Of a stretch of DNA of 64,000 nt, positions 1 to 64,000 are shown piece after piece. The stretch is from assembly GCF_964355755.1 (NCBI RefSeq), contig NC_092670.1:8925201-8989200 (forward strand). The letters are read 5' to 3'. The translations under genes and the position numbers were made by a program. The first letter of the stretch is position 1. Each line of letters opens with the position of its first letter. The notes beneath the pieces were generated by a model that was not told where the DNA came from, did not search any database, and saw only the letters and a list, made by a program, of their open reading frames with translations. Source of the DNA: Antedon mediterranea (taxonomy: Eukaryota; Echinodermata; Crinoidea; Comatulida; Antedonidae).

Positions 1-1215
1 TTGGTCCAAATCTGTTTAAAATGTTTTTGCCACTTTGGGTTGCCGCTATGTACCTAAAAAATAGTAAAACATTATTATAAGAATTACTTAAAATTAGCTT
101 ATTAAATTTAATATGGTTGCATACATACTAATTTGAATATGCAGTGATGAGCAAAAACGAATGTTAAAATTCATTATTTATAATAATTGTAATTATTACA
201 TACAGGGTAGGCATATATGCCTTATGTCATTGCATAGGGTATATATAACCAGGTATTCTCATAAGAAACATTATTTAAATAAATACTGTAAATATATTAA
301 ACAAAAATTAATAATAATTAAATAATAATAGGCCTATATAGGCGTAGAGCCTAGCCTAATTAGGTAGCCTACTTATACCTAGCCTAATTGCTCTAGGCTA
401 GGCTAAATAAGCTGGAAAGCTGCTTCTCTGTAGGCTGCTGCTAGTGATAGAGAGCACAGGTCTAGCTAGTATATTAAAATAAAAATAGGGCCTATGATAT
501 AGTATAGGCCTAGCCTACCCAGCCAGTGGTAGTGATTGATTGTTAATATTACAAATTAATAGCATGGTACACAATTTAATATTTGCTACTTCTTGAACAG
601 CAAAATAATCTTACCTATATAGATGGTAGGTATGGTCCAAATCTGCTTAGCCACTTCAGGTTACTGCTCTATATATGTATCTACAATAGTATAACATTAA
701 TAATTATTATAACAATTTTATAAAATTAACTTAACTTATTAAATTTAATATGATTGCATACTAATTTGAATATGCAGTGATGAGCAAAACCGAATGTTAA
801 TATGATGCTTGTCATTATTTATATTGTAATTATTACATACATATAGGCCTATAATATTCCCTATTGCATACATGTTACATAGTAGGGTATATATAATCCT
901 CATAATATTAAATTTACAGTTTTTGTAATGAATACTGTAAATTTAATAAAACTAAAATTAATTATAATGATTAAATAATATTAAAAATATATAGGCCTAG
1001 GCGTAGATCCTGGGCCTAATTTTAATTAGGTAGCCTACTAATACCTATTAGGCTAGTAGGCTAGCCTACTCAAGGCCAGGCTAACTAAGCCGGAAAGCTG
1101 CTTCTCTGTAGTAGGCTGCTAGAGAACACAGGTCTAGCAAGGGCCTAGGCCTAGTATTAAAATAAAAATAGGGCCTATAATATTGGTATATGCCTACCCT
1201 ACCCAGCCAGGCCTA
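1..1215. repeat. Tandem duplication, two ~600-bp copies
   Basis: Two direct copies lie head to tail: one from base 1 to about 540, the other from about 632 to 1205. Both run through the same landmarks in order: TGGTCCAAATCTG, AATTTGAATATGCAGTGATG, a TAGGCCTA-rich stretch, CTGCTTCTCTGTAG and the AAAATAGGGCCTAT block. Small indels and substitutions separate them, so the duplication is not recent. The window begins inside the first copy, so more copies may lie upstream. No coding potential is seen. Confidence 0.8.
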
Positions 1216-1780
1216 AATAATTAAAATAATGTAACATTTCCAAACTCATTTGGGTCAGCTGTCACATGAAAGGCAGTGTTGCAACTAGAGTAGACATAAG
1301 CCTAAGCCTAAAAATGACACAATTTGAAACGGCCATAGCTCAAAAATTCAACCATCACCTCTCGACCATTACTATGTTATAACATTCACAGATAACTAAA
1401 TTATCATGCAGTACCAAAGAATTAGAGTGAAAATTACATTTTTTAAAGATACGGACAAACAAACATGTACCTAATTTGGAAATGTCACTCACGTGCGTCA
1501 ATTGGTCTATGCTTGTAATTTATGGTCCACCCTTCCATTAATTTTCAGCGTTACATTCCTTCTTAAAAACAAAACGACAACGTACTTGTTTCATCCAGGG
1601 ACTCTTTAATGAATATTCATATTTTTAGCGACCCTTTATTTTTTTATCTCATTCTCATTGGCTGTTTAAAACATGTCTTTAAATGACGTTTGACTCCACT
1701 CTGCACACGTGGATTTGTAAGTAATTGTTTATGTATTGTTACTCCAGCGATACGACTTGTAACGTTGAGGGCGCATGACT
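1216..1780. other. No gene seen; AT-rich flank
   Basis: No convincing coding region. A TATA-like CTTATAAAGAG at about 1778 leads into the dispersed repeat at 1781. This stretch could be the 5' part of that repeat, because the second copy at 9.6 kb begins only at the AAAGAGATTG motif. Confidence 0.4.
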
Positions 1781-2033
1781 TATAAAGAGATTGCTAGTCT
1801 CTTGGTTTAGTTCCTTAACTACGATAAAAGACTACAACGTAAAATACTCACCATTATAATAGTCTTTGTATGATAATAATGAGTGAGTAGTAATAATATA
1901 GGTTTAGTTTCCGTCGTCGACTTCTCAAGTGTCCCTAACGTACTTGACGTTCCAAGATACACACGGCGGAGCGCGTCCAGGTGTTTAGAGCGACGCGCTC
2001 CGCTTAAGCATCTGTGTAGCGGCACTACATTCC
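1781..2033. repeat. Dispersed repeat, uninterrupted copy (empty site for MITE)
   Basis: About 250 bp, from AAAGAGATTGCTAGTCTC to GTAGCGGCACTACA, recur almost unchanged at 9647-10305. Here GTGTCCCTAACGTACTTG is continuous, whereas the second copy has a 408-bp MITE inside the TAA. This copy therefore shows the pre-insertion state. An LTR fragment is possible, but I could not find a matching terminal pair. Confidence 0.8.
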
Positions 2034-2313
2034 TCCTTGTTTTATTTCTTTTGTCTTCCCTCTTGTTCTTCTACACACGTACTTGCTCTTTCTTTCTTTT
2101 CTTCCACTTCATTTTTCTTCTTTTTTTTTTCTTTTTTTTAAACACAACAATAACACAACATACATACATAGAATTCCAGAAAAAGAAACTACCAAGAACC
2201 CGATAAGAATTTTGTTTAAAAAAATGAACTAATTGGAATTAATTTTAAAATTACTTTAAATAAATTTTCATTAATTTGGTCTTGGATTTTTTTTTTGTTT
2301 TTTTTTTTTTAAC
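2034..2313. other. Pyrimidine-rich tract with poly-T runs
   Basis: Strongly T/C-rich on the plus strand, with long T runs near 2113-2140 and 2288-2311. The second T run lies just beyond the stop of the minus-strand gene at 2314, so read on that strand it is a poly-A-like run directly after the coding end. This could be the retained tail of a reverse-transcribed element. Confidence 0.45.
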
Positions 2314-3546
2314 CTATTCATAGGCAAACTGGGCGTGGAAGTGGAGGTTTTCCAAGAATCCCTCCAACATCCTAACCGCCGCTGCCCTCAGCTGGCCACT
2401 TCCCGGCTGAGCCAAACGCTCCACCACCTCCCGATTGGCATTGAATGCCGATCGCAGAGCAACTCTGTCGGCCCGCCTTAACTGGCATAACAGTGGCGTG
2501 GGTGAATGGATGTTGTTTTCCACGTTCGGTTGCCACCGTGCTTGGCGTGATGATGGTCCGGTCCGTTGACGTAGTGGTCCAGCTGGCTTGGGAAATCGAC
2601 GGCGTCTGGGCTCCGCCGAGGTAGGCCTACCATACCTCTGGCACAGCTCCACAAATGCCCCCTTATTATCCCTAGTGGCTCTCGCCACCAGGAAAAGGAG
2701 ACACCGAGTGTGGAGCAGACCCAGCGGTGACACTAACGGCGATAGAGTGTTCAACTCGGGCATCTCGAGCCCCGCCGCCTCGCCCATCGACTCCATCATC
2801 TTCCTTAGAGATTTGGTGAAGAAGAATAATCCAGGCTGGATTCTCCCCTCGGCGTTGAAAAGTGCTACCGCCTTGGTGACACTCCCGCCGCACTCCGGAA
2901 CGAGTTTCACTAACTCCTGGATGAAACTCCAGCGCCGAGATGAGGTGGTCGACGATACCTCCGGCGATGTTTCCGTCATGAATGGCGGTATGTGGTGCGC
3001 CAGGTGTTGTTTTGGGTTTTCGGGCACCCGGCCACATCCTGCCACTGGACACAGGAATGCCCGACGTGACCGTTTACCCGATTCCATCTGACCGCCTTCA
3101 GGATGAGGTCTTTTGTTGTCTTTCGACCGTTTGTCGGCCTTTCTCTGAGATTTAACTTTTGGTACCGCCCCAGCACTAGGTGGAACAGCACTGGTCGCCG
3201 TACCAACGAGACGGACGTCTCGGCACGCAAAGTCCGACTCCTTACTTCCTGGAGTTCGCCATACCTTCACGGCTGGCGCGGCGGGAAGCAACTCTTTACG
3301 AAAAATGGAGGGGGACTTTGGCCTCTCCGGCGATCCTGCCAAGACCTCTGGCGTCTCTCTGCCCTCAACTACTGGCGGATCTGGGTCCCCGACCTCCATC
3401 GCCACATCATCTTCTTCCAATCCAGTAGGTGAAGGTGGAGACTTTCGTTTCGCAGCTGGTTTGCCCAACGGCGGGAAGTCTTCCACCTGCAGCAGGAACA
3501 ATTCCTCCTCCACCGTTACTCGATCGGAAGTAGTGCAGTTATCCAT
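2314..3546 (-). CDS. GC-rich retroelement-like protein with C-x4-C...H zinc-finger-like motif
   Basis: About 410 codons are open. I choose the ATG at 3544-3546 because a good splice acceptor (TTTTACAG) lies directly before it, although the frame is open slightly further upstream. The N-terminal half is rich in Pro, Ser, Lys and acidic residues. It is followed by the finger-like segment CPVAGCGRVPENPKQHLAHH (C-x4-C-x9-H with further His), then a Leu-rich part and a basic Arg/Pro-rich part. The gene is clearly more GC-rich than its surroundings, as is the decayed gag-like stretch upstream on the same strand, so both probably belong to one mobile element. I do not recognise the family. A DNA-binding or nucleocapsid-like role is only a guess. 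Confidence 0.5.
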   Translation of the reverse strand: MDNCTTSDRVTVEEELFLLQVEDFPPLGKPAAKRKSPPSPTGLEEDDVAMEVGDPDPPVVEGRETPEVLAGSPERPKSPSIFRKELLPAAPAVKVWRTPGSKESDFACRDVRLVGTATSAVPPSAGAVPKVKSQRKADKRSKDNKRPHPEGGQMESGKRSRRAFLCPVAGCGRVPENPKQHLAHHIPPFMTETSPEVSSTTSSRRWSFIQELVKLVPECGGSVTKAVALFNAEGRIQPGLFFFTKSLRKMMESMGEAAGLEMPELNTLSPLVSPLGLLHTRCLLFLVARATRDNKGAFVELCQRYGRPTSAEPRRRRFPKPAGPLRQRTGPSSRQARWQPNVENNIHSPTPLLCQLRRADRVALRSAFNANREVVERLAQPGSGQLRAAAVRMLEGFLENLHFHAQFAYE

Positions 3547-3774
3547 CTGTAAAACATTAAGAGGCAAAACACAAGTTTAGTACAAGATAGTATTTCTACC
3601 CCTCGATTACAAATTGTTGGGACGAAAACTCTGGCGCCTGTAACAAATAGTGATCATCGTTTCCGCCAGAGGAGTTCCAACATCTCTTCAGAGCTAGTTA
3701 CCGAGTTATTTGTGATGTCACTGCCGTGAAGAATGTACAACGTAAGTAGTACATGGCTGCTTTCCCCTTCTTAC

Positions 3775-4240
3775 CTAAGTGAAAAGCCTCCTTCTTCTCC
3801 GCCAGGTTCCATCCACTAATTCGGGCATACCCCTCAAATCTATCCCAGAAAATGTACCAGTCATTTTGACCGAAAAATTCCAGGTTTCTCTGAGGGCGGA
3901 AAAGTAGTCTTTTCCGACGCTCACCTCGCCATTCTTCATTATGACCGTATCAACCACGCAAGTGGTCCCTATCCACATAATGAACTCAGCGCGGATCACG
4001 TCCGAAACTTCCGCCATTACTCTCTCTTCGGACGTACTCGTTCGTATTGTCCTCATTACCGCGATCTCGATCATTGTAATCGAAACCTCGACAATCAGTC
4101 CGAACTTGACCGACATCGTCCGAGTAGCGTTTATAGCGATTACCGTCGATGTACCCCTGTGGCGACATTCCCATTCTACGACCTCGATTAGGATACCGTC
4201 GTTCGGACTCTCGATCTGTTGCGTCCCCCTTGACGATTTA
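3775..4240 (-). pseudogene. Decayed gag-like region of a retroelement
   Basis: On the minus strand one frame reads as an Arg/Gly/Asp/Asn-rich stretch (MGMSPQGYIDGNRYKRYSDD and following). After two stops the same frame gives QNDWYIFWDRFEGYARISGW, then NLAEKKEAFHL. The pattern F-x-D-R-F-E-x-x-A-x-x-x-G-W...K resembles the start of retrotransposon gag capsid domains. Stops at about 3983 and 3953 break it, so it is not functional as it stands. It lies upstream of, and on the same strand as, the GC-rich gene at 2314-3546. A long overlapping frame of 158 codons looks like a shadow. Confidence 0.45.
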
Positions 4241-4548
4241 TTGATCGCCAAGGAACTCGACCGCGTTCCATAGGCACAAACCTATTGGACTCGCCGCCAG
4301 CTCGTTCATCGAAACGCATGTTGTCATCGCCCGGATAATGAGAGTCGCGATTTCAGATATCCCCATTAGGAGTACCGTAGTTGGAACAGGAATTAAACCA
4401 CCTATCCGTGGTTACATTCGACACAGAGTTAACGTCAGGAATAACTGCTCCTCCTTCCCGTTAAAACTAATCGACGCATTCTTTGAAGTCACCTGATTAT
4501 TAGGATTAACTTCAAGATCAGACCCTTCAAAGACCTCGTCAGTACTAT

Positions 4549-7015
4549 TAGTCCAGTCAAAAATCACCCTCACCATGGTATAAGAACGTACCCTAATAAA
4601 ATTTCATCCGTAGGTTCTATGTATATAGGTAATAACATTTCTTGATGTTGCGTCTTGCAAAACTTGGGATTTTACGAGAAAATTAGACTTTTATACCCAA
4701 TTTATAACCGCCTCATGTCGTATTATTGTGTACAGCGAATTCGACGAAGCGTGACTAAAATTACGAGACGCCATTAACGCCCGTTGAAAAATGCATTAAC
4801 AAAGCTAAAAACCTACAAAATTAATAGTTTATACAATAATTTAAATATAGTTTACAATAAATTGTATAATAAAATACATAACATATAAAGAAAACCCAAG
4901 TATAATCTCAAATATTTACAGATATGTGTTAAAAAATGTACAAATCAAAATGGCCTTCCATAAAATAAAGTGCGCCCTCACTCGTCATACTTTTATCGGA
5001 CTTGTATGGATGGTTATACAAGGCATTAATATAATATGAAACACGATGCGGTTTGTTAGTTATTGCCTCTGCAAGAGGCAGAATATTATATTTTCACAAA
5101 TATATTTCTAATTTTTATCATGGAAAAAAAGAATTGTATAATATTTAAACACATTACAACCTCCAGTATACCATCGTCATGATGGATTAAGTGTATATTT
5201 ATATATCTGCTGAAGCGTAATGATCTACTAGTTTTGCTGGTTTTATTTTTAGACATTCTTTTTTTTTTCACAGCATTACTTGCGTGGATATCACAATGCA
5301 TTGCATATTTTGAACTATCATTCGCGATTATGATCTTAATTAGAGTAAGAACCAATCATTTAAGGATAATCCATTTCGTGTAGGCCTATACGAAAGATAC
5401 TAGGCCCTACCTCAAGTAGCCCTACTTTCACTTTCCAACAATTATTAAGAGCGTATCAAAGGGGCTGGTTGGCATTCGTCTGAATCAACATTTATCATTT
5501 TTCCCTTTCACCCGCCGATGCCCCCACTGCCAATGGGGAGGAGGAGCCAGTTTGATCCTCTCTGAATCCGTCTGGCCTTCACATCGTACCGATGTGTGAA
5601 GTTTGAGCCAATAAACGTCATTCATGACGATTCTTAAGTTCGAAGTCGTCTTCCAGAATTCAAAGGATTCTAAATTTAAAGTATTTTCCCGTTTTTCCAC
5701 CGTTCACATTTCACGGCCTGAAAGTTCTCGCTTGGGACAAAAAAGTAAAGTCCAGAACAAAAGTTTTATATGCATTTATTTCAAATATTGTTATCCGCCG
5801 AGTCCGACGCATTTTAATGCATTTAAATAAAATTTAAAAAGCTTGGGAGAACACAGTAGTTTAATTTGTTGGCTTATTCAAATGCTTATAAATGACGTTT
5901 TAAACCTAAAAGATGTAGGCTATTTTTCCCAAAAGTGAAGATGAACATTAATTAATTAATTAAATGTAAAAGAATAACACAGTTATCCGTCAGAAGTCTT
6001 CGAACAGAAAGAATCTTCGGTGGCAGGATTACATTTTCTAAAACACGAAATTGTCTCACACATCATACGATATGGATGCCAATAAACAATTCAAAGAAAA
6101 TTAAACAAAACTAACAATCACAAGGATTCTTTGTTGCGGATAACCAATGAGAAAATATTTCAGAGTACTTTATTAATTTAAATCTTTATTATATCGTATA
6201 CGCGAAATGGACTGTCATTTAAAAATGATTCTTACTCAAATTAATATTGACTATAATCGCGAATAAACAAATGCATTGTGATATCCACGCAAGTAATGCT
6301 GTGAAAAAAAGAATGTCCAGAATATAACCAGATAACTAGAAGATCATTACGCTATAGCATATACAATACGGCGCTTCACTTAATCCATCATGATGGTAGA
6401 CTGGAGGTTGTAATGTGTTTAAATATATACAATTCTTTTTTTCCATGATAAAAACTAGAAATATATTTGTGAAAATATAATATTCTGCCTCTTGCAGAGG
6501 CAATAACTAACAAACCGCATCGGGTTTCGTATTATTAATGCCTTGTATAACCATCCATACAAGTCCGATAAAAGTATGACGAGTGAGGGCGCACTTTATT
6601 TTATGGAAGGCCATTTTGATTTGTACATTTTTAAACACATATCTGTAAATATTTGAGATTATACTTGAGTTTTCTTTATATGTTATGTATTTTATTATAC
6701 AATTTATTGTAAACTATATTTAAATTATTGTATAAACTATTAATTTTGTAGGTTTTTAGCTTTGTTAATGCATTTTTCAACGGGCGCAAACGGCGTCTCG
6801 TAATTTCAGTCACGCTTCGTCGCATTCACTGTACACAATAATACGACATGAGGTAGTTATAAATTGGGTATAAAAGTCAAATTTTCTCGTAAAATCCCAA
6901 GTTTTGCAAGACGCAACATCAAGAAATGTTATTACCTATATACATAGAACCTACGGATGAAATTTTATTAGGGTACGTTCTTATACCATGGTGAGGGTGA
7001 TTTTTGACTGGACTA
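4549..7015. mobile_element. Foldback element with ~800-bp terminal inverted repeats
   Basis: The left arm (4549 to about 5353) is repeated in inverse orientation as the right arm (about 6218-7015). The ends are TAGTCCAGTCAAAAATCACC and its complement. The trinucleotide TAT stands just outside both ends (4546-4548 and 7016-7018), a possible 3-bp target duplication. The arms differ by scattered substitutions and small indels. The ~860-bp centre has only short open frames and nothing recognisable, so this is probably a non-autonomous element. Superfamily unknown. Confidence 0.8.
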
Positions 7016-7047
7016 TATCCTTTTATGATTTTCGCCGATGTCGGCGC

Positions 7048-8125
7048 GGGTGTCACGAAAGCTCAGACCACGAAAGCTCAGACCCCCTAAGACCTAAGAT
7101 CACGAAAGCTAAGACCCAACACCTAAGATTACAAATATTTATCTTTCGCACCTGCCTTGTATTTTAACTCCCAACATTTATTCTGAATACCACACCTTAG
7201 AATTGGCACTTTCATGAAAAAGAATCACATAAAAAGTAACAAATACATTTTTAAATTGATGATTTTACAGACGTTTTTCTCGCACACAAAATGACTAGCC
7301 TACAGTACTACAGTAGGCCTACCCCATGTTCAATGTTTTTGTTTCTATGGAACGTCAAAAGAGCAAAAATTATATAGAGGGCTGAAAACTCTGTGGAGTC
7401 CATCTACAGTGTGGATGGAACAATGTAAAATTAAAATTGTAATGATAATAGTATAATCATGTAAGTACGAAGAAATAAATACTGGCAAATAAATTTTAAT
7501 TTAAAAATCATGATAAGTTTTTTTGTTTCGTTTTCTTTCTGTTTTTATGCTTGTACTATTATTGTTGCTCTTTTGGCGCTCCATGGAAACAAAAACATTG
7601 AGCATGGTGGGAGCTCGAGGAGTTACATTACAGTATACAAAGAAACACATATGTAAAATCATCAATTTAAAGGATTTATTTATTTGTTATTATGTGTTTC
7701 TCCTTCTGAAAGTACTTATAAGTCCTAATTTTAAAGTGTGGTGTTCAGGATAAAGTTAGTCAACAAATTTGGAGTCAAAATACAAGAAAGGCAGGTGCGT
7801 AAGAAAAACATCCTCTGAACCAACACAATGGAGTAAATATATACCAACAAACAACCCGTCAAGTTTGTTTGTTGTAAAGAAAAAATATACATTTACTCAA
7901 CGGGCGAAAATAATGTGAGTTTATCTATGTTTTGCGGTAGTATTAAATTATATTTATGGTAATAAATGAAACCTACTGTGTTTAAAATTATGTATGGATT
8001 AACAAGTATTGTTTTTAATCTGTAGTATATCTTAGTATTTGTAATCTTAGGTGTTGGGTCTTAGCTTAGGTGATCTTAGGTCTTAGGGGGTCTGAGCTTT
8101 CGTGGTCTGAGCTTTCGTGACACCC
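7048..8125. mobile_element. Non-autonomous MULE-type element, 10-bp TSD
   Basis: The element begins GGGTGTCACGAAAGCTCAGA and ends with the complement. The first bases hold a short tandem repeat (CACGAAAGCTCAGAC twice). The flanks 7038-7047 and 8126-8135 are both ATGTCGGCGC, an exact 10-bp target duplication, in the 8-11 bp range known for Mutator-like elements. The arms are long imperfect inverted repeats. No transposase is encoded. Related pieces lie at 10331-10859, 19815-20410 and 20644-21960, and a MULE transposase exon lies 2.7 kb away. Superfamily assignment rests on TSD length and neighbourhood. Confidence 0.8.
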
Positions 8126-8135
8126 ATGTCGGCGC

Positions 8136-9646
8136 ATTATTATTTTTTTTTTTAACAGAGCCGGTGCTTTCTTCGTTATAAGCAAACACCGAATAAAGCA
8201 CGTAGTTGATGCCATATAGCTATCTAGATCCGCAACTCATGTTACGTCTCCCGATCGCGTGCAAGAACTCGTTCCGACCTCGAATCATTGCCCTCAGTCT
8301 TCTTACATTGAGCGAACTAGTTTACCATAAAACTCGCCCTTCTTCTAGTATACTCGTTCAGAATTACCGAGTTATACTGTGACTGAACTAAATTTACCGT
8401 TGGAATCTTTCGATTGAATTAGTCACCAATGAATACAGTAGACACATTTAGAAAGAACACACAGAACAATATCACAATGTAAGCTAATAATAAATTCTTT
8501 ATAATCTCAAATAAATGTCCACTTCATTGATTCCTAAAACAACTACAACCCAACAGTAAATAACTGCGTAATAATAGAATTCTGAGCATTGCCAGAGCGT
8601 ACCGGCGTGCGTATAACTAAAACTCACATCCACATCCTAAAAATAGTATTCTAAAAATAGGATGTTTCCGTAAAGTAAATAGCCAATCAGAACTATTAGT
8701 ACATAGAATTCTTTCATTGCTCAACCAATCAGAGTACGCACGTAACCGCGTCATCATCGCTTGCATTTTCATTCCCTGGATAGTGCACAGCTCGCGCTGC
8801 ACGACCCTCTCAGGTAGCGACTATGCGAATGCAATGATATGATTGGTTGCTGTAGCCTAGCCAATCGTATGATGTCCAAGAACTGCGCGGCAGTTTGTTC
8901 GAATGGAATAAGACCTGGATGAGATCTGAAACAATATCGAAAAACTATCGCCCAAGACTCGGAGGATCTAGGCCTAATACAATTGACCAGTATACCTTAA
9001 ATACATTTTCAACCATCTTCCCTCTAATGAAATTTTTTTTTTTTTCAAAAAAGGCAAAGGTTTAATTTATTTTTGCGGTTCATGATAAACTAATAAAATA
9101 AATAAATAAATTCTTCCAACACTGCCGACTTCCAGTGAAGGAACGACGTAAACAACTGGCCCACTAATATGATAACTAATACTTCCTAGCCTAACCTAAT
9201 CGTATATTTTCCGAAATCGGACATGAAACACGGGCCATGTCGTTTCGTTCTGGAATCACGAGTCCAGCGGGTTAACATACAAAACCCATTCACGTCACGA
9301 GCGTGAACATTCATGTCACGAGCATGAAATTCATGTCACGAGCATGAATAATAATATTCTTATACTACAGTTTCATCTAGTATAGGCCAATCGTTCATTC
9401 GTCGAATATTAAATATAAAAAATAAAAATAATAAATCCTAATCTACTATTCATCCCCAACTCTCGGAGAGAACATGAACTTATAAGAAACATTCACGTTC
9501 TTATCCTCGAGACGGTGATGAATTGGCGAGGGCCGATACATTGAATGTAAATAAATAAACAACGCACGTCCAGATTCGCGTATTTTCGGCGTCATATTTC
9601 GCCAGAAAAATATCGCGTTTCATTTTAATTAATCCTCGTCGCCAAT
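8136..9646. other. No gene seen; short palindromic repeat at 9283-9350
   Basis: No credible coding region on either strand. Around 9283-9350, four imperfect copies of CATGTCACGAGCATGAA follow one another; each contains a small inverted repeat (TCA..TGA). Poly-T occurs near 9035. The rest is unremarkable AT-rich sequence. Confidence 0.4.
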
Positions 9647-10305
9647 AAAGAGATTGCTAGTCTCTTGGTTTAGTTCCTTAACTACGATAAAAGACTACAA
9701 CGTAAAATACTCACCATTATAATAGTCTTTGTATGATAATAATGAGTGAGTAGTAATAATATAGGTTTAGTTTCCGTCGTCGACTTCTCAAGTGTCCCTA
9801 AAGCCCGGCGCACACTAGAGCTTTCGGCTGAGCCAACTGGCACGAGTAACACTTGGCTCACTAAAAAATTTGCCGCAAACTATGTTCGCGTTCTATCGGA
9901 CGCACACTAAACGCCTTGAGTACGCGATTTTCTGATTGGATAATTACTTACTACGCTATACAGCACGCGCTGAAATATCATAATAAATCAGAACATGTCA
10001 TGCGCAGTGGAATTTTTTAGTGAGCAGGAAGCTCACGTTCGGCGCACACTTGAGGAAAATGGCACGCGTGCCAAAAAATATTAAACACGATAGATATTTT
10101 CCTCAGCGGCACGCGTGGCCGATTCCTCACGAAATCCCCGGCGCACACTGTGAGGCAAGTGTTACTCGTGGCAGTTGGCTCAGCCGGAAGCTCTAGTGTG
10201 CGCCGGGCTTAACGTACTTGACGTTCCAAGATACACACGGCGGAGCGCGTCCAGGTGTTTAGAGCGACGCGCTCCGCTTAAGCATCTGTGTAGCGGCACT
10301 ACACT
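9647..10305. repeat. Dispersed repeat, second copy, split by a MITE
   Basis: Second copy of the repeat at 1781-2033. Its two halves (9647-9801 and 10210-10305) match the first copy closely. Between them lies a 408-bp insertion with inverted ends. The flanks before AAAGAGATTG and after CACTACA differ between the copies, so these mark the limits of the shared unit. Confidence 0.8.
9802..10209. mobile_element. Harbinger-like MITE, TSD TAA
   Basis: A 408-bp insertion with terminal inverted repeats beginning AGCCCGGCGCACACTAGAGC and continuing with few mismatches for about 55 bp. TAA flanks both sides (9799-9801 and 10210-10212), and the paralogous empty site at 1.94 kb has a single TAA. A 3-bp TWA duplication is the usual signature of PIF/Harbinger elements. 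Inside are further nested inverted motifs (GGCGCACACT, GGCACGCGTG). No coding capacity, so it would need a transposase in trans. Confidence 0.85.
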
Positions 10306-10330
10306 TAATTCGTATGTTTGAAACAGCTGT

Positions 10331-10859
10331 GGGGGGGGGGGGGGGAGCTCGAGGAGTTACATTACAGTATACAAAGAAACACATCTGTAAAATCATCAAT
10401 TTAAAGGATTTATTTATTTGTTATTATGTGTTTCTCCTTCTGAAAGTACTTATAAGTCCTAATTTTAATGTGTGGTGTTCAGGATAAAGTTAGTCAACAA
10501 ATTTGGAGTCAAAATACAAGAAAGGCAGGTGCGTAAGAAAAACATCCTCTGAACCAACACAATGGAGTAAATATATACCAACAAACAACCCGTCAAGTTT
10601 GTTTGTTGTAAAGAAAAAATATACATTTACTCAACGGGCGAAAATAATGTGAGTTTATCTATGTTTTGCGGTAGTATTAAATTATATTTATGGTAATAAA
10701 TGAAACCTACTGTGTTTAAAATTATGTATGGATAAACAAGTATTGTTTTTAAGCTGTAGTATATCTTAGTATTTGTAATCTTAGGTGTTGGGTCTTAGCT
10801 TTCGTGATCTTAGGTCTTAGGGGGTCTGAGCTTTCGTGGTCTGAGCTTTCGTGACACCC
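10331..10859. mobile_element. MULE-type half-element bounded by a 15-G run
   Basis: This matches only the right arm of the element at 7048-8125 (its part from GAGCTCGAGGAG to the terminal repeat). The left limit is a run of 15 G (10331-10345); the right limit is GTGACACCC at 10859. The opposite arm and left terminal repeat are absent. The terminal repeat faces, and overlaps, the 3' end of the minus-strand gene, supplying its last codons and stop. A fragment with the same inner limit occurs at 20644-21167. Confidence 0.75.
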
Positions 10860-13377
10860 GGAAACGAGCGGTTATACATTCTCGTTTGATGCAGTAGAAC
10901 TTCCTGGTAAGTTTGGTAGAAACAAGTTTGTTCCCCTTGTTATTTGGATCCGGATATAGCCACTTCTCATCATGGTAAATTGCAATATTATAAGGGATGA
11001 TTTCTTGTCTCCGTGGGAATTCCGTGTGACATTGTCTGCATTCAATGGCTCTAGATTCCTTCATAATAAAACAGACCACAAGAGAATTGTTGTTGTGGTG
11101 AATATCAGTGTAAGGGCGTGTAGTGGCAGTAGTTGTAGCTCTGGGACGATTACGCCATTTGTTCTTGTGTGTTCCTCCTTTTTTACCGCTTGTTTCCGTG
11201 ACCTTTTCGACCAATGCACATTTTGAGACCAGATGCTTTTGTTTGAGGTGATGTAGATGTGACTTTAAAATGCCGTTAATTTCGGCAACACAAATGGAGT
11301 GTTTGCACAAACCATTGTATTTATAACAAGGGCAGGTACAGTTCGCATGATCGGAGTAAACTACACACTCATACATACCGCTCTTGCAACTTTTAGAAGC
11401 GACTAAATATTTTGTCGGACCGTTCGTCAAAGAGGGCATTTTCTGCACGCCGTTTTTGCTGTTGAGAATTTTGGTAGCTTCATCAATGATCGTTTTGATC
11501 AGACCATCAGAGTGACCTGTTATGCTTAACAGAATGGTTAAGTCCTCTGAGAATGTCTTGTATTCATAAAGATCTTTCTGGTTTTGCCCAGTTACAATTA
11601 TGGTTTTCTTTTTGATGGCATCTTGAATTGTCAGCTTGTTGAACTTATCAATATATTGCTGCCTTTCCTCCTTCTCCCATTCAAACCAATCATCAGGCTC
11701 AACTGCGAGGTAGCTTGCTATCTCTGCCAGTTTATATTCGTCACTTAGCCCACAGATTGCCAAACCCAGCTCAATTTGTTGTTGGCGGTCTACTTCCTCC
11801 CAAACATCTCTTACGAATTCCAACTTAGTCATGTTGGTTTTGTTTTTTTCTTTCTTTACAACAGCTTCCTTTTGGCGAGTTAATTTGTTGTTTATGCTCT
11901 CCGATTGGTTGGAGTAGCATCTTTTTGTTTTTCCTGTGTTGTCTGTTGGCATTCCCGCCTTCCGCCTCGCCGATTCTACCATACTGGTTGCCATCATCGT
12001 TTCGTGGGCAGCAAGGTAGGCCCAGAATTGTGGTGATCTGCATCCAGTAACCAATGTTTCATGGTTATCTATTACTTTTTTCGAAGCTGTAAGGCGACTT
12101 TTCAAATCATCACTGTCACTTGCATCTAATATTCCTTCATGTTTACCATCTCCGAAAACCGAATCAATGATTGGTTTCTGTGACTTCTTTTGCACCCCTA
12201 ATCTCTTTAGCTTTTCCACGCAATTTATGCGAAAGTGTCTGAAACACCTTAACCCGGTTGCCCTTTTCATTGATTCTTCTATTGCACCATGTAACGCTGT
12301 TTCTCCATCTGTGATGAATCCCAACCCATCTTCAAGACCAGGACAGTTTCCATTGACAGCAGATGCTATTTTTCTGTATGTTGCTCTGTCCTTACTGCTA
12401 TGAATAGCAGTTGGGCCTAGAAAAACTGGTGCTTCTCCGGTTCTCTTTGTTACCAACATAAGATGTTTATATGTATATGGCGTTACCTCGTATTTTCCGA
12501 AACTGTATGTTGGATCAACACTGAAAGGATGACTAAGCCCTTCTGTTCGGGAAGTACAGAAACGCGAAAGGTCTTGGCACATATGTGGCTTACCCAAAAC
12601 CCAAAGATCCTCTGGAACATCATGGTGTTCTAAAACTATCGGCTCTTCTTTATGCTTTGAGTATAATAGGAGGTCATCCACACTGTCATAATTTAATGAT
12701 TTATTCTTTATATCGTGGAGTTGTTTTCGTGATCTTGGTAGTTGACCTGGATTTCGAGAATTGTGTAAACCTCCAAAGTCGTCAAACACTTTCTTAAATG
12801 CAACTGACACAGACTTAGTGGATACTTCCTTCTTCAAAGCTTCCATTGTGCTTTTTTGGGTTGGATAGTAGGGTGTTCTACCATGCTTCCTATTTCCATG
12901 AGGTTCGACAGTAAACTCTACTGGATCGTCGTTGTTATTACATGTATTGTACTGTAATAAACAGGTTTTGTTCACTATATCATTACTTCCTTTAGTTAAA
13001 AAGAAAATGGAGCGACACAAGCCATGGCAATTTTTCTTAGAGTTCACATGAAGATGATATTCGCTTTCATTTTGAAGCTCTACTTTCTTTTTTTCAAGAA
13101 TATGTATTTTCTCTCCAGTGATGCTTATTGTCCATATACATAAACGGAGCACATTGCGATATATACCATTCATGTCATTTTTTATGTCCTCCCAGTTCTT
13201 GTATCTCGATACATCAATTAAGAAACTCATGTTTCTTCTTACTCTGAGTGGTGTCTTTGTACATTTATTATGCTTGTTATGTCGTAGTATTGTAACTGCC
13301 TCAGTCACAGTGTATCGTTGACGCCTAAATCGTTCAAATATTGGTAATTCATCATCGTTCTTATACGACATCACATC
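10810..13377 (-). CDS. Last exon: MULE-type transposase with SWIM zinc finger
   Basis: This exon has 855 codons, entered in phase 0 through the acceptor TTTGTAG at 13378. Exon residue numbers: catalytic candidates are D288 (in FSVDPTYSFGKY), D357 (in FITDGETAL) and E493 (in NQSESINN). A C-x2-H lies soon after the second Asp (LRCFRHF), as in Mutator-like transposases. SWIM ligands are C680-x-C682-x8-C691-x-H693 (CTCPCYKYNGLCKH). Farther on are a C-x2-C (ECRQCH) and a C-x4-C. All key residues are present and there is no internal stop, so this copy could be active or under constraint. The last ~17 residues (from about RVSRKLRP) are translated from the terminal repeat of the half-element at 10331-10859, so the original C-terminus has been replaced. 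Confidence 0.8.
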   Translation of the reverse strand, partial: DVMSYKNDDELPIFERFRRQRYTVTEAVTILRHNKHNKCTKTPLRVRRNMSFLIDVSRYKNWEDIKNDMNGIYRNVLRLCIWTISITGEKIHILEKKKVELQNESEYHLHVNSKKNCHGLCRSIFFLTKGSNDIVNKTCLLQYNTCNNNDDPVEFTVEPHGNRKHGRTPYYPTQKSTMEALKKEVSTKSVSVAFKKVFDDFGGLHNSRNPGQLPRSRKQLHDIKNKSLNYDSVDDLLLYSKHKEEPIVLEHHDVPEDLWVLGKPHMCQDLSRFCTSRTEGLSHPFSVDPTYSFGKYEVTPYTYKHLMLVTKRTGEAPVFLGPTAIHSSKDRATYRKIASAVNGNCPGLEDGLGFITDGETALHGAIEESMKRATGLRCFRHFRINCVEKLKRLGVQKKSQKPIIDSVFGDGKHEGILDASDSDDLKSRLTASKKVIDNHETLVTGCRSPQFWAYLAAHETMMATSMVESARRKAGMPTDNTGKTKRCYSNQSESINNKLTRQKEAVVKKEKNKTNMTKLEFVRDVWEEVDRQQQIELGLAICGLSDEYKLAEIASYLAVEPDDWFEWEKEERQQYIDKFNKLTIQDAIKKKTIIVTGQNQKDLYEYKTFSEDLTILLSITGHSDGLIKTIIDEATKILNSKNGVQKMPSLTNGPTKYLVASKSCKSGMYECVVYSDHANCTCPCYKYNGLCKHSICVAEINGILKSHLHHLKQKHLVSKCALVEKVTETSGKKGGTHKNKWRNRPRATTTATTRPYTDIHHNNNSLVVCFIMKESRAIECRQCHTEFPRRQEIIPYNIAIYHDEKWLYPDPNNKGNKLVSTKLTRKFYCIKRECITARFRVSRKLRPRKLRPPKT

Positions 13378-16300
13378 CTACAAATAATAAATAAACAGTA
13401 TTATTGTAAGATAATATATAAATTATTTATTTTAAGGCTATACCTATTACACTGCCCTTTGTTTTCAAACGGGGGAGTCGGATAAAGGAAACAAATGCGG
13501 CAGTAAAAAAAATCGTAACGTGTATAGAGCTAAATTTCCTGTTGAATTTAAAGATACTCATTAAGGACCTCATTGGAAACAAGTCCGTAGAGAACTTTTA
13601 TGAGTTATCCTTGGCATCCTTTCTTGTTTTATTCATGGTTTTTTAAATTTGCTATTTTAATTGTTTGTCTGTGATTTTTTTATGTACTGATGCCGAAATA
13701 AATCAAATCAAATCATACTGTATGCCTACTTTTGCTATTTATTGCATACGGTAATCAATTGGTCAATGACAGATTGTAGTTTAGAACTACAGCCAATATT
13801 TAAGGGGTTGTTTGTAATTCCTTGTTATGGCGGTGGAACAAGTGGCTTATATCAGAACTTGTGAATGAATCATATTCACATGAAAATTTAAAAATATCTT
13901 ATAGCTAAAATAGGAAATAAATAAGTAAAATATATATTTTGGACAGTCATCATTCACCTTTTCACCGTATACATCGGATTTAACTTTCGGTACAGGTAAT
14001 TCCATTTCAGTTGTTGTTTTATGACCAGAAATATTTGGTCCTGTAGGCCTACTCGTAACATGTATATTTTTTGAAATAGAAGTAGCGTCATTTGCCTAAA
14101 AAATATAAATTCATTCATGTAAGCTTTATTCCAATCAAACATGTATACTGTAATAATAATTATAAGAAACAAAATTACATTTATTTACAATCGCTTTTTG
14201 CCAGTTCAATGGCAATAACTGTCGATTTGTCTAACTCATGCTTTCTATAACAGGCATGAATTACTTCCAATATTGATTTCACACAGTGTTTATAATTATA
14301 AATAATCATTTTAGTACAGTAATATAGTATACCGTACCTTAGTGTCATATACGTCATCGTCCGAGATTACAATCGTAAAGTCATCATCAGATGAATTAAT
14401 ACCACCTTGTAGGCCTGTACAGCTTGTAAAAGGCGTAGTGTAAGTCAGATTCTATAAAAACAAGAAAAGTTGTCTACATGTCAATTACTGTGTTATACTA
14501 CGATCTATTATTAGAATTGTTATTGTCAAATCAATGACACAGTTGATAACTGGCTTTAAAAATTTACTCATCTCAACTTCACTCGTTGTAGGCGTACCAT
14601 TATAATTACATTTAATTTTGAAAAAGGGAGATGACGACAACATTGTTAATAGGCCTATATATAATGTAATCATACCGTACCTTTTTGTCACAATCAACGT
14701 CATCGTCCATTATCGTAAAGTCATCATCAAATGAACTGATACCACTCATTAGGCCTGTACAGCTTGTAGTAGGCGTAGTATAGTTCGGACACTATAACGG
14801 ACAAAACAAATTCAACACTATGAGTAGGTCTGTATGCAGCTTGTCTAGTTTCAAAAAGGTCATTGTTTTAAATATGACTGTAATATGTATTGTTTATTCC
14901 ACTACGTTACGAATGTAACCGTTCTAACTGAATCTGTAGGTCAGATTATAAAGAATAGATAACGACACAATTTTTAATAAATAAATAAATTATGTAATAA
15001 TACTGTACCTTATTGTCACATTCAACGTCATCATCCGATATTACAATCGTAAAGTCATCATTGAAAATGCCACTCTGTAGGCCTGTACAGCTTGTAGTAT
15101 TCGTAGTGTATACCGGACACTGTAACGAACAAACAGTGCAATTATTCTTCAACAAACTATTGTTAATTATCTTTTACGAGGGTACCATTCTAACTAAATT
15201 CGTAGGCCAGATTATAATAAAGACTCTCTATTGAAATTTAGAGGAAATGAAACAATTTTTATTTAATGTAATCATACCGTACCTTTTTGTCACAATCAAT
15301 GTCATCGTCCGAGATTATCGTAAAGTCATCATCAAATGAACTGATACCACTCTGTAGGCCGGAAAAGCTTGTAGTAGGCGTAGTATAGTTCTGACACTAT
15401 AACGGACAAAACAGACGTTCAATGTAATATTAAATTGTTTTAAAATTTAAAAAAAAATTTTATTATAGTGAACTCAGCAGTTTAATTAACTTTCGGTAAT
15501 AAAGGTAGGGTAAATTTTCAGAAGTATGTAACAGAGTCAGGTCTAATGCCCGCTCCCAAAACTTGTATTTGTAATTTATTACCTATAGTCCTAATTTGGC
15601 TTTTAAAGTCTAAGTGATTTTTCCGCCCGTCTAGATTATACTATACAACATTTTTAATGACAGTATAAACAAAAAACACAGGCTAATTTAGATTTTTTAA
15701 GCTGTCACTGCTGTGCCGTTTTAAAAAGACTCTTCCTTCTATTCCACCCTTATGGATCACTTTATTTTAAAAACATAAATCTACAAATGATTGTCATTTA
15801 TCATGAGGTTTTGAAGTGAAAAGGAAGAACTTGAACTTGAGAGTAGACCTGTAACAGACAGTGTATGGCCGTGATGCTCATCGACTTCTTAACCTTTCTC
15901 TTATTATAAATGCCTATACACGTTAACGAATCTGGGGGGAAATGTATACCTTGCTCTCTGAGAGTACACTTGTAGGCATCTCATTTGTTGTTTCTTCACT
16001 GGATGAATCACTGGGGTCACTAATATAGACACTCGCAGAAGAACTTGGCATCTGTAAGTTATTTATGAAAATAGATAACTGTAACAGCACCATGAATCAT
16101 TGCACATTCACGAACCATAGCTATTTTATCTACTGCTTCCATAGCCTAATTAGAAAATAAATACTCATCATTGATTTCTTTTAAAGGTTTAACATGGATG
16201 ACATAATATTAATATAATTATACCTCTGAATGCATAGTTTTGACATGTTTATACTTAGGAGAACTGGATATGGACGGGCTCTGAAGAAACGAATGTCTGG

Positions 16301-17349
16301 AATGATAAATGAGAAATTATAAAAACGGGTACACAAAATATTCATCCGTACACAGTTTAGAGCAAATTAAAAAATATATGCCTTGCTCAAAACATTATTT
16401 TTCCATATTCTCGTGCTGCAGTATTTTATTAGCCGTACTTGTTTTGAGACTCTACATAATTAAGTTATATATTGAGCTATAATTTTTTTTTACAGTACAG
16501 TAAGTACTATAATATAATTATTGAAAGTAGTAACTTTACTTTCCCCCTTATGAAAACGGAGACCCAAGGCCAATTATGTATAGCTTTACCATACTTAATT
16601 TATTATCATTATCATCATAAGGTAAACTAAATCATAAACATAATCAATTACCTTGATACCTGCTCCTTCACTAGAGAGAAAGATTGTAGTTGGTCTACGT
16701 CAACACCACTATGTCTCATCCGTTTCCAGACCCAAGAGCATAGCTCATTAACGGAAGTTACGTCGGTCGATGGGAGCACCTTTATTATTCCTTGGCCGTT
16801 TCCACCTAGTTGTTTTTCAACTGGGTGGGTATCAATTATAAAATAATTTCTGCGAGTGCAACCAATTATAATTATATACCCGCCACAGGTATATAGTGCT
16901 ACATTTAGCCTTTCATTTTCATTAGGATTCAGTTCGATTACAGCCTTTACAAGAGCATTCCGTCCTTCGTCTGTATATACACGTTCCTGTACAATCATCT
17001 CCTCTGTAATACTATAGGGCGAAATCAGGTTTCCATTTCTTAAGACCGTGTAGGCTTCCAGGACATCATAGAATGAAGCAATATTACGCAAATAGTTGAA
17101 TAGTCTTGGTGAATCGATAATAATATGCTCAATTGCCGATTTAATTTCTTCACCAAAAAATGTATTCCAGTTCTTGATGAGCCTATCAGCGATTATCAAC
17201 CCTAAGAAAGCACATGCATTTGTTGCATCATTTGGAATGGCTAGGCCTTCCACTGGGTCTTTGCAAATCAAACTACCTTGCTCAACTATTGTGGAGAGAT
17301 CAAACTCCTCAACAGCACTAGTTTGGCTGTACCTTAATGGGATATCCAT
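10810..17349 (-). CDS. Nine-exon protease-like / SIM-repeat / MULE transposase-SWIM gene
   Basis: I propose exons (5' to 3') 17349-16652, 16296-16224, 16051-15950, 15396-15283, 15119-15009, 14791-14681, 14451-14338, 14095-13958 and 13377-10810. Every junction has GT...AG. Exon 1 ends with two spare bases, exon 2 begins with one, and all later introns are phase 0, giving one open frame of about 1342 residues. In order the protein holds a Cys...Asp-x-His protease-like domain, a Ser-rich linker, four copies of a SIM-like exon, a short linker, and a MULE (D, D, E) transposase with SWIM zinc finger. The true start could lie in an upstream exon, because an acceptor-like TTATAG lies just before the ATG. 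It may be the gene of an autonomous MULE or a domesticated derivative; no matching terminal repeats flank it in the expected orientation. The consistent phases make the model strong; splicing itself is unproven. Confidence 0.75.
13378..13957. other. Last intron, with a LINE 3'-tail fragment
   Basis: A 580-bp intron of the minus-strand gene. At about 13563-13722 (+ strand) it holds a sequence resembling the 3' end of a CR1/L2-type LINE: a short coding-like tail, a T-rich stretch, then AATAAATCAAATCAAATC, a short-repeat tail in place of poly-A. A similar AAATC tail begins a block near 19379. Confidence 0.45.
13958..14095 (-). CDS. Exon 8: linker between SIM-like repeats and transposase
   Basis: 138 bp, 46 codons, phase 0 at both ends (acceptor TTTTTTAG, donor AAAAG/GTGAAT). 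It reads ANDATSISKNIHVTSRPTGP and on to VKSDVYGEK. Polar and probably disordered; no domain recognised. It joins the repeat exons to the transposase exon in frame. Confidence 0.6.
14338..14451 (-). CDS. Exon 7: SIM-like repeat exon, copy 4
   Basis: 38 codons, phase 0-0, from NLTYTTPFTSCTG to SDDDVYDTK. The core DDDFTIVISDDDV is a short hydrophobic strand inside acidic residues, the pattern of SUMO-interacting motifs. It differs from its sisters at the start (N for C) and near the end (YDT for ECD), so it is probably an older or freer copy. Confidence 0.65.
14681..14791 (-). CDS. Exon 6: SIM-like repeat exon, copy 3 (core shortened)
   Basis: 37 codons, phase 0-0, CPNYTTPTTSCTG to DVDCDKK. The core reads FTIMDDDVD: the residues equal to I-S are missing by an in-frame deletion, so the hydrophobic strand is shortened and SUMO binding, if it occurs in the sisters, may be lost here. 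Otherwise close to copies 1 and 2, including the acceptor CCGTTATAG and donor AAAAAG/GTACGG. Confidence 0.65.
15009..15119 (-). CDS. Exon 5: SIM-like repeat exon, copy 2
   Basis: 37 codons, phase 0-0, CPVYTTNTTSCTG to DVECDNK. The core FTIVISDDDVEC is the fullest match to a SIM: four aliphatic/Thr positions followed by Ser and three Asp. Flanking intron sequence is also similar to that of the neighbours, so exon and intron were duplicated together. Confidence 0.65.
15283..15396 (-). CDS. Exon 4: SIM-like repeat exon, copy 1
   Basis: 38 codons, phase 0-0, CQNYTTPTTSFSG to DIDCDKK. The core is FTIISDDDID. Because length and phase allow insertion or loss without changing the frame, copy number can vary freely. 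No similar exon is seen in the 553-bp intron upstream. Confidence 0.65.
15950..16051 (-). CDS. Exon 3: Ser/acidic linker with a possible further SIM
   Basis: 34 codons, phase 0-0, MPSSSASVYISDPSDSSSEE to SVLSESK. The segment VYIS followed by acidic and Ser residues resembles a phosphorylation-type SIM. The first codon is ATG directly after the acceptor CTTACAG, so a shorter protein lacking the protease-like exon could in principle start here. Confidence 0.6.
16059..16145 (-). CDS. Possible alternative terminal exon
   Basis: After an acceptor CTAATTAG (just above 16145) a phase-0 frame reads AMEAVDKIAMVRECAMIHGA and ends in TAA at 16059-16061, only 7 bp from exon 3. If exon 2 splices here, the product would be the protease-like domain plus linker, without SIM-like repeats or transposase. 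The sequence looks protein-like, but nothing else supports it. Confidence 0.3.
   Translation of the reverse strand, partial: AMEAVDKIAMVRECAMIHGAVTVIYFHK
16224..16296 (-). CDS. Exon 2: short Ser/Lys linker
   Basis: 73 bp (1 + 24 codons): HSFLQSPSISSSPKYKHVKT then MHSE. The acceptor is CATTCCAG and the donor GAG/GTATAA. The one-base start fits exactly the two spare bases (AG) left by exon 1 to make an Arg codon; frame 0 of this exon would stop at once. This fit is the main evidence that the protease-like exon and the downstream exons are one gene. Confidence 0.65.
16652..17349 (-). CDS. Exon 1: cysteine-protease-like domain (Cys / Asp-x-His)
   Basis: About 232 residues. C46 lies in NACAFLGLIIAD at the start of a hydrophobic helix, with N40 and N44 before it as possible oxyanion residues. 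D173-x-H175 lie in NYFIIDTHPV after a strand (GGYIIIIGCTRR). The order Cys, long spacer, then Asp-x-His on one strand is that described for the herpesvirus tegument-type ubiquitin-specific proteases (MEROPS C76); papain-like proteases in general have a separate Asp/Asn. Substrate is unknown; deubiquitinase or SUMO protease activity is inference. Upstream (17370-17570) a short Gln/Ala frame starting ATGGTGATGCAACAACAAC and ending at a GTAAGG donor might be a 5' exon, but its phase does not fit the ATG at 17349. Confidence 0.65.
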
Positions 17350-17569
17350 ACCTATAAATCAGTTACTGAATTGTCCAACAGAATTCCTGCTCACCACCAG
17401 CGGATTCACATGGGTGCTATGGCCTTACGTAGTTTCTTCACTGGTGTTGGTGGTGCAGACCACCTCACGTGCAGCAGCAGAAAGTATCAAAAGTTGTTGT
17501 TGCATCACCATAGTAGTAGTCCGCTACGACCTTTATGGGTCGCCGTCTCGAAATAGGTGTTGATGTTGA

Positions 17570-18524
17570 TGTTAAGTGAAATAAATAGGCCTAAATAAAA
17601 AAAAAATTGTTTGGAAGCAGCGAGGGGCAGTGATTTTGGTTAAAAAAAAACCCGTGTATGATAATATAAAACGAGACTAAAAAGAGGAGAAAGAGCGATG
17701 GCTTTTAATAAAATGTATAGGTATCTGTTTTGTTTCTATTTTCTATTCATTTTTGTCCGATCCTCTTTAATAAATCCTTTCAATTCGGACATTTCCTTCC
17801 TTTTTGGAAACGTTCAAATATTGTTCCTATTCAAAGGTGGCTATGGGAAACAAGGAAATTAATTTCCAATTAGAGACTAATCTCGCTGTTGATGAATGTT
17901 ATGAAAAAATATTATTATTTTTAACCACATTTTGACTGTCTGGTCTTGACCTTTTGACTGACTCATGGAATTATATTGAAATGGAAGTGAAAATTTAGGG
18001 ACTACTTGATAATAACATTAAAATTGAAACAATTCACGAACAATTCTTAGGCATAATTAAAGGTGTAGTATAGGCAGAAATGCCTCAACGTTGGAGTAAC
18101 TGCTAAACTCGGTAGAGTACCGGTACGAATTAACTATATTCTTATAACGTTATGCGATACTTTTACACATATTGTGAGTTGATCAAAGCAGATGTGAGTC
18201 CTTTCACAGTAAACCAACACCAAACCTTACATTTTTCATAAAAACTAAATGTATATAATTATTTATTGTTCAAACTTTGGGTATTATTAGGTAATTTAAT
18301 GTAGTTTTATAAAACAAAAGTCAAAAGATAACTTGAGTGTGTTCAATATAAAATATGTGGTTGTTTGTAACATGGTGGAACATATCACGGGTGTAACATT
18401 GACACATACACAGATGCAAGAAACAGATATAAAACTACAGAGGTAAGTCAAATGTATTTATCTATTTTATTAAATTGCCTGAACTTAGAAAGAACACTAA
18501 CAATTATGAATGCTATTCTTTTTA
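17570..18524. other. No gene seen; upstream flank
   Basis: AT-rich, no convincing coding region. It lies upstream of the minus-strand gene and would hold its promoter, but I see no clear core-promoter pattern. Confidence 0.35.
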
Positions 18525-18612
18525 GTCGCGTTCAACGACACTACAGCTCACTATGTCGGTCGGTTGGTCGGTCGGTAAACACTAACTTGAGCTCGCGACT
18601 GCAGCCATCTAT
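18525..18612 (+). repeat. GTCGGTC-rich repeat, degraded copy
   Basis: A short relative of the family seen at 26617, 33049, 34371 and 34908: CGCGTT...ACGACACTACAGCTCACTATG, then GTCGGTCGGTTGGTCGGTCG, then GAGCTCGCGACTGCAGCC. The microsatellite part is short and the flanking palindrome is damaged. Confidence 0.5.
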
Positions 18613-19044
18613 GGCCTTGTTTTTCCAAGAATCATGATAAAAACAATAAACGCTCGGAATAATCCATTCTTACAAATCGAAACATAATTATGAATTTTTA
18701 AATAACATGGAATTATTAACAAAAATTGTTTACTAAGTTTTTATATAATTGATTTCAACCAATCACACAACTATCTATTTAATAAAAAGCATATCATAAT
18801 ATTATTTTAGCAAAAGTCTTCTTTAATGATGCCCATGAAATACCATTGTAGTATAATGGACGAACATTGACATACAATTTTTAGTATTTTAGTAATTACT
18901 TTAGATTTGGAGCTGTGATAATATGAAATAAACAAAAAAGCTAATAATACATAAACAATAAATGATTATGATAATAAAGTGTCTTTCATTAACCCTTTGC
19001 ATTACAACAAGTTAAAGGTGTAAACAGGGTTCCCAGATAAGCTG

Positions 19045-19300
19045 GCCCCGATTCGAAACGGGGTATTGGTGGTGCAATAACTTTCATAACATTCTCCCAA
19101 CTGTACCAGATCAAATCTTTCTCACCATCAGGCCATATCCAATACAGTCAACTTCAGTGTTAGTGTTTATTATCTGTGTGACAACACCTGGATATTGCAT
19201 AGTACCATAATTGACTACTACCCAGTCATTGCACTTCCAAGGTAGGACATCATCCACCAATGGTGCTTCATTAGACAAATCAGGAACTATAGGTTCTTAG
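19045..19300 (-). pseudogene. Decayed exon encoding a W..V.Y...YPG..WxxD.iWY-type domain
   Basis: Read on the minus strand: PDLSNEAPLVDDVLPWKCND, then WVVVNYGTMQYPGVVTQIIN, a frameshift near the IGYG residues, then PDGEKDLIWYSWENVMKVIA. The pattern (W-V-x-V-x-Y-x-x-x-x-Y-P-G ... D-x-x-W-Y ... V-I-x-P-P) is a small beta-barrel-like domain that I associate with C-terminal ends of transposon-derived animal proteins. The frameshift shows decay. No partner exons found. Confidence 0.4.
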
Positions 19301-19814
19301 TCAATGCCGTACAACTTTCAGCAGTACCTGTATGCAAGATATTATATTTTTTAGAGTATTAACTAAAATGGTTATTATCAAATCAAATCACTTTATTTCA
19401 TCCTCAACAGGAAAATAATTTAAGTGAATTACATACTGTAGTATTACATACATTTAGATGTTATGCTATCCATTAAGAAAAGTCGATATAAATGAAATGT
19501 GCTGGACCATGCAAGTTAGATATTTACTCTGTGCATATGGCTTCGGTAATGTTTGGTTCAAACAATATATATTGTCAATTTCTCAATTCAATGACTCTAA
19601 CTAAGGGTTACAAACAAAAAACACATTCTTAGTTGAAATATTATCGTTTATTAAACATGACATCATAAGTAGGCCTAGAGTTACCCTATTATTGTGAATG
19701 TTCATAATCTTAAGTCGGCCTACATTATTATTTTAACTAAATTTCACCTTGGATTTTTAAAACTCGAAACCTAAAAGGCGATTTAGAGGGCTATTCCCGT
19801 TACCTGTATCATAC

Positions 19815-20410
19815 AAAGTTTTTTGTTTCGTTTTCTTTCCCGTTTTTATACTTGTACTATTATTTTTTGCTCTTTTGGCGCTCCATAGAAACGAATATTG
19901 AGCATGGAGAAGAGTTAAGAGTATACAAAGAAACACGTCTGAAAAATCATCAATTTAAAGGATTTATTTATTTGTTTGTATGTGTTTCTCCTTCTTAAAG
20001 TACTTATAAGTCTTAATTTTAAAGTGTGGTATTCAGGATAAAGTTAGTTAACAAATTTGGAGTCAAAATTACAAGGCAGGTGCGAAAGAAAAACATCCTC
20101 CAAACCAACACAATGGAGTAAATATATACCAACAAACAACCCGTCAAATTTGTTTGTTGTAAAGAAAAAATATATATTTACTCAACGGGCGAAAATAATG
20201 TGAGTTTATCTATGTTTTGCGGTAAGTATTTAATTATATTTATGGTAGTAAATGAAACCTACTGTGTTTAAAATTATGTATGGATAAACAAGTATTGTTT
20301 TTAAGCTGTAGTATATCTTAGAATCTGTAATCTTAGTCTTAGGTCTTAGCTTTCGTGATCTTAGGTCTTAGGGGGTCTGAGCTTTCGTGGTCTGAGGTTT
20401 CGTGACACCC
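19815..20410 (+). mobile_element. MULE-type element fragment, right arm
   Basis: Matches the right half of the element at 7048-8125 from TTTTTTGTTTCGTTTTC to the terminal GTGACACCC, with about 10% differences and small deletions. The left arm is missing. It is older than the fragment at 10331. Confidence 0.7.
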
Positions 20411-20643
20411 GTTTTTCAATGGCAGCTTGATCAAGTTCTTCCAACATTAAAAACTCCTATAGAAAGGCAAAGCATTAAGACAATGAAGGCCCAGGGTTGA
20501 ACATGGCAAGAAATATTTGAGATATCTTCTATAAATATCAATATATCCATCTGTCCCATATCATCCATCCAGACAATTAGGGAGCTAATGATTTTCCGCA
20601 ACTAAACTAGGTCAATTCACTGCGCATATGTAGGAAAGTTGGG

Positions 20644-21960
20644 GGGTGTCACGAAAGCTCAGACCACGAAAGCTCAGACCCCCTAAGACCTAAGATCACG
20701 AAAGCTAAGACCCAACACCTAAGATTACAAATACTAAGATATACTACAGCTTAAAAACAATACTTGTTTATCCATACATAATTTTAAACACAGTAGGTTT
20801 CATTTATTACCATAAATATAATTTAATACTACCGCAAAACATAGATAAACTCACATTATTTTCGCCCGTTGAGTAAATGTATATTTTTTCTTTACAACAA
20901 ACAAACTTGACGGGTTGTTTGTTGGTATATATTTACTCCATTGTGTTGGTTCAGAGGATGTTTTTCTTACGCACCTGCCTTTCTTGTATTTTGACTCCAA
21001 ATTTGTTGACTAACTTTATCCTGAACACCACACATTAAAATTAGGACTTATAAGTACTTTCAGAAGGAGAAACACATAATAACAAATAAATAAATCCTTT
21101 AAATTGATGATTTTACAGATGTGTTTCTTTGTATACTGTAATGTAACTCCTCGAGCTCCCCCCATCCTGAATACCACAGCTTAGAATTAGTAGGCCTACT
21201 TTAATGAAGAAAAATCACATAAAAGTAACAATAAATCCATTAAATTGGTGATTTTACAGACGTTGTTTTTCTCGCATTTCGCACAATCAATGTTCAATAT
21301 TTTGGTTTCTATGGAACGCCAAAAGAGCAAAATTAATTAGAGGGCTAAAAACTCTGTGGAATCCATTTATATTTAACGCATTATTTGGTGAAAATCAAGT
21401 ACAATTTCAATAGATTTTGTCACTGTCAGTAAGGAAAAATGTTACTGTTGATAATGTACACGGTTTCGTTAACCTTTTAAAGAATAAAATAGAAAAATTC
21501 ATCATAATATCCTTAGTAGGATGTCCTAGGTCTAGACTAGGTAGTGATGTTGATTTAGGATCGATTATTATTCTTTGAAGAAAACAGAACAGTATCAGCA
21601 GTAACATATTACAACATTTTTATTGACAAATTAACAAATATATTGAAATAAAACGTGTTTTTCACCAATAAATGCATGAGAAATTGACGCATTCTACTGA
21701 GTTTTAGTCCTCTATTATCGTTGCTCTTTTGGCGCTCCATAGAAACAAAAATATTGAACATTGAATAAGTGAAATTCGCGAACAGTGTGCGAGAAACACG
21801 CCTGTAAAATCATTAATTTAAGGATTTATTTGTTACTTTTTATGTGATTCTTTCATTAAAGTACTCATGAGGTATACTTCTAAGGTGTGGTATTCACACG
21901 ATAAAGTTAGTTATCAAATTTGGAGTAAAAATACAAGCGAAGGAAACTAGCGCCACGTTT
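20644..21960 (-). mobile_element. MULE-type element fragments, chimeric
   Basis: 20644-21167 is an inverted half-element from the terminal repeat (GGGTGTCACGAAAGC) to a C-run beside GAGCTC, nearly identical to 10331-10859. It joins directly to an older fragment (21168-21360) matching positions about 7180-7400 of the complete element, followed by unrelated sequence. At about 21709-21960 a piece of the opposite arm appears in reverse orientation, without its end. The simplest reading is a young half-element placed in or beside an old damaged copy. Confidence 0.65.
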
Positions 21961-22998
21961 ATTAGTACGTACATGGACAACAATAAATAAAAATCGTTCG
22001 TAATATACTTAGCTTACTAAAACAGGAATAGTGTATCATTATTAAATATTACACCAATTATTATTATATCAAAATTGATTAAATTATTTTCTACATAGGC
22101 CTCTTATCTAGGTTAGGGCTAAGCATAATAAAAATTATTAGCTAAAGTTTAATTTTAGGCCTAGTATTACAATTGTCCGACGTAAGTCTTTTTTCACACG
22201 CGCTCCAGAATTCTGTCGCAATTTTTTTCTTTGCGGCATGTTATTGGATCGGCATATCAGTTACCTTTTATTCACCGCCAGTTATTGAACTTGTCCTGGC
22301 AATCGCTGTTCACCTTATTTGCGAGAGAGGTACACGTGTTGTTCCTAGAGAATGGAATGTCAAAAATGTCTTTGGCACGCCGCTCAGAGAGAAGTCTGTG
22401 CGTTGCTGCTGAAACCACGTGCTATAGTAGGGGAATGCACCACAATCCTCTGAGCTGAGGGCTGAATCATTCCGCTACCTGCTAATAGTAAAGAGGGATT
22501 TTCCATCTCTCGGGTCTACCGGATCTAGGCGCAGGGGTGTGACAAAATATTATTTTCACTCTGCTATGTTCGAGAGACATGTGAGTGAACACGCTCGAAA
22601 TGCCAACAAACATTGCAGTCATTTGATGAGTGTGTCGCTATAACAATTATTGTTTATCGAAAGTTGAAGACTGTCGTTCAGATTTTTTAACCGTAGTTTG
22701 GGCACTTTTGTAAAAGTAAAATTTGACACGATATGACTTGAATGAAAAAAACAATCGTTACATAAAAATAAACAACATGATGAGTGTATACACGAATCTA
22801 TTTAGATACGCTTGTATCGATTGATTATTAGGCCTATAATATAGCATAATAGCACGTTAAGATATGCCTCGCACCTTTTTGAAATTGTAAACTATATGCC
22901 TCGCACTTTTGGAAATGATAAAATGATGCCTCGCACAAATATTTGGCATGCCTCGCTTGCCTCGCACTTTGTCAACACTCTATCGTATCGCAGTTATA
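21961..22998. other. No gene seen; short ATGCCTCGCAC repeats
   Basis: No convincing gene. At 22863-22970 the motif ATGCCTCGCAC recurs three to four times with AT-rich spacers, then GCATGCCTCGCTTGCCTCGC. The two short overlapping open frames near 22173-22458 have no recognisable features. Confidence 0.35.
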
Positions 22999-23480
22999 AG
23001 ACCGGCAGCCCAGAGACATTTGGTTAGATGAGCTAGGTACCAATATCTAACTATTTGAGTGTGTTGGGGGTCACTTGAAGTGAATGAAAATGGGAGTCTG
23101 CCGGGTACCCCCTGCTGCGTCTAGACCGGGGGGACCCCGAAACGTGCTAAAAAATCGGCACAGGCTAGATGAGAGAGATACCACCCAATTTTACCACCAT
23201 GGGATGCCCATTGGCATCCTTATAACAGTATCACAAACGACAGACTTTTTCTCTGCTGCAAAAGGCCCGCCAGACCCCCCGAGGGAGGGCCTAAAATGGG
23301 GTTAGCATAGATGAGTGAGGTACCACTCAAAATCAATTCCAAACGAACAAGTTGTGTTCATACAATACTAAATGGATAACAACAGACTAATTGTCTGCTG
23401 CACCGCAAGTGCCAGACACCCCAAAGTTAGACTAGAGGCCCCCCTTCCCCCAACTAACCCAGCTTAGATATTGTAGATAC

Positions 23481-23950
23481 CACCAGCAACCAATGTTATA
23501 TGATTTAGCACATTGTAAGCAATACCAAATGACCTATTACAGACTATCTGAACACTGCCCTGGCCCTGGCAGACCCCTCTAAAGTTAGACTAGAAACCCT
23601 CTTTCCCCAACTAGCCCAGCTTAGATATTGTAGATACCACCAGCAACCAATGTTATGATTTAGCACATTGTAAGCAATCACCAAATGACCTATTACAAAC
23701 TATCTGTACACTGCCTTGACCCTGGCAGACCCCTCTAAAGTTCGACTAGAGACTCCATTCCCCCAACTGGCCTAGCTTAGATATTGTTGATACCACCAGC
23801 AACCAATGTTATAATTATGATTTAGCACATTGTAAGCAATACAAAATGACCTATAACAGACTATCTGTACACTGCCTTGGCACTGGCAGACCCCTCTAAA
23901 GTTCCCCCATTTACCCCAAGTATATAGCCTACCTTAGATATTGTAGATAC
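23481..23950 (+). repeat. ~157-bp tandem units, left arm
   Basis: Three units, each starting CACCAGCAACCAATGTTAT and containing GATTTAGCACATTGTAAGCA, a GGCAGACCCCTCTAAAGT block and CTTAGATATTGTAGATAC. Starts at 23481, 23638 and 23794; the next partial unit is at 23951. Confidence 0.75.
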
Positions 23951-24498
23951 CACCAGCAGCAAAAAAATAACCACCCAAAACAACATGTTTAATTGAATAA
24001 AGTTTAACTTTAATCGAACTAACACAAAACAATTGAAAATATATCAATGACGATAAAATGACCATTACCATTCTAAAGGGGAAAATAGTTTAAGAGTTTC
24101 AATTAAAACTTATATAATTATAAGCCAAATATATATAACAAGTATGGATTCGGGTAAATTTAGCATTCCTTGCCTTTGGATGTCAAAGATACATCCGTCT
24201 GTAACTCTTGGACATATTTTGAGAGAAAGCTTAGTAATCACCCTAATCAAATTCAGGATGGTAGTAACTTAATCTAAAGTGATTTGATTAATTAATAGTG
24301 GGTAATTTTAAATGCTGTATATTATAATCTTAATCCTGTATTCATATGTATATATATATATTTATAAATCCAAAGGCAAATTACTGAAAAAATGACAATG
24401 CTGTGGGTATCAGTGGCTGGATCTCAATGGAGATACAAAAAAAAAGCGAAAAGCTAAATCAAAACGATAAAGTAAACAGCCAGAAAAGTTAGCAGAGC

Positions 24499-24530
24499 TT
24501 TCGCGCAACACTAGCCCTTCATCAGTGCAA
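24499..24530 (-). ncRNA. Hammerhead-ribozyme-like motif, left arm
   Basis: On the minus strand: CTGATGA, stem-loop-like AGGGCTAGTGTTGCGC, GAAA, then AGC-TCT-GCT that can form a tiny stem III ending in U-A. These are core hammerhead elements in order; such ribozymes are reported from Penelope-like elements. Stem II has one mismatch here and stem I pairing is weak, so activity is doubtful. Confidence 0.3.
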
Positions 24531-24984
24531 GTCTTATATAGATGCGTTGAGGCTGCAAACGTGCTCAATTGGAATCAAGAGCGAATATATATTTTTATAA
24601 AGTAGATGGAACACGGACGTCTACTACACGGTGTTTCACGTTAAACGATCTTCAGATAGACTGAACAATACCGTATCTCGATCGAAAAAAATATTAAAAA
24701 AAAAAATTATAAATATATATAATTTTTTTTTATGTACTTTATTTATGTAGATATGTAGTACTGTATCTATTAAAAAAGGTATTTGAACAAAATTAGAGAT
24801 CTCAATGAGATCCAAATTGACAATTGCCGCAAAATCCTCACTGAGTTTGACGTTGAAATTCACTCTAGAACTAAGAAGTTGAAAAGAGAACTTCCTGCAT
24901 CCTAGTTTCAAAACAAACTCAGGATTATCGCCAATGACTGCCGTAAACAATCAACGATAATGGCCCGAAGGGAACATCACAAAT

Positions 24985-26580
24985 TTGGTCTACCATGCAG
25001 ACTTGGTCATTTCAACACAAATGACTCTACCTTCGGATGACTTCAGGGCTTTTAGGAAACCCTGCAGAAGGTTCGTTGGGACATATAACAAGAATCAGAG
25101 CAACACCTCTGATTCAGTTGTTGAAATTGTCGACTTTCCGAAGGAGAGAAAAAACTTCCTTCCCGAGGACTTAAATTCTGCCCAAAACCAAGGCAGGTCG
25201 GCGCACAACAACTATCTTTGGATATAGAGTCTTTTTCTAGAAGATTACGATTACGTGAATATTTTGCTGATTCAGACACCACGCAAAACGAAGGCAACGT
25301 TAACAAATTTAAACCAAAAAGTTCCTGGAATCCACCTAAAAATCGTTGTCCAGCTTTAGAAACATTTATCCAGGCTATTGAGGAGGATGTACAAAACTAC
25401 GTCCCGAGTCCAGATAAACGTGACAATCTCAAAACAAGAGAGGCAGGCCATTGCCAAATTGCGTCAGCGTAATGATATCATCATTAAACCCGCTGATAAA
25501 GGTTCTGCCACTGTTGCTATGGACATCAAATTTTATTAAGAGGAATCCTTAAGACAGCTTCATTATATATCGTAAACTCACAACGGAACCCACCCCGGAA
25601 ATTGCGGATAAGGTGGCAAAATCTGTTTCTGTGATGGTAAAAAAAAACACTCCATCGATCCTAAGATTTACAGTTACCAAATCCACTAGTAGCGTTGATT
25701 TTGTGGACACTATAGTGACCATAGAAAATGGTACTCTCAAAACTGACCTATTCCGTAAACCCACTGATAAAAATATGTACCTGCTCCCTAGCAGTTGTCA
25801 TCCCCAACATTGTACTAAAAACATACCGAACAGTAAAGCATTACCTATCAGACGTATCTGTTCTTCAGATTTAGATTTTCAGAATCGTACCGAAGAACTA
25901 ACCGGACATCTCCGGAATAGAAATTACAAACCTATCAACCTAGGTTGCCTCCATTACGGGGCTATTAATTTATTGAGAAACATATGCCCATTCTACAGTC
26001 CACAGAACGTCTCAGGACTGTTTTTCCGGAACCACCCATTATTGCATTTCGTAGACCTCCCAACCTTCGTGATATATTAGTCAGATCCAAATGTAAGAGT
26101 GAAATTAACTCTCATGACAGTCAAAATTTGGGCAGTCACCTTTGCGGCAAATCTTGCAAAACTTGTTCATTGGTTGATTCTACTGAAAAATTTAAGAGTA
26201 ACCAAACTGGCCACATTTTTCGGATAAGACAATCAATTAATTGTCTAACCAAAAACGTCATTTATCTCATATACTGTAATATTTGTGGCAAACAGTACGT
26301 CGGAGAAACCAAAAACACTCTCCGTATGAGAATGACACAACACAGATCAGCTATCAACACATTAAAGCTTGTTCAACCTGTAGCCGAACATTTTAATTCA
26401 TCTGGTCACTCGATAACAAATTTCAGAGTTATTGCAATATTCCATGTGTCAAATGGAGCGACAAAACTTGCAAAGACAAGGAAAACCACTGGGAATTACA
26501 ACTTAAAACCACAAAACCTTTTGTACTTAACATTAGAAACATACTCCCAGGTTGGTAAAATTATTCCATTGTCTACCTAA
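24985..26580 (+). pseudogene. Penelope-like retroelement ORF, RT core deleted, GIY-YIG present
   Basis: Fragments in shifting frames (24985-25227, 25218-25472, 25540-26080, 25984-26580). The N-terminal part has the Penelope pattern SFSRRLRLREYF, then SSWNPPKNRCPALETFIQ. A thumb-like part follows (LKTDLFRKPTDKNMYLLP, then CHPQHCTKNIP and RRICS). At about 25640 the frame passes straight from the region before the palm to the part after it, so most of the RT catalytic core is missing. The C-terminal GIY-YIG domain (VIYLIYCNICGKQYVGETKN, with R-x3-H nearby) is intact in reading frame and ends at 26580. At least three frameshifts and one internal stop; not functional. Confidence 0.75.
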
Positions 26581-26616
26581 ATTTAAGTATCAATATTAAC
26601 CACCATTTAAGCTGTT

Positions 26617-26745
26617 TTTAGTCGCGTGGACGCGACTCTATAGTTCACTATGTCGGCGGTCGGTCGGTCTGTCGGTCTGTCTGTCGGTCCGGTATCACTA
26701 TGCGTTTTAGCACGCGACTTATGGCTGTTGGCCGTGTTTAGTTTC
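26617..26745 (+). repeat. GTCGGTCTGTC-rich repeat with palindromic start
   Basis: AGTCGCGTGGACGCGACT (a near-perfect palindrome), TATAGTTCACTATG, a (GTCGGTCTGTC)-type microsatellite, CCGGTATCACTATGC, then CACGCGAC and TGGCTGTTGGCC. The same order occurs in inverse orientation at 33049-33178 and in part at 34371 and 34908. No coding capacity; type unknown. Confidence 0.65.
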
Positions 26746-26890
26746 ATTCCAAAATTGTTTATACTGTATCTCTACCAAGCTACCTTCTTTGTTTTCTACT
26801 CTTATTCAGACTCCACCCTGTCTCCTTTTGTTGTATTTCTTTTATTCCTGTCCACCCAGGCAGCACTTGCCAGCTCTTATCCTTCACTTG

Positions 26891-26930
26891 CAATGATGAA
26901 GGGCTAGTGTTGCCCGAAAGCTCTGCTAAC
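26891..26930 (+). ncRNA. Hammerhead-ribozyme-like motif, right arm
   Basis: Mirror copy of the motif in the left arm: ATGATGA, AGGGCTAGTGTTGCCC (a perfect 4-bp stem II), GAAA, AGC-TCT-GCT-A. Here the first core base is A instead of C, which should abolish activity. Each arm therefore carries a different defect. Confidence 0.3.
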
Positions 26931-27484
26931 GTTTCTGGCTGTTTTACTTTAGCCTTTTGATTTAGCTTTTCACTTTTTTTTTGTATCTTTATTGAGATTC
27001 AGCCACTGATACCCACAGCATTGTCATTTTTTCAGTTATTTGCCTTTGGATTTATATATATAAATATATATAGAGGATTAAGATTATAATATACAGCATT
27101 TAAAATTACCAACTATTAATTAATCAAATCACTTTTGATTAAGTTACTACAATCCTGAATTTGATTAAGGTGATTACTAAGCTTTCTCTTAAAATAGGTT
27201 GCAAGAGTTACAGACGAATGTATCTTTGACATTCAAAGGCAAGGAATTCCAGATCCTCACAATTCTTAGCAGGAATGCTAAATTTACTCGAATCCGTACT
27301 TGTTTATATTTGGCTTATATAAGTTTGAAGTGAAACTCTTAAACTATTTTTCCCTTTAAAATGGTAATGGTCATTTTATCGTCATTGATGTGATATATTT
27401 TCAATTGTTTTGTGTTAGTTCGATTAAAGTTAAACTTTATTCAATTAAATATGTTGTTTTGTGTGGTTTTTTTGTTGGTATCTA

Positions 27485-27965
27485 CAATATCTAAGGATAT
27501 ACTTGGGGTAAATGGGGGAACTTTAGAGGGGTCTGCCAGTGCCAAGGCAGTGTACAGATAGTCTGTTATAGGTCATTTGATATTGCTTACAATGTGCTAA
27601 ATCATAATTATAACATTGGTTGCTGGTGGTATCTACAATATCTAAGCTAGGCCAGTTGGGGGAATGGAGTCTCTAGTCGAACTTTAGAGGGTCTGCCAGG
27701 GCCAAGGCAGTGTACAGATAGTTTGTAATAGGTCATTTGGTGATTGCTTACAATGTGCTAAATCATATAACATTGGTTGCTGGTGGTATCTACAATATCT
27801 AAGCTGGGCTAGTTGGGGAAAGAGGGGTCTCTAGTCTAACTTTAGAGGGGTCTGCCAGGGCCAGGGCAGTGTTCAGATAGTCTGTAATTATAGGTCATTT
27901 GGTATTGCCTACATGTGCTAAATCATATAACATTGGTTGCTGGTGGTATCTACAATATCTAAGCT
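27485..27965 (-). repeat. ~157-bp tandem units, right arm
   Basis: Inverse counterpart of 23481-23950: units end with ACATTGGTTGCTGGTGGTATC and contain TTAGAGGGGTCTGCCA. About three units; their number matches the left arm. Confidence 0.7.
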
Positions 27966-28423
27966 GGGTTAGTTGGGGGAAGGGGGGCCTAACTTTAGGG
28001 TGTCTGGCACTTGCGGTGCAGCAGACAATTAGTCTGTTGTTATCCATTTAGTATTGTATGAACACAACTTGTTCGTTTGGAATTGATTTTGAGTGGTACC
28101 TCATCACTCATCTATGCTAACCCCATTTTAGGCCCTCCCTCGGGGGGTCTGGCGGGCCTTTTGCAGCAGAGAAAAAGTCTGTCGTTTGTGATACTGTTAT
28201 AAGGATGCCAATGGGCATCCCATGGTGGTAAAATTAGGTGGTATCTCTCTCATCTAACCTGTGCCGATTTTTTAGCACGTTTCGGGGTCCCCCCGGTCTA
28301 GACGCAGCAGGGGGTACCCGGCAGACTCCCATTTTCATTCACTTCAAGTGACCCCCAACACACTCAAATAGTCAGATATTGGTACCTAGCTCATCTAACC
28401 AAATGTCTCTGGGCTGCCGGTCT

Positions 28424-29162
28424 ATTAGTTGCGTATTCGCTTCTTGTTGCTATACGCTTGGGTGCACACGGAACAACACATTTACTGATGAATTATTCAT
28501 GTTTATTTTGTGACGTTTCATGAGGGGGTCCCCAACTTATGTACGAAAAAAAAAATCGCGCGCGGGTCAGCCATTTAAAATTTTACTGAGAAGATCGAGT
28601 TAAGACTATATATATTTAGGAACCATGGCGGTACGGTAACTTTTATATTTTTTAGGCCCCCAACAAAGTATGATCGCCACGAACCACGCACTTCATAGCG
28701 TCACAAGAAAGCGCTAGGCCCCCTAAACATTCCATCGCGTGGTGAATTGCCGCATCTCCCATTGTCGCTATGGCGTGACGTAGCTCAAGTCGGACTTGCG
28801 CGAAGAAAATAATGTAATTTGTATACAGTTGTAAATAAAGATGATTTTCATTATTATAATTTATACCAATGTATATTTAATTAAGCTAATATAAATATAG
28901 ATATTTCATTCATCAATATCTGGCCAATATAACAACTCAATGATTGTTACGTTTTTTATAAACATCGTTTAAAAACCATTTAGTCGACCATTTAGTCTGC
29001 CCCCTCCAGGACTAAAAAAATCGATCAAAATCCGTCTCGATTTAGTCGAGGTTGGCCTGATTTAGTCGGTGATTTAGTTGAAGTTCGGTTTATGAATTAA
29101 AATGACGTCATTTTTTAAGTTTTAGCTCGAACTACGACTAAAGTCCGGTTTAAGAATACGGG
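28424..29162. other. No gene seen between two elements
   Basis: AT-rich flank with a GC-richer part at 28670-28800. Near 28982-29150 the motif GATTTAGTCG/TTTAGTCGA recurs several times at irregular spacing. No coding region recognised. Confidence 0.35.
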
Positions 29163-29205
29163 CGTAAGTACGAAAGCCCATTAATGCCATTTGAAGTATA
29201 TGTTT

Positions 29206-29957
29206 TTCGAACGTAATCCGTTCTAACGAATTAGTAATTCGTTTGAACGGATTAATAATCTGTTCAAACGAATTAGTAATCCGTTCAAACGAATTGCAAC
29301 ATATACAACAAGTGCCATTTAAAGTATATGTTGTAATTCGTTTAAACGGATTACTAATCCGTTCAAACGAATTACTAATTTGTTTAAACGGATTACTAAT
29401 TTGTTCAAACGAATTACTAATTCGTTCAAACGAATTACTAATTTGTTTAAACGGATTACTAATTTGTTTAAACGAATTAATAATTTGTTTAAACGGATTA
29501 CTAATTCGTTCAAACGAATTAGTAATCCGTTTAAACAAATTAGTAATTTGTTTAAACAAATTAATAATTTGTTTAAACAAATTAATAATTTGTTTAAACA
29601 AATTAATAATTTGTTTAAACGGATTACTAATTTGTTCAAACGAATTACTAATTTGTTTAAACGAATTAGTAATTCGTTTAAACAAATTACTAATTCGTTT
29701 AAACAAATTAGTAATTCGTTCAAACGGATTAGTAATTCGTTTAAACGAATTAGTAATTTGTTTAAACGAATTACTAATTCGTTTAAACAAATTAGTAATT
29801 CGTTTAAACGAATTACTAATCCGTTTGAACAAATTAGTAATCCGTTTAAACGAATTAGTAATTCGTTCAAACAAATTACTAATTTGATTAAACAAATTAC
29901 TAATTCGTTTAAACGGATTACTATCAGATTAGTAATTCGTTCGAACGGAATATTCAC
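29206..29957. repeat. Left terminal array of 21-bp palindromic units
   Basis: Units of 21 bp such as CGAATTACTAATTCGTTCAAA alternate in both orientations (variants with CCG, TTG or TCG, and GTTTAAAC or GTTCAAAC). Because 21 is a multiple of three and stops are rare in either orientation, long open frames with seven-residue periods (LFKRITN, LIRLNEL) appear on both strands; they are by-products. A non-array segment with ACATATACAACAAGTGCC interrupts it near 29295-29335. Confidence 0.85.
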
Positions 29958-31057
29958 TCATTAGTTGAGGGCGCAATTTACCAAACTTTTGACACTACTT
30001 TTACACCACCACCAGTACCGTACGTAGTACCGCGTGTTGGTGTTGGTTGTTCTTATTAAAGTTGTTTGGTAAGTGTATTATTATTATTGTTATTATTAGT
30101 GTTATTGTTATGAAACTATTAACGAATTAAATGTTACAGCATAGTAGCCTAGGTGTTAATTTTTTTCACGCTGCTGCTCTAGCCCGCTACGTCCCATTAG
30201 GACTACTCAATCAGAAGCTAAAGCAGGCAGCAGTTATAGTATCTAAGGATGACAGAAATGCGAAAATGGAAACTCCACTTTAATTTATTGATTCCAGCTG
30301 CTACAACCAAAAAACGTCTGGGAAAAGAGTCTATTAAGACATGTCATGCTAAAATTACAAATCCCAAAGCATTTCTTGTATTTGACTATAATACTGACTT
30401 TTGACTGTAATTCACTGTCAGATATTCATTGAATTATTATCAAAACAGTCCATTAAAGTTTGTGTTTGAAATAGGATACTTCACACTTGAAATATCTAGG
30501 TTGATGAAGTGACCTCCAGACTTGACCTTAGCAATAAAAAATTAACTAAAGTGACAGAAATTGAGTATTCACTTCTGTAACCAAAAAATAATATTTATTC
30601 ACATATAAAAAGAGAAAAGAAACCACAATTTAAGTATTTGTTGCTTTAAATTACCCTTTTTTCAGGGAAAATAACTATTATGTGACAATAAAATGACACA
30701 TTCAAAAACAAATTTGAAATAAAAAATATGTGTCAATAAGCGAGCAGCGTTTTTTGTAAGGAATATTTCTTGTTTATTCAACTTCTCACTAACTCTGTTA
30801 GTGAAGAATCTGGACCAACACCTTTAAAACGGTCCAGTCCCAACTGTGCGTGTTATGCCCAACTCAAGCTCGACAGTATAGACCTGTTGTTTATTTGACT
30901 AGTAGTAACAGTTATCCTTACAGGCCTATGTCTAAAAAATTGTAACAATAAACAATAATAATTGATTTAGATAATGAAAATAACCGTAATCGCTAACCAT
31001 TTTGTTTGTTTATTTGATAGAATCTTGATTAATTCGTATGCGTTCAAGGACACAAGT

Positions 31058-32302
31058 ATGGAAAATAGAAATCTTATTCGATTATATTTCCATTTTGGTT
31101 TAAATTATGAAGAGATAATTGAACGCATGTTTATGGAACATGACGTCCTGTTGAGTGTGCGAACTCTAAAGCGAAGACTTAAGGAAATGAGTCTTTTTCG
31201 GAGAAAATATCATTCGGATATACTAGATGTTGCGATGTTTATTGAGGATCAAATAAATGCATCAGGTCAATTACACGGGTACAGATGGATGCACATGCGA
31301 TGTAAACAAAATGGCTTAAACGTTGACAAGGAGACGGTCCGTATCATTTTGGGTGTTTTAGATCCGGATGGAGTTGCTCTAAGGAGAAGAAAACGACTAC
31401 AGAGGCGACGTTATTTGGTACCAGGCTCGAACTTCATGTGGCATATAGACTCGTATGATAAACTGAAACCTTATGGTATATGCATCAATGGATGTATTGA
31501 TGGTTTTTCTAGACGTGTAATATGGTTAGAGGCTAACTCAACTAGTAGTGATCCTAAGGTAATAGCCGGATATTATATACAAGCTGTTAGAAATTATATG
31601 GGTTGTCCCAAATTTATACGAACCGACTTTGGAACAGAAAATTCAGTTGTCGGTTCGATGCAACAGTTTCTATCGAAAGAAAATAGCAGTTTCATCCGTG
31701 GTACAAGTCAACATAATCAAAGAATAGAGAGTTGGTGGAGTATTCTTCGAAAACACTGTGCACAGTTCTGGATGAATGTATTTAAACAATTAAAAAATGA
31801 TGGAAGGTTTGATGGTGGCCACATCGACAAGTCGTTGATACAGTTTTGCTTCATGAAACTTATTCAGGTAAATTCATACAATTCGAAACAAACAATTGTT
31901 CATTCATGATTTTTAAACTAGCAGATAATTAACATAAACTAGTCAAGTGAATATTTGGTTTATTATTCTTCTCAGAAAGAACTTGACATAATTGTAAACG
32001 AATGGAATGCCCACCGTATTGCAAAATCAAGAAACTGTCACGGGCCTTTTGGAAGGCCCGAAATGATGTATACCATGCCTCATCTTTATGGAGGAGAAGA
32101 ATTCATTGTAGGTGTTGAAGCTGATGAAATTGATGTATGTGGTACTGAATGTACTTTTAAATGTCGAATTCCTTGTGATAAAGATGTCTTTGACCTGTCT
32201 TCAATTCTGATAGAAGAAAGGCAATTAACAATACCAACAAGTTGTGACGAAGGATTGCAACTGTACAACAGTTTAAGAAACATACTTTTAGAAATTGTTT
32301 GA
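31058..32302 (+). CDS. DDE integrase-type transposase, two exons
   Basis: Exon 1 is 31058-31867, exon 2 31977-32302. The join ATTCAG/GTAAAT ... TTCTCAG/AAAGAA is phase 0. The ATG at 31058 (MENRNLIRLYFHFGLNYEEI) is chosen as the first that starts a helical N-terminal domain; the frame is open to 30974, but the extra residues look unlike protein. The catalytic triad candidates are D131 (WHIDSYDKL), D190 (IRTDFGTENS) and E224 (QHNQRIESWW), with 33 residues between the last two, close to the DD35E spacing of retroviral/IS3 integrases. The N-terminus has a helix-turn-helix-like part (LSVRTLKRRLKEM). Exon 2 adds NEWNAHRIAKSRN and a polar tail. Both exons are intact, so this copy may encode a working protein. 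Confidence 0.8.
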
Positions 32303-33048
32303 TCGTTGTGTTTAAACATTATACTTTCATAGAATCTGTTTCTTAAGTAGGCCTACCTTTTGGCCCATGCAATTATATTTTTGGCCAACACAATTGTAAA
32401 CAACGTTCCTGTCTATTCTGTTTTATTGTAAAATCATTAAGTTGTAATGACAAAAAAAAAACAGTAAAGCAATCAGTTTATATTTTTATGTTTAAATAAA
32501 GCAGGCAAATTTAAAATGATTATTGGACTATTTCTTTCCCAACATCCTAATATGTACGGTAAATTGTATTCATTAGTATGAATTTAATTTCTGTAGTGGT
32601 TCTCGGTATATTCAATTTTTTTTTAAATATAGGCCTATATTTTTAAAACTGTAATGTTGCATCTATTCAATAATGAAATGTAACTGTCTATTATATTACT
32701 GTATGTGTGACTTATTTCTCCCAAAACAACAAATATGAGGGCGTTTAAATGCTCTAATTGCGGTATAACAAAGGTACTCCGAACGTCATAAAGCCGTAAT
32801 TAGAGAATCACGGTGTTGTAATTATGACGCCTATACATTTTTATGGGGTTAGGAATCTATTGGTTTCTGCCCTCAGCATCATTATCATTTTGATTGTTAA
32901 AACTATCTGTCAACAATGTAAATATATAAAACTGTAAAAATGCAATAAATTCATATCAATGTACACAAGAAATGATAACGGTAGAATCACATAAAATAAA
33001 AACTGACGACACCAAAAGTAATGGTACTTGTTTGACTATTAGATTAAA

Positions 33049-33178
33049 CAAGGCCAACAGCCATTAGGTCGCGTGCTACAATGCATAGTGATACCGGACC
33101 GACAGACAGACAGACAGACAGACCGACCGACCAACCGACCGACATAGTGAACTATAGAGTCGCGTCCACGCGACTAAA
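33049..33178 (-). repeat. GTCGGTCTGTC-rich repeat, inverse copy
   Basis: Inverse of the unit at 26617-26745: GGCCAACAGCCATTAGGTCG, TGCATAGTGATACCGG, (ACCGACAGACAG)-type microsatellite, CATAGTGAACTATAGAGTCG, CGTCCACGCGACT. This is the best-preserved copy. Confidence 0.7.
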
Positions 33179-33689
33179 AATCATTGAAAGTGGTTCAGCA
33201 TTAGCAATATAAAGCAGCTAATGAAACGATTCTAGAGTTTGGAAAAATAAAAAGTTCGATATTCTACTCATACTGGAATGAGAAACTTTCAAGGAAATCA
33301 ATGGAAACAATACACAGAAACGTATGTAATTGACACATCTAGAGAGAAAGATATACGACCAAATCCGACGTCTTTTCGACGAATCAAAATTGTGCTTATA
33401 CATTGCCCATAAACATAAAAACCACATTTTAATTATTTTTACTGTATATATAAATTATTTCGAATTAAGTAAAGTAGTACTAGGACTTCTAAGGAGAATG
33501 TTAGGATGGCCACCAGAACAAGTTTTAAAAACGTTTGTAATCAGAGACACAAACGGTATGTCAAAGATTTATCCATGAGATTAACATCAATTCTCAACGA
33601 TTCTGTCGTGGATCAGAACATCTCAAAAATCATCATCTCTACCGTCTATCGTATAAAGACCATATTTTTACCAAAGCTAATACTTTTTA

Positions 33690-34370
33690 AATGCGTTTTT
33701 AATGCTTCAACTTTCCCACCTGTGAACTTGCTACGTTGGACCTCATCTTGACGAACCTTGAAACTAAATGCCACTCACCCAAAGCAATGTCTTATTGGTT
33801 ATAGCGACCATGTTTGTAGTTTATAGAAACCTAAAGCTCAAGTTACCAGAAATATTGTAAAATCTACTAGTGTTTGCCCCTTCTATGACATCATAATAAG
33901 AGCGTTTGTCACCTGGCTTCAATCTCAGAATTGGAATGACATTTATTGCTGCATCTCTACACAGAGTAAAATTGACGTTTTTTAAAATTCCAAATTGAAC
34001 TCTGCTATCGATGTGTTTTTTTTCCTTAAAAAAATATTAAAATCCACAACACTAACAGACCATGGTTAGTCCAGCACATCAGATAATTTATTTCTGATCG
34101 CCAAAAAGCATTCAAATCCCATGATTTATCACATTGGAAAGTTTTCAGAAATTTAGTTAAAAGGGAAATTACCAAAACCAAGGTTAAATTTAATGTTGAT
34201 AGAATACTGATCCTGGCAAATGGCACAAACAGATTAGAATTATAACCAATACTAAAAAGTCTGATCTTAATATTCCTGTTCCTAGCATTCCACCATCTGA
34301 TCATAAATCCATTGCCGATGCCATTAGTGACTTGTTTACCAACATTAGCTCCCACATCCCGATCTTAAAT
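33690..34370 (+). pseudogene. LINE fragment, endonuclease end to linker
   Basis: Interrupted frames read CELATLDLILTNL (the end of an AP-type endonuclease), then SDHVCSL, and later VPSIPPSDHKSIADAISDLF (the linker before RT). Stops and frameshifts throughout. The fragment continues at 35036 after an insertion, so one element was split. Confidence 0.5.
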
Positions 34371-35030
34371 AACAAGGCCAACAGCCATTAAGTCGCGTGC
34401 TACAATGCATAGTGATACCGGACCGACAGACAGACCGACAGACCGACAGACAGAGAGACCGACCGACCGACATAGTGAACTATACTGACCGAAATTACTG
34501 AACATGTTTAAAAATGTTTAAAAACAAAAAACAACAAAAATATGCGCACTCATGGCAATTTTGTAAACGCTTAAAATTGCCTGAAATGTACTCTTATTTC
34601 ATCGAAAATAAATTTTGTAAATGTTAAGCGCGCGTACGCATGCGTTACATGCGCTACGCACGTAATTGTATTGCCATATGATGATTTATGCCCTGAAATT
34701 TATGAGTACCAAATTTTATTTAATTGTGATTCATGGTTGTGAAGATATGATTACAAACGTGATTTCGTTAAATCGTGCGTAGACCGCGTAATTTTTTATT
34801 GCGCACCGTGAAAACATAACCACATTGATTCCTGGCCATAAGGAATATACTGTGAAAAATTGACCTAGCTAGATTAAACTGATATCAAGATAAGGTCAGA
34901 AAGCGATAAAACGCATAGTGATACCGGACCGACAGACAGACAGACCGACAGACAGACAGACCGACAGACAGACAGACCGACCGACCGACCGACATAGTGA
35001 ACTGTAGAGTCGCTTCCACGCGACTAAAAA
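34371..35030 (-). repeat. Insertion with two GTCGGTCTGTC-rich repeat copies
   Basis: Two inverse copies (34371-34485 and 34908-35030) of the unit at 26617 bound a ~420-bp segment that has no coding capacity and a CG-rich palindromic spot (GCGCGCGTACGCATGCGTTA). The whole block interrupts a LINE fragment, so it could be one element with repeat-bearing ends, or two insertions. Confidence 0.5.
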
Positions 35031-35035
35031 TTTAC

Positions 35036-35360
35036 TCCCTTCATTCTTACCTTTTCAGTTTATTACTGATTGGATTTTACAGGATATTAGTGTAAAAATT
35101 GATGTTAACCAGTTTGGAAATGTCCATTCCCACTGCCGGACTCATCTGGTGCATTAATGTGTTAAATATAATGGTTTTTTGAATTATGCTTACTTAAAAG
35201 CTGGGGTTCCACATGAACCAAATTAGGCCCAATTTGCTTTCAGATCGTGATCAATGATGCTGGTTCACACTCTAAAATTAAGTATTTAAAATACGTGGAC
35301 GATCTTACTTTTTGTGAGATCGTAAACTCTCTTTACCTGTTTTTTAGATGATTTCAATTC
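35036..35360 (+). pseudogene. LINE reverse-transcriptase fragment
   Basis: One frame reads FITDWILQDISVKIDVNQFG (RT region before motif A), and after frameshifts LKAGVP, TKLGPICFQIVIND and LKYVDDLTFCEIV. The YVDD box and the GVP...GP pattern are hallmarks of non-LTR reverse transcriptase. Much sequence between motifs is missing and several stops occur. It is part of the same copy as 33690-34370. Confidence 0.65.
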
Positions 35361-36039
35361 TCTTTTTTTTGATCAGCAGGGAGTTTATTCACAGATTTTA
35401 GAGAGACTTTGAACTTCTTTGGTTTCGTATGAATATGACAAGATGTTTGCATGTTTTGTGATTGTGAAGTTGTTGTTGTTACTATTATTTTCAGCGCTTT
35501 TGTGAGATTGAATCATAATTTAGTAATCCAAGAGGATAACGGATTCCAACCCACAGAAGCGTGTCTATGGCAAAAAAAAAAACAAATAATATATTTTCAA
35601 TAACGTTCAATCTTTTATTAAAATACAAAAAGCAAAACATTTGGAATATGAATAAGTTGCCTTTGTGATTTAAGGCATGTTTCAGATACCGATATTAAAT
35701 CAAAATTAAGGGATTTGCAAGCTGGTATTGAATCAAATGTATAAGAATACTCCTTGCATTAAAATGATTACGAGAAAAACTTCCCACACATTGAATTATA
35801 TATACTTCTGAAAAATGTAAGATCATGAAAAAACGATCTATCTGGATCAATAGCATTTAAATGTTTACTAGTTTCTAAATATAAGGATTAAAACCAAATT
35901 GTTAAGCCTATAGTTTAAACAGGCTTTAGATCTGATGATTCGTTCATTTAAAATTACAAATATAAATGTAGTGTTGAATAAGCACAACAAATCATCAGGT
36001 TACGAAACATACCAAAAGTCCTATGAAAGCAACAACTCA

Positions 36040-36300
36040 TACTTATTTCTGCAACCAACATGCAGTTATAAAATAATGAAGCAACAAGTCATACTTCAGC
36101 CACCTTAATTAAGGTGCAAAGTTAAAATCTAAAAACAAGGAAGACAAATTTAACATTTCTGCAACCAACATGCAGTGTACATTGTTTTAAATTAATGAAA
36201 AGCAAAAACTAATACTTCAGCCACCTTAATTAAGGTGCAAAGTCAAAATCTAAAAACAAAGAAGACAAAGTTAACATTTCTGCAACCAACATGCAGTAGA
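36040..36300 (+). repeat. ~115-bp tandem units
   Basis: Three imperfect copies of TTTCTGCAACCAACATGCAG ... TACTTCAGCCACCTTAATTAAGGTGCAAAG ... CTAAAAACAAGGAAGAC. CCTTAATTAAGG is a 12-bp perfect palindrome in each full unit. Confidence 0.6.
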
Positions 36301-36424
36301 AGAAAAAAACACAGTATGATGCTGAATTTATCATGGCATAGATAGAGGAACTTGACAACAATGTGTATGGGCGAGTTCTTTGATTTTTTTTTTCCTGGCT
36401 TATGTTCATTAGAACTTTTTTTTT

Positions 36425-37690
36425 TTAATCGTACACATTCATATGTTCACATTTAAGTACATCATGTAATCGTTCACATTCATATGTTCACATTTAAGTA
36501 CACCATGTAATCGTACACATTCATATGTTCACATTTAAGTACACCATGTAATCGTACACATTCATATATACACCTTTAAGTACACCATGTAATCGTGCAC
36601 ATTCATATATGCACATTTAAGTACACCATGTAATCATTCACATTCATATGTTCACATTTAAGTACGCCATGCAATCGTTCACATTCATATGTTCACATTT
36701 AAGTACACCATGAAATCGTTCACATTCTTATATACACATTAAGTACAACATGCAATTGTTCACATTCATATACACATTTAAGTACGCCATGCAATCGTGC
36801 ACATTCATATGTTCACATTTAAGTACACCATGAAATGGTTCACATTTATATGTTCACATTTAAGTACACCATGTAATCGTTCACATTCATATATACACCT
36901 TAAGTACACCATGTAATCTTTCACATATATATGTTCATATTAAAGTACAACATGTAATTGTTCACATTCATATATGCACATTTAAGTACACCATGTAATC
37001 GTTCACATTCATATATACACCTTTAAGTACACCATGTAATCTTTCACATTCATATGTTCATATTAAAGTACAACATGTAATTGTTCACATTCATATACAC
37101 CTTTAAGTACACCATGTAATCTTTCACATTCATATGTTCATATTAAAGTACACCATGAAATGGTTCACATTTATATGTTCACATTTAAGTACACCATGTA
37201 ATCGTTGACATTCATATGTTCATATTAAGGTACAACATGTAATTGTTCACATTCATATATGCACATTTAAGTACACCATGTAATCGTTCACATTCATATA
37301 TGCACATTTAAGTACACCATGTAATCGTACACTATTTATATATACACCTTTAAGTACACCATGTAATCGTGCACATTCATATATGCACATTTAAGTACAC
37401 CATGTAATCGTACACTATTCATATATACACCTTTAAGTACACCATGTAATCGTTCACATTCATATGTTCACATTTAAGTACACCATGTAATCGTGCACAT
37501 TCATATGCACATTTAGGTACAGCATGTAATTGTTCACATTCATATATGCACATTTAAGTACACCATGTAATCGTTCACATTCATATGTTCACATTTAAGT
37601 ACATCATGTAATTGTTCAAATTCATATGTTCACATTTAAGTACATCATGTAATTGTTCACATTCATATGTTCACATTTAAGTTCACCCAT
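36425..37690 (+). repeat. 41-bp minisatellite, about 30 units
   Basis: Units such as TCGTTCACATTCATATG + TTCACATTTAAGTACACCATGTAA repeat for about 1.27 kb. Length varies by a few bases (ATATG/ATATATACACC variants) and variant types are interspersed, which suggests unequal exchange. No constant spacer or cas gene, so it is not a CRISPR array. Confidence 0.85.
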
Positions 37691-38404
37691 TTTACTCGTA
37701 CCGTTGTTCTGTGTGTCCTTGTACGTTCTTGTTACAATTATATGAAGGACCAACAAACTGTAGACTAATATGCAAATTATCTCGGTATGCACTATGCAAA
37801 CGCCCATATACAGTGAACGATTAATAGTAATATATGAAAGCTAAATGCGAGTGTGTTTGATTTGTAAGCTTTCTAATTATTTAACCCAACTTAACTTAAT
37901 ATAATTCAGGCATCTAGATTAACATTCTGAGGTCAAAGGTCGAAATCGACTAACTACAACTGTACTAACCAACCTCTGTGAATTCTTCTGAGTTCTTTGG
38001 TGCTCTTTGAGCAGTTTCAATCCTAACATCAAGTAGTTTAAAATCGGGAGTTTAATAGTGTTTAATTTGTTCAAGTGAATGTTTAGTAAATGACTAAGGG
38101 ATGCCCCAAACTTCAAGTTATAATGTTCCAGCTTAGGGTTGAATATTTTCTCATTGGTTTTTTTTCTGCAGCATTTCTTGTTCTACAACAGTGCAAAAAT
38201 GTATAAATAATTGATAAAAGAAATGGCAGTTACTGAATAAAGCACATGGTTGCTTACATATCAATGAAAAGGGTAAAAGGTTAAATAGTTCCAGTAGCAT
38301 CAACGTTACAGTTATCCCGGTAAGATTACATAACAAAAACGGTAGTTAAAACAAGTTCTGTATCTATAAATTGTTGATCTGATACAATTAAAGCAGATAT
38401 AGTG

Positions 38405-40709
38405 TTAAGCAATGTCCATTACCCATACTGAACTTGAAAGTATTTGCTCAAATTCTTTCTTCAAATCCAGAAAATTCTCATAGTTTTTTGGTACCTGAAG
38501 TTCATTACCGCAAGTATGTGCAATTGGTCTTCTTTCAAAACCATCCAACTCACTGAATGACACATTAATATTTTCTGTGATCACATCAGATCCGGTACAA
38601 AATCTTAAAAAGTTTTTAAGTAATTTATCATCTAGAGAGCGTACAAAACGTCGCAAGTATGTGGCCGTTGAACTCTCATTTACCGACATCAGATCTGGGA
38701 ATTTCATCAATGAAACAACTTTTTTGGTGTTTGGCCGAAGGTCTTCATACATTTTGAAGAAAGATTCCTTTGTGAAGTTATCCTTTAAAGGAGAAAGAGC
38801 GGGACGCATAGCATCAGCTATAAACATTGGTTTCTGTATTATCTCTTTGTGGCCTAACTCGTTTACTATTCTTAATATGTTTTCTTTTGACACCATCTTT
38901 CTGCAATCGTAGCTTCCTAGTATGTCTATTAGTTCACTGGTATCGTCTGGAAACTCTTTCATCGCTGTTTGTATCACCTCTCTTTCCGACTCCGGTACAA
39001 ACTCCAAAAATTAGCTGCTTGTATCTATGTCAATACACGAGCCAAATATGGCTGTCGCAATGAAGGGAGGGGCAAAAGAAATTGGAAAAAAGTGCTTTTC
39101 CAACCAACCTTTTGTGATTATTCGCCCTACAGCTCTCCATTCAGTTTCAGAATAATCATGCCTGATTACCGGGACTTTAAATGTGTCGCCAATTGTCAGT
39201 CGCTGAAAAAAATCTTGCCAGAACTGTGTAAGAGCATCTTTAAATACACCACTCCCAGAACCTGCCTCGATATCTCCGTTTGGTAAAATCATGTGAAAGG
39301 CCAAGTGCATGTTCATAATGTTTTCATTTGTGAAAACGTTTATCATGTCTTCTATAACGAAGCTTCTCCGGATAAGAACTATTTCAACAACTTCATTAGG
39401 AATTGTATCATCTAAGTAAATTGGGTTATCATCTTCAAGTGTTGGGCCAAATAAAATAGTTGGGGTGTCTGGTTGCTGAAGAGGAGACTGTGGAGATTGT
39501 GGAATTTCAACGTTAGTGGCAATATCAATAAATGGAAAGTCAATATTATCTGAGTGATAAAGACTATTCTTTGAAAGGTTGGCTGTTGAATGTTCAAGTC
39601 CAACAAATGGAATAGCAAAATCATCAAATTCTGATTCTTGATCATCATACTCATTGCTTGCACTGCCATTTTCATTGGTTTTCGTTTTAAGAGATGTTTT
39701 AAGATAGAATCTTAAGGTAGCCATTTTTGATTCCTCATAGAGTTGACCGACTGTTGTATACTGATCTAATTTCAAATGTCGAAAATCACAAACTTCACAG
39801 TCAAATGATTCTAATGGCCCTTTTGAAGAAATGCCATTTTTAAAAAACAGGTCTTTAGCAACTTCCAGAAGTTGACAAGGTGTAGTAGACTTTGCAATTG
39901 CCAATTGGCGCGTGCCCCCTCCATTTTGCTTTCTTACTTGTTTCAATTTGCCTGTAGTTGGGCATTTATTTAGCCACCCTACATCGATCCTTCTCTCGGC
40001 TTTGCGGGCATTTTTATTGCCTTTAAGACGTACTGACCTAGTTTCGGACTTACTGTCACTTTCTTCGTCATCACTGCTGCTTGTGCTTTCTTCTTTTCCT
40101 CTTTTTAATTTAAGCTTATTCCGTAACCTACATAGTATGGTATTTTTTTTTGGTGAAGACTTTTTTTTATCTTCGCAAAAGGATCTTATTGCGATTCTAT
40201 CACCCACCAATGGAATGAAGTTACTTAATTCCTCATCTGTCATCAGCCCAATGACTTGTTTGTTTATCTGCAATAAAATTATGTAAAAGTAAATTAAAGT
40301 ATTACATTTCAAAATATGAATGGAAAAAGCTATGTTGCAGTCACAGTTTCATTTTATAATTGATAATTTTATGATTTGTTATCCATCAACAAATTATTAT
40401 ATATAATTACATTATATCAATTATTATAACTAGGGCTAGGCTACAAATTAGCTGTACCGCTGTCATTTAATACTCAATTGATAATTAATAACAATAAATA
40501 ATCTGAAATTTATTTATTTTATTGTATAACATAAAATAATATATAATATTGTATAATTATTTCTTTGACAATTTTCATCCTACATAAGGATACCCATGAT
40601 ATCACTGCATCAGCCTAGGGCCTACCTTTTCATTTTTCATCCGTTCTACTACTTCATCCTCAATACCACGACTGGCCATATACTCAAATACATCTTCTTT
40701 ATTCGTCAT
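38405..40709 (-). CDS. SAM-like/HECT-like E3 ligase gene in the transposon, one internal stop
   Basis: Exon 1 is 40709-40626 (28 codons, MTNKEDVFEYMASRGIEDEV...), exon 2 40267-38405; the donor AAAAG/GTAGGC and acceptor TTTTATTGCAG join in phase 0. Residues ~1-65 look like a SAM-type helical domain (VIGLMTDEELSNF, LVGDRIAI). Then come a basic, Ser/acid-rich stretch and a conserved block (RRIDVGWLN, NGGGTRQL, LFFKNGISS, TTVGQLYEESK). The C-terminal part is HECT-like, ending PIAHTCGNELQVPKNY with the thioester-type C614 of about 648. An in-frame TAA at codon 447 (39011-39013) interrupts the HECT-like part; the frame is otherwise open on both sides. The copy is either recently broken or depends on readthrough. 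Similar proteins are annotated in animals as G2E3-like ligases; function here is inferred. Confidence 0.75.
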
Positions 40710-41260
40710 AGTAAGTAGGCCTACGTTTTGTTGGTGTACTGAAAATAAGTTATTAATATTTATAATAAAAAAAGAATTAGTTTAGGCTAGTCTTCTCAAA
40801 CAGACCTAATCCTACATATTTACCACATCTCTCCTCCCAGGAATTACCCATTATCTACTACCAGTACCACCTAGGCTACCTAGTCCTAGCAGGGAGTTGT
40901 AACAACTTCCTGGTCCTAGCAAGGAGTTGTTGTAGAACTCCCTGGTCCTAGGTTATCTTCAAAATAGTATTATATTATTAGTCCTAGGTCCTCACACGAA
41001 TTTTAAATATCCTTGCTTGCCTTGAATGTTGTTCATATCAGGCCTATGGGCTATATAATGGCAGTCACTTAAAGAAAGAGAAAATAACACTTACCGAAAT
41101 AAATTTACCATACCAACTTCTATAAAAATTGCAGAAGAACACAGTGACAAGGGCAAGGCACTGCTGGTGGAGGTGGCCGTGCACGTGGTGTGAAAGTAGT
41201 GTCAAAAGTTTAGTAAATTGCGCCCTCAATGATGAGTAAATATTAAATTTATACTAATAG
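40710..41260. other. Promoter-side flank of the HECT-like gene and subterminal region
   Basis: Lies between the first exon of the minus-strand gene and the right terminal array. Contains three related stretches with AGGGAGTTGT/AACTCCCTGG and TCCTAG motifs at 40870-40960, and the subterminal block AGTGTCAAAAGTTTAGTAAA, which is the inverse of that at the left end. No gene seen. Confidence 0.45.
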
Positions 41261-41261
41261 T

Positions 41262-42075
41262 AATACGAATTAGCAATCCGTTTAAACAAATTAATAATTC
41301 GTTTAAACGAATTACTAATTCGTTTAAACGGATTACTAATTTGTTCAAACGGATTAGTAATCCGTTTGAACAAATTAGTAATCCGTTTAAACGAATTAGC
41401 AATCCGTTTAAACAAATTAATAATTCGTTTAAACGAATTAGTAATTCGTTTAAACGGATTACTAATCCGTTCAAACGAATTACTAATTTGCTTAAACGGA
41501 TTACTAATTCGTTTGAACGAATTACTAATTCGTTTAAACGAATTACTAATTTGTTTAAACGAATTAGTAATCCGTTTAAACAAATTACTAATCCGTTTGA
41601 ACGGATTACTAATTCGTTTGAACAGATTATTAATCTGTTTAAACAAATTAGTAATTTGTTCAAACGGATTAGTAATCCGTTTAATCAAATTATTAATTTG
41701 TTCAAACGAATTACTAATTCGTTTAAACGAATTAGTAATTCGTTTAAACAAATTAGTAATTCGTTTGAACGAATTAGTAATCCGTTTAAACAAATTATTA
41801 ATTCGTTTAAACAAATTAGTAATCCGTTTAAACAAATTAGTAATTCGTTTGAACGAATTAATAATTCGTTTGAACAAATTAGTAATCCGTTTAAACAAAT
41901 TAGTAATTTGTTTGAACGGATTAGTAATCCGTTTAAACGAATTACAACATATACTTTAAATGGCACTTGTTGTATATGTTGCAATTCGTTTGAACGGATT
42001 ACTAATTCGTTTGAACAGATTATTAATCCGTTCAAACGAATTACTAATTCGTTAGAACGGATTACGTTCGAAAAA
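41262..42075. repeat. Right terminal array of 21-bp palindromic units
   Basis: Counterpart of 29206-29957 in inverse orientation, about 38 units, with the same interruption (CAACATATACTTTAAATGGC). The long open frames on both strands here are periodic by-products. It ends with TTCGAAAAACATATACTTCA and the terminal motif, which is cut by the nested element. Confidence 0.85.
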
Positions 42076-42101
42076 CATATACTTCAAATGGCATTAATGG
42101 G

Positions 42102-43558
42102 TACGAAAGCCCATTAATGCCATTTGAAGTATATGTTTTTCGAACGTAATCCGTTCTAACGAATTAGTAATTCGTTTGAACGGATTAATAATCTGTTCAA
42201 ACGAATTAGTAATTCGTTCAAACGAATTGCAACATATACAACAAGTGCCATTTAAAGTATATGTTGTAATTCGTTTAAACGGATTACTAATCCGTTCAAA
42301 CGAATTACTAATTTGTTTAAACGGATTACTAATTTGTTCAAACGAATTACTAATTCGTTCAAACGAATTAATAATTTGTTTAAACGGATTACTAATTCGT
42401 TCAAACGAATTAGTAATCCGTTTAAACAAATTAGTAATTTGTTTAAACAAATTAATAATTTGTTTAAACAAATTAATAATTTGTTTAAACAAATTAATAA
42501 TTTGTTTAAACGGATTACTAATCTGTTTGAACGAATTAGTAATTCGTTTGAACGAATTAGTAATCCGTTTAAACAAATTAGTAATTTGTTTAAACAAATT
42601 AATAATTTGTTTAAACGGATTACTAATTCGTTTAAACGAATTAGTAATTCGTTTAAACAGATTAGTAATCCGTTTAAACAAATTACTAATCCGTTTGGAC
42701 GGATTCCTAATTCGTTTGAACAGATTATTAATCTGTTTAAACAAATTAGTAATTCGTTTGAACGGATTAGTAATCTGTTCAAACGAATTAGTAATCCGTT
42801 CAAACCAATTGCAACATATACAACAAGTGCCATTTAAAGAATATGTTGTAATTCGTTTGAACGGATTACTAATCTGTTCAAACGAATTACTAATTTGTTT
42901 AAACAGATTAATAATCTGTTAAAACGAATTAGGAATCCGTTCAAACGGATTAGTAATTTGTTTAAACGGATTACTAATTTGTTCAAACGAATTACTAATT
43001 CGTTCTAACGAATTAGTAATCCGTTTGAACAAATTATTAATTTGTTTAAACAAATTAATAATTTGTTTAAACGGATTACTAATTCGTTCAAACGAATTAC
43101 TAATTTGTTCAAACAGATTAATAATCCGTTTAAACAAATTATTAATTTGTTTAAACAAATTACTAATTCGTTTAAACGGATTACTAATTCGTTTGAACGA
43201 ATTAGTAATTCGTTTGAACGGATTACTAATCCGTTTAAACAAATTAGTAATTCGTTTGAACGAATTAGTAATCCGTTTAAACAAATTAGTAATTCGTTTG
43301 AACGGATTATTAATCCGTTTGAACAAATTAGTAATCCGTTTAAACAAATTAGTAATTTGTTTGAACGGATTAGTAATCCGTTCAAACGAATTACAACATA
43401 TACTTTAAATGGCACTTGTTGTATATGTTGCAATTTGTTTGAACGGATTACTAATTCGTTTGAACAGATTATTAATCCGTTCAAACGAATTACTAATTCG
43501 TTATAACGGATTACGTTCGAAAAACATATACTTAAAATGGCATTAATGGGCTTTCGTA
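42102..43558. mobile_element. Nested miniature copy of the same transposon
   Basis: A 1457-bp element begins TACGAAAGCCCATTAATGCC and ends GGCATTAATGGGCTTTCGTA. It lies inside the last bases of the larger element's right end. TTAATGGG flanks both sides (42094-42101 and 43559-43566), after which the missing outer end CTTTCGTA follows. It consists only of two terminal arrays joined at about 42808-42856, so it is a non-autonomous foldback derivative. The flanking duplication is 8 bp (or 6 bp with two extra T at the right end), against 6 bp for the outer element. Confidence 0.8.
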
Positions 43559-43580
43559 TTAATGGGCTTTCGTACGTAAG

Positions 43581-44301
43581 AGTTATGGTAGGTGGTCTGT
43601 TTTATTAATTTTAGCCTAGTAAAGATACTAGGTAGTAGTAAATGTAGGCCTATATTATGTTAAAACGAAAGGCAGTTTGCTGCAGCACGTCGCTGAGGAT
43701 ATGCCCTACATATATTGCATTTTACTTGAGGTATTGCATGTACCATTCTGTTCGTGGGTGTTTGCTATCCACTGTCATTTCGCGTCAATTGGCGTTACTC
43801 TAGTGTTTCAAACTCACTTGCCGTCAAAGTCTAGGGGCCTACACAGTGCAGTGACAATCCACGATTTTTTTCGCTGAAATGCGTTTTTTAGTAAGTAACA
43901 CTGCTGATGCCTAGTTAAGTAAAGTACTGGTAAGTAAATAAGTTTTAAAAAAAAGATTTTTATTTGAAGGTCACATACCCTAGTAGGCTAGCTAGGAGAG
44001 GCTAGCCTACTAGTACTAGGCCTAGGCTAGGCCCTACTACTATTCTAGGCCTAGGGCCTAGGCCTAGTAGGCCTACTAGGCCTTTAGGCCTAGCCTAGGC
44101 GGCGCTACTGCAGTAGAAATCGAAGATATAACAGTGTGGTGCGAAACTGCAGTAGCGCCGCCTAGGCCTATATAGGCCTAGCTAGCTAGTTAGTAGTCTA
44201 GGACCGAGGCTAGGCTAGGCCTACTAAATAGAGTGAGTATTCCAGCCTAGCCTAGAGGGCCTAGCCTAGTATTAGTAGGCCTAGCTAGGCTACCTAGCCT
44301 A
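43581..44301. other. AGGCCTA-rich palindromic stretch with a small hairpin element
   Basis: No gene seen. 43975-44300 is dense in TAGGCCTA and CTAGGC motifs. At 44099-44163 a 65-bp hairpin has 17-bp arms (GGCGGCGCTACTGCAGT and complement). 43672-43750 is similar to 55760-55850 in inverse orientation (GCTGCAGCACGTCGCTGA). Confidence 0.5.
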
Positions 44302-44309
44302 GAAAATAG

Positions 44310-46293
44310 GGTTTACGATGAAATCGGTCGCGTGTGAAATCGGTCGCGTTTGAAATCGGTCGCGATAAAATCAACTTCCGGTATTTTGTATGGCGCGCCG
44401 CTAGAGCTATACGTTTGAAATCGGTCGCCCTTGAAATCGGTCGCGCTATTTTGTATGGAGCGAGATGCATGCTAGCGGGATTTACATTTTCTTCGTTTAT
44501 ATAGTCTAGATTTAATTGATATTTTTTAGGAACCAGATTATTTATGTGGATATTTTTTATTTTGGTTAATAATATTTATTATCAATCATTTTTTTTTATT
44601 TCACAGGTCTCGAAGAAAGACCGTGTCTTTTCAAAATGGCCATTTCTAAACACGTTTAAATATTTTATTAGGCATATAATAATTTACCTCTATTTTATTA
44701 TATGTACTGTAATTAATATATTATACTGTATAGAGAATATACGTCTGTGTCTTTTAGTAATACAGTATTATGCAAACAATTACGTAAAAGAGAACAATTT
44801 ATTTAAAAACAATAAACGTTACAATGTATAACCCGTAAAGCCAGCGTATCCATTTTTATACTTATGCATAATGTGGCAGATATATCATATATTGGACCAC
44901 CTTATTTTAATTTCTATTTTATTTATGTCCGTACGTTATGTAGGATTAAGTAGAGGCCTATAATGATTATTGTTGAGGAAAATCACGTGTATATTTTTAT
45001 TTCTAATGTTTAGGCCTAAAATAGTTTCTAGTAAAAATGATTATTATATGCGGGTCGTTAAAAGACGAGTTACTGAAATAAACCCCGAAATAGGCCATAA
45101 CGTGGATGCGCCTTCTATGATCGTGCAGACGACGTTAACTGCACGTTATTTTGCTGACGGGGATTCCCCTTAAAAAAAACACGCACTAGTGTGTCAAATC
45201 ATGGACAAAACACGTACTACGATCGTTGTCCATGGCCATGTAAAGATGACGTATAGGCCTATTACTAACCATACGTTTGAAACATCTATATATAGGCCTC
45301 TGCACTGCACGTGTTTTTGTGAAACATAGTTCCATGGTGAAACGATGTATATAATTTACGTATATAGGCCTACGTCGGCGATACTATAGTTTTTAATTTG
45401 AATATTTCTTCATTTATAATAATCACTTTAATGTAAATAATATAAGTACCACTCAGTGTCTCACATCCGTACGCCGTTCGTACATCTAAATGTTTAAAAT
45501 ATCAGTGCAAGATTACCTCTTTGAGAATCGTGCCCACCTTTTAATATCCATCCATTATTATTATCACATATAGGCCTATCATTGTACAGCATACTGCATA
45601 GTCATAGTATAGGCCCTGTAGATTGATTTATAACGGCATATTATTTTATTAGTATTATCCTAAAACCATGCTCACGTAAGAGTGGCGGAAATCGAACGTA
45701 AAAATCATCATCATACATCATCTTCCTTTATTGCATAAACCTCATTGAGCTGGTATCCACTTGCAGATATAAAACTAGTTTCGTAATTAACTGCGATTAA
45801 AAAATACGCAATAGGCGCGTCTAATTGTTTAATATTAAATTATTTCAACATTATTAAAACTTTAAACAGTGGCATGTTAATCTTTTCAAAAACTTAAACA
45901 ATATTCAATAACACTTTTTAAAACGATTTTCTAAACACATTACAATTATTCATTGACACCTGACGTAAGATAAAATGAAAACACAAATTATTTATAAATA
46001 ATGAGATAATATTTATATTTACTGTACTAAAAAAATAATAACGATCGAGGTAAAACAATTGTTAATAGTATTAGAAATTCTATATTCAAAATTAACTAAA
46101 AACATAATTAGCGTTTACATTTAAAATGTATCTAGTGCGTCCCATGCAAAATAGCGCGACCGATTTCAAACGCGACCGATATCATTAAACGTATAGCTCT
46201 AGCGGCGCGCCATACAAAATGCCGGAAGTTGATTTTATCGCGACCGATTTCAAACGCGACCGATTTCAGACGCGACCGATTTCATCTGACACC
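44310..46293. mobile_element. TIR element with TGAAATCGGTCGCG subterminal repeats
   Basis: Ends GGTTTACGATGAAATCGG and, inverse, GGTGTCAGATGAAATCGG; GAAAATAG lies immediately outside both (44302-44309 and 46294-46301), an 8-bp duplication. The first ~130 bp of each end hold three to five copies of TGAAATCGGTCGCG and a shared GGCGCGCCGCTAGAGCTATA block. The 1.7-kb centre has no recognisable gene. The GGTGTCA end and short tandem subterminal motif recall the MULE-type element at 7048, which suggests, but does not prove, the same superfamily. Confidence 0.75.
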
Positions 46294-46301
46294 GAAAATA
46301 G

Positions 46302-49300
46302 AGGCCTAGGCTAATAAGCTAGCCTATCTGTGCCAGAAGCACACATGCTAGGGCCTAGGACTAATAAGTAAGTGAAATTAATATTAAATAATTAGGTTCT
46401 GTCTTATTACACTTTTATTCAATTCAATAACATTAACATCTATATGTATTTAACATCTCGTTGCCAAATTGCTACTGTCTGTAGTTACAAATTAAATTCA
46501 TTAAATGCACAGCTAGACAGAGAGAGACGTTAAAAAAAATGTAAAAAAAAGAAAGAACTGAATAAATAAAAAAAATCTGAGAGGAGAACCTGCGGTTAAT
46601 GAGTTCAATATAAAACGGGAAAATTGTTTAGTGCGGGTTTTCAGATATGAAATGTTATTACGGTTTTGCAGGTTTCTACCGTTTGTTTGGAAACAAGTTG
46701 ATGGTAACAAGTCCGCAGAGTGGGCAGTGTTATTAGAGAGACCTTTGGCAAACGTCAGGCAATGGAATATCCTCCCCTCAGAGAGAAAAAGGAGATTCAA
46801 CCTTGTTGTAAGTGCTTCGCTATATGACACAAAGTCACGATCCAACATAATTCTACACGCCCTTATTTGAATAACTTCAACAGAGTTTTAGCTAACCTAC
46901 CTAGCTTAGGCTAGGTATTTTTTCAAATGTAGGTCTATTTTTAATGTATGCTACTGTTTTATACATTAATTTTGAAACCGCTATTTAGGATCGATTGGGA
47001 TGTAGGCCTGTGTCTAAATCTATAGGCCTAGGCCTATAATATTTTTCTTCAAAAATAACTCTAAATGGTACATTACTTATATGTATTTAAGTGTAGTTTT
47101 CCATGTATTTTCAAATTTGTCTTACCCCACCCAGCCCCAACCATGGTGGGATGGAGGTTTTTTTTGTTACAATCGATGGATGTCCTGGCACAAGCTAGGT
47201 GACATGCACTTAATTATATATGTACTATAATCTATATTATGCTGGGTAGGGTATAGTCTGGGCTCCAGACGGAGTTTTTTTCTTAATATTAGTAAAAATT
47301 AAACATTTTTGCACATATGGCGTTTCATACGTGTATTACTTGAGTTTGGATACTCCGTCTGGGGAAACACGCAAAAGTCACGTGGTTTGACACCAAGAAT
47401 TCTTGGTGCATAGATTATCCGGTTGACTAGTTTCAGCTGCATGCGATTGGCTACTCACTCGTACACTGTTTTAATATTCATATTTCAGAATTTCAAAGAC
47501 TCAACAACTAAGATGGTACGCATGCGCTATGTTACGTTTAGACAATGTACTTGGGCAAAGAATATATATCACAAGAATGAGTATTCCGCGATTTTTGCAT
47601 GAGAAATTTGTAACAGAGAGCTCCAGTTAGTGATGCCCGCCCTCATAAGGGCGGATGTATACATACTAAATAAGACTTGATTTAATAGATATTAATACAT
47701 GTCACATTAAATAGAATTATGATAATAGTTTTGCAATTGTAAACTATTTTATAATACATATTTATTAACAAACTAGTGTACATTCACTTGTACAGACAAT
47801 TATTTACTAACATGCTAGTTAGTTCACAAAAAAGGCCTAACACAGCAACACCAAAAGTCAACGAATCGTTACTCAGCACGGCCTATTCTTTACCACATTG
47901 CCCGTGTATTACTCTACGCCCGGTAAATTAAGTATTGTTTTTATGATATAAATTAGTATAAAATACATGTTATTAATAGGAAAAAATGTTAAATGTCATT
48001 AACATTTATTTGTTTTACCAGAAAAAAGTTAAATATAGGAATATTATTAAACTATCCTACGTGAAAACGCGTAAACACCAACACGCCCGGTCACGCTATT
48101 GTAGCGCCCGGTTGATAAAGCAAACTGTTTATACGGCAGTTTTTACTAAATAAATTGCATAAAACGAACAATTAAATATCCAAATAGTATTTAACATGAT
48201 GTTGGCATGTAGTTGATAACATTTTTTATCGCGAAAATACTACCGGTGGTCCAGCCTTTGATTAGTGAAACCTTCACAAACAGTTGTATACATCCCAGAT
48301 ACATCCACACTTATGGCGGCGCCCTACCACATGGACAATATTACTGTTACAGGGAAAATCGCGGATTACTCATTCTAGTGATATATTCTTTGACTTGGGT
48401 ACATTGATCGGGACATTGATGAAAGTTTCTGAAGGCTAGAAATGATTTTATATGCCTAGTAGTAGTCTGGTAAACATTTGATGGGATTTTCCCCAAGAAC
48501 ATGAAAACCTGTCTTGCTTCTCCGCAAATCAAACATTGAATGGATCATTTAATATTACGCGGAGATAATTTGATTTAAATCCCACCTAGACCCTGTCCTG
48601 TTATGTGTAGTGGTGTCGTAGCCCTGTCTGTTGTGTGTGAATCCTGTTGTGTGCCGGTGGTGGTATGTAGGCGCGCCTACCTCTTATTGGCGTTTTATTT
48701 GGCAGATCATACGTGCGAGGCCTAGGCTAAGGACTAAACAATTAATAAACAAAACAATTTGGCAACACGATTTCATTATTTCAACAGTCTCGATCGTACA
48801 TTCAGCACTGTACGTACTCGATCTTTTTCATTTTGAAACAAAATGATCATTGGTTGATTTGAAATCCATATTTACATACCGCCCGCCCCATATAGCCAAA
48901 TACGGTATGATAACCTACGTCATTCTTATCAGTTGTTTGCGGTCTGCAAATCGATTTCTATACGTGTTTCACAAGTCTGTATTTTCAGACAAAATTCGCG
49001 GTCGAAATAAAAACAAATAAATTATTAAAAAAAACAATACAGACTTGGAGCAAGTCTAGGTAGGGTACTCTATTATTACTTCTAAGCCTAACTAGTTGCT
49101 CTACTGAAAGTTTATGGGGTGACAGCCTACAGTAGGTAGGCGGCTAGGCCATCTAAAAAAGGCAGTAATCCGATTTTCATCATGAAGTAGAGCAGATTTT
49201 TTATCTTTTGTAGGATAACGAACATTTTGCCATACCAAAATTGTTGTATATACACACTGGGATGATTTTTGTCAAGTGAATTAACTACAATTTTAATAAC

Positions 49301-49600
49301 AATAACTACTAAACCAACATTTTAACTTTCTACCTTTAATGCATACATGATAAACATAGCGCTGCTCAGTACAAATTTGTTGTGAACTTTTTACTCAGAA
49401 TTAGTTGTAAGTACTCCATGAAATTAACCAAAATTGAATTCAAATATTTTTCCAATTTGAAGGCCTATAGTAATAAGCATTTCTTATCATTTACATGAAA
49501 GTTAACCATGCAGAATCTCCATGGTTAAACCAATAAAGCATATAAGCAAATCAAGTATAATATTTGTCAACAACACATCTTTCATTGTTGGTAAACAAAT
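46302..49600. other. No gene recognised
   Basis: Several short open frames (for example 46631-46870, 48213-48407, 48631-48846) have no domain, codon or splice support. Two small palindromes occur: 47263-47372, with CCAGACGGAG and its complement about 100 bp apart, and the perfect 18-bp palindrome CACCAAGAATTCTTGGTG at 47391-47408. Confidence 0.4.
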
Positions 49601-49603
49601 ATG

Positions 49604-51510
49604 ATTTTAGATAAGTTAAATTATATTTAAAGCAATTAAATACGTGTTCAACAAAAAACACACTCTCAAGAAAAAATCCTGTAAATGCTCAAATGTACCT
49701 TTAAATACATTTTTATTTAGTGAATATGATATTATTCATCACAGGGAACATGTTTATATTAATTTAGATAAGAAAAATTATATTTAAAGCAATTAAATAC
49801 GTGTTCAACAAAAAACACGCCCTCAAGAAAAAATCCTGTAAATGCTCAAATGTACCTTTAAATACATTTTTATTTAGTGAATATGATATTATTCATCACA
49901 GGGAACATGTTTATATTAATTTAGATAAGAAAAATTATATTTAAAGCAATTGAATACGTGTTCAACAAAAAACACGCTCTCAAGAAAAAATCCTGTAAAT
50001 GCTCAAATGTACCTTTAAATAAATATTTAATGAGTGAATACGATATTATTCATCACAGGGAACATGTTTATATCAATTTAGATAAGAAAAATTATATTTA
50101 AAGCAATTAAATATGTGTTCAACAAAAAACACGCTCTCAAGAAAAAATCCTGTAAATGCTCAAATGTACCTTTAAATAAATATTTAATGAGTGAATATGA
50201 TATTATTCATCACAGGGAACATGTTTATATCAATTTAGATAAGAAAAATTATATTTAAAGCAATTAAATACGTGTTCAACAAAAAACACGCTCTCAAGAA
50301 AAAATCCTGTAAATGCTCAAATGTACCTTTAAATAAATATTTAATGAGTGAATATGATATCATTCATCACAGGGAACATGTTTATATCAATTTAGATAAG
50401 AAAAATTATATTTAAAGCAATTGAATACGTGTTCAACAAAAAACACGCTCTCAAGAAAAAATCCTGTAAATGCTCAAATGTACCTTTAAATAAATATTTA
50501 ATGAGTAAATACGATATTATTCATCACAGGGAACATGTTTATATCAATTTAGATAAGTAAAATTATATTTAAAGCAATTAAATACGTGTTCAACAAAAAA
50601 CACACTCTCAAGAAAAAATCCTGTAAATGCTCAAATGTACCTTTAAATAAATATTTAATGAGTGAATACGATATTATTCATCACAGGGAACATGTTTATA
50701 TCAATTTAGATAAGTTAAATTATATTTAAAGCAATTAAATACGTGTTCAACAAAAAACACGCTCTCAAGAAAAAATCCTGTAAATGCTCAAATGTACCTT
50801 TAAATACATTTTTATTGAGTGAATATGATATTATTCATCACAGGGAACATGTTTATATCAATTTAGATAAGAAAAATTATATTTAAAGCAATTAAATACG
50901 TGTTCAACAAAAAACACGCTCTCAAGAAAAAATCCTATAAATGCTCAAATGTACCTTTAAATACATTTTTATTGAGTGAATATAATCATTCATCACAGGG
51001 AACATGTTTATATCAATTTAGATAAGAAAAATTATATTTAAAGCAATTAAAGACGTGTTCAACAAAAAACACGCTCTCAAGAAAAAATCCTGTAAATGCT
51101 CAAATGTACCTTTAAATACATTTTTATTGAGTGAATATAATCATTCATCACAGGGAACATGTTTATATCAATTTAGATAAGAAAAATTATATTTAAAGCA
51201 ATTAAATACGTGTTCAACAAAAAACACGCTCTCAAGAAAAAATCCTGTAAATGCTCAAATGTACCTTTAAATAAATATTTAATGAGTGAATATGATATCA
51301 TTCATCACAGGGAACATGTTTATATCAATTTAGATAAAAAAAATTATATTTAAAGCAATTAAAGACGTGTTCAACAAAAAACACGCTCTCAAGAAAAAAT
51401 CCTGTAAATGCTCAAATGTACCTTTAAATACATTTTTATTGAGTGAATATGATATTATTCATCACAGGGAACATGTTTAAATCAATTTAGATAGGATAAA
51501 TTATATTTAA
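49604..51510. repeat. 157-bp satellite, about 12 units
   Basis: Units recur every 157 bp (the motif GTGTTCAACAAAAAACAC starts at 49644, 49801, 49958, 50115 and so on). Neighbouring units differ at only a few sites, and two variants (TAAATACATTTTTAT and TAAATAAATATTTAAT) are interspersed along the array. Diverged relatives lie at about 52515-52725. No open frame is conserved. Each unit contains a short inverted motif (GTGTT...AACAC). Confidence 0.9.
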
Positions 51511-53445
51511 CTAGATTGTACGCTCGCTTCGCTCGCGTACCATCTGAGGCGTGTCCACAATGGTTCTGGAATACACAGTAATTTCAGCGTAAAAAAACTG
51601 GCGACTTTAAAATAATGTACGTACTACCGGACTAATACATTGTCAGAAAACGAATAAATAGACACGATGATTTATGTAGTCAACTAAAATTAGCACCCTG
51701 GGTATTATTACTTCCGAAAGAGAAACTTGTCATAAAATGAGTCCAAATTTTGGACTTAAAATAAACCAAATGTGTGTTTTGTATGTAGGCCTATGTTTAG
51801 GGATTGGGAAGAGGATGTGAAGTAACGAAATATTGTTTCATGTTTTATAGGCCTATAAATATTTAATATACCACTAAATACAGTAAAACAATTGCGATTT
51901 AATACTTTGTTAAAACTGTCCCTTTTATAGTCAATTGAAATAGTAAAGTATGTAACAATACACCACTACGACGTTTATATTTTTTATAATTATTAATTAT
52001 AATACAAACGTTGAGAAGCAAATTTTCGATGCAAATGACGACCAAAAATGGTTAATATATATTTACAGTACAGTATTGTCTCACTATTGCAAGTTTATTC
52101 TCTAAGGGCCCATAAATTTATGTGTTATACTTAAGGGCTCATAAATTTACCTACTTGTGTTAAACCAAACTGACAGACTGAGGGATTGGAATGTTCCATT
52201 CATCGCAAATCAATACAATTGTATAAACGTTTATTAAATCTATCGAAATAGTTTTTTTTTTTTAAAGAAAATCAGCCTGTCTTCAACATTATGATGCTGT
52301 ACTTGAGCTCAACCGGTGTTCAGCTATTAAAATACGGTATAAATTTGTAAATACCGTATTTTATCCACAAATTTTGTGGGGAAAATACGGTATACAAAAT
52401 ACGGTATTTTTTTATGAGCGCAGTTTCTGCAGCCAAAAAAATACGGTCTATAGGCCTATACGGTATTCACAAAATACCGTATAAAATACGGTATTTTCTT
52501 GGCAGCAGAAACAGGGCCACAGGGAATATGTTTATATCAATTTAGATAAGATAAATTATATTTAAAGCAAATAAATACGTTTTATAAAAACCAAGCTCTT
52601 AAGGAAAATTCCTGTAAATGCTCAAATGTATCTTTAAATACATTTTTTTATGATATTATTCATCACAGGGAACATGTTAATATCAATTTATATAAGATAA
52701 ATTATATTTAAAGCAATTGAATATTATCTAAATTCAGTTTCTATTACTTGATTATAAGAAATTGGATAAATAGGCCTACAGCATTACTTACTGAAAGGTG
52801 TAGCCATCTGTGCTGCAATTTCACACTGGTACGGTAGCAAACAAACTTCTAAATTATTTTATTTAGTTTATATCGAAATTTTCAGCAATGCATGCGGTGT
52901 AAGAAACAACCATTTCTTTTACTACTTTTTAATAAATTAATCTGTATTTATAGAGATTTAGCAAAACAAATTAGGGGTTGCTAACCAATCAAATTGTAAG
53001 AAACAGATTCGTATGTACGTACCCATCAATCAAACAAAACAGTGTGGGTAAGTTTCATCAACCTGTCATTTTTGTAGGGCATTATCCATATTTTGATTTC
53101 CTTCCGTTCCTTAGCCTTATTTACATTCCTCGTGGTTTATGCAATGTCCCCTGTTGCCCCCGACCTTCTTTCCCTTGAAATCTACATCCTCTAATCCATC
53201 AAATTTTAACATTCCTAAGGGATGACACTCCTGGCCTCCCTCCCTCAAATAAATAGAGATGTTATAAAGTGAACTATAATATCTCTATGCTCAAATCAAA
53301 ACGTATGCAATGAGAACTTGATAACTCGATGAAATAACAGTATATCGTAATTTAATGTACTAATAATAATTAATAAATAATTAATTTATAGTTTAATCAC
53401 AACCTACATTCATTAACAGAATCGGACATCTTTATATTGTATGTA
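51511..53445. other. Array flank with hairpin, AATACCGTATT palindromes and diverged satellite units
   Basis: At 51519-51541 GTACGCTCGCTTCGCTCGCG forms a tight hairpin directly beyond the satellite. At 52325-52500 the palindrome-like motif AAAATACGGTATT recurs in both orientations at least seven times. At 52515-52725 two diverged units of the 157-bp satellite occur. No gene seen; the short frame at 52978-53178 has no support. Confidence 0.5.
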
Positions 53446-54090
53446 GGCTCGTAGCTAGGAGTACCTAATAATTCTAGAAAGGCCGTAATATATGTTATCC
53501 CCTATATAGTTATTAACTGTTATAATATAGAGGGAGTGTAATCTGTCACGGGGATACCTAATATTCTAGTAAGTCCGTAATATATTGCACCCCATAAAAT
53601 AGATAGTTATTGAATGTAATAATATAAGGGGTCCAATCTCATCTGTCTCGGGGGTAGACAGCCCGTAATATATTGTATCCCTTAATGTATATATTTACTG
53701 TAGGGTTTAATCTGTCACGGTGATACACTATTTCAGCATAGGATTTTGTATCCATTTGCAAAAAAATGACAAAAGGGGAGAACCAAGAATTATTATTTAT
53801 TAATTAAATTATTTGATTGAAGACAGTGTTTAGTTTTCGAGATCCTAGTGGTATAGGTACAATGCGGTATGTCCATCTTATCTGACCAAATTGAACTATT
53901 GTGGTTTAGTGTTAAAATAATTAACATTCTTAGATCGATTTTTCAAGTGCAATCTTTCACGGGGGTACCTAATAGTCTAGAAAGTCCGTGATATATTGCA
54001 CCTACTAAAATAGATATCTATTAACTGTTATATTATAACGGGGTCAAATCTGTCACGGGGGTACCTCAGACCGTCCAAAATATATTGATT
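53446..54090 (+). repeat. Degenerate ~115-bp repeats
   Basis: About five units with the order ATCTGTCACGGGGGTACCTA, TAGTCTAGAAAGTCCGTAAT, ATATTGCACCCC and TAGTTATTAACTGTTATAAT. An unrelated stretch (53740-53945) separates the last two. Units differ strongly, so the array is old. Confidence 0.6.
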
Positions 54091-56671
54091 CCTTTATTAT
54101 AGTGAACAGACGTTACAAAAAATAAATATACAATAATAATTCAATTCAAATTTTATTTCAGACAAACTTTCCATAGCAACAAAAGAAATGAAATACAGAA
54201 CATTTTGTAACTAAACTATCAACAAAAATAAATTATAAGAATATTTGATTGAACACATTGTGCTGTTTTCTGTGGTCAAATGAGGTACACCGACTTAAAA
54301 TATATACATTTTGAATCCCCAATTTAAATTTTGTTGTTGTTATGTATATACTCAAATAGACCAAATAAATAATGAAATGAAATGAAATCAATATTAGTTT
54401 TTAACGTAAATTGTTGTCGTGTAAATGAAATTATGATTGGGCCTTTTTCTTTATACATCTCGGTATAACTTTTAAAATTATTATTAGACCTATTACATAA
54501 TGGGTGGGTGTTGATCTTAAATTAAGTACAGAAATGTATTGTGTATAACAAAAACACAATAATGCACTTTCGAAGAATATTATTGTAGTTTCGTATATTG
54601 ATAACACGACAATTTCATTTTATTAAATGTACTCGTGGTATAAATCTGTGAACATTTTGCATTTTTAGACTAGAAGTGAATATTTATCAATAGGCCTAAG
54701 TAGTAATAGAAAGTTTGTGTAGCAACAATGTTATTCAGTAGGCCTGTAGTATATAAAAGAGGACATTTTAGAATTGGTTTGGTTAATGTAGGCTACTCAA
54801 ATTTAATCTGATTTTTTATTAAACTGACCTTTGGCCCCGAATTTCAAACTTGAATGATGAATCCTGTTCATAAGTATATGTGACGTGAATTTCGTTAATG
54901 TACTAACAATTCTAATTAAATGTCTAATTAGCACTAATTAAGGGCGTTAAGTAAATTTAGCACAGGAATGGTCACTTAAGAATTATGGATATTAATTCCT
55001 GATAGGTCAGAGAACATTTAGAATTGGTTTGGTCCATTATGAATTACCGGGACACTTTCTCTTCTTTTTTAAATTATATTTCCATTTTGTGTACATAATT
55101 AACCTGTTATTTTTTTTTTTTATATTAAAATTCATTTAAATGAATAATTGTTGTATGTATTGTTTGTTTGTCTAGAGTTCTAGAGTTGAGGATACGCCCT
55201 TTGGTGATATCTGTCATCGCTCTCCTTGGTGCTCTCTTTTTTCTCACCACTGAAAGGAATCAATACATAATTAAATGTCATCACAAATAATGAATTACAT
55301 TTTGAAATACTACCTCCTACCCATTTTGTTTCAAAGAAACACGAAAAAAGCAAAATATCTATAGAAATTCAATAATTATGCTATACTACATAGCAAGCCT
55401 CCACGAGGGGATGGGGGTTGAAAATACTTCGTGTCCGATCACTCGATGAAAAATTGCCTTGATTATTTCTTATTAATTGTATATGGCAATTGAAATAAAA
55501 TCTTAAAGCATACTACAAAAATACACCGTAATTTATCAAAGTAGAAACGTAAAAGAAAACACGAGTTTGTAAAAAAAAATAAAACTTTACACAGCAGGTT
55601 TCTACAATACAGCAAATATCTTTGAATACAGTTAAAAATCCATGGAATAAAAATTAATATATAGAGGGCAGCAATCAGGAAATTGTTTTCCTAAAGCTGC
55701 AGTTTTCAATATTTATTATAAATTTGACCGCAATTACCCACAGTACAATGGTATAGCCCGTGCTATTCTTTAACAGGCAATACCTCAAGACAAATACAAT
55801 ATATGTATGACTAACTCTCAGCGACGTGCTGCAGCAAACCGCAATTGGTTAAAACTGTTAAAGAGAGCCAGGCTAGGCTTGACTTACTCTCAGACTCTGG
55901 CCTGACATAGCCTACTGTACACAATACAGGCCTGCCTAAAAAGCCTCTAGCTAGACCAGGACTCAGCAGTCAGGAGGTAGGCCTAGGCTAGGCCGTACAG
56001 TACAAAATACAAATGCTTGGCTAGTAGTAGGCCTAGCTAGGTCTTGTTGTTGATGAAAGTGAAAGGGAGCCGTAGTAGTAGTAGTAGACCTATAGGATCC
56101 CGACCTATATAGGCCACCATGTTAAATACGGTATACTTTCACTGTTCAGGAATTTAACATTATTCAATAAAGTAATTAAAATGTACTTTTCTATTTAATT
56201 AACCTATAGTATATTAAATATTATTATTCCACCATAAATTGTATACAAGTAGGCCTAGGCCTGCCTAGTATCTTTTCAGGAATTGACATTATTTATAGTT
56301 ATTAATTATTAAATAACAATAATTATGCCTATTAACTACTATATAGGGCCTACAGTAGCTAGGCCTACATACAACTTTTTTTTAAATGTAATTGGGACCG
56401 GCGGCCCCTCCCGCCCTGGGTTGGTTAGTGCCTACTAGCCGAGCTAGGATTCACTAGTCCAGACTATGCCCACCCAGTAGTAGTAGTAGAGTATGTTAAA
56501 GTGTTGCAAACTTTAAATGAAAAGGAGAAAGAAAGCCAGTCCTTGCATTGTTTATTTTGGCATTGAAACATCTTGAGAATAAGGTTCTCTTTTTTTAGAC
56601 TTCTTCTTGTATCAAATAAAAGTGTGCTTGTTATGTTGTAAAAAATTATTAGGTTTTTTCTTAATTTACAG
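54091..56671. other. No gene recognised
   Basis: AT-rich. 54130-54400 resembles a LINE-type 3' tail ending in AATGAAATGAAATGAAATC. 55760-55850 is an inverse relative of 43672-43750. 55860-56110 is AGGCCTA-rich. No convincing coding region. Confidence 0.35.
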
Positions 56672-57258
56672 AGGAAATTTTAACAACATCAAAGTGGATG
56701 CTGGCTGTTGATGGCCATGTTGTATTAATAATAACATTGTTACGTGTGTGTGTCTGGATTAGAAATGCTGTTCGCTGCATACTACTGTTTTGGAATCCAG
56801 TATAATGCTGAGATGTTGCAGCTACGATGGATTTTTTCAAAGGTATGTTTTGCATACTTATTGTATAGTTTCACTGGCTTTTATGCTGCTACTGGCTTGA
56901 ATTTGAACATCTACAGTAGTGTTTTTAATTATTTTTAGACCAAATGTAATATAACACTTGGTGATATTAATGTGTCTTTCATTTGAAAGTGACTATAAAA
57001 GCAAGCTTTTTAACAGTTCACAACTATAAATATTAGAATGCTTTATTTTTTTTCCTAATAAAATGCAATTTGCTTATTCTTTTCCAGTATCAAATTTATG
57101 ATAAACTACATTATTTTGTTTCTTTCAGAAGCTTTATGCTAATGAATCCTGACAAAGGGTCAAAATCAGCAGTCAGAAAAAATAAGAAGAATTATTCAAT
57201 ACATCCTAAGGTTCTCACCATAATCAACAAAATGAGTGACCTGGAATGGACTACATAA
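56672..57258 (+). pseudogene. 3' fragment of a gene for a conserved animal protein, frameshifted
   Basis: Exon 56672-56842 (after TTTACAG) reads ILTTSKWMLAVDGHVVLIIT, then changes frame inside a TGTGTGTGT run to EMLFAAYYCFGIQYNAEMLQ...FSK before the donor AAG/GTATGT. Exon 57088-57258 (after TTTTCCAG) reads in phase 0 through MLMNPDKGSKSAVRKNKKNY to VLTIINKMSDLEWTT and stops. The series (dG..v, lFaayYvFniqY, NPdkGsK, HPkVltlinkl.dlEW) matches, from memory, the C-terminal end of a large family of uncharacterised, often SAM-domain-bearing, animal proteins. The N-terminal part is absent from the window. The microsatellite frameshift points to a pseudogene. Confidence 0.5.
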
Positions 57259-58460
57259 AAAGTAGGTGGTTTAAATATTTATTTTGAATTTAATCATGAT
57301 TTATTTTGAGATTTAAAATGACTTAATTTGGGTAAAAATTACAACAATCTGGCTCAGCCCATTTACACTTTCTTTTAATTAATTAAAATTGATTGTTTGT
57401 AGAACCCCTAGCAAAGGTACATTTATCAGTGTTTTCATACATAGAAACCGTATTTATTCAAAGAAATGTTCAGAAGGGAAGGAGGGACATTTATTTTTAG
57501 GGTGTAAAATGGTAACATATATTTAGTCAAAATCTAACACCCCTTCAATTTAAAACCTACAATACAAGTAATATTAGGATATGATAAAATACAGTACATA
57601 CTGTATTTTTTAAATTTTTAAATTGTAGATCATTTGCAGTTAATATAACTACCAAGAAATGTGTAATAACCCTGGCTATAAAAGTATTGTGTGTATTATA
57701 TAGCTTTAAAGCAACTCATGTTATTTTTACAACACTGCAAGCCGGCCATGGGTGTGAGTTACCTGTGCTTTATTGTAGTAAGTACTTTTGATTTGCTCGA
57801 ACAACAATACGCTTATGATTATAATTATACAGTTTAAATAATTATAATTAACCTTGAATTGAAGCTAAAATTTCATTACAGTTGTATCGCCTGATTCATC
57901 TGTAATATATGTTGTGGAATAATTAATATTTAATTTTATTTATAATATATTTTTATAATTTTGACAGGCATGTTCATCAAGCAACATGACAATGAGCATT
58001 GACTTGCCAGGATAGGCTCCTGGACTTTGATCTTTGACGATGCAGGCCACTGTTGTTTTTTTTTAAATCAATAATAATCTTTTTGCAATTCATAATCAAA
58101 TTTAAGTACATTTCATTACATTTATACATTAATTTAAAGAAAACTAGAATTTGTTTAGTTTTTATACAACAGACAGACAAAAAGTACAAATCTATTACGT
58201 GTAACAATAAAATTTGGTTTGTAATATGTGATTTAGGACTTTATCCTGTAATCTGGTAATAGAATCGTAGAATGTGTAATAAATAGTGTACCTTGTTAAC
58301 CATAACAATGCTTTGCTTTATTCATTTCAGTCTTACATAGTAATGTGAAAATACAAAGTGTTGTACATTTCGGAATAAAAATCTAAATATTGCTATCGTA
58401 GATGAAAAACTTGTTTCCTGATGCACTGTATGTGACTCATCTGTATACAAAGAAAAGAAA
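57259..58460. other. No gene recognised
   Basis: AT-rich flank. The short frames at 57977-58207 and 58053-58259 overlap on opposite strands in a T-rich region and have no support. Confidence 0.35.
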
Positions 58461-58845
58461 ACATTGAAAAATTTACGGTAAAAGGCTGGCAGCAGTTTTG
58501 CCAAGGAAAAACCGTAAAATACATGGTTATTTTTGGAAAACCGTAAATTCTTTAACAGTTCACTGTAATTTAATTTACGGGAAACTGTTTTAATACAGTC
58601 TACTGTAAATTATTTTAAATTTCAATGTAATTTTGTTTACAAAATCCTGTAAATTGAAAATTTTTTTTTACAGTATATTGTAAAACAAAATACAATTAAC
58701 CGTAAAATAAATTACAAACAAATGTTAGTTTTGCGGTTTTTGACCGTTACACAATTTACAGTTTAACCGTCAATTTTACGGGTTTTCCTTGGCAAAACTG
58801 CTGCCAGCTTTTTACCGTAAATTTAACAATTTTTTTTTACAGTGT
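58461..58845. mobile_element. MITE with TTTACGGTAAAA...TTACAGTGT-type inverted ends
   Basis: About 385 bp. Ends are ATTGAAAAATTTACGGTAAA + GGCTGGCAGCAGTTTTGCCAAGG and the complement, for about 70 bp. The interior repeats short TTTACGG/TTTACAGT motifs. No coding capacity. No clear target duplication; superfamily unknown. Confidence 0.65.
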
Positions 58846-59439
58846 AAGCGTCCAAATCTTCAAGCGGTAAACAACTGCGTACGAAGTCTGCAGTGAAATT
58901 ACTGTAGCGTGAAAGCTGCGAACACTGCAGTTTGTGCACTGAATTAAACTGTATAGTGTACCTCTTATTAAGCTAGGGATTATCATACAGTTTACTAAAT
59001 ATTTAGGGCTAATCATTGGTTGCGGTGTTAAAATTCCTGGAAACATTTGTGTGAACAAAACTAGATCGAATTGCTGTCATGAGTACTGATTTGTTGGGCC
59101 GTGATTTCAGACGCCTAAGTTATCTATCTAGACTTATTTTTTCGAATAAATGTACGTACCTATCAGATACACTTGTCTTGTGTCGTATAACAAATAAATA
59201 CTGTAATAGTTACTGAAGTTACTATTACAACCTCGTCAATAAAAAAACAAATATGTACTGTATATGTTTATTCACCTATTTTTGAAAACGCATACTATAA
59301 AGTTTCCTTTGTCTATAAAATGACGTAATCATCATAATGCACATTGTTTACAGGAGTAATTAAAAACCAAATTGTAGTTGGAGAAAAGAAACTACGAAGC
59401 ATGTTTATGTTATGTTGTGTGCCGTTATGTTTTCACCAT

Positions 59440-59640
59440 TGACAGCCATTGGAGTAGAGCTGTATCATAGAGGTTGGTGTTTGCCTTCCAATCTTAAGGT
59501 CCGGGGTTCAATCCTGATTTAGTGCCGCCATATATGGTTATAACTCACACTCTTTCACTCCCTAAGCCTCAAATGAGACATAGTTTAACTGAATGATGCT
59601 TATTATATACTCTACGATAATTGATTTTTTTTTTTTTTCT
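59440..59640 (+). mobile_element. tRNA-derived SINE-like element
   Basis: A box-B-like GGTTCAATCC (59505-59514) preceded by a tRNA-like stretch (GGAGTAGAGC...AGAGGTTGGTG) and followed by an unrelated body and a T-rich tail (59626-59639). The tRNA half cannot fold cleanly, so it is not a tRNA gene. Confidence 0.5.
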
Positions 59641-59688
59641 ATTCTTGTTTACGTAACCATGTATATATACCATATATATACCAATATC

Positions 59689-60235
59689 ACCAACGACAGC
59701 AACCAATGTTATATGATTTAGCACATTGTAAGGAATACGAAATGACCTATTACACTATCCTTGGCCCAGGCAGAACCCTCTAAAGTTTAACTAGAGACTC
59801 CCCTTACCATAAGTATACCATATGTAACCTTAGATATTGTAGATACCATCAGCAACCAACCTGTAATGAATATGAAATGGCCTATATAGACAACCACTGC
59901 CTTGGTTGCTGGTGGTATCTACAATATCTAATCTATGCCAGTTGGGGGAAGGGGGTCTCCAGTCAAACTTTAGGGTGTCTGGCACTTGCGGTGCAGCAGA
60001 CAATTAGTCTGTCGTTACCCATTTAGTATTGTATGAACACAACTTGTTCATTTGGCATTAATTTTGAGTGGTACCTTACTATTCTATGCTAACCCCATTT
60101 TTAGGCCCTCCCTCGGCGGGTCTGACGGGCATTGCAGCAGACAAAATGTCTGTCGCTGGTGGTATTGGTATAAGGATGTCAATGGGCATCCCATGATAGT
60201 GAAATTAGGTGGTATCTCTGTCATCTAAAAAAATG
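59689..60235. repeat. Small foldback made of Penelope-arm sequence
   Basis: 59689-59870 matches the arm units of the element at 22999-28423 in one orientation (AGCAACCAATGTTATATGAT) and 59905-60235 in the other, through TTAGGCCCTCCCTCGGCGGG to GGTATCTCTGTCATCTA. The centre and both ends are missing. It is a deleted derivative of the same inverted-arm structure. Confidence 0.7.
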
Positions 60236-60639
60236 TTAATTCCACAAGCACATAAACAAAATAAAAGTAATAGAAAACGTAAAAGACAGTTGATAATGAT
60301 GACACACAAATCGAAAATACGATGTGGATGTATATAAATGCTTATAAATACTATCTAATTCAATTTGAGCGTATTTATTTGGGCCACTTCCTTGAAAGCT
60401 GGTAAAGAGATGGAAACTTACGAATGGCCATTTGGTGGTCCCTGGACCTTAATTGACATACTTTATTTTAATGTACTCCCAATGCTAAACAAATTAATCT
60501 CGGTGACTGAGGGTCGAGAAACGGTAGGGATTAATATTAATTTTATTTTATAATTTATCTCATCTTCATAACTTTCTTTCTCTTTAGGAAACTTATGCTT
60601 AACAGAGTCTTATTACAAGTCTTTGGGAGTGGAGTTGTA

Positions 60640-60722
60640 ATTTGTCATTAGAAAAAATCCTGACATATGACAGGACTTGAACCCAGGACCCTTGAATTGG
60701 TAGCCACAACTCCACTCCATCA
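60640..60722 (-). mobile_element. tRNA-derived SINE-like fragment
   Basis: On the minus strand: GGAGTGGAGTTGTGGCTACC, AATTCAAGGGTCCTGGGTTC, AAGTCCTG, a tRNA-like 3' half with box B GGTTCAAGTCC. Upstream, GGGAGTGGAGTTGTAA at 60630 is an inverse relative of its start, so the unit has inverted ends. Confidence 0.45.
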
Positions 60723-61182
60723 ATTCTATAATATATAATATTCTATAATAATTCCTGGATGTCGAAAAGGTTTAGTTAGTCTCTGTCCGAAATTAAGTGC
60801 AGAAAATACGGTAAACTATAACTGTACACACAGCATATATACAATTCAACACACATGCTTAATAAGAGACACCGTAGATGCATACATACAGTATATTCAC
60901 CGAGGTCTGAAAGAAGAAGACTGAAGTAACAGAAGGAAGCCCAGTAAAGTTGGAGAAGATTTGCAAAGCTGACTTTGTAAACTATTTTTTATTTCGAAAG
61001 TAAATTTTTGTACGGAGCGAACTTGGAACGTTGTTTGTGACTTTGAAGTAAATTAATGTCTTATATTGTATTGCATTTAAGAATTTATGTGGATTTCATA
61101 TTAATCAAGGTAATACAAATACTTTTATAACATATTTTGTATACATAAGTTTACATATTTCATTAGTAAAATTGTTATTAGC

Positions 61183-62334
61183 ATGACAACTTTAAGATCG
61201 GGTAAAAATATAGATAAGACTATGTCAGAAAAAGATACTAGGGAAGAGATGGTTGACCAAGAAGAGGTTGACCAAGTCAATGAAATGTATGATAACATGG
61301 CTAGGGATATTGATTTGCCCGAAATGTGACCCGGCGGTAGGCCTAAAGATATGATGCTCGAATATTTTCGAATGAAGTTCGAGGCCGAGGCCGAAAACAA
61401 AAAGTTAGAATTACAATACCAACAAGACCAATTAAGATTAGAAGCAGATATAGAGCAAAAGAAAATAGATATAGAGCAAAGAAAAATTGAATCACAAGAA
61501 AGAGTGAACATGATGGAATTAGAAAATAGGTCTAGCTACAGTAATGCTAGGAATATAGTAGATGAAATGAAGGTAAAGGTTCCTACTTTGAAGGAATCAG
61601 ATGATATTGATATATATTTTAGAACATTTGAACACTTGGCAGAAGCCACAGGTTGGGATAAGGATACGTGGTCCGCTAGGTTAGCACCTGAACTGTCTGG
61701 TAAAGCTAGGACAGCATATGCATCCTTAACCGTAAAAGAATGTGTAGATTATGATACCTTAAAGAAGGCAATCTTAGAAAAGTATGATGTGTCCGCAGAG
61801 ACCTACAGACTTAAATTTAGAAATTCAAACAGAGTTAAAGATATGTCCATCAGGGAATGGCTGAATGAGCTCTCTCATTATTTAAAATGTTGGATGAAAT
61901 GTGCTAATGTAAAAGAAGATGATGCTGCAGGCATTATTGAAATGATTATAATGGAACAGGCACTTGATAAAATGCCTGAAGATCTGAGGCTTTATCTTAG
62001 AGATAAACAAGTAAATAAGAGCTATGATATGGCTAGGATAGCCGATGATTATATAGCTAATAGAGGTGGCCGTGGCTATTGGAATGCCGTAAATTCTGAA
62101 AATAAGCCTACATATTATAAGGGCCAAGAAAACAGTAAACCCAAGAATAGTACGACTCAGAATAACCCTGGAGCTAGGCAGCAAGGATACAATAGGTATC
62201 GCGGAAGGGGAGGCAAATTCCATAACTATGGTAGAAATTTCCAACAGAGAGAACCTTCAAATGAATGGATTAATGGCCTATGCTTCAATTGTAAGGAGAA
62301 GGGACATAAAATAAAAATCTGGAGCCCAGACTAA
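61183..62334 (+). pseudogene. LTR-retrotransposon gag with one internal stop and truncated zinc knuckle
   Basis: From ATG at 61183 (MTTLRSGKNIDKTMSEKDTR) the frame runs to 62334 apart from a TGA at 61327-61329, in a context where one base change would restore Arg. A coiled coil follows (residues ~57-115, LELQYQQDQLRLEADIEQKK), then a capsid/SCAN-like domain (PTLKESDDIDIYFRTFEHLA, GWDKDTWSARLAPELSGKA, KKAILEKYDVSAETYRLKF), then a Gly/Arg-rich stretch and a knuckle CFNCKEKGHKIKIW, in which the last Cys is lost just before the stop. No protease or RT follows, so the element is truncated. Probably Ty3-like; family not resolved. Confidence 0.75.
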
Positions 62335-62639
62335 GAACTAGGCCTAAACTTGACTTGAACAATCTTGAGACAGGATAATATCCACTAATAACGCGATGGT
62401 AGCAGCAACTGTAAACTTACATAGAACTAAACTTGACTTGAACAATCTTGAGACAGGATAATATCCGCTAATAACCTCTGACTTGAAGGTCGTGTTTATA
62501 CAACACCCTAAATTTGAACATGGCTTTAATTTTTAGCGTGTTGTTGGGACCGAGATCAACCCACCGTTAACGTTTGCTGTTGTTTACTGTACTATACACT
62601 AGAAATCACGATACCGTGTTGTACCGGAAGTTTCATCGG
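62335..62639 (+). repeat. 52-bp direct repeat beyond the gag fragment
   Basis: AAACTTGACTTGAACAATCT + TGAGACAGGATAATATCC occurs at about 62346 and again at about 62427, followed by CTAATAAC both times. It may be part of the retroelement's untranslated region. The remainder of the stretch has no recognisable feature. Confidence 0.55.
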
Positions 62640-64000
62640 GTGCTGGTCAACCCGTACCCAAACCAACCCGTACCCATGCCAACTCGTACCCAACTTGGCT
62701 AACCCGTACCCAAATAATTGGTCAACTCGTACCCACTTTGGCTAACCCGTACCCAAACCAACCCGTACCCATGCCAACTCGTACCTAAATATTTGGCTTA
62801 CTCGTACCCAAGTATTTGGCTTACTCGTACCCATTTTTTGGCTTACCCGTACCCATTTTGGCTTACTCGTACCCATTATTTGGCCTACTCGTACCCAATT
62901 TGAATAATTACTTGTAATGATTTGATCGGCGTAAAACTAGTGGTATGCTTTTGCCGTATGAATATTTTTATATTTAAATTGTTTTTTTATTTTACAGGTC
63001 TCGGTGAAATGTGTGCTAATAAAAATGACCATTGATTTGATTGTAGACTTCGTTTAATTAGGCATATATTTGTTAACATTTATTTAAATCTAGTATTATA
63101 GTTTTATAAACGTATGTTTGATGTGTCTTTTTTATTTACGTAAGAGAACATTAATTAATAAAAAAATATTTTAACTGTTGTATAGTTAGTATTACAATTC
63201 AATTAAGCCCAGGTAAAGTACCAACAACGTATAATTTTATACTTATCAATTTTTATTCTTTTAATTTTATTTAATTCTAATTATCTTCCCTGATTACATT
63301 TGATCAAGTAATTATTTCTATTGTATTTGGTATATTTAAAATTGGTTGAATTAACAACACCCTGTTTTAAGCGAAAAGCCTGCCGGGCTATGGGGTCGAA
63401 TTACTCGTAGATTTCGTGTTACGTGTTTTTTCTGACCGGGATTAACCTTTTATTATAAAAAACACGCATTTGTAGGGCCGGCGTCAAAGAGACGACTTAG
63501 TAATGACGTATGATCATTTTCCATATATCTTATTTATTAATAATTCAGTGAAATGATCATATACACGTACTGTCGTACTGTAGCCTAAGGCAATTAAACA
63601 TTTTGGCAGATTTTCTTCTATAACAGCTACGTGTTTTTGCTGAATGGGGATTCCTCTTTATTATTAAAAAAAAAAACGCATTTGTACGGGTCCATTTGTA
63701 GTGTGTCCAAAAATAGGCAACGCAATGTGGCGTATGATCGTTTTCTATTTATTTTTTTTTCTTAAATAATTCAGTAAAATTATCTGTTTGTTTACGGTAA
63801 TTAAACATTTTTGGTAGATGTTTCCTCAATAACTTACAGCTACGTGTTTTTGCTGACGAGGGATTCCCTTTTTTTAAAAAAAATACGCATTCTATAATGT
63901 GTCAAATAAGACAAATGAAATGAACTACGATCGTTTTTCCATGGCAACGGATGTCGTCTTATTTACTAAAATAATATAAACGTTCTGAAGGCCTACCTAC
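62640..64000. mobile_element. Relative of the 44.3-kb element with different subterminal repeats (partial)
   Basis: 62640-62900 contains about 15 copies of an AACCCGTACCCA/ACTCGTACCCA motif with TTGGCTTACT spacers. From 62985 the sequence is related to the interior of the element at 44310 (TTTTACAGGTCTCG, ATTAGGCATATA, ACGTAAGAGAACA, TTATACTTAT in the same order). Then ~210-bp units with ACGTGTTTTTGCTGA and GGGATTCC repeat at about 63418, 63630 and 63840. The right end lies beyond the window. Confidence 0.55.

Follow-up and report, generated by a model that had tools for sequence, protein, structure and literature searches.

Viral tegument-like deubiquitinase (VTD) domains have been described in Helitrons and in herpesviruses, and for those of Helitrons ubiquitin activity has been measured (Erven et al. 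2022, PMC9741609). The same paper reports VTD domestication, proposes a transposon source for the herpesvirus tegument enzyme and mentions several Cnidaria in which VTDs are fused to transposon-associated domains that it leaves unnamed; the words MULE, Mutator and kinase each occur zero times in its main text. The Kaonashi (KI-MULE / KIU) elements of plants, which are of Mutator type, carry a cysteine protease of the ubiquitin-like system in the form of an Ulp1 domain (PMC2528002, PMC13317346). The ULP domain of KI-MULEs lies reverse to mudrA, and both orientations are found in other plants. Rice proteins that combine a CACTA transposase (Tnp2) with an ULP1 domain set a precedent for a transposase-protease fusion (PMC2528002), and KIU-carrying VANDAL elements of plants induce hypomethylation of related copies, a process in which the role of Ulp1 is stated as unknown (PMC13317346). 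For the Hydra MULE MuDR-6_HM a known deubiquitinase class, 'Ovarian Tumour Gene' (OTU), has been recorded (Dupeyron et al. 2019, PMC6446971), and the main text of a paper on arthropod MULEs contains no protease, ubiquitin or OTU term (PMC13359780). No VTD in a MULE was described in the literature that we searched by title and abstract start, with most subscription papers and Repbase lying outside its scope.

We analysed a window of 64,000 nucleotides from the crinoid Antedon mediterranea, in which a single minus-strand gene had been predicted to join a protease-like domain, SIM-like repeats and a MULE transposase. We consider it fairly probable that an animal MULE family has its protein gene here, and that a single spliced transcript of this gene would encode a VTD-like domain, an acidic tether and a DDE/SWIM transposase. 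The VTDs of Helitrons and herpesviruses differ from this MULE setting, in which the domain is followed by acidic repeats and would accompany a DDE transposase. Kaonashi resembles it in having a cysteine protease of a ubiquitin-like system on a Mutator-type element, and MuDR-6_HM in having a known deubiquitinase class, but the domains are Ulp1 and OTU, respectively, where the window has a VTD-like fold; the window's domain is also in one frame with the transposase, unlike the reversed ULP domain of KI-MULEs. A parallel to the plant Ulp1 MULEs had been drawn in the original prediction. Because the protease is nearest, by predicted fold, to VTDs, the VTD-carrying Helitrons are an equally close parallel. 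What would be new here, judging by the titles and abstract starts searched, is the occurrence of a VTD-like domain with a MULE transposase; VTDs in Helitrons and other ubiquitin-system proteases on transposons were known already.

Results and discussion

The nine candidate exons occupy positions 17349-10810 of the minus strand and, with all borders recomputed, form a single frame of 1342 codons plus a stop. GT-AG borders were found at 8 of 8 exon junctions, and the junction of exons 1 and 2 is of the 2+1 kind while the other seven are phase 0, exactly as had been claimed for a frame of ~1342 codons. The exons, with the basis on which each was assigned, are as follows:

16652..17349, minus strand: exon 1, cysteine-protease-like domain (C46, D173-T-H175, E116-E117); homology and predicted fold
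16224..16296, minus strand: exon 2, joined to exon 1 at a 2+1 junction; splice signals and frame alone
15950..16051, minus strand: exon 3, Ser/Glu-rich, holding VYISDPSD; splice signals and frame alone
15283..15396, minus strand: exon 4, acidic repeat unit DDDFTIISDDD; frame and coding-type constraint
15009..15119, minus strand: exon 5, acidic repeat unit DDFTIVISDDD; frame and coding-type constraint
14681..14791, minus strand: exon 6, acidic repeat unit DDDFTIMDDD; frame and coding-type constraint
14338..14451, minus strand: exon 7, acidic repeat unit DDDFTIVISDDD; frame and coding-type constraint
13958..14095, minus strand: exon 8, linker; splice signals and frame alone
10810..13377, minus strand: exon 9, MULE transposase (D288, D357, E493) and SWIM-type finger (C680, C682, C691, H693); homology

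Exon 1 contains no in-frame stop, against 26 and 23 in the other two frames, and exon 9 contains its terminal stop alone, against 56 and 72. Given these counts and the database relatives of both exons, chance is no serious explanation for either. The reading-frame chain is real and the gene is unusual; the fusion is a prediction, as are exons 2, 3 and 8. The 5′ end of the predicted gene is uncertain, because in relatives the frame continues upstream of the position of the exon-1 Met into a kinase and because an acceptor-like AG lies two bases upstream of the exon-1 ATG. For the same reasons, exon 1 may once have been an internal exon.

A database search with exon 1 gave 57 proteins at E ≤ 10, 55 of these at E ≤ 1.1e-4. 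Its nearest relatives are only about 50% identical, and its frame is open with the conserved residues kept. The AlphaFold2 model of exon 1 (pLDDT 89) has a papain-like fold that is closest to VTDs (PDB 8ADD, herpesvirus M48), which ranked top in both structure comparisons with a Foldseek TM of about 0.5. The suggested structure check on this exon thus predicted a protease-like fold with VTDs nearest, and the description of the domain as Cys/Asp-x-His protease-like is supported by the model and by the conservation of C46, D173 and H175 in 37/39, 40/43 and 41/43, respectively, of the rows that have a residue there in a 49-row VTD alignment. VTDs are not known to have an aromatic gatekeeper at the position after the catalytic His. 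The window has Pro after H175, and F, Y or W occurs in none of the 34 rows (of 49) with a residue at this position. Exon 1 is accordingly predicted, from its model, to be a VTD-type papain-like domain, the link to VTDs being structural: solved VTDs and exon 1 have no detectable sequence similarity, and three PDB profile searches to E 10 reached no VTD chain from the exon-1 family. Weak IRAK4 rows in the PDB profile search align to the kinase columns of the query alignment. In Pfam no family matched exon 1 at E up to 10, which covers both Peptidase C48 (Ulp1) and OTU, in a scan that likewise lists no herpes tegument model. Neither Ulp1 nor OTU appears among the best 50 rows of each PDB structure comparison, an absence that excludes nothing. 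It is unlikely that exon 1 is a YopT/AvrPphB-type protease or a protease of ubiquitin-like modifiers (UFSP2/ATG4-like) and not a deubiquitinase: VTDs come first in both structure comparisons, and in exon 1 the conserved Asp precedes the His by two residues, while the order in YopT-type enzymes is Cys-His-Asp (PMC9741609).

At the other end of the chain, the joined protein found 18 relatives with 43-56% identity, matched through exon 9. D288, D357, E493, C680, C682, C691 and H693 are invariant in 18/18 rows of an alignment of the window with 17 of these 18 (P0020 left out); we take the first three to be catalytic and the other four to be zinc-binding. Pfam, at E ≤ 1, identified MULE in 14/18 rows (best 7.9e-5) and SWIM in 14/18 (best 4.9e-4), the window's own matches (E 0.092 and 0.034) both scoring below the Pfam cut-offs. 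The earlier reading of the last exon as a SWIM transposase therefore agrees with the invariant residues and the Pfam matches, which place it in a MULE family with a SWIM-type finger. Exon 9 gave a poor AF2 model (pLDDT 57.4, pTM 0.31), which leaves the transposase with no support from a fold. No relatives turned up when the transposase alignment was used to scan viral contigs and bacterial and archaeal genome contigs. The clusters of the exon-9 relatives are large (154 and 45 members), which may reflect repeated sampling rather than copies within one genome. As P0004 and P0006 begin with a Met that aligns to residue 3 of the window's exon 9, an exon of their kind could be translated alone.

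Between the two domains, exons 4-7 share a repeat-unit core that is DDDFTIVISDDD or a near variant. They are 82-94% identical to one another, against 47-66% for the introns after them, and their lengths of 114, 111, 111 and 114 differ in steps of three. A dN/dS analysis had been proposed for the gene and was run on these repeat exons. It gave 0.29-0.56 in 5/6 pairs, as expected under coding-type constraint, and failed to do so in the pair E4-E6, where 1 synonymous and 7 nonsynonymous changes give a ratio of 1.70. The four repeat exons look coding. Their description as SIM-like, in contrast, is weakened by a scan with three strict patterns (a, b and r) and one relaxed pattern devised after the repeats had been seen. 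The strict patterns had 0 matches across exons 2-8, and 2 matches to the reversed strict pattern r were found in exon 9 (shuffle P 0.002). Across the same exons the relaxed post hoc pattern had 4 matches (shuffle mean 0.19), all four being duplicates of one exon; its frequency among the 75 fetched proteins is 0.37 per 1000 residues, and it matched once in P0020 (shuffle P 0.12). An earlier SIM rule had no match in the window and matched one stretch in P0029. By eye, YIDLTQQE and HIDLSEDE in the tail of P0032 (Acropora) resemble SIMs; neither the strict patterns nor the relaxed one matched these stretches or P0029. SUMO binding by the acidic repeats is possible.

The last exon-9 codons and the stop fall inside a 520-bp inverted repeat. 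This arm and related repeats were mapped around the gene:

10340..10859, plus strand: inverted arm of 520 bp, whose terminus CGTGACACCC, at 10859, interrupts exon 9
20644..21163, minus strand: inverted partner of that arm, 100% identical to it; terminus GGGTGTCACG at 20644
19819..20410, plus strand: long terminal repeat related to the left arm (94% over 497 columns); candidate for the right end of the element to which the gene belongs
7048..8125, plus strand: non-autonomous element of 1.08 kb from the same terminal-repeat family; inverted ends and 10-bp direct repeat

In 16 of the 17 aligned exon-9 relatives the RF of an RFPY motif is followed by 32-41 more residues (P0010 ends early). The window diverges from them exactly after this RF, at 10860/10859, which is the terminus of the 520-bp repeat. 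Since its final codons and stop sit in an inverted repeat that interrupts the transposase, the C-terminus is not native and, by comparison with the relatives, the window copy lacks about 35 C-terminal residues. These were not found elsewhere in the window with the tails of 5 of the 16 relatives as queries (best other E 0.15). It had been suggested that the gene may be an autonomous transposon or a domesticated gene; the interruption of its 3′ end by a terminal repeat argues that this copy is neither an intact autonomous element nor an obvious case of domestication. Neither this interruption nor the kinase that usually lies upstream in relatives had been foreseen.

The ends of the 7048-8125 element read GGGTGTCACG...CGTGACACCC, and it is flanked by the 10-bp repeat ATGTCGGCGC at 7038-7047 and 8126-8135, a length within the MULE range, target duplications being 8-11 bp in those rows of a published compilation that give one (PMC6446971). 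Its right half is 98.3-98.7% identical to the arms at 10340-10859 and 20644-21163. The two 520-bp arms are not simple ends of the gene's element, because their termini (10859 and 20644) point toward the gene. The copy at 19819-20410 could be the right end of that element, and its left terminus was not found in the window. Positions 10340 and 21163 were considered as true ends and rejected: no target duplication was seen there by eye, and the repeat family extends beyond them in two other copies. The arms may owe their layout to a nested insertion followed by loss, to a rearrangement through reversed ends or to an error of assembly.

Among P0003-P0020 a VTD is present in P0020 alone, an Actinostola gene model with the order kinase, VTD-like domain, acidic stretch and MULE part. 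Its residues 303-540 match exon 1 and slightly past it, residues 574-909 match the transposase, and the 33 residues in between hold 14 Asp/Glu. The search of related sequences for the same domain order, proposed at the outset, thus yielded one collinear anemone gene model. In P0020 the transposase is missing its first half, a kinase (Pfam 2.4e-21) stands in front, and there is an additional C-terminal part; the end of the protein is HECT-like by eye, with no HECT listed by Pfam. This one automatic gene model may therefore join neighbours.

A kinase profile matched 25 of the 58 VTD relatives, or 25 of the 26 with at least 45 residues before the VTD (the exception being P0048), a count that is not independent because the profile was built from 13 of the same proteins. 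Pfam's own kinase model, at E ≤ 1, matched 8 of 38 structure-alignment rows and also P0020 and P0063. In the window, tblastn with 13 of the 75 fetched proteins gave a best kinase-part E of 0.52, for a match spanning into the VTD, and the profile search for a kinase gave no convincing match (best E 2). The kinase-VTD proteins P0021, P0033, P0043, P0063 and P0071 have a VTD homologous to exon 1 (51%, 34%, 35%, 38% and 27% identity, respectively); they differ from the window, as does P0020, in having a kinase in front, and among the fetched proteins only P0020 has the MULE part too. P0020 and P0071 are cnidarian, and all identified hosts of fetched relatives belong to Cnidaria (Actinostola, Desmophyllum, Acropora, Porites). 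The 58 relatives include the weak matches P0074 and P0075 (E 0.82 and 2.2), and the 49 rows of the VTD alignment and tree are the window and the 48 relatives with a long enough match, P0020 being trimmed to its VTD part. In a quick tree the window's VTD groups with P0021, which displays a kinase end, P0022 and P0052 (4 rows, SH-aLRT 96) and not with P0020; its position is unsure because its branch is long. Exon 1 begins, by eye, where the kinase part of P0021 ends.

The single-gene reading is based on the exon chain, the VTD-like predicted fold with its Cys/Asp-x-His residues, the transposase homology and the collinear anemone model. A rather unlikely alternative, which would be compatible with a single transcript, is a Pack-MULE-like capture of the VTD exon from a kinase-VTD gene, independent of that in Actinostola, the VTD then being passenger DNA. 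Capture would account for the grouping with P0021, P0022 and P0052 and not P0020, for the lack of a detected kinase in the window and for the start of exon 1 at the end of the kinase part. Against it, exon 1 is open and keeps its conserved residues even though its nearest relatives share only about 50% identity with it, the same domain order recurs in a second species, and the long branch of the window makes its place in the tree unsure.

It is more doubtful still that the chain merges, only on paper, two adjacent transcription units: a VTD gene that descends from a kinase-VTD gene, and an independent gene for the MULE transposase. The prevalence of the kinase (25 of 26 by the profile built from 13 of these relatives) and the start of P0004 and P0006 at a Met within exon 9 would suit separate units, as would the finding that the VTD relatives and the exon-9 relatives fetched, P0020 excepted, are separate proteins, although single-exon calls would give the same. 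One frame with GT-AG borders across 8/8 junctions, coding-type constraint on the repeat exons that lie between the domains, and the joining of both domains in the same order in the Actinostola model all speak against two units. Domestication of a former transposase together with its VTD domain for a cellular role is improbable: the frame is long and open, conserved residues are kept and VTD domestication has been published (PMC9741609), but a terminal repeat interrupts the gene and removes about 35 conserved C-terminal residues, and the gene lies among repeats of one MULE-like family.

Conclusions

If, as we favour, the locus encodes the protein of an animal MULE family on one spliced transcript, the fused enzyme of an intact element would act in cis, stripping ubiquitin or a related modifier off the transposase or off host or silencing factors near the element's ends. 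Such removal would shield the transposition complex from degradation or ubiquitin-dependent silencing, and the acidic repeats would form a flexible tether, which may dock on SUMO or basic partners. Precedents for such a role are the Helitron VTDs with their measured ubiquitin activity and the KIU-carrying VANDAL elements of plants. The copy in the window would later have been cut by a related terminal repeat, and it probably no longer makes a full transposase. More speculatively, there may be an animal MULE family in which a kinase, a herpes-tegument-like DUB, an acidic tether (perhaps SUMO-docking) and a DDE transposase form one polypeptide, the window representing a kinase-less branch. A polypeptide with the order of P0020 would then be a transposase able to edit phosphorylation and ubiquitin marks, either its own or those of silencing factors.

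Should the fusion prove real, it would give a MULE transposase a covalently attached deubiquitinase-like domain and add a further transposon setting for proteases of the ubiquitin system to those already known, namely VTD and OTU domains in Helitrons and Ulp1 domains in plant MULEs and in CACTA elements. It would bear on the origin of the herpesvirus tegument enzyme, since Erven et al. propose a transposon source for it. Why transposons keep gaining proteases of the ubiquitin system would also become a testable question, because point mutants would separate the two activities of one polypeptide.

Kinase fusions among the VTD relatives

Fusion of a protein kinase with a domain resembling the viral tegument-like deubiquitinase (VTD) was found to be recurrent, 25 of the 58 VTD relatives being matched by a kinase profile that was itself built from 13 of those same relatives. 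Carriers include P0020 (an Actinostola gene model) and P0071, both from named cnidarians, together with P0033, P0043, P0063 and other fetched proteins; P0033 represents a cluster of 99 members. Kinases are not mentioned in the main text of the VTD paper (Erven et al. 2022, PMC9741609).

Surroundings of the gene

The predicted gene is bracketed by an inverted pair of 520-bp arms (10340-10859 and 20644-21163) that are 100% identical and whose terminal-repeat ends both point inward. Upstream of the gene, a broken coding-like stretch was read by eye at 19000-19300 (-), containing ...DWVVVNYGTMQYPGVVTQI..., and may be part of the gene's element or of another. The following features were also annotated in the window.

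Other features of the window
9801-10210, 410-bp insert with inverted ends of 61 bp (95%)
29213-29923 and 41265-43393, 21-bp unit of ACGAATTAGTAATTCGTTTAA type repeated in long tandem arrays
30971-32302 (+), integrase-core reading frame (Pfam rva_4, 7.5e-30), then a second open stretch
38405-40348 (-), two neighbouring reading frames with one stop between
49599-51510, satellite array of a 157-bp unit, 12 copies, 96% matches
61330-62334 (+), SCAN-like domain (3.1e-9); CCHC knuckle matched weakly (0.068)

The 410-bp insert splits a copy of a repeat, another copy of which lies at 1782-2029. The 21-bp unit is self-complementary for the most part and leaves several frames open. The downstream frame of the neighbouring pair (38405-39010, -) matches part of a HECT domain (Pfam, 4.7e-7). 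The integrase-core frame possibly represents another mobile element, and the pairing of the SCAN-like domain with a weak knuckle is a combination as in Gag-like proteins.
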